A stretch of 64,000 nucleotides of DNA, from NCBI GenBank assembly GCA_028554795.2, contig CM068829.1, positions 134,096,579 through 134,160,578 of the forward strand, read 5' to 3'. Source of the DNA: Sinohyriopsis cumingii. Lineage: Eukaryota; Mollusca; Bivalvia; Unionida; Unionidae. Positions 1 through 64,000 of this stretch are shown in pieces. A program made the translations under genes and the position numbers. The notes beneath the pieces are model-generated. The model had not been told where the DNA came from and searched no databases. It saw nothing but the letters and a program-made list of their open reading frames with translations. Position 1 is the first letter of the stretch; each line of letters opens with the position of its first letter.

Positions 1-489
1 TTGTCCGAAACAGAAAAATCGCAAAAGTACGGTCAACTCTTGCAACGACTGCAACTCTTTCACCAGAAAGCTTTAGACGAAACAGCTCTACCCACTCTGA
101 AAGATTTTAAGACCTTGATGAAAAGTCCAGCACCATCACCAGTACCAGTACCAGTACCAGTACCACCAGTACCCGTGACCAAGACAGAAATAGGAGAAGA
201 AGAGGAAGGGTTTCAAACTCAACCAGAAAAAGTACGCAAGTTAACAACACCACCTACCTCCAGAATTGGATGGATTAAAAAGATGATGGCCACCCCTTCT
301 TCCTCACAAGAGAAAAAGAAAGTGAAGACAGAAGTGAAGACAGAAGTGAAACAAGAACCGATATCCCCCGCTCAGACATCCTTCTCCTCTTCGACACCTA
401 TTGCTGGCCGCACACGCAAAGCATTACAATCCAAGAAAATACCCCAAGAGAAAAAGAGTAGCATCCTCCAAGAGTGGGTGTCTTATTAA
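1..489 (+). CDS. Charged, proline-rich protein of element A (5' end outside window)
   Basis: The reading frame is open from the first base to a TAA at 487-489, so the start may lie upstream; the TTG at base 1 is only the first permissible codon. I do not recognise the protein. The N-terminal third looks helical, with Q/L-rich heptads. It is followed by a Pro-Val run (VPVPVPVPPVP, residues ~48-58), an acidic patch and a Ser/Thr/Lys-rich tail. Residues ~109-118 hold three consecutive psi-K-x-E motifs (VKTE, VKTE, VKQE), the consensus for SUMO attachment. The gene ends 24 bp before the integrase start and shares its strand, so it is probably part of the same transcription unit. It may be a core, scaffold or regulatory protein; no function is assigned. 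Confidence 0.6.
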   Translation: MSETEKSQKYGQLLQRLQLFHQKALDETALPTLKDFKTLMKSPAPSPVPVPVPVPPVPVTKTEIGEEEEGFQTQPEKVRKLTTPPTSRIGWIKKMMATPSSSQEKKKVKTEVKTEVKQEPISPAQTSFSSSTPIAGRTRKALQSKKIPQEKKSSILQEWVSY

Positions 490-513
490 CACACCAACCA
501 ACACAAATAAAAA

Positions 514-1623
514 ATGGAAAAAGTCTTAGCCAGCATTTACTACGATCCCTCCCATCCTGCAGGTTACGCAGGAGTTCAAAAATTGTATCGTGCTGCCAAA
601 ACGCGACTGAAAAGTCTCCGTTTACCTCAAGTGCAACGATGGTTACAAGAACAAGCTACCTACACTTTACACAAACCCATTCGACGCAAGTTTGCCAGAA
701 GTCGCACCCGAGTGGAAGGCATCGATCATCAATGGCAAGCCGATTTAGCCGACGTCTCTCATTTGGCCAGCTACAATCGTGGCTACAAATATTTGTTTTG
801 TGTCATCGACGTCTTCTCCAAATTTGCCTGGGTCGTGCCCTTGACTTCCAAATCGAGCAGCGAGTTAGTGCGAGCCCTGCAACGGGTGTTGAAACAAAGC
901 GGTCGTCACCCTCTTCGATGGCAAACGGACAAAGGCACCGAATTTCTGAACCAAGCTTTCCAAAAAGAATTAAAGAAACGTGACATTCATTTTTTTACCA
1001 CCGAGAATCCCGAAACCAAAGCCAGCATCGTGGAACGTTTTCAACGCACTTTGAAAGAACGCATGTGGAAATATTTTACGCATCACCACACTCTGAAGTA
1101 CATCGACATCTTACCGCACCTGGTGCAAGCGTACAACCAATCTTACCATCGAAGCATCGGACGTGCCCCGCAAGACGTGACTCCCGACAACGAAGTGCTG
1201 GTGTTTGAGCGCCTGTTTGGTACGTCCCCGACGAGGGCTGTCCCCAAGAAAAGTGGAGAGTTGGCCGTAGGAGATTGGGTGCGCATTGGCAAAACCAAAC
1301 GCACTTTCGACAAAGGTTACTTACCTAACTGGACGACCGAATTGTTTCGCGTCACTGGACGAGTGCATGGCCGTCATCCTGCCGTCTATAAATTGGAAGA
1401 CATGAACGGAGAAGTGCTCAAAGGAACGTTCTATTTGCCCGAGTTACAACGTGTCACCAAAAAAGAAGACGACGTGTACGACATCGAAAGCATTCTCGAA
1501 CGCAGAACCCGTAAAGTGGGCAAACGACGTGTCAAAGAAGTCAAAGTACGTTGGAAAGGATATCCACCCAGTTTCGATTCTTGGATCGACGCTTCGCAAG
1601 TCATCGACTATAAAAAGAAGTGA
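514..1623 (+). CDS. Retroviral-type (rve) integrase with C-terminal chromodomain
   Basis: This 369-residue protein has an RNase H-fold DDE integrase core: D77 (in QADLADV), D139 (in WQTDKGTEF) and E174 (in SIVERFQRT), with the diagnostic 35-residue D-E spacing. Residues ~315-365 form a chromodomain (VYDIESILERR at the start, VRWKGYPPSFDSWI carrying the aromatic cage residues), as in many Maverick and chromovirus integrases, where it can direct insertion to marked chromatin. Overall it resembles the C. elegans transposon-derived protein F54H12.3. It inserts the element into host DNA by strand transfer. The ATG at 514 is preceded by an A-rich stretch. The next gene starts 5 bp after the stop. 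The frame is intact and all catalytic residues are present. Confidence 0.92.
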   Translation: MEKVLASIYYDPSHPAGYAGVQKLYRAAKTRLKSLRLPQVQRWLQEQATYTLHKPIRRKFARSRTRVEGIDHQWQADLADVSHLASYNRGYKYLFCVIDVFSKFAWVVPLTSKSSSELVRALQRVLKQSGRHPLRWQTDKGTEFLNQAFQKELKKRDIHFFTTENPETKASIVERFQRTLKERMWKYFTHHHTLKYIDILPHLVQAYNQSYHRSIGRAPQDVTPDNEVLVFERLFGTSPTRAVPKKSGELAVGDWVRIGKTKRTFDKGYLPNWTTELFRVTGRVHGRHPAVYKLEDMNGEVLKGTFYLPELQRVTKKEDDVYDIESILERRTRKVGKRRVKEVKVRWKGYPPSFDSWIDASQVIDYKKK

Positions 1624-1628
1624 CCATC

Positions 1629-2045
1629 ATGCCCTTTCACACAGCAGACGCAGCTACGTCGACCACTCCTCCTTCACCTAGTTCTTCTGTGCAAGATTTA
1701 CAAAAACAACCCTTGTGGGTGTGGTGTGGAGAACGTGTGCCTAAAACGCAAATCGTCTTTTTCTGCCAAATCTTCGTGGTGTATTGTGTCATCGGGGCAG
1801 CCATTGCCAATTTGAGTTTGCAACAAGGAGACAAACAATTGTGGACCATTTTATTGAGCAGTTGCATCGGTTACCTGCTTCCTAATCCCTCCCTGAAATT
1901 CACCTCGAACGGGAACCACGGGAACCTTGTGTCCAGTGCCAGTGCCAGTCACCACTTCAATCACAACCAGAACCCCATTTTGGGCGGAGACACGCCTCTG
2001 ACGTCCACTAACCCCTCGGACAGCCACAGAACTCTGGAATTATGA
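1629..2045 (+). CDS. Two-helix membrane protein of element A
   Basis: I chose the ATG at 1629, since the upstream GTG at 1620 overlaps the integrase stop. The ~138-residue product has a Ser/Thr/Pro-rich N-terminus, then a hydrophobic segment (about FFCQIFVVYCVIGAAIANL) and a second one (WTILLSSCIGYLL), joined by a short polar loop (SLQQGDKQL), and a Ser/Asn/His-rich tail. This topology suggests a small virion membrane or membrane-active protein; that is inference. Its stop overlaps the next start in an ATGA (2042-2045), the coupling seen in compact viral gene blocks. No enzymatic motif is visible. Confidence 0.7.
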   Translation: MPFHTADAATSTTPPSPSSSVQDLQKQPLWVWCGERVPKTQIVFFCQIFVVYCVIGAAIANLSLQQGDKQLWTILLSSCIGYLLPNPSLKFTSNGNHGNLVSSASASHHFNHNQNPILGGDTPLTSTNPSDSHRTLEL

Positions 2046-2965
2046 GTCACCAAAACCAATTTTACTTAACCTTACCCAGTGACAGTTCCATGGAGGTGTT
2101 TCCCAAGAACACGTTGTGCTGTTACACGGCCAAATTACCTCAAGCCATCCAGTTAGATCACGAAGCCCATTGGGAAGTGGCTTTAGTAGAAATGATTCAC
2201 CCGACCCAAGTCCTCAATGTCCTTCCCAATCAAAATTTTTTTGATGTGGAAGTTCATGACGAGCAAATGCAACAGTGGATGGATAGCAATGTCAAATATG
2301 ACAAGAAAACCCGTACACAAAAGTACACCACCTATCACTTGTTCATTCCCCCAGGCTATTATTTTAGTGGTCAACATTTGGTCAGCACCATAACCTCCAG
2401 GTTTAATGTCGTGTTTCTGAAAGCTTTGGAGCATGTCAGCAAAAATGTCACCATGGAGAACCACAAAGCAGCTCGTCGCTTCTTGATGAAATTTGAACGG
2501 AGTAAAATCCTGTCCATTTTATTTTGTCCTGAATTGTATGACATGTTGGGCGGAGACATGGACATGAGAAAGACCATGATCAAGAAAAACGAATTACCCA
2601 TCGTTTACGACAACGAGTCTTTTAGCAAGTTATTTCGTGCCCCGGTAGAACTGAACCAAGGACTGAATTTGATGTTCGTGTATTCCGATGTGGTGGAGTA
2701 CAACGTGGTGGGACACACCTCCGTACCGTTACTGCGTGTCATTCCTTTCAAAGTGGATTCTGCCACGAACACTGACGAGGAAGGTGGAAACACTTACCAC
2801 GTCCACCGCGAATTTGTCCATCCTCACTATTTGCCTGTCAGTAAGTCGTATTTGGACACGGTCAACATTGCTATAAAAGGAGATTTGGGACAAAATATTC
2901 CATTCACCAAAGGAAAAGTCACGGTGAAACTCCATTTTCGAAAACGGTTCTCTCACGACTCTTAA
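2042..2965 (+). CDS. Probable minor capsid (penton-like) protein of element A
   Basis: This 307-residue, beta-rich protein starts with FYLTLPSDSSMEVFP and then WEVALVEM, a pattern I associate with a conserved protein found beside F54H12.2-like genes in invertebrate virus-like elements. It has no catalytic motif, signal peptide or membrane segment. Alternating hydrophobic strands and loops, its position between the membrane protein and the core protein, and its size are consistent with a jelly-roll minor capsid (vertex) protein. The start is set by the ATGA overlap with the previous gene; the next gene begins 3 bp after the TAA. The role is inferred from context; a structure prediction showing a single jelly roll would confirm it. 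Confidence 0.6.
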   Translation: MSHQNQFYLTLPSDSSMEVFPKNTLCCYTAKLPQAIQLDHEAHWEVALVEMIHPTQVLNVLPNQNFFDVEVHDEQMQQWMDSNVKYDKKTRTQKYTTYHLFIPPGYYFSGQHLVSTITSRFNVVFLKALEHVSKNVTMENHKAARRFLMKFERSKILSILFCPELYDMLGGDMDMRKTMIKKNELPIVYDNESFSKLFRAPVELNQGLNLMFVYSDVVEYNVVGHTSVPLLRVIPFKVDSATNTDEEGGNTYHVHREFVHPHYLPVSKSYLDTVNIAIKGDLGQNIPFTKGKVTVKLHFRKRFSHDS

Positions 2966-2968
2966 GTC

Positions 2969-3385
2969 ATGTATCCAGTGTACCGAGGGGTTGCTCGACA
3001 GCGAGGACACGGCTTAGGAGACATGTTAAAATCGGCCTTTCGTTCGGTGGCCCCGGTGTTGAAACCGATGGTGACACGCGGATTGCACGCCTTGAAAGAT
3101 GCGGCACTGACGCAAGGCAAAGAATTTCTCCAAAATGTCATCATCGACAAACAAAACCCTAAAGAAGCCTTCATGAGGGCAGGCAAAAATGTCTTGCTGC
3201 AAACGGGAAAAGACATTTTAGGCCAACGAGAAACACCTATAAATGCCCTGCACGCTACCGAGTCAGGCATTCAGCAAGGACAAGGCAGAAAGAGACGACG
3301 AAGAAAACACCCTTTCACCAGACTTCAAGCGAGAAAGGCCAAGAAAAGAAGAACCGTTCGAGACTTAGACGTTTTCGATTATTGA
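2969..3385 (+). CDS. Small basic core-like protein of element A
   Basis: This 138-residue, strongly basic protein has an N-terminal RQRGHGLGDMLKSAF segment, a helical middle rich in Ala, Lys and Gln, and a C-terminus with clustered arginines and lysines (GRKRRRRKH, RKAKKRR) that look like nuclear localisation or DNA-binding signals. The G-x-G-L-G-D start and basic tail recall the protein encoded in element B at 38,329-38,787, which also lies beside the major capsid gene. Both are plausibly adenovirus pX/pVII-like core proteins condensing the genome in the particle; this is inference from composition and position. Confidence 0.65.
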   Translation: MYPVYRGVARQRGHGLGDMLKSAFRSVAPVLKPMVTRGLHALKDAALTQGKEFLQNVIIDKQNPKEAFMRAGKNVLLQTGKDILGQRETPINALHATESGIQQGQGRKRRRRKHPFTRLQARKAKKRRTVRDLDVFDY

Positions 3386-3401
3386 GAAAAGAGACAAAAA
3401 A

Positions 3402-4715
3402 ATGATGCACCGAGAATCTTGCGCTTGTTCCAAGACGGAACTGGATCTGTTTGCCATGCCCCCCACGATGATGACGATGCAAGAATCCCAGTGGGTGGAA
3501 TTTCACCCCGTCTCCTCACTGACCGATTCCGCTCCCATCGAGTTTGAAATCAAAGGACAGCCCGAAGATTACATCGATCTGAATAGCAGTTACTTGTACC
3601 TGAAAGTCAAAATTCTAGATAAGACTGGAGGTGCTATAGACGATGCAGCAGTAGCTCCCGTCAACAATTTCATGCATTCCTTGTTCAGTGGAGTGGACTT
3701 GTACTTGAATAACAAACTGGTCAGTAGCAGCATGGATACTTACCCTTATCGTGCCTACCTGGAAAATCTCTTGACGTACGGAATAGATGCCAAGAACACT
3801 CATCTCAATGCCTGTGTGGTATGGGAAGCTGACGAACCTACCAAGTTTGAAATATTGGAAACTGATGAAAAGAAAGACAACAATGATGGATTTGTAGAAC
3901 GAAGAAAGAGAATCACGGGAGCCGACACAAGTTTAGAACTGATGGATCGTTTGCATTTGGACATGTGGTTGCAAGAAAAGTATTTGCTGAACGGGGTGGA
4001 TGTCCGCCTGAGACTGAATCGTAGCAGTGCCGCTTTCCATTTGATGGCTGATAGTGACGGTTACAAAACCAAAATCCTAGAAGCCAGACTCTACGTACGC
4101 CGTGTGGAAGTGTTACCTAAAGTGGGAAACGACATCAGTCAGACGTTGAGCAGAACGACTGCCAAGTATCCCATACGACGCGTGGAAGTGAAAACCTTCA
4201 CCATTCCCAAGGGACAGCGATCCATGATCGAAGATCGTCTGTTCCAAGGACAGTTACCCAAACGTTTGATCGTTGGTATCGTCGAGAATACAGCCTTCAA
4301 CGGAGCTGCCGAAAAAAATCCTTTCTACTTTCAACACTTTGGCGTGTCCAAAATCGAAGTCAGTCGCGATGGCAAGACCTTGTGTACCCGACCTTTCGAA
4401 CCTGACTTTACCAAGAAGAATTACTTGAGATCGTACTTGTCCCTGTACGAAGGCACCGGACAGTTAGGAACCAATACCAGTCACGGTATTACGTACGAGG
4501 ATTATGCAGGAGGCTACGCTTTGTGGGCTTTCGATTTCACTCCAGACCAAGGCAGCGACGAGGGACATTTCCACCCTATAAAATCCGGCCAGATTCGTGT
4601 GGAAATTCAGTTTAAAGACCGAGACCCTGATGAAACGGTGAACGTCATCCTGTATGCAGAATTCGATAATACCATAGAAATCAACAGTTTGAGAGAAGTC
4701 ATCCTAGATTACTAG
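3402..4715 (+). CDS. F54H12.2-like protein, probable major capsid protein of element A
   Basis: The 437-residue product resembles the C. elegans protein F54H12.2, whose gene neighbours the integrase-like F54H12.3. Landmarks are WVEFHPVSSLTDSAPIEFE at residues ~31-49, then DYIDLNSSYLYLKVKI, and a C-terminal half rich in beta strands (for example YEDYAGGYALWAFDF and IRVEIQFKD). It is the largest structural ORF in the block and stands last, where Mavericks carry capsid genes, so a double jelly-roll major capsid protein is the likely role. The frame is intact. Two polyadenylation signals follow within 220 bp. Identity with the F54H12.2 family is fairly secure; the capsid role is inferred. Confidence 0.7.
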   Translation: MMHRESCACSKTELDLFAMPPTMMTMQESQWVEFHPVSSLTDSAPIEFEIKGQPEDYIDLNSSYLYLKVKILDKTGGAIDDAAVAPVNNFMHSLFSGVDLYLNNKLVSSSMDTYPYRAYLENLLTYGIDAKNTHLNACVVWEADEPTKFEILETDEKKDNNDGFVERRKRITGADTSLELMDRLHLDMWLQEKYLLNGVDVRLRLNRSSAAFHLMADSDGYKTKILEARLYVRRVEVLPKVGNDISQTLSRTTAKYPIRRVEVKTFTIPKGQRSMIEDRLFQGQLPKRLIVGIVENTAFNGAAEKNPFYFQHFGVSKIEVSRDGKTLCTRPFEPDFTKKNYLRSYLSLYEGTGQLGTNTSHGITYEDYAGGYALWAFDFTPDQGSDEGHFHPIKSGQIRVEIQFKDRDPDETVNVILYAEFDNTIEINSLREVILDY

Positions 4716-4765
4716 AAACCATGGAAGACTGTTATCCCTCTTTACCTAGTGGAGAAACGTTTAGT

Positions 4766-4960
4766 GTTGGATTATTGTTAAAAAATGTTAGAGTTCTTGT
4801 TGTTTAGTGTTAAGTGATTTTTGAATAAAAAAAATGTTGTGTTTTGAAAAAAATTGTTTGATGTTATATTGTTGGATTATTGTTAAAAATGTTAGAGTTG
4901 TTGTTTAGTGTTAAGTGATTTTTGAATAAAAAATGTTGTGTTTTGAAAAAAATGCCTTTG
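4766..4960 (+). terminator. Duplicated 3' UTR with two poly(A) signals
   Basis: A segment starting GTTGGATTATTGTTAAAA occurs twice with a ~105-bp period (from 4,766 and 4,871). Each copy contains TTTTTGAATAAAAAA, giving AATAAA signals at 4,824 and 4,925 followed by GT-rich sequence. This is the expected 3' end of the capsid transcript and differs from the histone-type ends of the three cassettes downstream. Confidence 0.65.
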
Positions 4961-5057
4961 TCTTTTGTTTAGCTATAAGAATGTTGGATTGATGCTCTTT
5001 CATTTCTTACTATCCCTCTCATGACACTCACTAAACGTTGCGACTCAAAAACCGTAT

Positions 5058-5098
5058 GGGGGATGTTTTCCTTCACGTCCGCGCTTTGACTTTAAGAA
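5058..5098 (+). promoter_or_regulatory. Cassette 1 promoter box with TATA-like element
   Basis: The box GGGGGATGTTTTCCTTCACG, continuing TCCGCGCTTT, is followed by a TATA-like TTTAAG at ~5,091. The same box stands before all three small ORFs (5,058; 5,933; 6,935), always ~25-30 bp before a TATA-like hexamer and ~60-90 bp before the ORF. Conservation across otherwise diverged spacers marks it as regulatory. Confidence 0.7.
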
Positions 5099-5149
5099 CC
5101 GGGTTGTTTCCAGTCTAACCATCCATTGTCGACTCATCCTCCTAAGAAG

Positions 5150-5512
5150 ATGTGCTCCAAACTAGCTAAACTCAACGAAGCCTACGTAAATTTGCATAGG
5201 GTCAGACACAGTCTGATACCGAAGCCAGAAGAAATAGAGAATGTGAGAATGTTAAAAATCACTGAAGACCTGATAGAAGAGCTCTTCAGAGAAGAAATGA
5301 ACAGGGAAAAAGAAGAATGGACAGAGAAGTACAGACTTCAGAGACAGCAGCAACAACAACAACAACAAGAGCAGCAGCAGCAGCAACCTGAACCTGACAG
5401 AGGCTTTGTCGATTGCCGTATCGACACCAAAGAGTTCTTCTTTTCTTTCCGAAGAAGCAGACCTATCGCCAGAAAGTCTATCCTCAGAGGACATCGCATT
5501 CTTAGAAACTAA
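5150..5512 (+). CDS. Small charged coiled-coil protein, cassette 1
   Basis: The frame is open upstream to a TTG at 5,126, but the first ATG is at 5,150 and gives a 120-residue protein. Residues 1-20 (MCSKLAKLNEAYVNLHRVRH) resemble the start of the cassette 2 protein, so the two are probably paralogues. A glutamine run (QQQQQQQQEQQQQQ) follows a K/E-rich helix, and the tail is Arg-rich (RRSRPIARKS). There is no membrane segment or enzyme motif. The conserved upstream box and the histone-type 3' stem-loop 34 bp after the stop show that this is a real transcription unit. Function unknown; a core or DNA-binding protein made during host S phase is a guess. Confidence 0.65.
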   Translation: MCSKLAKLNEAYVNLHRVRHSLIPKPEEIENVRMLKITEDLIEELFREEMNREKEEWTEKYRLQRQQQQQQQQEQQQQQPEPDRGFVDCRIDTKEFFFSFRRSRPIARKSILRGHRILRN

Positions 5513-5545
5513 AAAAAGAATGCCATAACAAACAAAAAAAAAACC

Positions 5546-5584
5546 AGCCCTTTTCAGGGCTACCCCAATACTCTAGAAAAGAAA
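5546..5584 (+). terminator. Histone-type 3' stem-loop and purine-rich downstream element, cassette 1
   Basis: A 6-bp stem with a TTTC loop (AGCCCT-TTTC-AGGGCT, 5,546-5,561) has AAACC before it and ACCCCA after it. About 14 nt downstream is a purine run, AGAAAAGAAA (5,575-5,584). This is the layout of metazoan replication-dependent histone 3' ends: stem-loop bound by SLBP, cleavage after ACCCA, U7-pairing HDE. An AATAAA-like signal lies further down near 5,626. Confidence 0.85.
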
Positions 5585-5870
5585 TAACGATCGATTTGCC
5601 AATGTGTGTAGGTAGAATAGTGTGAAAATAAACACTAACTCTTTTTTAAAAAATGTGAGGGTATGTGTTTGTGTGTTAGTAAGTGCTTAAGTAAGTTGGT
5701 ATGAATAGTAGATTAAAATCATGTTTTTTTTTTGTTTTTTTTTTTCGTGTTTGAGGTGTATATTTGGAGTTAGATTGGATTGCTTTGCGTATGTGGATAG
5801 TCTAATGAAGTGATTTATAAAAAATTTTAAAATAGTGATGGGTAGCATAAAAAAGTGAGTGAGTGTTTCT

Positions 5871-5972
5871 TTTAGGTCCGCGCGTTGTTGTTTTTGGTCA
5901 TGATGTAGGTAACATCAATTTTATGTTTTTTAGGGGGATGTTTTCCTTCACGTCCGCGCTTTCACTATAAAT
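5871..5972 (+). promoter_or_regulatory. Cassette 2 promoter: dyad site, G-box, TATA
   Basis: The order is TCCGCGCGTTGTT (~5,876), the 17-bp dyad TGATGTAGGTAACATCA (5,901-5,917), the shared box GGGGGATGTTTTCCTTCACG (from 5,933) and TATAAA (5,966-5,971). The dyad is repeated before cassette 3 with a compensatory change in both arms. Confidence 0.7.
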
Positions 5973-6023
5973 TGAAACTCGCTGGGCAGTCTAGCTACCC
6001 TTGTTGATTGATCAACACCAAAA

Positions 6024-6410
6024 ATGAACACGAGACTGTCTAAACTGTTGGAACTTCATGTGCATCTGGAATATGCCAGGCGCCTGTTGAATGAACTGGC
6101 CGCGGAAGCCATTGTGGAGGAGGGAAGGATAAGAGAGGAGGAGGAAAGAAGAAAAAAAGAAGAGGAGGAGAGAAGATATAAAGAAGAAGAAGAGGAAAGA
6201 AGATACAAAGAGGAGGAGAGAAGAAAAAAAGAAGAGGAGGAGGAGGAGAAGGAAAAGAAGAGAAGAAGAATAAATTTCAGAATCCCAGAGAGCGAAAATT
6301 GGGATTCTGAAGCGACATATCCTGCCTCTGCTCTCTCCCCCAAAAAAGTAAAAAGTAACTGGGGGATAAGATGTGTATGTGGCGCCAGGCCTGGAAGGTG
6401 CCACCATTAA
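6024..6410 (+). CDS. Small charged coiled-coil protein, cassette 2
   Basis: This 128-residue protein begins at an ATG with an A-rich context (CAAAAATGA). Its N-terminus, LSKLLELHVHLEYARRLL, resembles that of cassette 1. The middle (residues ~35-90) is an almost uninterrupted Glu/Lys/Arg helix with EEERR and YKEEE repeats, expected to form a single alpha-helix or coiled coil. The tail loses the charge and has two cysteines (CVCGARPG). Expansion of the GAA/GAG/AGA repeats probably drives divergence. The promoter box lies ~90 bp upstream and a histone-type stem-loop follows 30 bp after the stop. Unknown function. Confidence 0.65.
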   Translation: MNTRLSKLLELHVHLEYARRLLNELAAEAIVEEGRIREEEERRKKEEEERRYKEEEEERRYKEEERRKKEEEEEEKEKKRRRINFRIPESENWDSEATYPASALSPKKVKSNWGIRCVCGARPGRCHH

Positions 6411-6440
6411 CCAGGTGTCCATGAAGTTCCAAAAAAAACC

Positions 6441-6479
6441 AGCCCTTTTCAGGGCTACCCAATACTCTAGAAAAGAAAT
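6441..6479 (+). terminator. Histone-type 3' stem-loop and purine-rich downstream element, cassette 2
   Basis: AGCCCT-TTTC-AGGGCT (6,441-6,456) is followed by ACCCA, the canonical cleavage sequence, and GAAAAGAAAT (6,470-6,479). The ~45-bp block is nearly identical to cassette 1 whereas the coding sequences are diverged, so the 3' element is under constraint or was recently copied. Confidence 0.87.
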
Positions 6480-6865
6480 AACGATCGATTTGCCAATGTG
6501 TAGGTAGAGTAGTGTGAATATAAACACTAACTCTTTTCTAAGATAGTGTGAGGGTATGTGTTTGTGTGTTGGTGCTTGTAAGAGCTCAGGTATGTTTGTG
6601 TGAATAGTAGATTATGGGTTTCTTTATTGTTTCTTAGCGTATGTGGAGAATATAGTTTGGGTTTTGTAAGCGCTCACGTACGATTGTGAGGATAGTAGAT
6701 TATGGATTTTGTTTATTGTTTCTTATCGTATGTGTTTGTGTTTGTGTGTTTGTGTTTGTACCCGCTCACGTACGATTGTGTGGATAGTAGATTATGGATT
6801 TGTTTATTGTTTCTTAGCGTATGTGGAGAGTATAGTTTGGGTTTTATTATATGAAATGAAAAAGT

Positions 6866-6975
6866 AGGGGACGTTTTCCTTCACGTCCGCGCGTTGTTTG
6901 GTCATGATCTAGGTAAGATCAATTTTACGTTTTAGGGGGATGTTTTCCTTCACGTACGCGCTTTAAGTATAAGAA
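6866..6975 (+). promoter_or_regulatory. Cassette 3 promoter: tandem boxes, dyad, TATA
   Basis: A partial box (GGGGACGTTTTCCTTCACGT, ~6,867) is followed by CCGCGCGTTGTT, the dyad TGATCTAGGTAAGATCA (6,905-6,921), the full box (from 6,935) and TATAAG (6,968-6,973). Sequence near 6,997 (AACCATTCTGC) resembles the CATTC cap motif of histone genes. Confidence 0.7.
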
Positions 6976-7024
6976 CCCACAGTATTCGTCGTTCAAACCA
7001 TTCTGCAAAGAATAAAAAAAGAAG

Positions 7025-7411
7025 ATGGCTTCTAACCAAATGGACAAAATACAAACATTACAAGACGTTTTAGACAACTTAGGAATGATGGAGCAGATGT
7101 TGATAAGACTGGTTGAAGACCATTATTCCTATAGTCCCCATCGTGTAAAGATGGAAATTAATAACTTAAAAAAGGTAAAGGACAAGATTAGTGGTGTCAT
7201 GAAAGAGATAAAGGAGGAGAAGGAGGATGAAGAGGAAAGAATAAGAATAAGCAAATGGAACGAAAAGATTGAAAAAGAAGAAGAAAATGAGAAGAGGAAG
7301 AAAGAAGAGGAGGAAGAGAAGAAGAAAGAAGAGCAGGAGAAAAAGAAAGAGAAGAAGAGAAAGAGTGTTGGAGATAAAATAAGAACTTGGTGGAGAAAAA
7401 GAAGAAATTAG
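7025..7411 (+). CDS. Small charged coiled-coil protein, cassette 3
   Basis: The ATG at 7,025 opens a 128-residue protein. Residues 1-60 are of mixed composition (MASNQMDKIQTLQDVLDNLG at the start) and look helical. From residue ~60 it is a Glu/Lys helix with KKEEEEEKKKEEQEKKK-type repeats, ending in a basic KIRTWWRKRRN. The N-terminus is not clearly homologous to cassettes 1 and 2, but promoter box and 3' stem-loop are shared, so the cassette is modular. The Trp/Arg tail could bind DNA or membrane. Function unknown. Confidence 0.65.
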   Translation: MASNQMDKIQTLQDVLDNLGMMEQMLIRLVEDHYSYSPHRVKMEINNLKKVKDKISGVMKEIKEEKEDEEERIRISKWNEKIEKEEENEKRKKEEEEEKKKEEQEKKKEKKRKSVGDKIRTWWRKRRN

Positions 7412-7439
7412 AAGCAGAAGAAGAAGAAGAAAACCCAAA

Positions 7440-7478
7440 GGCCCTTTTCAGGGCCAGCCATATTTCTCGAAAAGAGAT
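7440..7478 (+). terminator. Histone-type 3' stem-loop and purine-rich downstream element, cassette 3
   Basis: GGCCCT-TTTC-AGGGCC (7,440-7,455) matches the histone stem-loop consensus base for base, preceded by CCCAAA and followed by GAAAAGAGAT (7,469-7,478). Its outer stem pair is G-C where cassettes 1 and 2 have A-T, so both arms changed together. Confidence 0.9.
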
Positions 7479-7563
7479 AGCCTTTCCATTGCCTACCCCT
7501 TTTTTTAAATTTAAATTTAAATTTAAATTAAAAAAAAAAAATCCCAAAAGCCCAAACTCTATT

Positions 7564-7853
7564 CCCCATGTTAATTTCCCCTTGTCGCTAGACAGACCCA
7601 CCCTGTTTAAATTCCTTTGACGCTATACAGTCCCCTATTCCCATGTTAATTTCCCCTTGTCGCTAGACAGACCCACACTATAGTTCCATGTTAAATTCCC
7701 CTTGTCGCTAGAGTGACCCACGATTTATTCCCATGTTAATTTCCCTTGTCGCTAATCTGACCCACGATTTTTCTCCATGTTAAATTTCCCTTGTCGCTAA
7801 TCTGTCCCAGGGGGGTCTGTAATGCTAATTCCCATTGTCGCTAATGTATCCCC
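7564..7853. repeat. Seven iteron-like direct repeats at right end of element A
   Basis: A unit of about 36 bp around CCATGTTAATTTCCCCTTG and TCGCTAGACAGACCCAC recurs at ~7,564, 7,605 (diverged), 7,640, 7,686, 7,731, 7,775 and 7,819, with 40-55 bp spacing. The constant core is TTGTCGCTA. Divergence increases to the right. Position at the element end suggests a replication or terminal-protein region, or tandem debris of a terminal repeat; not a CRISPR array, since spacers are short and partly alike. Confidence 0.7.
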
Positions 7854-7860
7854 CTTTACT

Positions 7861-8261
7861 ACTAACACTTCTCAGATCTGGGACAGCATATAAACCTGTA
7901 GGTTAGTCTAATATGGTTAAATGAAACGAATACATCCTCTCTTATTCAAGTTTCACATTTGTCGAAATTCCAAAGGTTAATGCATCCTTCCCTACACTGA
8001 AATCACAGTATTTGTGACGTACTTATGCACTTACCTACCCGCTGTACAAACTTCCTATCAATATATGTACATTCATACATATACAGACTGACACATCTAT
8101 ACATAAGTGTATATGTACACATATGCATAGGTCATATTACATACATACATACATGCATGCATACATACATACATACATACTTACATAATGTTGCCTATTT
8201 CATTGTGATACATTGGAGAATGGAGAATGTTCGCAAGTAGAATTTATAGGAAAAGACTGAC
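7861..8261. other. No gene seen; CATA microsatellite
   Basis: AT-rich host DNA with a degenerate (ACAT)n tract at about 8,130-8,185. No coding signal seen. Confidence 0.5.
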
Positions 8262-8470
8262 GTGTGTACGTGTGTGATTAGGATTTTTAACGTAGCTTTA
8301 AAAAGTTTTCAGTCATATCGCTACGATGTCTGCAGTCTGACATTTTTGTAGTCATATCTGCTAAGCGAGGCAGCTGCTAGTACCATTTTTATAAGTCTCT
8401 GTTATGACCCGAACCCGCGACCTCCCGTATCGGAGGCCGACGCTCTAACCAATTAGGCCACCGGAGCGGT
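8262..8470 (-). mobile_element. tRNA-derived SINE, copy 1
   Basis: Read on the minus strand it starts with a tRNA-like head (8,407-8,470) containing an A box and a B box (GGGTTCGGGTC region). It continues through a body with AGCTGCCTCGCTTAGC and TGCAGACATCGTAGCGATAT and ends with AAAGCTACGTTAAAAATCCT. The same order and motifs occur on the + strand at 19,377-19,690, so it is a dispersed family. Confidence 0.75.
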
Positions 8471-10732
8471 TCACAATCTTTTGTAAATTCCGTGTGAGAA
8501 AGCATACATTATCCTTCCGTGGGTCAGTGATTCTTTATAGGGGTTTACCGGGGTTCTTCCTCCACCATTTATTCTGGCCGTCATGTATAGTCTAACTTGC
8601 GCAGAGAAATGGTATTAAAACCCCAAAGCACCATCAGCAACAACAACAACAACATACAGTCATGCATGATCGGCCTTGTTTTTTAAAAAAGAATTTTGGG
8701 TGTTACATTTAGGATTTCAGTATGTTTTGTTTGTGTCATCAATAAATGTCTGTGTTGGGTGTTGTCGGATTACACGTTAAATTGTAAAGTTTTTTAAAGT
8801 AAAATGTACGGATTTTCGTTTCATTACTAAAAAGGTCGAACATTAAATAACATGTAAGCGCATATGATAGATTATACGGTTTATGGGAGTTTTATATTAA
8901 TTAAGTTGGTTTGCCCATTCCAGGACCCAAATGTGTTTAAACGTATGTATCTTTCTGTGAAGGTCCTCAACGAGTTTTATCGCGCATCAGTCGCATCATG
9001 TATAATTATTTTAAAACTATATTTATAGTTTTACACTTTCTTAGATATATTTAAAATAAGTGCATGCTATTTAAAACAAATGAATATGTATTTCATCATT
9101 ATCTTATAATATCTATTTATTTGTCTATCATGTGATGTATTAAAACATCCAACAATTGAGACTTATAGATGAATTCTAAAAACATTTCTCCAGAAGAAGT
9201 AACGAATTACAAACATAATCAGAATTCTGTACCACATTATACAAATAGCATACTTGGCAAGGAAAGATGATATAAACCAATATTTAAGAAAATAAACTTT
9301 ATATATTTTTTCCTTTAGGAAACAAAGCCAGCCACAACAAATAGTCAATGAAGCAGATACAAATTTGAAGGAAACAAAAACAAAAACAATGTATTATTTC
9401 CATTTTAAAGATTAGCATGATAGCACCCATTGACACTGAAAACAACAGGACTATGACAACGTGCTATATCAGTTATTCAGTTAACAGTAACTTGTGCAGC
9501 TTTGCTGAATATATGTTTACCAATCCATAATTATAAAAGTAAAATCTTAGAATAAAAATTATTTGTAATACGCAAGGCTGCATGCTATGTCAAACAATGT
9601 TTGTATTCAGTTATGTCGAAGGGGTGTGTGATCCCACTTAGTATGATGTTTTGCTTATTGTTATCAGGAGATGATTCGATGACGGTGTTATTGCCCGGAT
9701 CGAGTAAGCAATAAAATAAAATACGCAATTAATGGATGCAATAAGAGAGATTTGAGCTGGGGTTTGAAATAGAACAACACGAGTTCCCGTATTAAAAATA
9801 TATAATTTAATTAATTACATAAACAAAATGAAATTGAACATGACATTTAAATAATACACTTTCTCTTAGAAATAGTTACAAAATTTATGCCAAATTCAAA
9901 TAGTCGATTTTTTTTTAAATCAGTAAAACAAATAAAATCACAGAATCGAGTGAATGATGAAGCTCAAATTGTTGGCATGTCACATCAAAATTTTAACACT
10001 CCCATCGAAGTCAAAATAACTCTCTCTTGACTACCTTTATTAATAACTATTCTAGAAAATATCATTTTAAGAAACCTATTTCAAGTGGCACAAGATTTCC
10101 CAATATTTGGCTCTGCTTTGTCTCAACTTTGTCATTTTTCGGTACTTGATCTTACATTAACACAACTGTCTCACCGTCATCCGAGCGGACTCTAACTAAA
10201 ATTCGATCATACCTCCCAACAAGAGAGGTTAACCATCACAAGCTACAAACTGTATTGCGAGCCTAGTCCATACGTCAGTCTTAAAATGGTTACGTGTCAT
10301 GCTACCACGACGGAATGTACTGCGAACATATCTACAAAATTTTGCACCTTTACAAACTAATATTAATTCACAATCATTCATTTGGCATGAATTTTCTACA
10401 AACCACATTTTCAAAGAATCACACAACGATGATGCCTCTGTGGAAAATATCTGCTAATAACGTACCGAAGAAACTGTAAATGTCTGCAAAGCCAGAAAGA
10501 TTTAAAAAGGAATTCAAGTACTGTATACTATATTATTCGCCTAGCCCCACCCCACCCAACCTCAGGACAGTTTGTACCCTCCTTGAGAATTTAGAAAGGA
10601 AAACCATCAAGGATTTTAAAAAGCATGAGCAAAATTTAGTCGTTTAATTAATTAATTTATAATGTCTAGCCGCATTCTTGCCAGGTGGTTCTTAACGCCG
10701 TCGCCTTATTCGTAATTCAAATAAAATGATTA
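8471..10732. other. Non-coding host DNA
   Basis: The first ~170 bp, ending in a (CAACAA)n tract at 8,636-8,655, looks like another SINE-type tail. The rest is AT-rich with only short random ORFs; no gene recognised. Confidence 0.45.

Positions 10733-10796
<64 letters not shown>
10733..10796. repeat. (TA)n microsatellite
   Basis: About 32 uninterrupted TA units. Confidence 0.95.
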
Positions 10797-10801
<5 letters not shown>

Positions 10802-12336
10802 TGACTGACAGGATTGGTTAATAATGTAAGATATTTTTCTAGGAAAAAGAATCTTTTGAGTGCTTAAGTGGATAAAGAATAGAGAAATTGTTTTATTGAT
10901 GGAATTTCAGTCCTTTAACAGTCTTGAGTTGGAACACTCATTACTGATGATATCATCTGACTCTTTGGTGCGAAAGTGAGATCACATGGCTCAAACATGC
11001 AGATCCAGAAAATGCGGCGGCTCATATTCTTTTCTCTACACAGAAGCTGACATCCAGGTTTCATTTATACTGGAAAATATATGTTTGATCATGAGCATTC
11101 AGAAATTTAAAGTCATTTACTTTTTAATATCATAGTGTTTGCATTGGTTTATTACTATGGGAACTGAATTAGTACCGTGAGTCCTTAAGATTAAATAACT
11201 AGACTGATCACTATCCTTTTCCGGATCTTGGAAAAGTCCATCTTCATTGAAAAGGTAAGGTTTCTTCGGCAAGATATACATAAATTAAAAGATGTATACA
11301 TCCAATATTTGCAATGTCCAGTTTTAATATTTCTGAGAAATCATATTGAACACAGTGAAATGTGCAAATGGTATAACGTCTATGCGCATCGGTTTAAAGT
11401 GTTTTAACTCCCAAAGTTAAGGAAATTTGAGGAGTTATTCAGAGTTTACCGAAGACGAAGAACTACATCGCTCCCGCTGACTGAAAAAAAAAAAATAGAC
11501 TCGACTTCGCCAATATGGTGGGGCTGTTTGTCAAGAAAGTCCTGATTGGTTTGAAACCATGGGCGCCTGTACATAGGGTGCATGGTTTCGGTCTACATCT
11601 GTAAAACTTAATAGCTGACAACTACATGTTTACCCCAACCCACCCAGCCCCTGAAAATAATTCCGCGGCGCCTTGTTTGAAACGCGAACAGTATGATAGT
11701 TTTAGAGACCCTCTTGTGACAATCACGTTAGAAATTATAAACTGATGAATGAAACGGCAAAGATTTATGTATGTCTCCACATCTGTGGTGATTCTGTTCG
11801 CTTCTAAAATCGGTGGTGGTGGTGGTGGTGGTGTGTGTGGGGAGGGGGATGGAACAAACTGCTCGCGGGAGGAGGAGGGGAGGGGAAGTCGAATACTATA
11901 GTTGTTCCATGGAGACACGAACTGTACTGTTAATAATAATAATAATAATATTAACTATCAATTTTCACGACTTATCTTAATAAACCCATCAATTATTAGC
12001 AAAGATATGTACGTGCATAGACTGTATATACTGCGCCATTTGATCTATGTACAATGAACTTGAATGTGTAAAACAATTCACGATTATCGATGCTTCATAA
12101 TAGATGGTTTTTATATAATTGAGAAATTAATAAATTTGCGTAAATCCTGAATAAGAATTATTGCGTGTCACTTCTTCGTTTCAACATTAAACCTTAGTCA
12201 ACTTTTCATTAATTTTACCCTTCACACACCGATTATTGTAGTTATTAGTATGTTTTTTAAAAGATGCAATTGATTTTTTTGTGGAACCTGTACATTATAT
12301 GAAAATTTGCATTGAAAAAAAAAAGAAAAAAAGGAA
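10797..12336. other. Non-coding host DNA
   Basis: Contains (GGT)n at 11,813-11,832, a G-rich stretch to 11,885 and (AAT)n at 11,932-11,950. The segment CCTGACTCTTTGGTGCG-like near 10,950 recurs near 42,165, so part is a dispersed repeat. No gene seen. Confidence 0.45.
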
Positions 12337-12408
12337 GGGCTCGTCCGGGATTTGAACCCGGGACCTCTCGTACCCAAAACGAGAATCATACCCCTAGACC
12401 AACGAGCC
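12337..12408 (-). tRNA. tRNA-Pro (anticodon TGG)
   Basis: On the minus strand, GGCTCGTTGGTCTAGGGGTA begins a full cloverleaf. The acceptor stem GGCTCGT/ACGAGCC pairs perfectly, the A box is TGGTCTAGGGG and the B box GGTTCAAATCC. The anticodon stem CTCGT/ACGAG encloses TTTGGGT with TGG at 34-36. 72 nt with the discriminator base, no intron. An oligo-T run follows it (the plus-strand AAAAAAAAAAG at ~12,315-12,330), giving a Pol III terminator. Confidence 0.93.
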
Positions 12409-13302
12409 GTTGTTAAAGAACACCCGTCTCGTAGTTTCATATAGATTTTAATGCTGTTCGGTTCCTTACAATTTAAAACAAAAAAGAAGAAAATAAAAGG
12501 CAAAAGGACCACCATGTATATATTTAATATAAATTTCCTGGAAGTAATATTTGCTGATTTTTACCGAAGGCCTCTTATACTATAAACTGCGTATTTGGAC
12601 TCTACTATCAACTGTTTTCAGACTAATCTCCGCTTGTTTCTGTTCTATTTAGCCAGCCAATAACCCTTATCGCTCCAAACAAGGGCACGCCCCTAGAATA
12701 TGTTGGTCTCCGCCTCCCTTTATTTGTGTGTTTTTTTTTTTTTTTTGTTGTTGACCAGACATGTCAAAAATAGTTGGTCTAGGTACGCACAAAACACAAA
12801 CGCTCATATCACTGGATATATATATATATATATCATCCCATAAGGTATAAGGCTAAACTGACGGATTGGCTTACTGCGTCAATTTTATTCACAACACAAA
12901 TAAAGGAAGCTTTCAATTTGTGTTACAAAGAGGATAGGTAGGTAGACCTTTGTGTGAGGACTGCGGGTTAGTGACCTCATGTATCTGCAGACCGACTAAA
13001 GTGTTCAAGGCTTATACTTTATAATAAGATTGGGTTATGTCCACCTGTCTCTGATGTTAAGTTCTGCAGCTACCATACAAATATAAAGTCCTTTATTTTA
13101 GGTGAATTTGCTTTTTGAAGTAGGAGAGGTACACACTGTTTGGTACATTGTCCTCTGACCTAGTTCTTATATAATATGATATAATGTGATGTATCTAATA
13201 TCACCTATGTGAAGTTCAATATATGCTGATATGAATAAAACACAACTCATAGTCAAAACAATTAATTTTAGTCCTAATATGTAGTTTGGTAGCAAAGCAC
13301 AC
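12409..13302. other. Non-coding host DNA
   Basis: Segments near 12,560-12,690 align with 18,060-18,285, part of an old duplication that includes the tRNA-Pro gene. A short (TA)n lies at 12,818-12,833. No gene seen. Confidence 0.45.
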
Positions 13303-13420
13303 ATATGAATAGTCTGGTTCCCTGCTTAGTATGCTCTCTGCGTTGCCCTCCGCTATACTATTAGTATAGCGGAGGGCAACGCAGGGAGCATACTAAGCAG
13401 GGAACCAGACTAACATATGA
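13303..13420. repeat. Near-perfect 51-bp-arm palindrome
   Basis: TAGTCTGGTTCCCTGCTTAG through CGCTATACTA is followed after one base by its reverse complement, ending CCAGACTA at 13,412. Only one mismatch is seen (CTCT versus CCCT). CATATG flanks extend it slightly. Confidence 0.95.
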
Positions 13421-14159
13421 AATAGCAGCTGAAATAGTTCAAGGACCATTACATACACATTAATATAAGACACAGCTTGGTACCTCATACAATTGTTTTT
13501 GACAAGCTAGACTAAGTATACTTGTTACTTGTACAGTACCGAGCTATATCACAGATTATTGAAAAAATTAAGGTTGGTTATAGGTATAAACGGTACCACT
13601 TGTGCAAGCCCAGGTGGGTGGAGCTTAAGGTGTAGGAACATTGTATTCAGAAATAAACAATAAAACAAGCTGTGATTGTTGCATTATGTAAGAGTTTTAC
13701 TTTATGTTAGGCTTTTTAAAAAAAGTTGAGCCTCTTGGCAACATGTGAGATTATGTTAATTCATAGTTAGATCATAGCTTTTATTTTTTATGATTTTTAT
13801 AAAATGTGGTACACATGGCTGAAAATATATCTGTTATGACTAGATAACTCTTCCCCCTGTCTAGTTCCAGCAGAGTTATATCTTAAATGCAGTGGACTAC
13901 CTGGTTTTGTCCTTGTCAAATTCACAGTCTAATATTGTTCTCTATGATAGTGTGTGACATGCATGCTGAGGTAGGATATAAAGTATATTTATTTCACGAA
14001 ACATTAGCATTGAGGTCTATGGAAAAACAATTGGTACCGTAATAACATATAGCCAGGCACTGAGGATACGCAGAATTTGCTTCGACGATGAAACCACAGG
14101 TTATACTACCGATAAGGTGATATCGTGTTGTCAGAGATTGCGCCGTACTTTATTGATAA
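13421..14159. other. Non-coding host DNA
   Basis: AT-rich sequence without recognisable coding or repeat structure. Confidence 0.4.
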
Positions 14160-14965
14160 AACGTCAGACTCCTGTGATGAAACATCTCTAAAAAGGTCTG
14201 AAGAGCAATCTAAACATTTAATTTACCGAGGCTACGACAAAGACCTGATTGCGGAGGCAACCTAAAGGGCTAAACAAACAAACCGCGATGACCTACTTAA
14301 ATATGGAAAGAAGGAAACAGCTGATATGATTCCATTTATCCTCACCTACCTACCATCCAGACAACCCCAACGTAGGTAAAAACATCGGTAAACACTGGCC
14401 TATCGTGGAATCGTCGGACGCACTAAAGTTAATCTTCCCGAACAAACATGTGGTAGCCTACCGGGGACCAAAAAAACCTCAAGGACATCCTAGTCAGGAC
14501 GAAGCTTACGCCAATCACTAATCAAGACCACCCAGATGAATTTGGCCCCTGTGGCGATAAAAGGTGCACAACCTGTCAGCATATGATAGAGGCTAGGACA
14601 TTTTCTAGCACAGTGACTAGAGAAAAGCTAAACATACGTGGTCCAAACAAAACGAACAAAACAGAGTGTAATTTATCTCAGCACATGCAAGATATGTAGC
14701 CTTCAGTATGTCGAATAAAATGAAAAGCTACACAAAAGGATTGACCTTCATAGATCTGATTGGATGACAAAGAAGCTGTACAGTAACCTGATCACAGAAT
14801 ATTTGTCTTCCCTGGCCACACCTTCAGTGATATAACACTTATTGCAATTGCTCACAACCCCAACTGGAGTTCTGAAACCAGAAAAGAAAAGGATACGCCG
14901 CTAATTAAGATCATTGAAACCAAGCGGTTTAAACAAAGAAGACTAAAAAAAACGACAGCCATGCA
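14160..14965 (+). mobile_element. Decayed Penelope-like retroelement, RT C-terminus plus GIY-YIG domain
   Basis: Conceptual frames (broken by several stops and shifts) show YRGYDKDLIAEA, then DMIPFILTYHPDNPNVGKNI and HWPIVESSD, the usual end of a Penelope-like reverse transcriptase. Further on are DEFGPCGDKRCTTCQHM, a Cys-rich linker typical of these elements, and YLSTCKICSLQYV with KLHKRIDLHRSDW, the GIY-YIG endonuclease core. These elements copy RNA into DNA at chromosomal nicks made by the GIY-YIG domain. This copy is dead: at least four stops and two frame changes are visible, and the RT catalytic core is missing upstream. Confidence 0.75.
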
Positions 14966-15869
14966 CAAATACAATTATCTTTTGCAGCCGATACAAATAA
15001 TTCTCTAAATTTGTTAAGTAGCCTATACCTTCTGCTATAACAATGAAATATCCGGGATATGATTTGCAAATACATAAATTTACATAAAATAACATATGTC
15101 GTTATGGCTCATCGATTTCTAGGTCAATACAAATATTTTCCAACATCCTCATCAAGTGGAAATAAACTAGTTGAAACATAATACATTTAAAGGTTTAACT
15201 CCTGTAGAAATATTCATGCAACATTTTGCAAACACAACTGGTTTTCTGCTTTATTTGTTTGTCCTGTCTATGTTTTGTATTTGCCTTTTGAAAAAGACTC
15301 GTTAAGAGTCGAAAGCGCTCAGGCTTAGATACTAGTTTTGCACTGTTTGTACGTATATATGGTTGCTCTTAAAAGCCGGTTATTTTTGTGATGACCTTTC
15401 TACCGAGCCTTGCGAATGAGGAGTGTAAAGGACGTAAAATTGAATTCGCAGTGAGACAGTTCTGCATGCATCTGAGAGAGACAGACAGACAGAGACAGAA
15501 TAACAAACTATCTGTCGTCAAAGCTACGAGCCGGACCATCGGATTTTGTTGTAAACGATGACAAAATGAATCGTTTCCTGACATGAAGGCGTGTGTTCAG
15601 TATTGTTATACCATCTGAATACTGTGAAAAGAAAGTTAGATATATTTGAAAATGTATTAATTCGATATACGTTTTCATCAACATTAGAATCGAATGTTTT
15701 CTTCAATAAGAATTTGCTTTAAAAACGGCTGGCATTGGTTGATAAATGTAATATCCTCTATATTGATTATAAAGAAAAAAATTATGCTAATTATAAATAT
15801 TTCCTAGGAGATTAGTAGACATAAGCATTAATATAATCATGGAAAAAGATACAGACTGATATACTATTT
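14966..15869. other. Non-coding host DNA
   Basis: The part from ~15,530 (AAACGATGACAAAATGAATC) recurs near 18,445 (AAACGATGACAAAACTAATC), so it belongs to a dispersed or duplicated segment. No gene seen. Confidence 0.45.
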
Positions 15870-17865
<1,996 letters not shown>

Positions 17866-17937
17866 GGGCTCGTCCGGGATTTGAATCCGGGACCTCTCGT
17901 AACCAAAATGAGAACCATACCCTTAGACTAATGAGTA
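17866..17937 (-). pseudogene. tRNA-Pro (TGG) pseudogene
   Basis: Clearly homologous to the tRNA-Pro at 12,337, with anticodon loop TTTGGTT and an intact T arm. However, the 5' acceptor strand is ACTCATT instead of GGCTCGT, so most acceptor pairs are lost, and the anticodon stem has mismatches. Flanking similarity to 12,409-12,690 shows a DNA-level duplication. Confidence 0.8.
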
Positions 17938-18629
17938 GCTGTGAAACATATATATCATTCTTACATATAGAATTTAGAGCCATTCAACACTGCATTACAA
18001 TAGAAATGCAAACTATATATGTTATACATGCTTCTTTTAAGTAACAGGCACTGATATTGCCGACATCATCTTTTATTAGTAACTGCGGACGTGGACTGTA
18101 CTATCAAATGTTTTCCGAATAACGTGTGTGTTTCAGCTACACTAGTCAATGTAGACTGATAAATCAGCCCTTCACCCGTGATGATATTTAAAACATCGGC
18201 CATCAGCATCAACAGAGACGTGTGGGGTTGATTTATCGGACTATAGTCAATCTAACGTATCGCTCAAACATGGACACACCCCTTTGTACAGCACTCACAC
18301 GCCAGTACATTCATCTACGTCACTCTATAAGGTAACTTAGGTGATGTTTATTGTGATGACCATTATACCTTGAGTGACGAATACGCAGTGTATAGCACGT
18401 GGAGTTGTGAAATCTATGAGCCGAATCATTGGGCGATGTTGTAAACGATGACAAAACTAATCGTTTCCTGACATGTCTGCGTATGCTCAATGATTGTATA
18501 CCATTCAAATACTGTAAAAAGAAATTTAGATATATTTAAACATGTATTAATTTGATATAGGTCTTGATCAATATTAGAATCGAATGTTTTCTTCAATAAT
18601 CATGAAAAAAGATAAGGACTGATACAAGA
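17938..18629. other. Non-coding host DNA, duplicated segment
   Basis: 18,060-18,285 aligns with 12,560-12,690 and 18,420-18,600 with 15,530-15,710. No gene seen. Confidence 0.45.
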
Positions 18630-18870
18630 TTTTATTGGAGTCCTTTCTGGTCAATAGACATCTCAAGAAACACATATTTATTTCAAACCCATATCATTTT
18701 TTAAACCCATATCATTTGCATATTTATTTATTTATTTATTTAATTATTTATTTATTTATTTATTTATTTTATCTGAGTGTCATTATGAACAGTCATATAA
18801 TTTATCCAAGCAATTAGTAAACTTAACTATTAGTACACATTTAACCAATGTACCATTAATCCACACGTTT
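18630..18870. repeat. Dispersed repeat copy 2 with (TTTA)n
   Basis: TTATTGGAGTCCTTTCTGGTC matches copy 1, with a (TTTA)n tract at 18,718-18,770 and the TTTATCCAAGCAATTAG tail. Confidence 0.65.
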
Positions 18871-19034
18871 CAAATATTATAAATATTAAAATGTATTTTA
18901 AAATATTTTCCGATGATCACAATACCGCACATAAGATCTGTAGAACAATCTACAATTGTATACGCTATACAAGGCTGTTTCTACTGTTGCCAGATTTGAA
19001 AATGTATATATACTCATATTTTATACCGATAAAA

Positions 19035-19246
19035 TATTTTCTTGGAGTCCGTTCTTGTCAATAGATATCTCTAAAGACTGATATGTATTTCCATACTAAA
19101 TAAAAGCGTATCATTGCATATGTCTTTATTTGTTTGTCTGAGTGACGTTATGTACAATCATAAAATGTCTGTATCCAAGCAATCATTATACATAACAATT
19201 ATTGTACAATTAACCTCTGTACATTTAATCCACACGCTTGAAAAAG

Positions 19247-19340
<94 letters not shown>
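19035..19340. repeat. Dispersed repeat copy 3 ending in (TA)n
   Basis: TCTTGGAGTCCGTTCTTGTC begins the copy, which ends CACACGCTTGAAAAAGTTA followed by ~45 TA units (19,248-19,339). Confidence 0.7.
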
Positions 19341-19341
<1 letters not shown>

Positions 19342-19376
19342 AACTTTTTTCAAATGTATTTTTACAATATTTTGAG

Positions 19377-19690
19377 ACCGCTCCGGTGACCAAGTGGTTA
19401 GAGCGTCCGCCTCGGATGCGGGAGGTCTTGGGTTCGATCCCCGGCCGAGTCATATCAATGACTTACAAAAATGGTAGAAACAGCTGCCTCGCTAGGCGCT
19501 CAGCATTAAGAGGTTAGTGTTTGGTTAGTCTTAGGACTGGTCGGCCTGGTGTCAGGATAATGTAACTGGGTGGGACATCATGCTACATGTCTGCGGCACG
19601 ATGCCCCAGTGCTAGGCATCTTTATGAACTGTCACACTGCAGACATCGTAGCGATATGACTGAAAAATTGCTAAAGCTACGTTAAAAATC
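19377..19690 (+). mobile_element. tRNA-derived SINE, copy 2 (full length)
   Basis: The head CCGCTCCGGTGACCAAGTGG has an A-box-like segment and the B box GGTTCGATCCC (19,430-19,441). The body carries AGCTGCCTCGCTAGGCGCTC and TGCAGACATCGTAGCGATAT, and the tail AAAGCTACGTTAAAAATCCA leads into an (AC)n microsatellite (19,696-19,732). Inserted just after a (TA)n tract. Confidence 0.8.
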
Positions 19691-19694
19691 CAAA

Positions 19695-19735
<41 letters not shown>

Positions 19736-19817
19736 CATTCTATCTATTAGATACAGACACATATGCATTGGGATGAATATAATCTAAATACTAAACTGTA
19801 AGAACGAAGACTCGGAA

Positions 19818-19915
19818 AAAACGGCACTAGTAGTTGCTTCGCTTGGCGCTCAGCATTAAGCGGTCTGGTGTCAGGATATTTTGACTGGGTGGGACATGCC
19901 ACACGTCTGATCATG
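19818..19915 (+). mobile_element. SINE fragment (body only)
   Basis: TTGCTTCGCTTGGCGCTCAG, CATTAAGCGG and GGTGTCAGGATATTTTGACT match the middle of the SINE at 19,377, without head or tail. Confidence 0.65.
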
Positions 19916-19922
19916 CTACCGA

Positions 19923-20225
19923 CCGATTTATCTATCTATTATATCTATCTATCTATCTACGTACCTACCTACCTACCGACCGACCGACCGACCGACCGAT
20001 CTATCTATATATCTATCTATCTATCTATCCAGCCATCCATCTTTCTATCTATGTATCTATCTATCAATTTACCTACCTACCTATCTAATATGTCTATCTA
20101 CCTATCTACTTATCTATCTATATATTTATGTATCTATTCATCCATCTATCTATCTATCAGTCCATTCGTCCATCCGTCCATCCATCCATCTATCTATATA
20201 TCTATCTATCTACCTATCTATCTAA
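19923..20225. repeat. Compound tetranucleotide microsatellite
   Basis: Blocks of CTAT, CTAC, CGAC and CCAT repeats. The repetitive peptide ORF over it is an artefact. Confidence 0.93.
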
Positions 20226-20921
20226 ACAGACTAGAATCAGGTCGATTTTTGTCCAGTGCATAGAATTGCATTTCATCAAATGGGCTGGACATGTACCCAT
20301 ATATGTCCTTCACACGATCATACGCTGATGATGAAAGAGCCATCTGTTACTTAAACAATATTAAATTCTTTCATTGTTTTTCATGCATACAATATACGAA
20401 CTGATATCCCCAATAGGACTTTTATGCTGGTAACTATAATCAGTCTAAGAACCAAATAACCCTGGCAACCAATATAGTCAACAGTATCTCTGGTGGGATG
20501 TTACGCCTAGGTAGGCCCAAACTTGAAGAAATTGGCAAGTTCAGATTTTCTCATATGGTGTACTAGCTATCTTTTTCTCATGATGGTGCATGTGTAGAGT
20601 GAGAGTGAGAGAGCGCTTTTGCTATGTAAACGCGCATGTTGTACTGAAAACGCACGTCAGAAGTTTTGATCTTAGGCATGTCAGTCACGGAAGTAGATTT
20701 AGCATTTGTTACTGAATAATGCATTATCTTCTGAACAATGCTTAGAGCGTTTCTATGATCGTTTTAAATTATATATATCTCTGATACAACAATATCCGCC
20801 ATGCACCTGTCAACAAGTATCGTTCATAATACATTATTCATTATGTGAGTGCAGACATGAAGCGAATACCTATCCAGTGGAATCAAGCATAGGAGTGAGC
20901 TGAAACGTTTACTTTGGCGTG
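20226..20921. promoter_or_regulatory. Upstream region of the host PAN-domain gene
   Basis: No ORF or repeat recognised. This ~700 bp precedes the predicted first coding exon at 20,922 and would hold its promoter and 5' UTR; no clear TATA box seen. Confidence 0.35.
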
Positions 20922-21248
20922 ATGTTCAATTTTCAAGGATATTTAACCTTACTTTCAAGTTTGGTCACTATCTGTTGCGCCACTTCTTCTTGCAATGGCA
21001 ATATCAACCGAAATGGCATAAAGAAGTTATATCATGACAGATGTGTCTCTGGCGAAATAATTGGAGAGGCGTATGGAATGTCCCTCTTGGATTGCGTGGA
21101 AAACTGCTTAATAACAAAAGGTTGCTCCTCTATCCAGTATTCAAGGGCTCTTTTCAAATGCTTGAAAAGCAGTGAGAATATCAGCACTGATATCCCAAAA
21201 AAAGTCTGCCGTGGAGAAGTGTCCAGTGCACGAGACCATTGGACGGAG
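20922..21248 (+). CDS. Host gene exon 1: signal peptide plus PAN/apple-like domain
   Basis: The ATG at 20,922 opens a hydrophobic leader (FQGYLTLLSSLVTICCA) typical of secretion. Next is a Cys-rich module with YHDRCVSGEIIGEAYGMSLL, then DCVENCLITKGCSSIQYS and FKCLKSS, the spacing of PAN/apple domains (helix Cys pair flanked by strands). The frame reaches GAG at 21,246-21,248, directly before GTGAGA, a good splice donor in phase 0. The matching acceptor with open phase-0 frame is at 41,521. I infer a secreted or cell-surface glycoprotein. The exon chain is inference; transcript data would settle it. Confidence 0.65.
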
Positions 21249-21948
21249 GTGAGATCAATTTTATTGTGTAGTATTTTTTATATAAAAAAGTGAAATGGTA
21301 TAATTTGTGTTTGCTGAATCTAAAACTTTAGATTGAATTATTTCATTTAATTAATAATAGCTTCTTAGTTATTTACAAGGCCTGACTAACGCTTAGTTAT
21401 TGCAAACATTACAACATGATGTCTGTAAATGTAGGACTTCTAATTTAATTACTCTACTAACGTGAAGAGACTATAAAGGATCATGTCTTTTTGGTCAGAT
21501 TTTCTATTAGCCTATATTTAGTCAATCAGACTAGCTTTATAACAGTCCTTTATTTATTCTTAACCCTTTGCTACGTATACATAATATTACGACTCAATGG
21601 TCTTAAAAAGTAAACGAAATGAGTGAGAATCAACAAGCTTTGTAAAATTCAACAAATAATTCATTTCCCTAGAATACAATGTGAATAAAAATAAATTACG
21701 GTTTTATGAATTAAATCCCAGATATTCTTAGAATTTATAAAAAATCCTAATAAATAAAGTCCTGAAAATATATCCTTATTTCAATTTCACTATAAATCCA
21801 AGTCTCTATCTCAAAGAATGAAAAGAACAACCCGGATGAGGATCAATAGTTAATTGTTTTGAACAATTAAAAGATATGTAACAGTAAAACATGTGACATT
21901 CATCACGTTGTTTAAGGTCTAGATGTGTGACAAGTACAAATGTACCTG
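21249..21948. other. Intron 1, left part
   Basis: AT-rich; no gene or repeat seen apart from the donor GTGAGA at its start. Confidence 0.5.
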
Positions 21949-22456
21949 ACTCAACTTAAGATAATAATCCTAATAAGAATCATTCATATTGTTTACAATG
22001 CTGTCACTGATTTCGACCAAGGTGAGCTACTAGATACAATGCTACATTACCCATAGTATGTAATGAAATAAATCTGACTCAGCTTAAGATAATAATCCTA
22101 ATAAGTATCATTCATATTGTTTACAATGCTGTCACTGATTTCGACCAAGGTGAGCTACTAGATACAATGCTACATTACCCATAGCATGTAATGAAATAAA
22201 TCTGACTCAGCTTAAGATAATAATCCTAATAAGTATCATTCATATTGTTTACAATACTGTCACTGATTTCGACCAAGGTGAGCTACTAGATACAATGCTA
22301 CATTACCCATAGCATGTAATGAAATAAATCTGACTCAGTTTAAGATAATAATCCTAATAAGTATCATTCATATTGTTTACAATACTGTCACTGATTTCGA
22401 CCAAGGTGAGCTACTAGATACAATGCTACATTACCCATAGCATGTAATGAAATACA
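21949..22456. repeat. 128-bp tandem repeat, four copies
   Basis: ATAATAATCCTAATAAG starts at 21,961, 22,089, 22,217 and 22,345, an exact 128-bp period with few substitutions between copies. Each unit contains TTTCGACCAAGGTGAGC and GAAATAAATCTGACTCAG. Confidence 0.95.
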
Positions 22457-23675
22457 ATAACTAACAAGCAATGCAAATTATACATCACAATTGAATGGTA
22501 TAAAAGAATTGCAAGTCATCCCTATCTTATTGATGAATCTTTGTCTAAAGACGATATTTTTTGCGCAAACATGATTTCAGATAGAACATTTAAAAGCAAA
22601 AGTAGAAATGTAACATTTCCGCATAATAAAATTTGATAATTGGGTTCAAACTTCGTTGAACTCCTGCACATAATTATATAATAAACATTCGATTTCTTAA
22701 ACGGCCCAATTTTGGATTGCAACCTGTAACATTCAAACCGATGTATTATGCAGTATGTCTACTGGCTTTGCTTGATTTTATTTAAACAAAATCTATAATT
22801 TTGACAACTGTGTAATGGTCTTTACTTCCATCTTACATATAATGTATTTTGATGTCTTTTTCGATTGTATTAGTATCATGTGTGTTTAAATGAAAGTTCA
22901 TTTCAAATATTAAAAGCATATTTTTTTTCTTTATAATGTTTGTTTTCTAAAAAGTTCTTAATAAAGATTATAAAATGTGTTCTTTTATTTGGATGTTTGA
23001 TTTTGCTAAACATTTTTAGTGTTGAATATCCATCTGAAATTTTCAAGGGTTGAAAGAGATTCTTTTGGTGATTTATATACTGTTTATATTTATCTATTTC
23101 TTGTTACGTTCTTAAAATATTTGTTTCTTATTGTATTTTGCTTTGTTTTCTAGTATGTTGTGCGTGGAAAATGTATGTTGTGATGTTTCTTCTGGTTACA
23201 GTAATTGTTCTGGAAAACATATATTCAGAAGCAAGTAGTAAGACCGTAGAATCGAATGAGTTGCCCAGCTGACACTTTCGTCCTCTGACTGTTTCTTTGG
23301 TGTTGACGTCTTCATGCGTCATTGCCTGTACACGTGTTTTTGAGTTTTATTGTTTAATATTATTGTGTACGTCTTTCTCTTTGCTTTAAGCTTTATCATT
23401 TCTATAGTAATGGTATATGTAAATGTATTATTTTGTTTTATTCTGGATTGTTTCCTTCTGTTTTGTTTCGTTTTGTTTTGCTTTTCAATCATGTTACTAA
23501 ATGCAAGCAATCCATCGTTTAAAAATAGCTCATTCTTGTAGAAGACTAAGACAATTTGTCCCACTACTGCCATAATATATGCTATTTTTCTATCTTTTTA
23601 CTCTGGATTTGATCCGTGCCCTTCGTTCATCCAATTCTAGCCCATGCACCGATACTTTTAAGAAAGCTGGGGAAG
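22457..23675. other. Intron 1, between tandem repeat and element B
   Basis: AT-rich, T-runs, no recognisable gene. Confidence 0.45.
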
Positions 23676-23680
23676 CCGGG
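23676..23680. repeat. Target-site duplication of element B, left copy (CCGGG)
   Basis: CCGGG stands directly before the left terminal repeat and again directly after the right one (40,357-40,361). Polintons usually make 6-bp duplications; here only 5 bp match. Confidence 0.65.
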
Positions 23681-23936
23681 AGCAGCAGAGGGGGCGAACA
23701 GACCAATGGTCGAAAAATGTCCAAATGTCGAAAATAAGCCTTCCTACAAATGATCGAAAAAAAGCGTCGACAGATTTAAAAAAGCGTCGACACTTTACCG
23801 AGAGAGTCTCTATGGAATTTGTCTAATTAATATTACTTTATTGTCGTTGGTGATTTTTTTTTTCTAGTTTATTATGCACGCGTTTTACTTAATTGCGTCT
23901 TCATGAGGTCATGGCCCCTCTGCTGCTATATTAATT
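23681..23936 (+). repeat. Left terminal inverted repeat of element B
   Basis: Pairs with 40,100-40,356 at about 97-98 percent by eye (one clear substitution plus small indels in A and T runs). It contains GCGTCGAC twice in direct orientation and several TCGAAAA motifs. Its own inner end (23,914-23,927) is the inverse of its outer end. Confidence 0.95.
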
Positions 23937-24586
23937 TATCCAAATATTTTATCAAGTCCAATACGATATCTTGTTCTAGGATCGTGCAAATTTATTGTTA
24001 TAAACCTATGTGGAGTAGCTTGCGCTCGTGAAAAGAAATTTCTAAATTTAATTATATCCATATCACCGCTGCACCAGGTTTGATGAATATTTCGCAACGT
24101 ATGTGTATCAACTCCATTAAACACAACTAAAATATTACAGTTATCTCTGATCACTTTTGGTATTTGTGTGTATCGTTGAGTAACATAAATAACATCGGTG
24201 TTTTTATGTCTACCTCGAGAAAAAATCCTAGCTGGATTTGATTGTTTGTCCAGCATCACATCGTCGTATACAACTAAATTATTAACAAATCCGTCTATGG
24301 AATCTACTGATGGTGCTTCATCAATATCGGTTATAAACTCGATAACATCGCTATCCGCGTTTTCATTAAAATCCTTAAGTACATCATAACATCGCTGATC
24401 ATCAACTGACGGGGCTACCAAATACAATTTATCCCATTTTAACCATCTCATTATAAGATTAAGCAACATCTGTGTCTTTCCACTTCTAGATGGTCCTATT
24501 ATTAACATTCTGATGGAATTTGGTAACGCAGGATGGTGCTTGACAGGTTCTCGTTTTCTTGTCGCTGAGAAATCAGTTATATCCAT
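23936..24586 (-). CDS. FtsK/HerA-type (A32-like) genome packaging ATPase
   Basis: The start is placed at the ATG 24,586 (MDITDFSATRKREP), giving 216 residues; the frame runs on upstream without homology. Walker A is GPSRSGKT (residues 31-38) and Walker B is LVVYDD (D108, D109). A Gln in VIYVTQRYTQIPK fits the sensor position of A32-like ATPases, and an Arg-rich C-terminus (DPRTRYR) follows. These proteins pump viral DNA into preformed capsids. It is one of the few element B genes with an unbroken frame. Its stop touches the inner edge of the left TIR. Divergently transcribed from the zinc-ribbon gene with ~16 bp between starts. Confidence 0.9.
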   Translation of the reverse strand: MDITDFSATRKREPVKHHPALPNSIRMLIIGPSRSGKTQMLLNLIMRWLKWDKLYLVAPSVDDQRCYDVLKDFNENADSDVIEFITDIDEAPSVDSIDGFVNNLVVYDDVMLDKQSNPARIFSRGRHKNTDVIYVTQRYTQIPKVIRDNCNILVVFNGVDTHTLRNIHQTWCSGDMDIIKFRNFFSRAQATPHRFITINLHDPRTRYRIGLDKIFG

Positions 24587-24602
24587 GCTGTATAAAATAT
24601 AT

Positions 24603-24821
24603 ATGGATTTATATTGTGTAAAGTGCAGGACGCGTACACCGACGGATACACTAACAACTATTACCACAAAAAATAATAGATCAGCGGTTACGGGTAAGTG
24701 TACGCGGTGTGGTACAAAGAAATTTAAATTTATCTCTACTGACAAGTCAGCGCAGTCAGGTGAAAAGTCAAAATCAGAATCAAGTAAACAAAAAAGCAAC
24801 GCGGAGGTGATATTGCAGTAA
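24603..24821 (+). CDS. Zinc-ribbon protein (DUF5679-like)
   Basis: From ATG 24,603 (an in-frame ATG also exists at 24,585), a 72-residue protein. It has CVKCRTRT near the start and CTRCGTKKFKF in the middle, four cysteines in two CxxC knuckles, resembling the DUF5679 zinc ribbon. The tail is Lys/Ser-rich. The stop (24,819-24,821) lies inside the PLA2 reading frame, which is open from 24,788 in the -1 register. The two may therefore be one protein separated by a lost base or a frameshift site. Confidence 0.7.
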   Translation: MDLYCVKCRTRTPTDTLTTITTKNNRSAVTGKCTRCGTKKFKFISTDKSAQSGEKSKSESSKQKSNAEVILQ

Positions 24822-25162
24822 AATTAAAAAAATTACCGGGAACTCCATGGGCTAAATACAGCGGAGAAAAACACCTACCAGGATATAATTATTGCGGTCC
24901 TGGTACTCGACCCGATATCAGGCTTGATAATCAGGATCAACCAAAACCAGGCGAGGAACCAATAAACGCTATTGATCGAGCTTGTCATGCTCATGATGTT
25001 GCGTATAAAAGCAATGATCTACAACATAGGCATATTGCAGATGTGAAATTAATTCATGCGTTAAATTCCATAAAAAATAAAAACATCAAAGAATCACTAG
25101 CTAACTGGTTAGTAAGATCCGCGATGAAAGGTAAATTAGCGCTAGGGGCTGGTAATATATAA
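24788..25162 (+). CDS. Parvovirus-type phospholipase A2 domain ORF
   Basis: The frame opens after a stop at 24,785-24,787 and has no ATG before the domain. Diagnostic motifs are GYNYCGPGTRP (calcium-binding loop) and DRACHAHDVAYK (catalytic HD with the conserved Cys and Tyr). This fold in parvovirus VP1 helps particles breach endosomal membranes, and PLA2 domains are known in Polintons and adintoviruses. Catalytic residues are present. Lack of a start suggests fusion to the zinc ribbon upstream by frameshift, or decay. Ends 1 bp before the integrase ATG. Confidence 0.75.
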   Translation, partial: TKKQRGGDIAVKLKKLPGTPWAKYSGEKHLPGYNYCGPGTRPDIRLDNQDQPKPGEEPINAIDRACHAHDVAYKSNDLQHRHIADVKLIHALNSIKNKNIKESLANWLVRSAMKGKLALGAGNI

Positions 25163-25163
25163 A

Positions 25164-26116
25164 ATGGAATCGATCTATTATTCCCCAATTGGATACTGGA
25201 AGGGTAAAGCAGCAATTAGTAAACTTGCTGATGCAGCAGCGGTTAAACATTCTACTGCTAAAACGTGGTTATCCAAACAGGCAATATGGCAAATTTACCT
25301 ACCGCCACCGAAACAAATTCTGTACGCGTATTTCGATGTTAGAGTTCCTAATGAAGTTCATCAAGCTGATATATTATTTTTGCCACATGATACTGTGCGT
25401 AGAAAAACGTACAAATACGCGCTGACCGTTGTTGATGTTGCAAGTAGATATAAAGAAGCAGAACCGTTGTCAACAAAGACAGCATCTGAAGTAGCCGATG
25501 CGTTTAAACGAATTTATCAACGAGGACCATTACGATGGCCACAGCTGCTACAGGTTGATCCTGGCAAGGAATTTCTTGGTCCAGTATCATCGTTGATGAA
25601 ACAACATAATACCAAAATACGACAAGGACATACTGAGGTTCATCGTGATCAGGCAATTGTTGAGCGATTTAATCGAACACTCGCTGAGCGGTTATTTGGA
25701 TATCAATACGCGAAGGAATTTATTCAGGATACGAGATCTCGTGAATGGGTTGCAAGATTACCAGGTGTGATAGCCGCGTTAAATAATGAAGTAACTCGAA
25801 CGCCCAACATGAAACCTATTAATGCAATTACAAGCGCGCATATATCCGTACAACGACGTGATCTTTCAGCACAGCCAGTATTAGGTAATATGACTGTAAG
25901 GTATTTATATGAGCCCGGAGAACTCGAAGGTGGTAAAAAAAGAGCTACTGATCCTATTTGGAGTATTACCACACATAAGATATCCACCGTAACTAGATCC
26001 TCAGGTAGACCGCAATCTACAGACTAGATTCAACTGCTCCTCAACGTGGATTTGTACGTGAACAATTACAAGTAATTCCTAAGGACACACAATTACCACC
26101 CAAATCACTTAACTAG
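25164..26116 (+). pseudogene. Polinton rve integrase, frameshifted near C-terminus
   Basis: Residues 1-287 read in one frame, with catalytic D69 (HQADILF), D132 (LQVDPGKEF) and E167 (AIVERFNRT), D-E spacing 35. The frame ends at TAG 26,025, but the expected basic tail (including GFVREQLQVIP) continues in the -1 register to TAG 26,114-26,116. A one-base loss near 26,013-26,018 explains this. No chromodomain is seen, unlike element A. Core enzyme residues are intact. The tail converges on and overlaps the end of the polymerase-helicase gene by a few bases. Confidence 0.88.
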
Positions 26117-29100
26117 CGCCACGACGTCGGTTACATTCAAGACAGGTCAACATGATATTTTCTCGTGTATGACCAAGATTGTTATTTTTTCTATCTACGG
26201 TAAATTGTCTTGGATCATTTTTCAGATACCGCCATAACATTATACAATTACAACTTGCACAATGACTATTCTGTTGTTGTTTCAGCGCAATGACAACATC
26301 AGTGTCTAGATCAAATTCTCGATTATTTTTTTATCACACTGTTTATAACCAGCTAGTTTTTTTCTTATTATATCGCTTTGACATTCGTCAAGGCCTCGAC
26401 AGAGGTCATCATTGATTGACGAGTCCATGACGATTCGTCTCAATTGAGATGTTTTTCTAACTCGATACACTGCAAGATAAACTAGGTTCGACCATTCGAT
26501 GTGATCATCAACGATCCAAACAACTGTATCAGAGATAGTTAATCCCTGAGATGAATGAATCGTCATCGCGTATCCAAGTGTCCACGGGGATTTATCAGCA
26601 CGTAGAGCATCTTCAACAACATCAACATCAACTGCGACAATATCATTTAACACAAGATTCTGTTTCCTTGACTCTGTCAAGTGTCCTGGAATAACAACGT
26701 CGATATTTTGCCGATATTTTTACGGGTGGTGGTTGACCGTGATCGCCGCACATTATCACGGCAGTATTTCTTGTTAATAACTAATCAAGGAACATTTTTA
26801 ATGTTTCTAGCTGTACAGTGCATATTTCATCCCATATTATGATCCTTGGAATGTATTTTTCGCCCATCCTTAAAGATGTCCATGTATCACCCTTCCATCG
26901 GAAAAAGCTGTGATAAGTACATGACTGCACTTCTTGTTGTTTCATTTCTCATGCGAGTCTATGTGTTGGTGTTAGCACAATCATATCTGAATTCTGAAAT
27001 AGTTTGATAGCTCGAGTGGTTTTACAGGAACCGCCAGGTCCGTTTAGATAAACCGTTTTGTGTCTAGTTATTGGATCATATATCGATGGTAACAACGAAG
27101 TTGTCGACGATTGATATTTTATCACGTAAATATCTTTAACCGCAACATGAGAGAATTCGGAATAATCGAGCATATATTCCTTTTTTATTCTCCACGAACC
27201 CCACGATGCACAAGTGTCTATGTTTAATCCTTCTAACAATATTAAATACTTTTTACTTATATAAAACGAATCCGTGGCAACTCTGACGGCATGCGTAGAA
27301 ACCTTATTTATCATCGATAATAGATTTATTGAAACGTATGCGAGCATCGATGATCTTAAATGAGTATACTGGGGTGACTCACCGTCCATGTAGCTCACAA
27401 TTGTACCTAATTTAGTTCCATTTGGCAAGAAAGCTATTTCTCGACTTATAAACGTGTTTTTCTTCGTTGTATCAGCAATTATAAAATCTAACTCAGCATC
27501 GTCCATGATCAGTCTTGTACAATGTCGTCTGTGATCATATGCTGCTCCTTGGGTAAATTTGCCGATTATTTTTCTACCAAGATCTTTTGAATCGGTTTCA
27601 TCCGAATGTGGTAACCAAACTTCGGTTTGTTTTCGATATGATATAATTGCTTCACTTACAATCAACCGTGTTAGCATCGTACAATCAAGCATATATCGTA
27701 ATAGTACTATTGGTGCCCACATTTTTTCTGAAAAATATTTTCCAAACCAATCATAACAAATCGCATGGAGCTCTTTAGACATTTCGAATGATTCAATACG
27801 AGCAAATCCAGTTAGGTCAAAATCCGGTAATGGTCCTTTTATCGATACTCATGTCATCTCGTGCGTCGGATGACCAAATCGCTCAAAGTACACAGAACAA
27901 TTTCCGTATCCAAGAAAACTTCCGGGATAACATGCAACCATATCAACTGAAATAACATCTTTATGATCGTATTTAAAGTATTCCATAGTCCGCCGTGTCC
28001 ATATTCGACACAACTCGATATTATGTCATTGAGAAAATCAGACTGAGTTGGCTTCCACAAATTTTTCTTTCTAGCAAAGTGAGCCGCAACTGACGGAACA
28101 GTAAAACAGTTGCTCAATAGTTCGTCAGCGTCATTAGTATATTGCAGTGCAAGATTTTTCATTTTCTCGTGAAGAAGATCTGTTCGATAAATAACGCCAT
28201 TTGGTCTTACAAACTGATCAAATTTCATATCTGATTCGTCGTTAGAACTCTGAAATAACCATACTGACACAGGATCGTTTTTACTTATTTCGTTAATAAA
28301 ATCAAACATGTCTCCGGGATAACATTTAACAGTTCGATCTCGTGGAAACACTGTTACTGCGTTAGTCCACGCGTGTGCGTTATGATCAATAATTGTAATT
28401 GAGGCTCCTTTTGATTTATATTTTGATTCATACAAAATCTCCCCTGTTTTCGTCGCTACGGTTATTGGAAATTTTAATACTTTTCCTAACCCAGCGACAT
28501 CTCTGATAGACGCACCGGTATCTTTAACCATTTCTCCCCACGTGTTTATTATTTTACGTCTTTTATCCGTTAGACCGTTTCCACAGGCCGCGTTTGTAAA
28601 ATATTCTGTTACTCGCTCGGCTACACAATTTATTTTTGAAAATTTAATCGGCGACAGTTTATCAACGTTGGGTTTTTCATTTATCACATAGATTCCATAA
28701 ATAACCGCGGTCACAGGATATGCTCGCTCATAATACGGTTTGTCAATGCCAGTCAATAGACCTGGTCTGGAATCTCTACTTAGTACGACAGTTTTTTTAT
28801 CACCGTGGACAGGATCATATTTGTCACGGATAATCCAATCATCTGTTTCTGTCAACATAACAAATTTTATTCTAAAAAGATACTTGCGATTATCAAGATA
28901 GTTGATGATAATTGCTGCTCGTTTGTCATTCATCATAGCGTTAATGATATCTTTGTCACATATAATCTTGAGCGTTGACCAGACATGAGATTCACCATCT
29001 GCGTGAAATTCTTTCTTGGCGTCTTGAATTTTATTAATCAAACCTCTGTTTTTCGGATCAGCCAGATCTTTCATCGCTAGGCCAGGAGATATTCTGTCGA

Positions 29101-29158
29101 GGTTGAATTTATCCACGCTCCAAGGCTTTATTCGGGATAATCTATCGAATTCGTTCAT
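26109..29158 (-). pseudogene. Fused B-family DNA polymerase - SF1 helicase - HNH-type nuclease, broken
   Basis: Read from 29,158 downwards. The N-terminal region of ~390 residues has no clear motif. A frame change near 27,985 is followed by polymerase motif A (SVDMVACYPGSF), a motif B-like KIIGKFTQG and motif C (RVATDSFYI). Without a break the frame continues into a helicase Walker A, GPGGSCKTT (27,020 region), then TPTHRLA and a TGA at 26,949. Beyond are motif II (IIIWDEIC), another stop, motif III (MCGDHGQPPP), motifs V/VI (GYAMTIHSSQG, AVYRVRKTSQL), and in a further register a Cys/His HNH-like module (CASCNCIML, TVDRKNNNLGHT, CLECNRRRG). At least three frameshifts and two stops are visible. 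The polymerase is short for a Polinton, and exonuclease motifs are not evident to me. Confidence 0.78.
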
Positions 29159-29262
29159 GTTATATTTGAAACAAGTATTTAAATTAAAATATTATGTATA
29201 CAATGTCTCAATGCAGATGGCTCATGGTTGGTTCATTGACTCGTTGTAATAAATCCTGTTAA

Positions 29263-29493
29263 ATGGAATTATGTGGACAACACATGCAGTGCGTTCACCG
29301 TGGAAGCTTAGGACCAATACCATGTCTGCGATGTGATGCTGAAGTGCGAGGAAAAACAGAATTATGTGGAAAGTGCGGTGGTAAACGATACAGAGAGCTT
29401 AAAAGATATTATGGCAAAAAAAAAAATAACAATAGTGAAAATGCTATAAAATACGTGGAGGATAATCTAACTAAGGTTTCAGACAAATTATGA
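29263..29493 (+). CDS. Small Cys-rich zinc-binding protein
   Basis: The 76-residue ORF has HMQCVH, CLRCDAE and CGKCGGKRY, at least two CxxC knuckles, followed by a Lys/Asn-rich tail (YYGKKKNNN). It starts 105 bp from the divergent polymerase start, so the two likely share a promoter region. Intact frame. The function is unknown; nucleic-acid binding is likely from the zinc knuckles and basic tail. Confidence 0.6.
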   Translation: MELCGQHMQCVHRGSLGPIPCLRCDAEVRGKTELCGKCGGKRYRELKRYYGKKKNNNSENAIKYVEDNLTKVSDKL

Positions 29494-29517
29494 TTTAAAT
29501 AAATGATTTTATCATAT

Positions 29518-29982
29518 ATGGAGCAAAATGAATTTGTCCAACATCCTACAATAACAAACTATGAATCAAATATTAATGGTATGATTAGAAATTGTTGGTT
29601 GAAAAAACGAGTTGGTTTTATTAATAATCATGGTTATCTCATATTTACTGTTGGGAAGAAACATTATCTCTGTCATCGTTTCACATACAAGTGTCACAAT
29701 GGGATGATCAAAGATGGTCTTGTAATCGCTCATACTGACGGAGATCCTCAAAATAATAGTTTATCTAACCTTCGAGTGGTCACACAAAGCGAGAACTCTG
29801 CATGTGGTAATACTGGAAGATGTAAAACAATTGCAAGGAGGGCGGTAAAGTCTACAAATACAGAAACTGGTAAAGAAATTATATTTCAATCAATGAACGC
29901 GGCTTCGAAATACTTTGATATTCACTCGTATTCAGTACAAAAAGTAGCAGAAAATATATATAAAACTGCTTCCTCAAAATAA
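29518..29982 (+). CDS. HNH homing-type endonuclease with NUMOD-like DNA-binding tail
   Basis: I take the ATG at 29,518 (MEQNEFVQHP); an in-frame ATG lies at 29,503. The HNH_3-like core shows YLCHRFTYKCHNG, then VIAHTDGDPQNNSLSNLRVV, then TQSENSACG: catalytic HR, central H and paired Asn. The C-terminal part, KEIIFQSMNAASKYFDIHSY and SVQKVAEN, looks like a NUMOD1 repeat that recognises DNA. Such proteins usually are selfish endonucleases of phages and giant viruses. The frame is intact although neighbours are broken, so it may be a later arrival. Spacing from the zinc gene is only ~25 bp. Confidence 0.8.
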   Translation: MEQNEFVQHPTITNYESNINGMIRNCWLKKRVGFINNHGYLIFTVGKKHYLCHRFTYKCHNGMIKDGLVIAHTDGDPQNNSLSNLRVVTQSENSACGNTGRCKTIARRAVKSTNTETGKEIIFQSMNAASKYFDIHSYSVQKVAENIYKTASSK

Positions 29983-30527
29983 TATAAGCAGAAAATCATC
30001 TTCCAATATTGTTAATGAGATAAACTATCATTATTACCTTAGATTTATCATTATTACCTTAGATTATATTTATTAACCATTTATTATTTTTGAGTCACAG
30101 CATGTACCCCTTAAACTGCTGAATTTTTAATTATGCAAAAGGGAGATTACTTTTGTAATATATAGTTTTCTTCGTAGATTTCCGATTTTTTATGGTCGTA
30201 ATTGGTTAGTTTAACCATTTACGTCGTAATTGATTACTCGTAGAAGTATATTTATAGTTTCTAACTTACAAAATAGAAGAATAACCGTATTTTACATTGT
30301 ACAATATAGCGGAGTTATTTTTAGATCTGTTACGAGAAATCGAGGCACGCTGTTTTAATGCAGATATTTACAGTCTGTTATAATACAGAAATATTTAAGC
30401 ATATCCGCGGGTAAAAACTTTTGATGGTTCCGTGGTAGTATGTAAACACGCTGTTAGTGCAAGATATTTACAATCTGTTACGGGAAATCAAGGCAGAAAT
30501 ACGCTACTCATTTACACATTCAGAAAC
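29983..30527. other. Non-coding central region of element B
   Basis: AT-rich with short repeats (TCATTATTACCTTAGAT twice near 30,030-30,065). No gene seen. Confidence 0.5.
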
Positions 30528-30677
30528 CACTCTTTTAATACAGAAATATTCAGAAACCGCTGTTTTAATGTAGAAATATTTACAAACCGCTGTTTTAATG
30601 TAGAAATATTTACAAACCGCTGTTTTAATGTAGAAATATTCAGAAACCGCTGTTTTAATGGAGAAATATTTATGTAG
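30528..30677. repeat. 30-bp tandem repeat, about five copies
   Basis: ACAAACCGCTGTTTTAATGT followed by AGAAATATTT, alternating with a CAGAAACC variant. It translates as a repeat in two frames on both strands, but is not a gene. Confidence 0.9.
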
Positions 30678-30699
30678 CTATATAATAACTTCTGAAACA

Positions 30700-31273
30700 T
30701 ATAATGTTATATGATTTGATAGCTCACTCGGTAACGCATCTGGCCGTGATTATCACGGCCTCAGAATCGAATCCCATGACTGACAACTGTCGATGGTTAC
30801 GCATATTAGCGATTTTTATAATTCATTGGGGGTCCGCCAGCCCCTCTACGCATAACAGAACCCTTCCAACCACGTCACTGGTGGTTGATTACATGTTTTG
30901 TGTCACCCACGGCTGATTATTGGGGGTGTGTTTTGTTATGCGTAGAAAATGGCCTCATTTCATTATATATATTTCATTTCATATTTAATGAACCTGCTAA
31001 AAGACTCGAATAGAGGTTCATTCATAATATATGTTTGTGCTGTCCTTAATTAAGATTATCATTCATTCATTGCATATTTACTGAACCTGCTAAAAGATTC
31101 GAATAGAGGTCCATTCATAATATATGTTTGTGCTGTCCATTCATTCATTGCATACCTTATGAACTTGCTAAAAGACGTTCAATCATTCATTGTATATGTT
31201 GTGTTGTGAAACATTCTCATAAACTCGCTAGAACACTCGACTAGGGATTTGAGGATATATTTTTTTCTTTTAA

Positions 31274-31369
<96 letters not shown>

Positions 31370-31370
31370 T
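30700..31370. repeat. tRNA-like segment, foldback, ~100-bp tandem copies and (TA)n
   Basis: 30,716-30,790 has A/B-box-like motifs (TAGCTCACTCGGTAACGC, GAATCGAATCCC) around the perfect stem GGCCGTGATTATCACGGCC, but no cloverleaf. TCTACGCATAACA (30,836) pairs with TGTTATGCGTAGA (30,934). Three ~100-bp units with ATTCATAATATATGTTTGTG lie at 30,975-31,250. (TA)n covers 31,280-31,369. Confidence 0.6.
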
Positions 31371-31375
31371 AAATA

Positions 31376-31700
31376 ATGAACCATGAAAATATCAATAATG
31401 TAATTGCTGCTATCAAAAAATTAGAAAAAATCAGCATTAATATATCTGATGAACTGAATCCTGAAAAGATTATTTTTGATTTTGAAATCTTGCAAGAACG
31501 TAAAAGCGATGGTGGTTTTACACTGTCGTCTGAATACAAGTTTATAAAACGAATTCAGGCGGCAATGTTCCGGTCACTAGCTGCAGTAAAAGATGATCAG
31601 GTCAAGGAATTTTTTTCTCTCTCTGCCGCAGTAAAAAAAAATTAGATTGGAATTATCCCACGAGTACGAGGCAAAAAATAACGAATTAGTGCTCGTATAA
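31376..31700 (+). pseudogene. Unrecognised small protein, frameshifted
   Basis: The ATG at 31,376 follows a (TA)n tract. Residues 1-89 have a balanced composition (KKLEKISINISDELNPEKII, then SDGGFTLSSEYKFIKRI) unlike the surrounding repeats, suggesting a real gene. At a run of eight A's (31,634-31,641) the frame shifts, and an acidic/basic helix (LELSHEYEAKNNELVLV) continues in another register to TAA 31,698-31,700. Predicted mostly helical, no motif known to me. Confidence 0.5.
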
Positions 31701-31749
31701 AACAATTGAGAAAATTATGTTAGCGAGTAACCTTGTATGGTGAAACGAG

Positions 31750-32050
31750 CGAACACGTGTATTATTTCATTTATTCTGAAATATTATATATTCTGAAATA
31801 TTATTTTTTCTGAAATATTATATTTTTTGAAATATTATATATTCTGAGATTATATTTATTCTGAAATATTTTAATTTTTTTTAAATATTATATATTCTGA
31901 GATTATATTTATTCTGAAATATTTTATTTTTTTTTAAATATTATATATTCTGAGATTATATTTATTCTGAAATATTTTATTTTTTTTGAAATATTATATT
32001 TTTTTATATATTATATATTCTGAGATTATATTTATTCTGAAATATTATGC
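31750..32050. repeat. AT-rich ~58-bp tandem repeats
   Basis: TTCTGAGATTATATTTATTC followed by TGAAATATTTTATTTTTTTT recurs four or more times with small indels. Confidence 0.8.
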
Positions 32051-32061
32051 ATTCTGAGACT

Positions 32062-33003
32062 GATGGGCTAGTTGGTACTTAGCACCATGCAAACCAATCA
32101 ATTTCGTAATTTTGATGGGCTAGTTGGTACTCAGAATCATGCAAAATGATCAATTTCGTAATTTTGATGGGCTAGTTGGTACTCAGAATCATGCAAAATG
32201 ATCAAATTTTCAGACAAAAATAAAATATTTCAGAATAATAATAAAATTTCAGAATATATAATAAAATACTTTTTTGTAGTATTTTGTGCAAAGCTGATTG
32301 ATTTTGTTAATTTTGAAGGGGTATTTACTAGTCAAAATCGCGCAAACTGTTCGATTTGTTAATTTTGTGGGGGTATTTACTAGTCATAATCGCGCAAACT
32401 GTTCGATTTGCTAATTTTGAGGGGGTATTTACTAGTCAAAATCGCGCAAACTGTTCGATTTGTTAATTTTGAGTGGATAATTACCCGAAATTTCAGTAAA
32501 AAAACAAATAATTTCAGTAAAAAGCAAATAAATTCAGTAAAAAAACCAAATTATTTCAGCAAAAGGCAAATAAATATTATATAAAAACAAAAAATTTTAG
32601 CAAAAAAAACAAATAATTACTAGCAAAAATCACGCAAATTGTTCGATTTGTTAATTTTGAGTGGGTATTTACTAGTCAAAATCGCGCAGATTGTAAAATT
32701 TTGTAATTTGATGGGGTATTTACTAGTCAAAATCGTGCAGATTGTAAAATTTTGTAATTTGATGGGGTATTTACTGGTCAAAATCGTGCAGATTGTAAAA
32801 TTTTATAATTTGAGTGGTAATTACCAGTAAAAATCAAGTAATTTATACAATTTCACAGAATTATTTTTTTTTATATAATATATATTTTACTGAATAATTT
32901 ATTTTACTGAATAATTTATTTTACTGAATATTTATTTTACTGAATTTTGTTAATTTTGAGTACCTAAATACACAAACTAATCGATTTGCACGATTTTGAG
33001 TAT
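32062..33003. repeat. Diverged 52-bp iteron array of element B
   Basis: GATGGGCTAGTTGGTACTCA units start at 32,062, 32,114 and 32,166 (52-bp period). GGGGTATTTACTAGTCAAAA units start at 32,318, 32,370, 32,422, ~32,661, 32,713 and 32,764 (51-52 bp). A further relative lies at ~32,952. Both families align with each other over CAAAA-GATCAATTTCGTAATTTT-like ends. Poly-A-rich spacers separate the blocks. It sits between the left replication genes and the right capsid module. Confidence 0.8.
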
Positions 33004-33068
33004 CAATTTCAAGTAAATAATAAATATATAATATTTCAGAATAAATATATAATATTAAGATCAAAGAT

Positions 33069-34434
33069 CTACGAATTCACGTATAGATTTATTACAAGCT
33101 CTTCTCCGCGTAGGTCAATTAAGCGATCAAGGTGGTCTGTGAGTTTGAAATTGATTCGTGACAAATACTGATTATGTGTGCGTAAACAGGATTGGTTGGT
33201 ACTTGCACGATCAAATCCCAAGGGGGAACTTGTGGTGTAAACGTGTATAAAATGTATCCTTGTTGAGTCTGATTTGATATTCCAAGATTTATTTGATAGC
33301 TGCCATTGATTACGTCACAAGCTAGATTAACCGCGATTGTCGATGTTATATTAACGATTCCCGGAGATACGTGTCTGCCGCCGCCATGTAGATCATTATT
33401 ATATCTTAGAATAAACTCCGGTGGAGTTATTTTTTCCATGCATCGATTATTTTAGGAAAGTTTTCGTTGGTAAGATCCTTGAGTGATTTTGTCAAGTCGT
33501 CGGTGGCAAATCCTGGTAGTATAAAATCTAATAATTCTGCTTCATTTATCTTATAATGATCAAGATAGGTTTGTTTGGTACTTTTACCCGTCTTAAGCAG
33601 AAGAATGCTTTCATTTATAACATCAATAAAATATCGATTAACGTATTTAAGATCTAATATAATTTGATTCAGATGTTGTATTGTTTCAATAATTTTTCCT
33701 TTCAGATTGTTATTAGGATACTCCAGGATATAATTTTTAAACAACTGTGTTAATGTCGTTAATGTATTTGTAAACTCGGCCTTAATTTCGTCAGATATAA
33801 TCCTGACATATTTTTCACCAACAGTTGTGGTTGAAGCTGTCACATCAACAACAACAAAATGAGGAAATATTGGTGTAATAAGTTTTCCACCAGCAGCAGC
33901 AACAGAATCTCTCCATGCTGGATACTGGCGAGAAAATCGATATCCTGGAACTGTTATAAGTTTTGCTTCGTCCATGAGAAATTCACCTAACTTCGGTTCT
34001 GATGGTCCATGATATTCTGGCAGAATTTCAGGCCAACCTAGTACGGATCTTATCGTGGACTGATAAATATCAACGGCATAATCAGGCGAGTTTATTTAAA
34101 CCGTCGAGGACAGCGTCGGCTCATGAACGTTAATTGATATTTTTGCTTCTTTTCCTGTTATTGATTTTATTCTACGCGCAAATTCATCATTTATTTGTTC
34201 GATCTCATAACTGCCAGTTGGTATTCCAACAACAACCCAGTCAGGTGTTCCATCGGGTTTGTTTTTATTAGCAAATACAAGCGAATTATTTGCTGGTGTA
34301 CCATTAAATGATTTCGATCTGATATTTGGCCAACTATAGTATACTCGTAATTGTGCTAGTGCAATTTCATTCGCGCGAATTGCAGTTGGAAAATTGATGT
34401 TAAATTCAGGATTAATCGAGCTTACCGAGATCAT
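33069..34434 (-). pseudogene. Penton-like minor capsid protein with a large internal insert, broken
   Basis: The start at ATG 34,434 gives MISVSSINPEFNINFPTAIR and ALAQLRVYYSWPNI, then IEQINDEFARRI, the usual Polinton minor capsid N-terminus. An in-frame TAA (34,096-34,098) follows. The same frame resumes with DIYQSTIRSVLGW and then runs into a ~200-residue stretch (LITVPGYRFSRQYPAWRDSV and on to FPKIIDAWKK) that I do not find in the normal family layout. After a frame change in an A run (~33,430) comes the family C-terminal half, RHVSPGIVNITST, CDVINGSY and VPTNPVYAH, and after another change LTDHLDRLIDLRGEE to the stop at 33,069. It would form capsid vertices. Confidence 0.78.
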
Positions 34435-34639
34435 CGTGGTCTTGTGCGGGGTTGTGTTTGTCACGATCTGCTGCAGTAATTCCCTCATTATTAATACTCG
34501 TACCTTTAATACCAGCGCTGTTGTATACGCTAATCATTTCTGAAAACTCAAAATCAGATATAATTCCATCATTGAGACTCGCTGATAACAACGAAGATAA
34601 CCTCGTGTATGCGACCGTCGCTGTGTGTAATTGTATCAT
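34412..34639 (-). CDS. Small helical protein or C-terminal part of the membrane protein upstream
   Basis: The 75-residue ORF starts in an ATGA overlap with the stop of the preceding gene (34,636-34,639). LSSLLSASLNDGIISDFEFSEM is helical, and the tail is Asp/Lys-rich. The overlap could be true translational coupling or a -1 shift splitting one original protein; the continuous helical character favours the second. Overlaps the penton start by 23 bp. Confidence 0.55.
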   Translation of the reverse strand: MIQLHTATVAYTRLSSLLSASLNDGIISDFEFSEMISVYNSAGIKGTSINNEGITAADRDKHNPAQDHDDLGKLD

Positions 34640-34956
34640 GTAATCGGATAATTTTTCATTCGTGCAAGTACATATTTTTTTGCAACGATGTTAAGCACAC
34701 CTGCAATCGTTGTTGCTGCTGAAATACAAATAGTCACAGCTACTAGTGCCATCATTATCATTGCTGATAATATCACACCGGTTCCAGCAACAACAGCGGA
34801 TACTGAATAAACGATTACGTCGACGATAACTAATCGTTGTCGAAATTTGTTTACTTTTACTGTATATTGTTCAACTCGATCTTTCAACGCTGCCTGCCAT
34901 TCACGCGCTTGATTGTACCTATAATGTTGCGATGCAGCATCGATATAGGTACTCAT
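34636..34956 (-). CDS. Membrane protein with two hydrophobic helices
   Basis: The 106-residue ORF has an amphipathic N-terminal half (YNQAREWQAALKDRVEQYTV), a basic KFRQR turn, then a long hydrophobic stretch (VIVDVIVYSVSAVVAGTGVI, then ALVAVTICISAATTIAGVL) long enough for two membrane passes, and a basic end. It lies between the penton and the fibre gene in the capsid module. A virion membrane or membrane-remodelling protein is inferred. Confidence 0.65.
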   Translation of the reverse strand: MSTYIDAASQHYRYNQAREWQAALKDRVEQYTVKVNKFRQRLVIVDVIVYSVSAVVAGTGVILSAMIMMALVAVTICISAATTIAGVLNIVAKKYVLARMKNYPIT

Positions 34957-35027
34957 TATATTTTATACAGTAACCAATTGAGGTGTTTCAGCTACAAATT
35001 CCAAACACCACCAGAAAGATGTTGCGT

Positions 35028-35986
35028 TTAACATCTTATCAGCTGCTTCCAGAAAAATATTTCTTCGTTTCCGCTATTTAATACAACAGATACAACTCCA
35101 GAAAACTTATCAGTTGAATGACGCCATGGATACGTTGTAAATATTTCAAATTTTGCAGCACTAAACACAGACAGCCTGTACACGCCAGTGACTGTTGCGG
35201 TATATTTAATAGTATTATTTTGCTGCGACCATGTTGCGAATCCCGATGATACCGTGTATACGATGTTGGTAATATGCCCGGAGGTTATTCCGGCTGGGAT
35301 TTTAATCAAACTGGTTTTATTAACGATCTCAGGAATTCCCGCTACGATGTTTTGCTGTGTTTGTTTGATCGTGTCGATGCTGGTCTTGATATCAACGAGT
35401 TTTATGTCAATGGCGTGCGGAGCGCCGAAGAATTTATCTATGGATTCATCGGTTTTTTGAAAATTTCTTCGAAATCTTCCAAAAAAGCGCCCACGTGAAC
35501 GTCATACTCGGCCCGCAACGTGGATAATTTACCATCTACGGTGCCATAGTTGACGTCAGCGTATTTTTTTGTTGCTGCGTCTTCGTCGGATGTTGGATCT
35601 CTTAAAACTACTATTTTGTTTCCGTTCATGCTGAGTTCACCCGTCATTGTGTCACCGGTATTTTTCACGCGATTAATAACACTTGCTGTAATTTGATCTC
35701 TGATGGTTGTAAACGATATACTTGAATCCCTGATTCTGCCGCCGTCGGTAAACACAGGTATATTATCCGTGACCGCACCAAGTACTCGTCGAATTATATC
35801 ATTCCATTTGATATTGCTCGTTTTTAGTTTACCATGTCGATCCTGAAAACTAACAACCTCATCTGGGTCAACTCCAGCCAGGTTCATAATATCAGCGAGG
35901 TCATCTTTAGTCGCATACTTTGACAGATCAGCGTCGCCGGACTTTTTCTTAACGCGTGAAGAAGATATTCCGTAAATATCAACCAT
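35028..35986 (-). pseudogene. Fibre-like protein with phage tail-fibre-type repeat, frameshifted
   Basis: From ATG 35,986: MVDIYGISSSRVKKK, then ADLSKYATKDDLADIM. Residues ~112-142 (GDTMTGELSMNGNKIVVLRD, then DAATKKYADV) match the repeat found in trimeric tail-fibre proteins of bacteriophages. EYDVHVGAFLEDFEEIF follows, after which the frame shifts (~35,450) into DIKLVDIKTSIDTIKQTQQN, a heptad-rich helix, and a C-terminal beta domain (HITNIVYTVSSGFATWSQ) ending at 35,028. The layout (N-terminal anchor, shaft, coiled coil, globular head) fits a trimeric attachment fibre. The receptor-binding role is inferred. Confidence 0.72.
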
Positions 35987-36007
35987 TATATAAGATCTAA
36001 GATCTGT

Positions 36008-36805
36008 TTAAAACGCTTTGCGCGCAACGAAGCGGTTGCTTGTATAATCATGCACAACTTTATGTGGCGGTTTGGATGATTTTGATATAGCATTAAGTAC
36101 ATTAATTACTTCACGGCCGCATATTGGCGGATCTGTCATTGTTTGTGTGGGTAGCGTTGAATACCAAACTCTGGAACCAGAGGTTCTTGCGTGAAGTGGT
36201 GCAACATGCTTCATAAATTCAACAGGTGGAGCTAACCCGTATTAGTCAAAATAAACGATTCCACGTGGATCAACCGCGTATGATACCCAATGAGTACCGG
36301 GTCCTGAATTCGAGTCGAGATTAATAATACCTGTTTCGAGTTTGTTTGGTTGTTTTGGCAATTGATCATGAAAACACCTCTGAAATATTTTATTTTTAAT
36401 CGTTTAGCAGCATCAAGTAAATCAAAATTTGATGCTGGAGCATCTAACGTGGAAGCCTCAGACCTCTTCCCCAACGAGATCCTGGCAATCTTTGGCCGCG
36501 TCCCTTTTTTTGTACCCCTTTCCTACTGATTTCTTTAGAGCCATTTCAGCAGCTGTTCCAACAGCACCTAACGCGGCTGCCTTTGCTACGGCTGGAGCGG
36601 CAGCAGCTATTAACGCTGGAATAGCCGCGAGAAGTGGAAAAATACCGCCTGTTTTAATTGAGTCTTTAACCGCACCCGCAGAGAGATTGAGTTTGACGCC
36701 TGTTTTTGATTGTTTAGCGTCGTTGAAATGTTTAAGCTGGTGTTCTGATAATGATAGTTTATTTTGACCACTCGTGATCTGATCTCGCTTTAGTGATATT
36801 TTCAT
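36008..36805 (-). pseudogene. pVI-like membrane peptide fused to adenovirus-like cysteine protease, broken
   Basis: From ATG 36,805: MKISLKRDQITSGQNKLSLS, then SIKTGGIFPLLAAIPALIAA, a hydrophobic or amphipathic stretch like adenovirus pVI-type lytic peptides. After a frame change the protease part begins (FDLLDAAKRLKIKYFRGVFM). Its catalytic segment is in another register: GPGTHWVSYAVD (His), IVYFD followed by TAA where family members continue (acidic residue), and TDPPICGREVINVL (Cys). These proteases cut capsid precursors at maturation. At least two frame changes and one stop show it is dead. The fused layout is usual in Polintons. Confidence 0.8.
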
Positions 36806-36919
36806 TCCTCATTTTTTTGTTGAATTTGAATGAAGGTTTTAATCTGACCAGGAGTCAGATTGACACTAACGTGATGATATGGCATTTTATGATAATACTT
36901 GCCATTTTCCAAATGGTGA
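36806..36919. other. Short spacer between MCP and protease genes
   Basis: The minus-strand frame downstream of the MCP stop reads a Gln/Lys-rich segment over 36,830-36,900, possibly the original protease N-terminus; nothing firm. Confidence 0.3.
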
Positions 36920-38323
36920 TTAAATATTTTCCACTGGTGCATCAATGACCCTCATTCGACCACTACCACCTTCAAGTAACATCGCTTTGTTACTGAGTAT
37001 AACCGCGATTGCTCTATAATTAGCACCACCTGTATTTAATGTTGCTTTAAGATGTATATCAACGACAGATTGTTTCGATAGATCAAGATGCTCCAGTGAA
37101 AAATAATAAATCGGATAAAATTTTCTGAAATCATATTGTGATATTTGCAACCCAGTATCTACATTTTGATCATGTACCATGAATGACATAAAACGATGAT
37201 ATGCACGTCCTATATGATTTTGACCATAATTTAGTTGTATATTCTCTGTTGGTTGTTGTTGTCCGTTTATCCGTAAGGAAATATTTGTGAGACCTAGTTG
37301 GTCAAATATCATATGAGTACGTTCTTGACTACCTAAACGACCGTAGTTCTGAAACGCAATAAAAACATGCCGTGGTGCAGAAACACCTTGTCGTGATGCT
37401 ATATGCCATGTAAATTAACCGTTAATGTTAGTTTGCATACTATCCGTGCTCGTTGTTAACCATGACAACAAGGATTTACCACCTGTGTCCATGAAAGAAA
37501 TCAATTTTTGTTCTTCTGCGATCGTTGGAGTCATTACCGGCATCCACAGTGAAAGTTTCGATAATAATACTTTGCCAGCATCACCAGCAGGTCTCCACAG
37601 AACATCGTTATCATCATTCTTTCTTACAAGAACAACCGTGTGTCTAGCTCCAAAAATAACCTTTTTAAGATTCCTGCAAAATCCAAAAATATGCGATAGT
37701 GGAATTGTACATGAAAAACGTCTATTGTGTCCTCGCAACATATTTCTACGCGCTGCAAATCCCAAGTTGAAATGTTCACTAGGACTAATAACTACTGGCG
37801 CCACATCAGCATCAGCGTTATCGGCATTGTTTCTTGGTCGTCTTATATTATACTGATCGCTTTCAGGGCTATTAGAATTATCTTTCACAAACATCATTGT
37901 GGGACCTGCTGATCTTGTATAATCATCAGAATATCTCGCTAATCCTATTATTGTTGTAGCAACGTCGACATCATTCTCAATCGATTCAATATTTTTTCCA
38001 TCAATCATATACGTGGCGCTGCTAAATAATGCTATGATCCCGTTGTTGACAAAACCAACTTTTACTACACCTCCGTGATTAGTATCATCCGCTTTTACAA
38101 TTGTACCTTCTACCTCAATAAAAGCCGCAGCGGGTAGAAAATATCTACTTGTGTCATGAACTTGTAGTTCAATTCTTCCTCCACGTTGATCTGGTGTTCG
38201 TGCGTCATAAGAATAAAACTGATAATCACGCACCGATTCATCTTTAAGGACAGGTGATTCCATGTCAAATGCTGTATCGGATACGCGCTTGAACATTTTA
38301 TTATAATAATTTTCGTCTAACAC
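36920..38323 (-). pseudogene. Polinton major capsid protein with one in-frame stop
   Basis: From ATG 38,323 the protein reads 302 residues (RDYQFYSYDARTPDQRGGRI, ALFSSATYMIDGKNIES, HFNLGFAARRNMLRGHN, MTPTIAEEQKLISFMDT) to TAA 37,415-37,417. The same frame then continues FTWHIASRQGVSAPRHVFIA and on to YYFSLEHLDLSKQSVVDIHL, ending EGGSGRMRVIDAPVENI. The total of about 467 codons is full length for the double jelly-roll capsid protein of Polintons. A single substitution therefore separates it from an open frame; no frameshift is seen. It would form the trimeric capsomers. Confidence 0.88.
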
Positions 38324-38328
38324 GTTGA

Positions 38329-38787
38329 TTACCGCGTTCGTAAAGTTCCACCTCGGGAAGTTCCACTTCCTGATATCAAACTTGAGATATTATTTCCTGA
38401 TTCACCGAATCCCCGAACTGCTAACGCTGCTAGTTTTTGATGTGCAGCTTGATTTATTATTTTACTGACATCTGTGCGCATAATATCAGTACTTGGCAAT
38501 TTTACTGCTTGTCGTTTTCGTCTTATTAATCGTGCTAGTCTATCTTTGATCGCCGAGAACGCCTTCCCAGCAACATTGATAATTGCACCAGGAGCTTTTT
38601 CACGAACAATATCAATAGCTTTCATCGATAATTGTTTTGCAATAGGCGCTGCTTTTGGGGCTAACCTTGTAAATAATCCTTGAATAACATCACCAAGTCC
38701 ATCTCCGTAAATAACCCTATAGATTGGTAATCGCGAGTTTACCGCTCTGACCGATACGGATTTACGATGATTATTGTGTACTATCAT
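38329..38787 (-). CDS. Basic core-like protein of element B
   Basis: An intact 152-residue frame, beginning MIVHNNHRKSVSVRAVNSRL with VIYGDGLGDVIQGLFTRLAP near residue 25. A helical Ala/Lys segment is followed by an Arg/Lys cluster (RLIRRKRQAVK) and a Gly/Ser/Arg-rich end. The GDGLGD motif and basic character parallel the element A protein at 2,969-3,385, also next to its capsid gene. Likely a genome-condensing or capsid-cementing protein. It begins 34 bp after the coiled-coil gene and ends 5 bp before the MCP start. Confidence 0.68.
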   Translation of the reverse strand: MIVHNNHRKSVSVRAVNSRLPIYRVIYGDGLGDVIQGLFTRLAPKAAPIAKQLSMKAIDIVREKAPGAIINVAGKAFSAIKDRLARLIRRKRQAVKLPSTDIMRTDVSKIINQAAHQKLAALAVRGFGESGNNISSLISGSGTSRGGTLRTR

Positions 38788-38821
38788 GTTATCTTATTTA
38801 CCATTTATCTAATCGCGGTGA

Positions 38822-40078
38822 CTAATCATCAACGAGCTCATCAATAAGTTCTCGGTAAACGCCAATATCCATGATACCACCTTGAAATAATTGCCGACAA
38901 ATATCAGCTGCTTCATTGGTTATTTCTGGTGAGTTATTTCCGGCGCTTTTTCCCCCTATGAGAACTTCTAACCGTGACACGTCATTGAGGATATTATTAG
39001 GACAAACAAAATTATTTTCTCCTGATGCAGTCAGAAAACCACTTCCTACGACGCTCAGAGGATCATCGTCAGGATCTTCTTTTTCAGAATCTTTCTTACT
39101 TGATAAAAGAGATAATCTTTTTTTCCGCTCAATTTTTTTCTCACTCAATTTTTTTCTTTCTTGTCACGTTTTTTCTTTTTCTTGTTCCAGTTCTGCAAGA
39201 AACTGTTTACTTTCTCTTCTAAGCTCTTCAAGTGACTCCCGCTTCGACGAAGATTGTTGTTGTTCTATTTGTTGCAGAGGTTGAAGAAGTTGAAATGAAG
39301 GTTCCTCCTGAGAGAGTTGTTGTTCTATTTGTTGCAGAGGTTGAGGAAGTTCCTGCTGGGAAAGTTGTTCTTGTTCCAGTCTCTCTTTATGAAGTCTTTT
39401 TACGTCTTTATAAATACTTTTGAATTCTGGACCTCTAGCTTGTTTTTTGTTTCTATATATACGATACATCCATTTAATAAGATCATCATTACTCACTTTT
39501 TTACGACTGGGTTTTAAAATACCAGATTTATTAAATATACCAAATAACATTATTTCGGTTAAATTTTCTCTTTCAGTATTTCTAACATCTTCAACAAACC
39601 CTTCATTAAATCTTGCAATTAGTTCTACGTTTTCTCCACCTGTTGGTTCAGATGCAAGTTCTTTTCTCACGTCGGCGACTTTAGTACGAAGTTTTCCAAT
39701 ATCTTCACCAACGGGTGGAGGTTGAGCTGCAGTTATATCAGTTGGAAGATCTCGTAAAATCTTTTTTGTTTGTTTTGTTCTTCTTGCTATTTTTTCAGTC
39801 TGCGCTGCAGTTTGTTCTAATACTGGAAAATACCCTTTTTCCTCTTCTCGTCATCCTTAATATCTCCCCATATAGTTTTTTCAACAGCCGCTGAAGCTTC
39901 TTCAGTAGCTGTAGTGACGGGTTTAAATAGTTTTTCAATGTCTTCTTCGTACTCAACTCGCGCTTTCTGACGTTCTTGCAAGTTTTTTTCTAAATGAATC
40001 TCTAACAGGAAGAAATTTTTTGATTGCTTCTAATCGTTCTCGTGCTATTCTTGCAGTATAAGATTCCGGATGAACCAT
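38822..40078 (-). pseudogene. Long coiled-coil protein adjacent to right TIR, frameshifted
   Basis: From ATG 40,078: MVHPESYTARIARERLEAIK, a start I associate with the terminal ORF of animal Polintons. Frame changes near 39,998, 39,840 and 39,163 break it. Pieces are EYEEDIEKLFKPVTTATEEA, KIARRTKQTKKILRD, FGIFNKSGILKPSRKKVSND, WMYRIYRNKKQARGPEFKSI, Gln/Glu-rich repeats (LQQIEQQLSQEE), and the C-terminal EVLIGGKSAGNNSPEITNEA. Conserved ends suggest a structural or DNA-packaging accessory protein. Function unproven. Confidence 0.7.
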
Positions 40079-40099
40079 TTTATTATAACATAATGATTT

Positions 40100-40356
40100 A
40101 ATTAATATAGCAGCAGAGGGGCCATGACCTCATGAAGACGCAATTAAGTAAAACGCGTGCATAATAAAATAGAAAAAATCACCAACGACAATAAAGTAAT
40201 ATTAATTAGACAAATTCCATAGAGACTCTCTCGGTAAAGTGTCGACGCTTTTTTAAATCTGTCGACGCTTTTTTATTTTTCGATCATTTGTAGGAAGGCT
40301 TATTTTCGACATTTGGACGTTTTTCGACCATTGGTCTGTTCGCCCCCTCTGCTGCT
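40100..40356 (-). repeat. Right terminal inverted repeat of element B
   Basis: Inverse of 23,681-23,936. Ends TTCGCCCCCTCTGCTGCT, with the inner inverse copy AGCAGCAGAGGGGCC at 40,109-40,123. Confidence 0.95.
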
Positions 40357-40361
40357 CCGGG
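40357..40361. repeat. Target-site duplication of element B, right copy (CCGGG)
   Basis: Same pentamer as 23,676-23,680. Confidence 0.65.
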
Positions 40362-41255
40362 GCAAGTTCCATATGCACAAGTTTATATTTATGTCGCCTT
40401 TCGCGCATAAGGGCTTTTGTCCACTTTTAACTTTTAATTTGTAGCCAAAACGCCGAATACATGCATAGTTTACATACGTCTAAAGCTTGATGATTTGATA
40501 ATACGTCGCGTGATGCGTCGCCTTGTTCAAAAAGTTTGTTTTCTTTTTGTGCACTTGTATTGATGTCTTAATATCGAAGACATTAGTGAATGGGGAAAAC
40601 TCGTTGAAAGGAAACTAAATAAGCAAGATAAAGCCTGGTGTTGCCTTGTCGGTAAATAACGAAGGCAAGTTAAACAACTCCATACAGCAATGGTTACAAA
40701 AGCTCAAGGTGGCAAGTTGTCAGATTTTCCATAGTGAAATGGATCTTGTGAGATGAAATGTTATCAAGAAAGTACATAGTGACATCATAGATGCATTACT
40801 TCCTTCCTTGCAATATAAATGTTGTAGAATAAATGTTATCCGTCTGATTCCCATTCTAAAAATTAAATAAATGGACAGTAGCCTAAATTTAAATGGAAGT
40901 ACAGAAAGTTTGCATCTTTAATTAAGTAGTCTCACACTGATGGCAACTCCTTCTAATGTTGTTGTTTGAGTGATAATATACATAAGGAAGAATGTCGACC
41001 AAGTATCGGCAATGCGAATCAACATATCAGGCACCATATTGGATTCATATCATACATAGGCTTGTAAGAATCCGCGATGCGTAGAAGTTCCAGTCATGGA
41101 ATCAGATATAGCGCTAGAAAGTGGAAGGACTGACATCACATATATGGCTTCGAAAAGAAATTTAAATCTGTAAATTACATAAATCGGTTAGGGACAGTAA
41201 AAGTGATCATGTGTACCATACAAAATAATCAGGATACAGATACAAAGTTAATAAA

Positions 41256-41304
<49 letters not shown>

Positions 41305-41520
41305 TATAAGAAACTTTAAAGAGTACCTTAAATGCAGGAAACATAGCAACATGAAGTTGCATATTTTGGTTAAGTAATTAGAGTTTTCTCACGTAAACGG
41401 CATTTCATATAATGTATTTTATGATGTATTTTGTACTGCGCACGATAAATCTCAATACATATGACGCTCATCAGCAGCATCGAAATAAAAATAAACTTTC
41501 TCATTAATATCTTGTTTCAG
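40362..41520. other. Intron 1, right part
   Basis: No gene. (AAT)n at 41,251-41,302. Ends with TTAATATCTTGTTTCAG, a good splice acceptor. Confidence 0.6.
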
Positions 41521-41614
41521 GGTTTTCCCGACCCATGTCAGTCAGTCGACTGTCTCACAGGCTCCCTTTGCAAAGTTGATCTTCACGGGAATGTTTCGAC
41601 TTGTGAAGTTCCTG
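41521..41614 (+). CDS. Host gene exon 2: short Cys-rich (EGF-like) segment
   Basis: Between acceptor TTGTTTCAG and donor GTATGA there is an open phase-0 frame, GFPDPCQSVDCLTGSLCKVD, then LHGNVSTCEVP. Four cysteines in 31 codons resemble an EGF-like or follistatin-like loop; with KC at the start of exon 3 the pattern reaches five. Entry phase 0 matches exon 1 and exit phase 1 matches the exon at 52,004. It is too short to stand alone; the exon call rests on splice signals, phase and cysteine spacing. Confidence 0.6.
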
Positions 41615-42451
41615 GTATGACATTTTAAAATCGGTTTCAGTTTTAATTAATAAATTTAAAGTGTGCATTTGCGCAAGTTGAATTACAACAGATTTTGAAT
41701 TAGAAACAAGAAACAGTGTCTTATGAGTTCCTATGTCAATTTGATTTGATGCTTATCTTGAAATTTTAATACCAGGATGACAAGTTTACGTCAGTATGAC
41801 TCGCCTTGTTCAATTACAAATGTACTCTCAATATACATTTATATTCGAACTGTAGTTTGTCGTGTTACTTAACGGGAATCTGATGAAATGGTTTACTGAG
41901 ATTAAAACTGGTTTAGTCACGTATTATTTTAGTATTTGATCACAGTTGGAAAATAATGCGATAAGCCGATATAAATGTATCGTTGTAAAAGTATATAACA
42001 AAGCACAAGGTTCTGTAACCATTCGAATAAAAGTCCACCAGAATTTCGCAATTGCTGGACAAGGAATATTAACAGAAAAGATACATAACGAGAATCGAAA
42101 AATATATATAATATAAAAGTATTATTTTAGAAGAAAACGAAAGGTCTTAAAAGGGTGAGCTTAGCACCTGACTCTTTGGTGCGGAATTGAAACACGTGTT
42201 TTAAATAAATGTAGATCCAAAAAATGCCGCGGCTTATGTAGGTTTGTTGTCTACAGAGAAGTTATCATCAAAGGATGTGTCTATGATGATAAATATATCT
42301 TTGATTATGATCATTCAGAAATGAAAAGGTTTTTAATTTTTAATTTTTAATATCTTTTAGTTTGCATAGGTTTATCATGGAATATGAAATAGTGCCATGA
42401 GTCCTGATGTTTGTTGTTCCGCTTAGATTATTTTCAGTTTTTTTTTTTAAT
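41615..42451. other. Intron 2, left part
   Basis: No gene. The segment GCACCTGACTCTTTGGTGCG (~42,163) is similar to ~10,950, a dispersed repeat. Confidence 0.45.
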
Positions 42452-42699
42452 TTATTCCTCCGACTTCAGTGGCATGGACTCGTTTTTCGCAACAGCGCCT
42501 CGCAGCCTGAGACAAATATTAAAATCTCTCATTTTTCTAGTTCGATATTCATAAAACACAAGCTCACTCGGGTCAACGTCAGCAAATACCCGGTTGGTAA
42601 AATCAAACAAATCGGCTTTGGTATCCAACCTGCACAGATCCACATCAGCTCCGCGTCTATTTGAGTTGTGTCCGTGAATATTAATATACAGTCTGTGTA

Positions 42700-43060
42700 C
42701 TGTAAAACTTACTTTAATTTTAAATCAGTAAGTGTTTGTTGGGTTGGGATTAAGGAAGTTTTGCTTTCCGCGAGTGCATACAACGCTTCCGCAACAAAAT
42801 GACCGAATATTGGCAACCCGCCGATTCTGTAACGGTAAAGTCGAATTTGTCTGCCACGGGTTAAATAATCAACAACTTCAATTGGTGATGCAGGTCCATA
42901 TGAGTCAAAATACCACAGATCTTTGGCTTTTATCATGTATGCGATCCAATATATTCCAGATCATGTTGTTGAATCCAAGTTAGCATTACCAGTTTCATTT
43001 GTGCGTGGAATCATCACCTGACAGCCCTTGAATCCGAGCTCATCCTGCATACATCGGACA
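42700..43060 (-). pseudogene. Protease relic of element C, catalytic residues lost
   Basis: DELGFKGCQVMIPRT, GNANLDS, then SGIYWIAYMIKAKDLWYFDS and YGPASPIEVVDYL align with the element B protease. The expected active-site His is Tyr (GIYW) and the expected Cys is Phe (PIFGHFV), so it could not act even with open frames. A stop interrupts it near 42,965. Confidence 0.7.
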
Positions 43061-43085
43061 TGCTTGGCTAACTCTACCATCCCGG

Positions 43086-43310
43086 TTAGCCTTCTACGAG
43101 TCGTACGGGGTAGTCGAAGAACTCTGCCTGAGGGTATTCTGTGAGTTGTTTGTGTAAATCAAAGAACTTTTCCTTTATTATTCGTCCATAAACTCCCTTT
43201 TTCAAAGGCATTACAGATGCGATTTCGATAGCCCCTTCAGCTGAAATTGACGAGAGTAATGGAAATATTCCATCAGTCTTTTGCATTTGCACCACCTCTG
43301 ACATGGACAA
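43086..43310 (-). pseudogene. pVI-like relic of element C
   Basis: VQMQKTDGIFPLLSSISAEG corresponds to the KTGGIFPLLAAIPA segment of element B and lies directly upstream of the protease relic, as there. The rest, up to RRLTGM-like sequence, is poorly conserved. Confidence 0.55.
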
Positions 43311-43529
43311 TTTCTATGTCACCGAGATGTATTTTCGTTTGTCCGAGTTAAGCTGATTAAGTTGTGTTTGAGTCAACCACACGGAGACAGTTAAAGATAA
43401 CATTATTGGAGAAATCCTCAATGTTAGCCCCCAATCACCTTTTTGTTGCAATTTCTTTTCTTCGCAAGCTATTTGTATTCTTTGAATACGTTACAAGTCT
43501 AATTACTCTATTAATTTGTGAAAACATAT

Positions 43530-43620
43530 CTAGTTTTCCACAGGCAAGTCAAGAGCTCTCATTCGACCTCCCGTACCCTTGAACAAGAAAGTATTGTTGG
43601 CGATAATCACAGCTAAACGT
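43530..43620 (-). pseudogene. MCP C-terminus relic of element C
   Basis: RLAVIIANNTFLFKGTGGRM, then RALDLPVEN and TAG at 43,530, parallels YRAIAVILSNKAMLLEGGSG, RMRVIDAPVEN of element B. Confidence 0.7.
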
Positions 43621-43947
43621 TTGCGACGCAGACCCTAGCCACACTTATAGGTGAATGAAAACACTGTTACACAATATTTGTTCCTTGGTAGTAAGTGTTA
43701 TTTGTAATTGATTATGCCTAACAAATATAGAAAATGGCTATTATTCCCCACAAACTTTGCTTTTTTGACCAGGAAAGTAATATTTTGAAATTTACCTATT
43801 TCGAATCAGAAAACGGGCAAATGTGTGTCTTTTCGTTCACATACTGTCAGAAGAAAAACAAACATATGAAAGTTAATATGTATTTATACTAAAGTAAAAA
43901 AATGACTACAAGATATTTCGAAGTGAATAGTTTTTCGAGATTTAGGA

Positions 43948-44241
43948 TTATACGTCATTGGACTTGGTGAGACCAAGATCTCTGATCAAGTCGTTGAGGT
44001 CATTTGGTTGGGGTATTATGGGTTTCTCTCCTCCGCTCCACCTCTGAAATTGTCTTCTGGATCTACAACGTCTTCCTCGCTTTCTGACTTGTTGCTCTCT
44101 TCTAAAGACGGCTGTTCTGTCCGAATGAGTGGATACGGGGAGCTCAGGGCAGTGTAGCACTGGAGCGATGGATGGAGGAAGGTCCGGATACATGACAGCA
44201 GGTTCATTCTTGCCAGTCTGACGTTTGGAAGGATCCACCAT
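43948..44241 (-). CDS. Unassigned ORF inside element C
   Basis: A 97-codon frame starting MVDPSKRQTGKNEPAVMYPD and ending DLNDLIRDLGLTKSNDV. The ending is a recurrent motif in invertebrate repeat-derived proteins, as far as I recall. It sits between the two MCP fragments, so it may be a later insertion. A second register over the same DNA is rich in Ser/Glu, which suggests a frameshift near 44,090. Confidence 0.35.
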   Translation of the reverse strand: MVDPSKRQTGKNEPAVMYPDLPPSIAPVLHCPELPVSTHSDRTAVFRREQQVRKRGRRCRSRRQFQRWSGGEKPIIPQPNDLNDLIRDLGLTKSNDV

Positions 44242-44578
44242 GCAGATCTAGCAGTTGTTTGAGTCGTCAGTGGGTTCCCGCCAAATTAATGGGGAAGCGA
44301 ACTTCATGATTCTCTTTTCCGCTCTGTACCATCCTAAAACAATACATTTATATCGCCCATGACTAATGTGTAAGAGATTCTCGGAACATTTTTCATCTAT
44401 GATCTATTTGTTAAAAAATATTGAAAATGGGAAAAATTAAAATTAAAAATTTTAACAATTTAAAAGTTTAATAAATTTTATAACATAAAATTGTCCATCT
44501 TACCTTCCAGAACTTTTTTGCAGTGCTAGCAGGTGAAATGGATTTTCAGATGCATCCTTGATACACATCATACTTGGT

Positions 44579-44812
44579 CTATTGATTGAATGTTTGCGCA
44601 ATTGAACAATAACATAGGTCTTCCCTCAATTTCAAAGAAATCCTCACATGGAAGTAAAAACCTAGACATGTCCTGCACTTGCAAATATACATTTTGTTGA
44701 TTAGGGACCTGGTGGGGTACGAATAATACTGAAAATCTATTTTGCTTCGCTTTGCTAGCACATACGAATCAGTGTGAAATGTTGGATTAGATTTATCTTT
44801 GAAATTTGCCAA
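44579..44812 (-). pseudogene. MCP N-terminus relic of element C
   Basis: TDSYVLAKRSKIDFQYYSYP, then in another register VYLQVQDMSRFLLPCEDFFE, parallels element B (YQFYSYDARTP, IELQVHDTSRYFLPAAAFIE). One frame change is visible near 44,700. Confidence 0.72.
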
Positions 44813-44859
44813 CGTTTTTACCTATATATTTTTGGTTTCGTCTAATAACTTTTGCACTT

Positions 44860-45048
44860 TCAGAATGCGTTTCCCATTGACAGATCATCGAATCCGGCAG
44901 ACGATTTGAGCGGCTCATTAATGATTTTACCATCCGAGGCTGGCATTGTTTTTGATAATAGGAGTGTAATCGCCTTTGATTGTGGAAGTACTAATTGTCG
45001 TAGTCGATCTCGAATCGATTGAATCTCTTGCAATCCTATATTTTACAA
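44860..45048 (-). pseudogene. Core-like protein relic of element C
   Basis: LQEIQSIRDRLRQLVLPQSK, ITLLLSKTMPASDG and SSAGFDDLSMGNAF to TGA at 44,860. Composition and position just upstream of the MCP relic match the core gene of element B (KDRLARLIRRKR region). Confidence 0.5.
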
Positions 45049-45130
45049 TCGATTCGAGGCAACGTTTTTTATATTATCAAAGACTCGCATTGCAAGTTGT
45101 TTAGCATTTTTTGTGTAGCGCGCGAAGATA

Positions 45131-45741
45131 AGGATGCGAGCACAGTTTTGGACCTCCTATAAACAATCAACGAACAACATCACTGTCACAAGATGAAGCC
45201 GGGTTGGGACTGGATTAGTGAAGACACCGAAAGCAACTGCGTTAATAAGATGTTTACTTATAAACGCAGATTAAAAATGAACAACTCTGACACCATTATA
45301 AACAAAAAGATAAGGAAAATTATAAAGTTCCTAACATGGAACTATCAACAACAAGTAACTAAACGAGAAAGATGAATTTAAAGAATGGAATTGTAAGCAA
45401 ACGTGAATAACGTCCTATCACCGATCAACAAATAAAATTGTATGCCAATACCCCAAATGTAAACAAGGTTTTATTAAACATCAATTGTGACCAAAGCATG
45501 TGATTTATGCACTTATCAACATAATACTCATTTATTCATCAATCTATCAACTCATCAATTTATCAATTCATCAAGCGATATTGAAATATATATGAATTTA
45601 TGAATCTATCGTTCATATAAGGATATTGAAATAGGAATGCATGAAATTATGAATCTATCGTTCATATAACGATATTGAAATGGGAATGCATGTAATTTTG
45701 CTCAGATAGCAATAGTGAAAATGACGATAACATGGAAAACG

Positions 45742-45828
<87 letters not shown>

Positions 45829-47218
45829 AAACCACACAGAGTTAACTGACTCCACATCACCAAACCATATATTTGGCAGCTAAAAGTATAACAACTAAAC
45901 CGTCTAGTACATATGACACGGTTAAGTACTTCTGCATTGATATATGTTGCGCATGCGCGCACATGAATTCGTTACTCATTACATTAATCGTTCATGCAGC
46001 GTATAATTAAATTCAATCTGTCTGTTCAGTTACAACAAATAGCTAACTCGAACCAGACTATAGTATTTCTAATATCCTGGCGTTGTATAACCTTTGTATT
46101 GACTCTCTGTAGAATTTAGAATAAATTCTAAAACATCTAATATATGAAATAATTCTGTCATATAAAACGAATAGTGATAAAGAATACAATCTTAAATTTC
46201 AATACCTCTATAGATGAAGATTTGCTCCCGTAAAGAGGTAAGCCTTCTGACAAGACTCGTCGTAGTGTAATTTGTTTATTGAAAATTTGCTCTATATGTA
46301 TACTAGCTGTGACAGATATGCGCAGCTAGGTACTTAGGTTTTCACTGCAGGCAATTTGCACATGCAGCATGGTTTAGTTGCTCTCAGTATTTCGAAATAA
46401 CTAGAGTCGAAAAAGATAAACCACCCTTGGGTGACGCTGTACGCGGCTACGAAACCCGAGTATATTTTTGATCACATATACATATTGATATAAATCATAC
46501 ACATTTCCGTGACAATCACCAAGCTCAGCTCCATAATATGTAATGTAAACTTTTTACTTGAGTTCACAACACGCACTGATATCAAACGTCCACTTACAAC
46601 TGTCGTTATATCTAATATCAGGCCGTTCTCTCATGTACAGCTGTGTTGTCAATGTCTCCCTAGCTGACCATTATGACACGGGAGATTCACAGGCGACGCG
46701 AAAGTGATCGATATCAAATCATTTAGTTCCACAGCTGGTGAAAATCCAAAAATTATGCAATTTTGAGCAATTACACTTGCGGAAGCGCCGCTTTGCTAAC
46801 TGCCGCTAATGGTGTCGCGGGTTAAATTGATCTGAAGCATCGAGGTAATGTCAGAAGTGATATGGTATCTCATGCTAAATATTGTTTGTACTCGGGAATG
46901 CTTTCAAACCGACTAAGAATTGTTTATATCAACCAGATTCAATTGAAATGACAGAGCTGAATGTGGGCTCATGTTCACGAGTAAAAAGAGTCTTTGTTGG
47001 TTACCAATGGGATTCTTCGTCAAATCTCTTCATTGGTCGATCCCATGTTGCACGCTTCAATATTATTCAGGTGGCGACTCTGTCTGCTATAACAAAAACC
47101 AAACAAATGTGTTATTAGGACCCAGACAACCAAACGTCCGTGATCAGGCCAACTTAGTACAGGTGCAATGCGATTTACAGGGTGCGATCTTCCTCCGCGG
47201 AGATTTGTGTAGAAAACG
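45131..47218. other. Intron 2, middle
   Basis: Short direct repeats (GAAATTATGAATCTATCGTTC) lie at 45,590-45,690 and (TA)n at 45,744-45,826. The rest is AT-rich; the + strand ORFs at 46,882-47,246 overlap in two frames and are not recognisable. Confidence 0.4.
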
Positions 47219-48113
47219 TCACATTAAATTCTGGTTTCGTTCATAAGCTTGAAATCGTCGAGGAAACGCTCGGAGATGTTTGCATAACAACACTCTGCGT
47301 CGCAACATATAATTCGTGAAAACACTAAGTGTTCCAATTGCACCAGTACTCTTCGTGTATAAATCAGCTATGTCTTCAATGAGTTTGTCCATTAACAAAC
47401 GAAACATGGTGGGAAACCACAGTCACGTCGATAATAAAAATTCTGGCGCGCTGTAGCTCGCCGATCTGACCCAATAAGTGTCCTCAATCGTTCCAAAAGG
47501 ACGATATTGTCACATAGTCCAACAAGGCCTCTTCCTTCCACTAGATGTTACTTTATGCATCCTTTTAATTTGTTATGTTCTTCATCTGGATAGTTCTTCC
47601 TCAGTGCGAAATTCAAGTACATGCACAAATTCAAGTACAGACCACTTTTGCATTTATTCGTGCTTGTTTGAAATTGGGTTCCCTATTTTATTGTTGGTGC
47701 ACGTATTTGTGACAGTACAGGTACGGGTAATTCTTCAGGTACAGGATTTTCTCCTGTTTTGCATTCAAATATTTCTCCAGGTTCGGATGCATGTATCTGT
47801 GGTAATGGTTTTACAATCGGCATGCAAAATGGTTGTAGCATCATGGCTGTTTTCTTCTTTTCCCGAAAATGCTGGGGCTGCCTGTTTCTCCTCTTCTGTC
47901 TGTGCTCGCGAAACACGATGTTTTCTTTCCGCTTGAAATATATCCATAAAGACTTTCAAATCTTCATCAACTCCAGAATGAGTGAGAGCAAGTATTTTCT
48001 TATAAGTATCATATATCCCACCAGACGTTTGCTCAAACCCAGTCATTTCCCTGTATACCCACTCGGCCTATATTTCCTTTGTACTCCAGGCTAGACATTT
48101 GATCATCTATTTA
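47219..48113 (-). pseudogene. Possible further Polinton relic (coiled-coil gene)
   Basis: Minus-strand frames at 47,683-47,916 and 47,765-48,046 (GGIYDTYKKILALTHSGVDE, then KVFMDIFQAERKHRVSRAQT) have protein-like composition and lie where the coiled-coil gene would fall if element C were colinear with B. I cannot show direct similarity to the element B gene. Confidence 0.35.
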
Positions 48114-48278
48114 TTATATTTGTCGGGTATAGCAGGACCAAAATATATAGGTTTTTCAAAGATCCACCGAAGTCATTAAAATATTGGTAGGAGCTCCATT
48201 GTCTACGGATGGCAATATCACTATTATATCTGTTGATGTTCTTCTTCATAGTATTCTATATAGATAAGTAGATAGATA

Positions 48279-48349
<71 letters not shown>

Positions 48350-49721
48350 TATGAATGATGTTTGAATATGGGACAGAAGGATCATACCATTTGTGTTCGG
48401 ATTGACAGCACGAGCATAGCGGTGGCTTACTATCGAAATCTCAGCGCCGATTCCTCTTTCAGCAAACATATATGTTCGGAGAGTAATTCCAACTCCACTT
48501 CCGTGCTTTTGCTTTTTGGTTGGAAATAATTACAAAATCCATATTTTGAAAACTATAAAATTTCTGAAAATTAAAATTCAGGTTTTCACGCGTTGTAACC
48601 AGCTTGAAAAACAAGTCGACGTTAAGAGATATGTGGAGACAAGAAAAAGTTGTTAAACGTGACGTAAGCGCTTTGATCTGTCCGACCATGTATTTCATGC
48701 GGAAAGCATCAGATGCGGCCGCTGTTTATTTAAATGTTTTGGTCTCATTTTATTCTTTGAAACGAAAAATATACTATATTTGAGGAATTGATAAATTTAC
48801 GAACACGGACTCTTGAGTACTGTTCGTTTAGTGCCATTAATATCTGAGACAAAAATACCTGAGGCAAAGTGAAGTTTATACACTATTATTTATAACTAGA
48901 CAAGTATCCCCTGATCTTGACGTGCCACCCACCCCAAGCCAAATTAAACTTTACCTGAACAATGGTACTGTGTATCTGGTTTCACATATCTTGCAATCTC
49001 GTGCGAAACGTGCATCTAGAAAAAAAAAGAAATTATGGTTCTTTAATTAAACTGGTGAAATGTTGCGGTATACATATTTTTCTTGGATGAAAGCAAGACC
49101 GTGAAATATTCACGGTATAGAAAACCTATTGCGGTATGCGTTGCCAGAACAGCAAACAGCAGTATACCGGTATATCGTTACATTCCTAGCGGAAAGGTAT
49201 ATTTGGGGAAATATGCACTTCAGCTTTCATACATCTTTCAAAAGTCCTTCCCGATCCTGTTTTGGTGTATTTTTCCAACTTGGTGAGAATCTGTTCAATT
49301 GATTTCATAATTTATAGGCGTATGGTTTAAAATTATCAGTGGGTTACCATGAAACCAACACAATTCTGATCCTAAACCCATATTTGCTTACTTATGATTC
49401 ATTGACATAGTCAAATGCACACTGAGAACAATATTCGTTATAATTCCCTAGTTAAGAGAGCGTTGTAACACTGCAATATTTCAGCGAATCATCTTCAAAG
49501 ACGTTTTCTAGAGTTTATGCCTGGATTTTATGCGTGTGGGATGGTTGCCACACCATTTTCTAATTCTATAAAACTTGTGTTATTTGTACTGTCGTTTTTA
49601 AGAAAACATAATCAGCAGCCTCAGCTATAATAACGACTGTAATACGACGAATGTCTTGTTCATCCTCGACCACGTGTGCAATTTCAGCTCTTTGGATTCT
49701 GAAAGAATTTAAATATTTAAT
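48114..49721. other. Intron 2, right-middle
   Basis: (TA)n at 48,279-48,344; otherwise no gene or repeat recognised. Confidence 0.4.
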
Positions 49722-49922
49722 CGTGCTGCAGTTTCACGGAGCTCTCTCGCAGTATGACGCAGTTCAATAACACAGCCTATTGATATAAGTATGTCAGCAT
49801 TTCTTGCATATCTTGTTATGTGTATATTACTCTCACGCGCGAATTGTTTCAGTTGTTGTACTATTGTTGTTTCAATAGGTTGATCTAGGCCGTATTGTTG
49901 AACAACCAGTTGTGGTCCTTAT
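49722..49922 (-). pseudogene. ORF remnant, unassigned
   Basis: An open minus-strand frame without ATG: GPQLVVQQYGLDQPIETTIV, ESNIHITRYARNADILIS, HTARELRETAARLNI. A related register continues at 49,600-49,700 (RIQRAEIAHVVEDEQDIRRI). Protein-like, amphipathic helices; could be relic viral or transposon coding sequence. Confidence 0.3.
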
Positions 49923-50595
49923 AGCGTAAGTATGTGAGATTTTCGCATACGGCTTGGTATTCGTATCACACGCTCTTGCGAATTGCCGTAGTTAAATCAC
50001 AGTCGGCATACTGATATATAAATGAACATTATTGTCTAATTGAGAGTTATTTTTAATTTAAGAGGGTTAGAAAGTGCAATATCTTCAAACCTGGATATTA
50101 TTTCATTTACTTCTGAAACATATTCCCGCTGATAAATTTCAACACACGTTTTCCTTTCCAGTTTATTGTATAATGTTTCGTAATTCCTTTGACAGTCGGT
50201 TATTATGTATGTCATCGTTATATTAATACTAAAAACATCTCTCTACTTGATTTATCTTTGGTGATAACTATCATTATTGCAGTATTCATTGGTTCCTATT
50301 GGTCTCGCCAACTTTTTCAGCTTCATTTTTTCCTGCAGAATATGAAATAATGTTCGTTCAAGATTTTTCTTATAATATTTGACCAGTTAACACGGTTGGA
50401 GCTCAGTATGTTCCGGACATGTATTCAAAGGTCATATAACATCTTCTGCAAACTTTGACAACTCTAAACGAAACAGTGCTTTAATCTTTTCTGTTACATT
50501 GCTCACTCTCCACTGATATGGTAGATTAATCACAATTGAATATATCCATAAATCTGTTAAAACATGTATGCATATCATTCTGACCTTTTTGTCAG

Positions 50596-50661
<66 letters not shown>

Positions 50662-51943
50662 CGGTAATTGTTTAAACATATTCTCTGCCGCAGTTGGTAT
50701 ACAGTATTCTTACCAACAATATTGGTATATAATATTTACTTTATACCAACACGATAAAAACCATGTTACTTGTAATGTATGTACTACAGACAAAGTTAAT
50801 TTCTACTGACGGTATGTGTACTTTTAAATAAAACATCTAAATGGTATTTCGCCTGAAGGTTGTCGAAGATCAAACTAATCAAATATGTAATTCTGCATAT
50901 TCAACTGTTTGAAGTACACGTAATGCTAACACAAATAGCAGATATAACATACATTTCCCCTGCTCCTCTCATTAATTATGAAACATTAATAGCTTGTTTG
51001 CACATATGAAAGATTACTACTCGACTGGGTAAGTCGGTACTTATTGTTTTACTTGCTCAATTTACAAACACAAAAATTCCTTCTCATAAGGACGACTCGA
51101 TATTCTTTCAATTTACCAGAAACTAATGTAGATCACTTCTTGAGTTAAAATTTCTTCTTGTGATGCTAAAAAAGTGAATATTTATATTTCATCTTGTGAT
51201 CATACCTGCTTGTTTGCCTTTTAATTACATTCCTATCCTCATGCTTTGTTGCAATTATATATTGATACATATTAGGTATTTCTCCCGTTTTTCTCTTTTT
51301 TTTCGAAATGCTCATCCGTTTAATCTCTTTACTTGTTTATTCTTTAAGTTAATTTTAAGCATTACGATGTTGATGCATGCTGATGATGTACTTATTCTGT
51401 GTTACAATGATGGATCATAAAAGGCCGAATGGTGAAACCGCCACTTTTCGTATCAACGGGGCTATTCCAAAGTATTCATAGTGTTTGTAACCAAATGATA
51501 TCGATATAAAAGTATCCATCGTGATACAAGTTTTCAAATATATCGACATCCAATACATAAATATCAATAGTGATATAAATTTTAACTTGAATAGTAATCG
51601 AAATGAAACTTCATTCGTGCGAAATAAAGAACAACCACATGTTATTTGTAATATGAACGTTCTCGTAGAAACTCACACAGCTGAGTTGTCTGAAGAGGAG
51701 AGTGAATGACGACGGCAATTTCCTTATAAAACGGGATTAGATAACCCAGGTACTGACAATACTGTGAAGCATTAATATGACAAATTTCCGGTCTTTGACC
51801 AAATAAAAGTCGTCCTAAAACCAGATACGCCTTTGTAGTGATCTCTAATGAATAAAAAGAGGAAACAATCGATTCTTTAAATTTTCTATCCTTATAGAAG
51901 CGTGGTTTAAAACATATGGTGGGCGTTATGTATATTTATTTTT

Positions 51944-51995
<52 letters not shown>

Positions 51996-52003
51996 AATTG
52001 TAG
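49923..52003. other. Intron 2, right part
   Basis: (TA)n at 50,600-50,659 and (TTTA)n at 51,936-51,993. The ORFs here are short and AT-driven. Ends TTTAAAATTGTAG, a pyrimidine-preceded splice acceptor. Confidence 0.5.
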
Positions 52004-52615
52004 AGAAATGCGACCTTCCACTTCTCCACAGACTGAACTGGCAATTCACACTAGATGATTGTGATGCGTATGGGGGGCGAAAAGTTAGATTTATGTCCAA
52101 GGAAACTCTCAGGAAACTAATATCGCTCGACAACGTATGCACATTCAAAGCTGAGATCGTGGTCCGTCTGAAACTCAATAACGAACAGAAAGAAGTGATG
52201 CTAGCACAACATTCCAATTACAGCAACAAGCACAACCTGACCTTCCTTCTAAACGATCATCAGGAGTTCAATGCTCCAGTCACCAAAATAATCCCTTATT
52301 TCTACCTTGGCTTCTTACCAATTTCGACAGCTAGATTCAGTACAACACAAGGCTATCGAGCAAATGACATTGATTTTTCGTTTAATAACTGCGATGCAAA
52401 TCCCAACAGCTACATCGTCTTCTATACTGGAGAACAAAACATAAATTACACCACCGCCCCACAAAGCTCCTTTATGATGGGTTGGATAGATCACGCAAAG
52501 TTGGTACCAGCTGCGCGATACTTACCAGACCACTACTTCATGAAGTTTGAGATGCACATGGGTGGATGCGGCGGGCTGATGAGGGGCAAGGGGGCTGCTG
52601 TGGGATGCATAATAG
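52004..52615 (+). CDS. Host gene exon 3: unrecognised 204-residue domain
   Basis: A 612-bp exon between acceptor ATTGTAG and the perfect donor GGTAAG (exon ends 52,615). Reading phase is 1 on both sides, joining exon 2 in frame; symmetric 1-1 exons are common for extracellular modules. Segments are KCDLPLLHRLNWQFTLDDCD, EIVVRLKLNNEQKEVMLAQH, IIPYFYLGFLPISTARFSTT, NNCDANPNSYIVFYTGEQN and MHMGGCGGLMRGKGAAVGCI. Beta-rich, several N-glycosylation sequons (NKHNLT, NYTT), five or more cysteines. The frame upstream of the acceptor is only a TTTA microsatellite, so it is not coding. I do not know the family. More exons must follow outside what I can find. Confidence 0.65.
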
Positions 52616-52627
52616 GTAAGTTTTAAA

Positions 52628-53829
<1,202 letters not shown>

Positions 53830-55520
53830 ATAAACTTCTTTACCCGTTTCTCAGCGACAGTAGTAGTTATATTGAATTTGGCATACGCATGAGCCCACTT
53901 ATTGAAGTAATCGACCACTATCATAATGTACTTACTACCGCCACTGGAAGTTTACACAGTTCCAAAATTATCGATTGGGATGCGTTACATTGGTCCACCA
54001 ACGTTGTATTGTGTATCTTGTGTTTGGAGTAACATTTTGCCAATTTTAGAATCACAGTCTCTACCCAATCTCAATATGTCCTGCAGCAGCCCACGCAGCA
54101 ATGAAACTCTCACCTAATACTCTGTCTTAGGTGGCTGGATGTTACCTTTTGTAAGATAATGTTATTCCCATCATCGTGACTCTCCCAGTGTCTGAACCAT
54201 ACGCCGTTGAGAAACGAACATCTATCTTGCGACCAATACCTTTCTAAGTTCACCACCCACTGACCATATTATCATTCTCTGGCTTGTACTTCGTCAACTC
54301 CGTAAAGCCTGAATCTTGTAAATGCTCCATGCGCATTTATATGGCAATCCAATGAAACCAATGATTGCTTTTAGTATCTACTCTCAACACAATTATCGAC
54401 ATCAGCCGCATATTCCTTGTGAACGTTACCAAGGGAGTTTACTAGATATCTCGCTTAGATGCTTCCAAATGCCAATGTCCTTGAAATCACTAAACAGTGT
54501 CTTCGACAAGCCTTCTGCCATGCGATCGACCTTTTCGATGTTAAATGTCATTGTCATATACATTGATGGCAGATCTACCCAACATGCAATCTGTCTGTCT
54601 GGGTTGGGGAAAGCTAACAACTAGCGAAGATCTATGTGATCCTGTCTAAAACAACACATTTCCCCAAAGAGGGTGGTAATGTATGTTAGCAGAAACTACA
54701 GCAAATAGTTCCTTTCTCTTTCGTGGTACCTGCCTTCAACGTTTGTCAGCGTCACACCATCATATTTGATGGACCATTTTTTTATATCTGCGACAGGAAA
54801 GTTAAAGACTGGTCAGGCCAATCTACATTTTAAATCACCAAAATCTGGATTGTATTCCACTTCCAAAGAGAGAAAAAAAAACACAGTTCTTCTCTGTAAA
54901 TCTTACCAGGCGTTAGCCTATTGTTCCATGAATGTTCTTACTTCAGTTACAGCAGCGCAAAATCACACGTCCAAGGAGCATTACTTTGGACTAAAACAAC
55001 TTGATTTTTCATGGCTGAACTTTAATGTTGCATTCATTAGTTTCAGAAAAAAAGTTTTCTTAGCATGATCACCTCCTCTACGAAAGTACCTGCGAAAATT
55101 ATGATATCGTCAAGGTACATCGGGCACACACGCCAGTTTAGAAGTATCTTCTCCACGAATGCCTCAAATGTTGCTGCTGCGTTGCAATTCGAAAACGATA
55201 TGACGTAAATCTCGTACATATGCCCACGTCCAGTGACAAAATCAGCCTTAGGCCTATCCCTTGGATCAATTTCAATTTGATGATAGGCACCCAAGCTGTC
55301 AAGAGTGCTTATGAATCTCCTTATGCGTTAAACGTCTTATCAGTTCACGACGACGGATACATATTTATCATTGTCTGTGTTTTGCGTCTCACCATCCTTC
55401 TTTGCCACTAGCAATATATGCGAACTCTCATGTAAAACAATCAAATCCCGATCGAAACATTTCTCCACATGTTTCTCCACCTCATCATATGGGCAAGTCG
55501 AGATACGCCTTGAGCATGAC
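53830..55520 (-). mobile_element. Ty3/gypsy LTR retrotransposon pol relic
   Basis: Reading down from 55,500: CPYDEVEKHVEKCFDRDLIV and VAKKDGETQ (RT N-terminal region), GAYHQIEIDPRDRPKADFVT, then CPMYLDDIIIFAGTF with the YLDD active site (55,043-55,294). Next is the end of RNase H/connection at 54,426-54,620 (LAFPNPDRQIACWVDLPSMY, then VDRMAEGLS), and the integrase core GGSKYIMIVVDYFNKWAHAY near 53,880-53,942. Order RT-RNase H-integrase defines Ty3/gypsy. Multiple stops; LTRs not identified. Confidence 0.82.
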
Positions 55521-58289
55521 CCATTTGTTTAGTTGTGACTTGTGTTACGGTGTAGATATAATGCTTCTCTTAAGTCTTCCAATACCGCCCCTAGATTTTT
55601 AAAACTCAAAATGGAACTCGACCAGAAGGGACTCTAACTTATTCTACTTCTCTCCAAAAGGATTGACCTTGACCTCCTCGTACAAAATCATTCAAATGAA
55701 TTGGGATTTCGATAATTCAGCACATTGCACGTGCAAATATGGTTTTGTTACGCTACCAGAATGCTCTCTACGTGAACTTCCTCCTCACCATGGTGGCGTC
55801 TTGTAAAAATGCATTCCTCCTGAACCGCGTACTATGAGTACATTTTTATCACATTTCCGGAAGAATACCATACGTCCGCATCAGCACACTCAGAAACGTC
55901 CCATATATTGTACTGGAAAAGAACAGCGGTACTGTTAGCATCCTATCGTGCGTCTCGCAAACGTATCATCTTGTGAATGTCCTGTTGTGTCACATTATCT
56001 CCAATACCGTTATCGTCTCATACGTGTCACGTAGTCCAATTTTTAACACCTCTTTGCAATAAATATAACATAATATTTCCCATACAAAATAAGTACCATT
56101 TGTTGTTTTGATTACAAATTATAATGCTCCTTAATGATCAGAATCTTCACCATCTAACTGCACCCTATGGGAACACGTATTCGTAAGTAAAATATCAATT
56201 CAATAGATGGATAAGAAACATTACAAAATCACCAATAATGCAAGCTGGAACAAGACCGTACACTAATCAAAGAACTCATGAATGTGCACAATAGAGCGAA
56301 AAATAAATGTTACAATAATTTCCAGAGAACTACATTATATCCCTTTGAAATCTTTATGTTCTTCTTCCTCTTAAATGTTCCTGACATCAACACTTTTTGT
56401 TCCAGGTCAATGAAGGAATTGCATACCTAGAAACTTATGTAAGATGCAACAACAGATGGTTTTTGGTGGATCCAATATAACTGATAAACTAGTTTTCGCT
56501 TCCTGAGTCGCTATTTAATTGGCCTAATGATGGAAGACAATATGAAGATAAACAATAACATGTGATTCTTATAATTTAAGAACCTTTCATAATAAATGTC
56601 GTGTTGTCTGTGGCGTGAAAATAGTTTATTTTAATAGTTCTTTGTAAATTGTATAAATAAATTGATTTTATGCTAGATTTAGATTAACCCTATAAAAACT
56701 TCGTTATATGGTGGAAACATTTTCTTATTTAATACTTCTGGATAAAACTGAAGTTGTGACAAAACATTATCAACAATATATCCACTATATAGACAAAACT
56801 GAAAATGCGTTTTGCACCAAGCTGGTGTAGGAATATGTTGAGGCCGACAGGGTAGAGAATTATGTTCCTTCACCGTATCAAACGAGGTAATTTTATCTAC
56901 TCGGAACAAATCACTTATTAGGTTATGTATTTGTTACATATCCCCATTTTCTTCACATATTCTTTTCAAAATTTGTATGTATACCTCTTATCAAAATAAT
57001 AATTAGGCATTTATGTGAGATATTTTACAATCCTCCGAAAAATCTCCATGTGACGTAAGTAACTGTGGTTAGGCCTAGATATATACTGTGCATTTGCGTC
57101 ATCGGTCAGTGTGAGTAGCTCATATGGTGATTTTTAACCTTTAATTGTTCAAACCTTATGAATCGATTTAAACTGTATTTTTCCTTACTTCTCATATGGA
57201 ACGTATGTTTTGGACAAGTAAGTGACCATTTCTCGTACACTCTACCCACTGAATACACACACTCTGTTGCCAAGCAAGTTTCAGGGCAAATTTCACAGAA
57301 TAACAGTAATTAAGTACATTCAGTTTTATACAGAAAACTATTAATTTGCAGTACTTTCAAACCCTCAATTTGTATGTTTTCATTACAGGAAATTATTGAT
57401 GCGTTGAACTAAAAGGTGATAAATTAAGCATGTATTTTAACAACACGATGATTCGGCCTCTTTCTAACACGCAGGCTAGATTTTTAAAGATCAATCGGAT
57501 ATTTTAAGCAATATTTTTGTTTCTTTCTTTTCATTTTCTAATTAAACAGGCGCAAGAATTTACAATGTAATCAGACATAAAATTATCTGCTTGTGCTTCA
57601 GTTAGGAAAAAGTCTCGACAGCATTGTAACAAGGTGTAATGCTTTCACATTTGTGTCTTTCTCAAAGTAGCTGCTACTCTGTCATAGGTCTATCTTTATG
57701 GTGTAAATGGTTTTTCTTTCTTCAGTTTTATCCTGAGATTTATTACGCAAATTTGATTGCTAAGTAATATTACTAGACAAATTGAAAGTTCCTCCACTTA
57801 AACTTGCTCCATAAAAAAATATAAAAAATAAACAAATTCAAGGACCATATTTTAGAAACTCTGAAGCTGAAATGGTTTGGGGGTTAATTTAGTAAGTTAG
57901 ATTATTTGCATTGTGGAATGTCTCTTCATTGTGTCATCAGTGCTGCAGCTGGAAACAAAGTCAACGGATGCACAGTTTAGAATATTTCTTTCTTCGATTT
58001 CTTATATAATTTTGTTTACGGTCGTTACGCCAAATGTTCAGCACTTTGTGGCAATTAGAAAACTCATCTGAAGATCAAATGTTGAGACCATAGTTACTGT
58101 CACTAAATTATCTGTCTATAGCTCTGTTGTAGCTATCAAGAGTATCTGGTGGTACAAACCATCCGGTTTCGTTAAAATAACAAGGTAGGCATCATTGTAA
58201 GCGTCTATTTAAACAGGTTTAAGGTTTTTTCCAAAGGTAGGCTCAATTCTAAAAATACCATGAATAAGAGTCCCTACGTCTTTCTTACT
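55521..58289. other. Non-coding host DNA
   Basis: No gene or repeat recognised; the gypsy relic may extend some hundred bases into the start. Confidence 0.4.
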
Positions 58290-58470
58290 GTGTCTGGATT
58301 TGTTAAACTTTCAATACATGATTTCAGCAGCAATGTATGTGGTCGCCCCCTCCTTCTTCTGTCATTTGTTGTAACGTTGTAACGTTGCACGCCAGCTTCG
58401 TCTGAGAACTCACTGGCAAACATTCTGTCCAAAACAGTCTTGTCAACCTCAGCTAACTGTAATTTCTCGG
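58290..58470 (-). pseudogene. Short coding-like relic, unassigned
   Basis: The minus-strand frame reads LAEVDKTVLDRMFASEFSDE, then TTNDRRRRGRPHTLLLKS, composition unlike random AT-rich DNA. The RRRRGRP resembles an AT-hook. Probably a fragment of a transposon or processed gene; not identified. Confidence 0.25.
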
Positions 58471-61250
58471 CTGTATATACCGTGAAATGTCAATGAACTT
58501 CATCACTACTTACGGTACTCCACCGTTATCCCCAGCGACAAAAGAAGCAATTTTCATCCAATAAGACAGCATTTCTTGAAATTATAAATATGTGTTGACA
58601 TTTTTCCAATATTTGAAAGTGTAATGCAGTAAAGAATTACCATTCTTTTATAAGTGGACTATTGTTGAATATTTCATGTTGTAAAAATGTTCCATGCTGC
58701 GTGTGCAATATGGAAATTTTAGGTGTGCGATCCGGAATCACATATTGAACATCTATATCGAACCCCGGATCAGCCATGTAAAAATAAATGGATATATGCT
58801 AAAGAAACTTATAGGACATCGAGGTCTAAATATTACCCTTATCTGGATTTACTTTACACATGATCAATAAATAATCATTCACTTATTAAGTTGTCACAAG
58901 TCAAACCATTTCTCGTATTTGCAATACATATGTTTAAAAAAGAGACATACTGAAATGGTGTATATTATTATTATTGATTTATGTAATTGAAGTCACTCTG
59001 ATATCAGTGGGATGTGAATGATTCAGATTTGAATCATTGTTCCCTCTCGAAGTAAACGTTTACCAAAACAAATTATATACCTTGGTATTCTGAGGAATGC
59101 AAGGAAACAAAATGTGCATCTTTGAACAAATCAGACATCCAAGTGACATAAATAAAATCATATGGATGGAGCAAGATGTATACTTTCTTTTAATTCTAAC
59201 GTACGAAAATTTGCTATTATAATAAAGAGAAGAAAAAAACCAACTAAAAAAGTCGTAATCCACGAAGAGCAAATGCAAAGACTATTGGAAACTTCTAATC
59301 GTCTAATTTCCGTGAAGTCTTCTTAATACTTCAGACATATTAATAACGAAATCGAGACAACTTTCCTTCATGATGAAGATCATGTTTTGGTTTCTTTAAT
59401 AAAGCTGTAAACGTGCTTCATACCTCAATTAATCAGCTATGCGTTGAAAGATTACGGACCCATATAAAAGAGTAAAAATAAATTTCATCCACGTTAACAG
59501 TTGCTGATCCTAATCAATTTGTATACTTTATAATGCTAGTTTCTACAATGGCTGTTCTTCGCTCGGCTTGTTAAAGGCTATATATCATTCCATTGCATAG
59601 TAGATTGCTAGCAATATTGATAATTATAGCAGACTTAATTATAACATATTGATAGAATGCATTGATAGAATGCATTTTGTCTATCTTGAAGCTCACAATG
59701 CATATGGGGACAATAACATTTCTTTAGGTGGCGGCTATTGATAATGGACTTTGATGGAAGAAAATAGGATCAAGACCCCTTATATAGAACATTTTTCTCA
59801 ATTATTCTTCATTCGCGTGGAAACCGAAATGTGACATACTCTTCACACCATGAGGCATTGTCTCATTCAATAATTATCGTCAGATTTGCTGGACGTCTTT
59901 TTGACTTACTGTTATTTCTTTGATTTACTGTTATTACTTTGACTTACTGTTATTACTTTGCTTCTAAGACACAGAAGGACTGAACGTTTTTCGCATCAAA
60001 TATACCTTAAGTATACAAATACATACATTATTTATTTCACTTTTGACAGCTTATATCCATCAAAGCAAGATTTGCATTAGTTTACATTTCTAATATGCCT
60101 ATCTGTAACAGTTATTCCTTTGCAAAACATTTCTTTAAAACGGCAAATTATGCGCAATGGAAATTCATGGGTCAGACGGAAGGAGATGAATCGCCTGTTG
60201 ACGAAGTAATGATGACAAAGCTTTCTTTAAGCATGGATTTTGTATCAATGTCAGGGAAAATCTTTAAACTATAGCAAACAAAATCAATGATATACAGCAA
60301 CTGATGCAGAACATATGTAAGCTTCAAAACCCTTTTCGCGCACACGCTTGAATGATTATCGATTATGACTACTGATGTTTAAGCTCACATCATATCAGGA
60401 CATAAATTGTATGCATACATTAATAATAATCCTCTGATGCTTCAGTTCTATACACCAACAAATGCAGAAGTTAAAGAATATTCAAAGTTGTTAGCACAGC
60501 AGCAGATGTTTGGGGCTTTTACTGCTGCCCTAGTCTGACTATTTGTCTTAAGGCCTTAGCTTAGTTAGTTGTAGTTATTCAACAAGCAGCATAAATGTTA
60601 GCACATCATAAGACTAGGAAGATGAAAGGAAGAAAGATGAAAACTGACAATCATGACGACAATACCAAGTATTTTCTGCCCTTTTCCCTTAATTCTGCAG
60701 ATTTCCCAAATTCCAGAGTACGCGCGTACTGAGACTCTCTCCACAAACGTCACGTGGTCATCTCTTGTTGAAATATGTTTATTTGTCTCTTTCATACGGG
60801 GTTCCTTAAAAAAAGACAACTGCGGTATTATCATGTACAATGACTGCTGCAACTCGAGTACATTAGGAAATAAATTAATAAAAACCGTAATTTGAAACCC
60901 GATTTTAAACAGGAACACTCAACGGGCATGATCGATAATGATTTATGTGAATGTTCATAACGTGAATAATTCCAATTTTTATAAATGAAACGGATTTTGT
61001 TCAATACGATTTGCTGTAAACGGTCACGTGATACTGATCTGGCATTTTTTACACATCGATAAATTCTGGGACTACTTTCGGTTTGTGTACCGTTTGCAAG
61101 ATAAATAAACATTGCAAACACATGACTGTGAACGATTGTTTCATCCTTTAAATTTTATATAGAAATTATACCCTTTTTATACTATTTTCAAATATTCTTT
61201 GAAATGCATTGTTTACAATTTGGCGTTAGTCTGCTACATAGTCGCGCAAA
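58471..61250. other. Non-coding DNA upstream of the 61,251 gene
   Basis: No gene recognised. TTGACTTACTGTTATTACTT is repeated three times at ~59,905-59,960. The last few hundred bases should hold the promoter and 5' UTR of the next gene. Confidence 0.4.
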
Positions 61251-61644
61251 ATGGCCGATTACGGTGATTTTTCACTGCAGTTGTCTGCGGAGTTTTTTGA
61301 ACAATTAGATGACAAGGAATTAAAAGAAATAATAGCAGCGACTGAAGCAGATGAAAATGGATTTGACTATAATGTGATGGATGCTACAAACGCTGAAACT
61401 GAAACAGAACAACAGAGATTGATAAATTCCATCACACAGCACCCCATGACCTCATTCACCCTAGCCATACACAACAACAACAACAATAATAGCGTGGGAA
61501 CTGGGCCAGTCAATTTTGAGGCCGCTCAGGGATATAAACCAAGAGTCATGAAATTATCTGAGGAGGACTTAAAAGCTATCGAAATAAATCAATACTCAGA
61601 GGCTGCTAAACGAAACACAAAATGGGGAATTGGCGTTTTCAATT
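61251..61644 (+). CDS. First coding exon of a KIAA1958/ZMYM-like gene
   Basis: ATG 61,251 in a good context (AAAATGG). The protein starts MADYGDFSLQLSAEFFEQLD with an acidic helical N-terminus, has an Asn run (NNNNNN at ~75-80) and ends with a conserved-looking EAAKRNTKWGIGVFN. That last segment is what I expect just before the DUF3504 domain shared by KIAA1958 and ZMYM-type proteins (related to Crypton tyrosine recombinases). The frame then dissolves into Phe/Leu-rich sequence, so an intron probably begins at GTAATT (61,645), phase 1. No further exon found downstream in the window. Confidence 0.55.
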
Positions 61645-61748
61645 GTAATTTTTTACTTTTTTATTTTAATTTTGTTTGCTTATTTAAAAAACGTGAAACG
61701 TGTGTGGATGTTGGTTGTTTTGTTAATATGACAGCTTGCACAAAATAA

Positions 61749-62737
61749 AAACAAATATTTATGAGACCATTATTCAAAGACTGAATAAAAATTTTAAATG
61801 GTAAAACTACCATCTCCACCAATGTGACTTAACACCATTGAAACATATATATAATAATCCATAAAGGTGATTGTTTTGCTAATTTAAATTATTTTGGATG
61901 TGTAGTCAATAATTCCTTTTAGCACTTCAGCACTCAACTATGCAACTAAACAAAATGTATGGCTGGTTGTGCAAGCAACTATACATTTAACAACTGCACA
62001 TCTAATTTCTGAATAGATAACTGAAAGGGTCTTGTTAAGTATTAACGCTGATGATAAAGATATAAAATGTTATTCCGGTATAGGACATGCTATAATAAAA
62101 AAAGAATGTTATTTTTTATATGAAAGGAAATGTGCTGACACAAAGGGTAGCCATTGCCTAAAATGTAAAGTATGAAATTGCCGAATAAACGTAACTGTGA
62201 CAGTAGTTACATTTCATCTGACCTTAGATCACTGAACGGGTCTTCACAAGTGTTAACGCTATTGAGAATGGTATAACATGTTTTTTCTGTATGTAATTTA
62301 TTTCACTGGTACCTTTATGCTAGTAAGGGATAGCACCATCTTGTTCATATTTCCATGTTGTTCATTTGAAAAGTCCATTATGATTTAAGGTTTGATTGGA
62401 AATTTAATCTAGCACACTAGTTCATTCCGTATCAGCTGTTATTATGTAAGGTCATGGTCATCTAACGTAGCGGATGGGACTGACTAAAATTGAACAAGAA
62501 TGTTGTAAGTTAACTAAATGTGTTGAAACCATCGGTAGCCATTGGCTAAGATGTAAAGCATGAAGATTCTGAATAAACGTGACTGTGACAGTAGTCAATA
62601 TGTTCGTGTGATTCTATACAGGTTATGTCTTATGGGGCGATGTGAAGCGGCGAATGAAAGGAAAAGTACTCGCTACTTAAATTGGAATGCATTGTTGATG
62701 GAATAAATTGATCTGACGAAGAAAGGACGACATTGGA
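61749..62737. repeat. Presumed intron with a ~63-bp direct duplication
   Basis: GGTAGCCATTG through CTGTGACAGTAGT occurs at 62,146-62,208 and 62,534-62,597 with about ten differences. No gene otherwise. Confidence 0.55.
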
Positions 62738-62903
62738 ATTATAAGGATTAAATGATCATGGTTGGGTATTCATCAATGTGTAAATTTTACCTAATCACTC
62801 ACAAAACTAACATAAAGTCCTTCGGACTTTATTTACTTTGTGAGTGATTAGGTAAAATTTACACATCGATAAATACCCAACCATGATCATTTAATCCTAT
62901 AAT
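62738..62903. repeat. Foldback (hairpin) element
   Basis: ATTATAAGGATTAAATGATC through CATAAAGTCC is followed, after TTC, by its inverse through CATTTAATCCTATAAT. About 80-bp arms with a few mismatches; could be a MITE-like element. Confidence 0.85.
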
Positions 62904-64000
62904 AAAAGTTTAGTACGGAAGCAATTGACATGGTCACTCGGTGCTAAACATGCAGCTGCACAAAAAATATACTATGGACAGTAAGTTATGTAGATGATTG
63001 ATATAAAATAGTAATTTAATAAACATAACTAAATAAAGAATACTTTCTCTTTTCTACTGTTGTAGAAACGAGTACTTACCATAAACCTTTTTCAGTAAAT
63101 TGAGTCTGTAATTCGATATTGCCAGTGAAAGTTACATTCAATGAACTGCAAAGTCCGACCAGTCAGCAAAACGAGTCACTGCCTGTATTTCCCGATCGAT
63201 GCATTTCTACTTGCCACTTTTCCGTTAAAGAATTTCATATCATAAAAGGATGGTCGCATTAGCATTATTTAGTTTGTATCATACTAGTTCTTACTTGTTT
63301 TTATGTTTCATGTACTTCATAACCAAACGATACAAAGGCCTCACGTAATGTAACGTTGATGGATGTCAAACAGTAATATTATAAAGCTATTTCTGTTGAA
63401 ATGACGTTATCGGAGATCATGTAAGAGAACATTGTAACGGCAACATATCACGTCTGAAAATAGAACTATAATCCTTAAATCTCAGGAAAATATTGTAAAG
63501 CATGCAAGGACAGAAAGACTTCGAAATTGCTCACTTAATGGCAACATATCAAGTTTGATGTTAGAAACATAATCGTCATATCTCAGGAAAATAATTTAAA
63601 ACACACAAGGACTGAACGAACTCAACAGTGGTCTCTCTGTATCAATATTAGCAATGGCTGTGCTCATTTTACCTAAGTATTCCGTGATAGGAAATCTAAA
63701 TGTTGTTTGAATATTATTGGAGGAGTTTCCCCTATGCCCTCCAGAGATACAGATTGACGACAAATAACATATAATATTCTTCTAGTGACTTAAGATTTAA
63801 AAAAGCTTTCGGTGCGCATAATCAGATAACGGATACGATGTCAATGCAATTAAAACAGATAACTATACATTCATTTGTCACTATAGCTTTCGTCGTCAAA
63901 ACTAGACACACATGTTAAATGAAGACAAGACTTTATTTAATTATATTAGCCCTGTTACAGAATAAGGCCATAAACTCGTTACATCAGTGACAGATAATAC
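62904..64000. other. Non-coding DNA to window end
   Basis: A ~95-bp imperfect duplication (GGCAACATATCA..., 63,438 and 63,540). No gene recognised. Confidence 0.45.

Follow-up and report, generated by a model that had tools for sequence, protein, structure and literature searches.

Five small accessory genes of a virus-like element, B and A at its left end and ORF1-3 at its right end, carry a histone-type 3' end, a hairpin followed by a purine element. From the sequence, position and conservation of these signals, and from their identity with those of the host, we infer that the transcripts are very probably processed by host SLBP and U7 snRNP into non-polyadenylated mRNAs that are favoured in S phase. 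A sixth class, E, has a histone-type 3' end in other copies of the element. The right part of the element occupies the left end of the 64,000-nucleotide stretch of DNA analysed here (the window), and the left 10 kb of the element lie in locus L093. The features of the window are as follows, all on the + strand:

514..1623, +, integrase (rve, 2e-14; chromodomain, Chromo 1e-7), no hairpin
3402..4715, +, major capsid protein with a double-jelly-roll fold, not followed by a hairpin
5062..5084, +, upstream block GATGTTTTCCTTCACGTCCGCGC of ORF1, promoter candidate
5150..5512, +, ORF1, non-histone protein of 120 aa, the first of the genes to end in a histone-type signal
5546..5561, +, hairpin 1, AGCCCT TTTC AGGGCT (AGCCCTTTTCAGGGCT), RF00032 28.2 bits
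5562..5566, +, ACCCC, expected cleavage stretch after hairpin 1, located by comparison with histone genes
5573..5582, +, purine element CTAGAAAAGA after hairpin 1, the same as in host H1, H3, H4 and H2B
5937..5959, +, upstream block GATGTTTTCCTTCACGTCCGCGC of ORF2, with TATAAA after it at 5966
6024..6410, +, ORF2, 128 aa, many charged residues, non-histone
6441..6456, +, hairpin 2, AGCCCT TTTC AGGGCT (AGCCCTTTTCAGGGCT), RF00032 29.9 bits
6467..6476, +, purine element CTAGAAAAGA after hairpin 2
6939..6961, +, upstream block GATGTTTTCCTTCACGTCCGCGC before ORF3, with an extra copy at 6870-6892
7025..7411, +, ORF3, 128 aa, non-histone
7440..7455, +, hairpin 3, GGCCCT TTTC AGGGCC (GGCCCTTTTCAGGGCC), with a CCAAA 5' flank, RF00032 35.6 bits
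7469..7474, +, GAAAAG core of the third purine element (TCTCGAAAAGAGATAG)
7565..7813, +, right-end repeat units, with inverted copies some 9 kb beyond the window's left edge, at L093:768-956

The three hairpins had been described in a first-pass annotation, made without database searches, and were found where it placed them, with the stems and TTTC loop that it gave. It set them 29-34 bp past the stop codons; the measured distances were 33, 30 and 28 nt for hairpins 1, 2 and 3. The ACCC-like stretch that it saw after the first two was ACCCC and ACCCA (AGCCA 3' of hairpin 3), and the purine element that it put about 13-14 nt downstream has a GAAAAG core beginning 14, 13 and 13 nt past the respective hairpins. 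A 6-bp stem, a UUUN loop and G as the second stem base were present at 3/3 sites. RF00032, proposed there as a check, scored none of the three at background: hairpin 3 exceeded the gathering score of 34 bits and hairpins 1 and 2 fell below it. No further match was detected in the window (E ≤ 1 in 9001-64000; E ≤ 5 in 1-9000).

With up to 3 mismatches allowed, the hairpin 16-mer was matched 3 times in the window against 0.18 expected, and 0/100 shuffles reached 3. A descriptor of stem, loop and purine element found 3 sites, compared with a shuffle mean of 0.05 and maximum of 1 (200 shuffles); when the purine element was left out, 4 were found against a shuffle mean of 0.36 and maximum of 3. Single-strand folding formed the hairpin in 6/6 stretches, and the folding energy of the three 101-nt stretches was not unusual (z of -0.7 to -1.1). 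Sites 1 and 2 are not independent because a 71-nt block, 83% identical, is common to both. The flanks of site 3 are different, and the stem there opens with G-C where hairpins 1 and 2 have A-U, a paired change. According to an excerpt of PMC10388802, SLBP requires the stem to be preceded by AA and followed by A. Hairpin 3 shows this pattern, and hairpins 1 and 2 are preceded by CC and followed by A. Two caveats are an AATAAA at 5627, starting 66 nt after hairpin 1, and an ATTAAA at 7527, starting 72 nt after hairpin 3.

The first-pass annotation had also pointed to the host's histone genes and U7 snRNA for comparison, and there the outcome was divided. The histone-gene part was borne out: the genes for H1, H2A, H2B, H3 and H4 in this genome (2.9 Gb) have their layout in common with the element's sites, and the 10-mer that follows hairpins 1 and 2 occurs in 4/5 of them (all except H2A, which has the core GAAAAG in common with site 3). 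The host stem is GGCCCT/AGGGCC in H2A, H2B, H3 and H4 and GGTCCT/AGGACC in H1, and six host histone sites in L086 scored 35.0-39.4 bits with RF00032. The U7 part failed, in that RF00066 found no host U7 gene; its three sub-threshold matches (best 29.3 bits) were not U7-like.

The element is about 17 kb long and, as first claimed, virus-like. It encodes PolB, an integrase with rve and chromodomain, and a double-jelly-roll capsid protein whose fold matches capsid proteins of Sputnik, mavirus, PBCV-1 and iridovirus. Its inverted end repeats were recognized by a right-end 25-mer found again, inverted, at L093:768-956. The PolB assignment comes from an L093 stretch that is 94% identical across 940 aa to an L091 ORF bearing DNA_pol_B_2 (E 5e-34). 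By eye, an ORF at L093:7596-8339 was named ATPase-like, and one in another copy, L092:1870-2430, protease-like; the latter had no Pfam match. The element is an endogenous, recently multiplied DNA virus of the Maverick/Polinton type (adintovirus-like), probably of a unionid mussel.

Genes A and B lie beside PolB in the left 10 kb, with hairpins of 41.2 and 32.2 bits, so that the gathering score is reached by 2/5 of the element's sites (ORF3 and A) and ORF1, ORF2 and B score below it. The gene-B hairpin at L093 is without the A that normally follows the stem, and gene A has an AATAAA 18 nt past its stop, ahead of the hairpin. No such hairpin was found in the 150 nt behind each of ten other element genes, capsid, PolB and integrase included, the best candidate having at most 8/13 core bases. 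The AATAAA signals that had been ascribed to the capsid gene are present at 4824 and 4925. The nearest AATAAA to PolB is 424 nt behind the gene, and none was found behind two further element genes in the stretches searched. Since the capsid gene has AATAAA instead of the hairpin, the viral mRNAs may fall into two 3'-end classes, the second represented by the capsid gene alone.

The absence of histones among the ORFs, also noted at first reading, held in a family scan of ORF1-3, A and E, none of which had a histone family match. No homology was found between ORF1 and ORF2 or between ORF1 and ORF3, the two pairs compared. The structure predicted for ORF1 (pLDDT 71) consists of two helices and a strand pair, and a fold search with it gave nothing at E ≤ 0.001. 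Seven homologs of ORF1 from other sources were 77-84% identical to it across residues 1-62, and a homolog of ORF3 in Sinanodonta woodiana, a species with publicly deposited RNA-seq reads (SRP547275, PMC12048480), was 93% identical (residues 1-62 searched). A scan of L093 allowing up to 5 mismatches gave no copy of the block upstream of ORF1-3, and A and B are therefore without it.

The genome holds at least 150 ORF1 copies by protein match, and among the copies listed the reading frame is open in 149/150. For 20 copies picked by protein match, the 3' ends were compared: the hairpin and the 10-mer were kept in 20/20 and a perfect stem in 18/20, so the hairpin does recur in other copies of the element. 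AC directly precedes the stem in 18/20, as in host H2A, H2B, H3 and H4. Genome matches over the cut-off numbered 75, none of them on histone arrays (compared by eye), and at least one element gene class was present in 29/30 fetched loci, the exception being L052. In loci picked by their hairpin, 29 other gene copies were counted, that is, copies not at the site by which the locus had been picked; 27/29 had at least 5/6 pairs plus the purine element, and 21/29 had all six pairs. Two copies had no hairpin, an E in L033 and an ORF2 in L044. For 12 ORF2-class sites with a retained hairpin, ungapped pairwise identity was 0.94 in the hairpin and purine zone, 0.83 between the two, and 0.36-0.39 at 60 to 8 nt upstream. 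Similarity in this class persists 40-90 nt past the hairpin start (0.82, 0.72) and is lower in class A (0.64, 0.47).

The proposed order of events is as follows: the short genes would be transcribed by host RNA polymerase II, ORF1-3 having their upstream block in common. Host SLBP would bind the hairpin, and U7 snRNP would pair with the purine element that host histone pre-mRNAs also carry. The transcript would then be cut 3' of the ACCC-like stretch, to leave an mRNA with a hairpin in place of poly(A), translated through SLBP and abundant only during DNA replication.

The 3' ends might instead be passive, having come from a histone gene of the host and been carried along as the element multiplied, under no S-phase control, which we consider unlikely. 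The identity of the purine element with the host's fits such an origin, as does the small size of the genes, like that in histone clusters. However, the signal is kept on six gene classes, has undergone the paired change from A-U to G-C and exists in two types, and together these suggest maintenance. The 3' end of histone mRNA depends on SLBP, and SLBP itself confers S-phase dependence.

Less likely still is that the processed hairpins serve mainly to compete for SLBP and U7 snRNP, so that histone mRNA is starved and viral DNA left poor in nucleosomes, the encoded proteins being secondary. Five hairpins in an element with so many ORF1 copies, and a hairpin and purine zone better conserved than the sequence preceding it, would suit this role. 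But a sponge requires neither ORFs nor a cleavage site, whereas all five hairpins stand behind ORFs at roughly the histone-like distance, and ORF1 is conserved in its outside homologs and open in nearly all copies listed.

Virophages are related to Polintons, and this kinship lends something to a third reading, in which the hairpins are virus-type terminators that mark polyadenylation sites as in Mimiviridae. The precedent itself is described in an excerpt of PMC4402537, where Mimiviridae transcripts are polyadenylated at hairpins. We hold this to be very improbable: sequence and loop are fixed here, the downstream element is identical to the host's, and the hairpin was found only behind accessory genes and not behind the ten others searched, PolB and capsid among them.

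Relatives of the element were searched for in IMG/VR by capsid, ORF1 and hairpin patterns, and none were found. A looser hairpin pattern returned 19 viral stretches, and a third pattern returned 2, one of them a hairpin without the purine element. Chance palindromes do occur, for example on one IMG/VR contig, phage-like by eye, with a hairpin of 24.8 bits, but that contig has no purine element, the full stem was present in 0/19 of the viral stretches, and chance as an explanation is refuted by the shuffle controls, the conservation in copies and the match to the host. The capsid was not found in phage and plasmid records. Distant relatives, contaminants of bacterial genomes with 27-46% capsid identity, had an RF00032 match in 0/4 loci, of which L001 covers no more than about 1.3 kb past its capsid gene and L002 and L003 have broken capsid frames.

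Use of SLBP and U7 by the element thus stands as our preferred reading. The broader proposition, which we favour with some reserve, is that an animal DNA virus lineage moved six accessory gene classes, from both genome ends, into the histone-mRNA regulon. Their products would be the first non-histone SLBP/U7 mRNAs, lacking poly(A) and linked to replication, and the capsid gene would belong to a second, polyadenylated class. Passages in PMC6303110 and PMC10388802 give histone mRNAs as the only known metazoan mRNAs without poly(A); a virus that puts this signal to use on other genes would break that rule. It would also be a new tie of viral expression to the cell cycle, or an escape from poly(A)-based control, and RNA data selected for poly(A) would miss such viral genes. 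The copies offer a natural collection of hairpin and downstream-element variants for the study of SLBP and U7.

Maverick/Polinton elements and adintoviruses have PolB, the rve integrase, the double-jelly-roll capsid protein and inverted end repeats in common with the element; for its histone-type 3' end, no description in such elements was found in the literature searched, as the first-pass annotation had supposed. Mimiviridae likewise have a hairpin at the transcript ends of a DNA virus, but according to the excerpt of PMC4402537 they use virus-coded enzymes and add poly(A), whereas the element has a fixed sequence matching a host signal. Metazoan histone 3' ends have the same 6-bp stem, UUUN loop, second-base G and ACCC-like stretch, and the purine element of sites 1 and 2 is that of 4/5 host histone genes. 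In the host's histone genes, the hairpin lies 27-38 nt past the stop, as compared to 28-33 nt in ORF1-3; there the signal is on histone genes, while the element's is on non-histone genes and the first pair in hairpins 1 and 2 is A-U. Adomaviruses, with their Histoid (part of PMC11071296), are animal DNA viruses that likewise draw on histone biology, in their case through a histone-like protein and in the element through a histone-like RNA signal.

The signal on the small genes of this Maverick/Polinton-type (adintovirus-like) element is real and conserved, matches the host's own, and turned up on no genes other than accessory ones. The element's right part lies at the left end of the window and continues into L093, the adjoining ~10 kb to the left:

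Upstream of ORF1-3: integrase with rve and chromodomain
Window 5150..5512: ORF1, small gene, hairpin 1 behind it
Window 6024..6410: ORF2, small gene, hairpin 2 behind it
Window 7025..7411: ORF3, small gene, hairpin 3 behind it
L093, next 10 kb leftward: PolB
L093: ATPase-like ORF, identified by eye
L093: gene A, 186 aa, hairpin at 41.2 bits (RF00032)
L093, other strand: gene B, small gene, hairpin at 32.2 bits (RF00032)

All three hairpins described in the first-pass annotation were found where it had placed them, with stems 33, 30 and 28 nt past the stop codons. The ACCC-like stretch claimed for the first two reads ACCCC and ACCCA behind the hairpins (AGCCA at the third), and the claimed purine element is CTAGAAAAGA at sites 1 and 2 and CTCGAAAAGAG at site 3. 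The Rfam histone 3' UTR stem-loop model (RF00032) scored the sites at 28.2, 29.9 and 35.6 bits, the last exceeding the gathering threshold of 34; across window 9001-64000 the model gave nothing at E<=1. Such sites numbered 3 per 64 kb against 0.05 in dinucleotide shuffles (maximum 1, n=200). The second stem base is G in all three, which SLBP requires according to PMC10388802. A model built from the three window sites scored 71-82 bits on them, by construction since they were its input, and 18.4 bits on the next-best site in 281 kb searched. Sites 1 and 2 originate from a duplicated cassette; site 3 has divergent flanks and, relative to them, both bases of its first stem pair changed together. 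Folding predicted the hairpin in all stretches tried, and the folding energy of 101-nt stretches was nothing unusual. Counting against the signal, hairpins 1 and 3 are followed by AATAAA or ATTAAA. An inverted repeat of 22 nt (86%) links window 6048-6069, at the ORF2 start, with 6411-6432, just before hairpin 2.

The annotation's statement that none of the ORFs is a histone was borne out for ORF1-3, as for A and for E (a sixth hairpin-bearing gene class, in other element copies): none had a histone-family match. ORF1 is predicted to fold into two helices plus a pair of strands. The closest ORF3 relative is from Sinanodonta woodiana (93%, residues 1-62 used as query), which makes a unionid mussel the probable host. 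A block common to ORF1-3, GATGTTTTCCTTCACGTCCGCGC, occurs upstream at four places with 0-1 mismatches (0 expected, 100 shuffles); it is absent from L093 at <=5 mismatches, hence A and B lack it. The ORF1 database homolog P0123 has an N-terminal extension that, back-translated as allowed bases, scored 108 against window 5000-5149 (shuffled maximum 54, n=60), so the region before ORF1 is conserved too.

An inverted copy of the right-end repeat unit at L093:768-956, together with the L093 genes, gives an element of at least 17.0 kb with five histone-type 3' ends. Ten other genes (PolB, ATPase-like, integrase, penton-position, capsid and five more) have no such hairpin within 150 nt downstream; their best candidates match <=8 of 13 core bases. 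The capsid protein, encoded upstream of ORF1-3, has a predicted fold (pLDDT 83) matching the double-jelly-roll capsids of Sputnik, mavirus, PBCV-1 and iridovirus, and among viral models it is closest to an unnamed bracovirus protein (38% identity). The proposal of two 3'-end classes is based on the capsid gene; the nearest AATAAA behind PolB is 424 nt on, and two further genes had no AATAAA in the downstream stretches searched. Also counting against the signal, AATAAA stands just before the gene A hairpin in L093 (A copies such as those in L028, L037, L041 and L051 lack it), and three of the element's five sites fall below the gathering score, two exceeding it.

Several other features were observed. 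The window copy has no ORF >=40 aa between the capsid gene and ORF1, unlike the L092 copy, where a protease-like ORF (by eye) lies behind the capsid gene (L092:1870-2430); an ORF adjoining the element at L092:7407-8537 matches DUF3504 and, below the cut-off, QRICH1. In L089 (G000:C6:10198200-10208190) divergent PolB-like ORFs (by eye) flank the A and B genes, an arrangement that resembles two arms of the element placed head to head. Just behind a capsid-gene relative, L002:11734-11798 gave a sub-threshold twister-P1 ribozyme match (28.9 bits, E 0.034). A second, different virus-like element occupies window 23936-39550, with integrase, ATPase-like, PolB-like and capsid-like ORFs by eye, a DUF5679 protein (Pfam) and no RF00032 match at E<=1. 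An almost perfect inverted repeat of 51 bp, its arms 1 nt apart, lies at window 13310-13412 and gave microRNA-like matches only, all sub-threshold.

The host's histone genes lie in tandem repeats of ~8.3 kb, and three loci (L086-L088) served for direct reading of the 3' ends. H2A, H2B, H3 and H4 carry the stem-loop GGCCCT TTTN AGGGCC, and H1 carries GGTCCT TTTC AGGACC. Downstream of the hairpin, CTAGAAAAGA is present in four of the five genes (H1, H2B, H3, H4), and H2A has CCCGAAAAGG. The same 10-mer is common to these four host histone genes and window hairpins 1 and 2; hairpin 3 shares the GAAAAG core. Six host sites scored 35.0-39.4 bits with RF00032; three element sites lie below this range (28.2, 29.9, 32.2), one within (35.6) and one above (41.2), and in other copies ORF3 and E sites reach 44.5 and 44.6 bits. 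Counting against the proposed mechanism, a search for the host U7 gene with RF00066 did not find it.

Across the 2.90 Gb genome, RF00032 gave at least 75 matches, all over the cut-off, a lower bound because scoring was confined to the best 75 of 589,472 first-look candidates. Host histone sites are absent from these 75 matches, none of which was near the 150 histone-fold matches listed (comparison by eye). At least one element gene class (ORF2, ORF3, A, B, E) occurs in 29 of 30 fetched loci, the exception being L052; ORF1 was found in two longer stretches. Because loci were picked by their hairpins, the count was limited to hairpins not used in that choice, and L089-L092, which overlap four of the loci, were left out. 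Enough sequence behind the gene was available for 29 copies, of which 27 have at least five of six stem pairs plus a purine element and 21 have all six pairs; the hairpin is missing from E in L033 and ORF2 in L044.

Conservation was compared without gaps at 12 ORF2-class sites (the 11 of 12 copies keeping the hairpin, and window site 2), whose proteins share 39-89% identity with ORF2 across the part that matched. Hairpin and purine zone each have a pairwise identity of 0.94, the spacer one of 0.83. The value is 0.36-0.39 over the stretch from 60 to 8 nt upstream; counted downstream from the hairpin start, it is 0.82 at 40-60 nt and 0.72 at 60-90 nt. For class A (13 sites) hairpin, spacer and purine zone have 0.95, 0.84 and 0.94, the upstream stretch 0.31-0.43 and the two downstream stretches 0.64 and 0.47, the hairpin identity in both classes being raised by site choice and outer identities lowered by indels; the purine zone played no part in selection.

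With the ORF1 protein as query, no fewer than 150 copies came up, 98-100% identical to it. Twenty of the 150 listed were sampled down the list (~130 nt downstream each), and the hairpin expected in other copies was present in every one, its stem perfect in 18 and with one change in two. All 20 have CTAGAAAAGA, and their 3' stretches are mutually different. As these copies are recent, they are evidence of presence, not of long-term constraint, which the ORF2-class, class A and 29-copy comparisons address instead. Protein identity is 100% in 38 of the 150 listed, the window's own included, which suggests a very recent burst. Five copies at G000:C11:9090457-9270553 follow one another at intervals of ~45 kb, which looks like tandem duplication of a large element-bearing stretch. 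Also counting against the signal, no RF00032 match was found in four distant relatives, in part owing to absence or erosion of the region.

The annotation's author knew of no description for Maverick-like elements, and we found none in the open-licence literature searched. The same searches likewise yielded no description of histone stem-loops on viral, Maverick/Polinton, adintovirus, transposable-element or non-histone mRNAs; a term search of PMC11071308 gave no occurrence.

Judged from sequence, the signal very probably functions as a histone-type 3' end. In histone genes the downstream element pairs with U7, as described in PMC1924863; since host histone genes and the mobile element share the purine element, host U7 should serve both. 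Transcripts would be cleaved without a poly(A) tail, translated through SLBP and lost once replication stops. S-phase coupling of the hairpin-bearing genes would also be likely. The benefit could be expression matched to DNA synthesis or, alternatively, independence from poly(A) control. Bivalve histone genes carry a palindrome and purine elements, as PMC6210712 describes, and the element's genes resemble a histone gene in layout: a short ORF, a hairpin ~30 nt past the stop, an ACCC-like stretch and a purine element.
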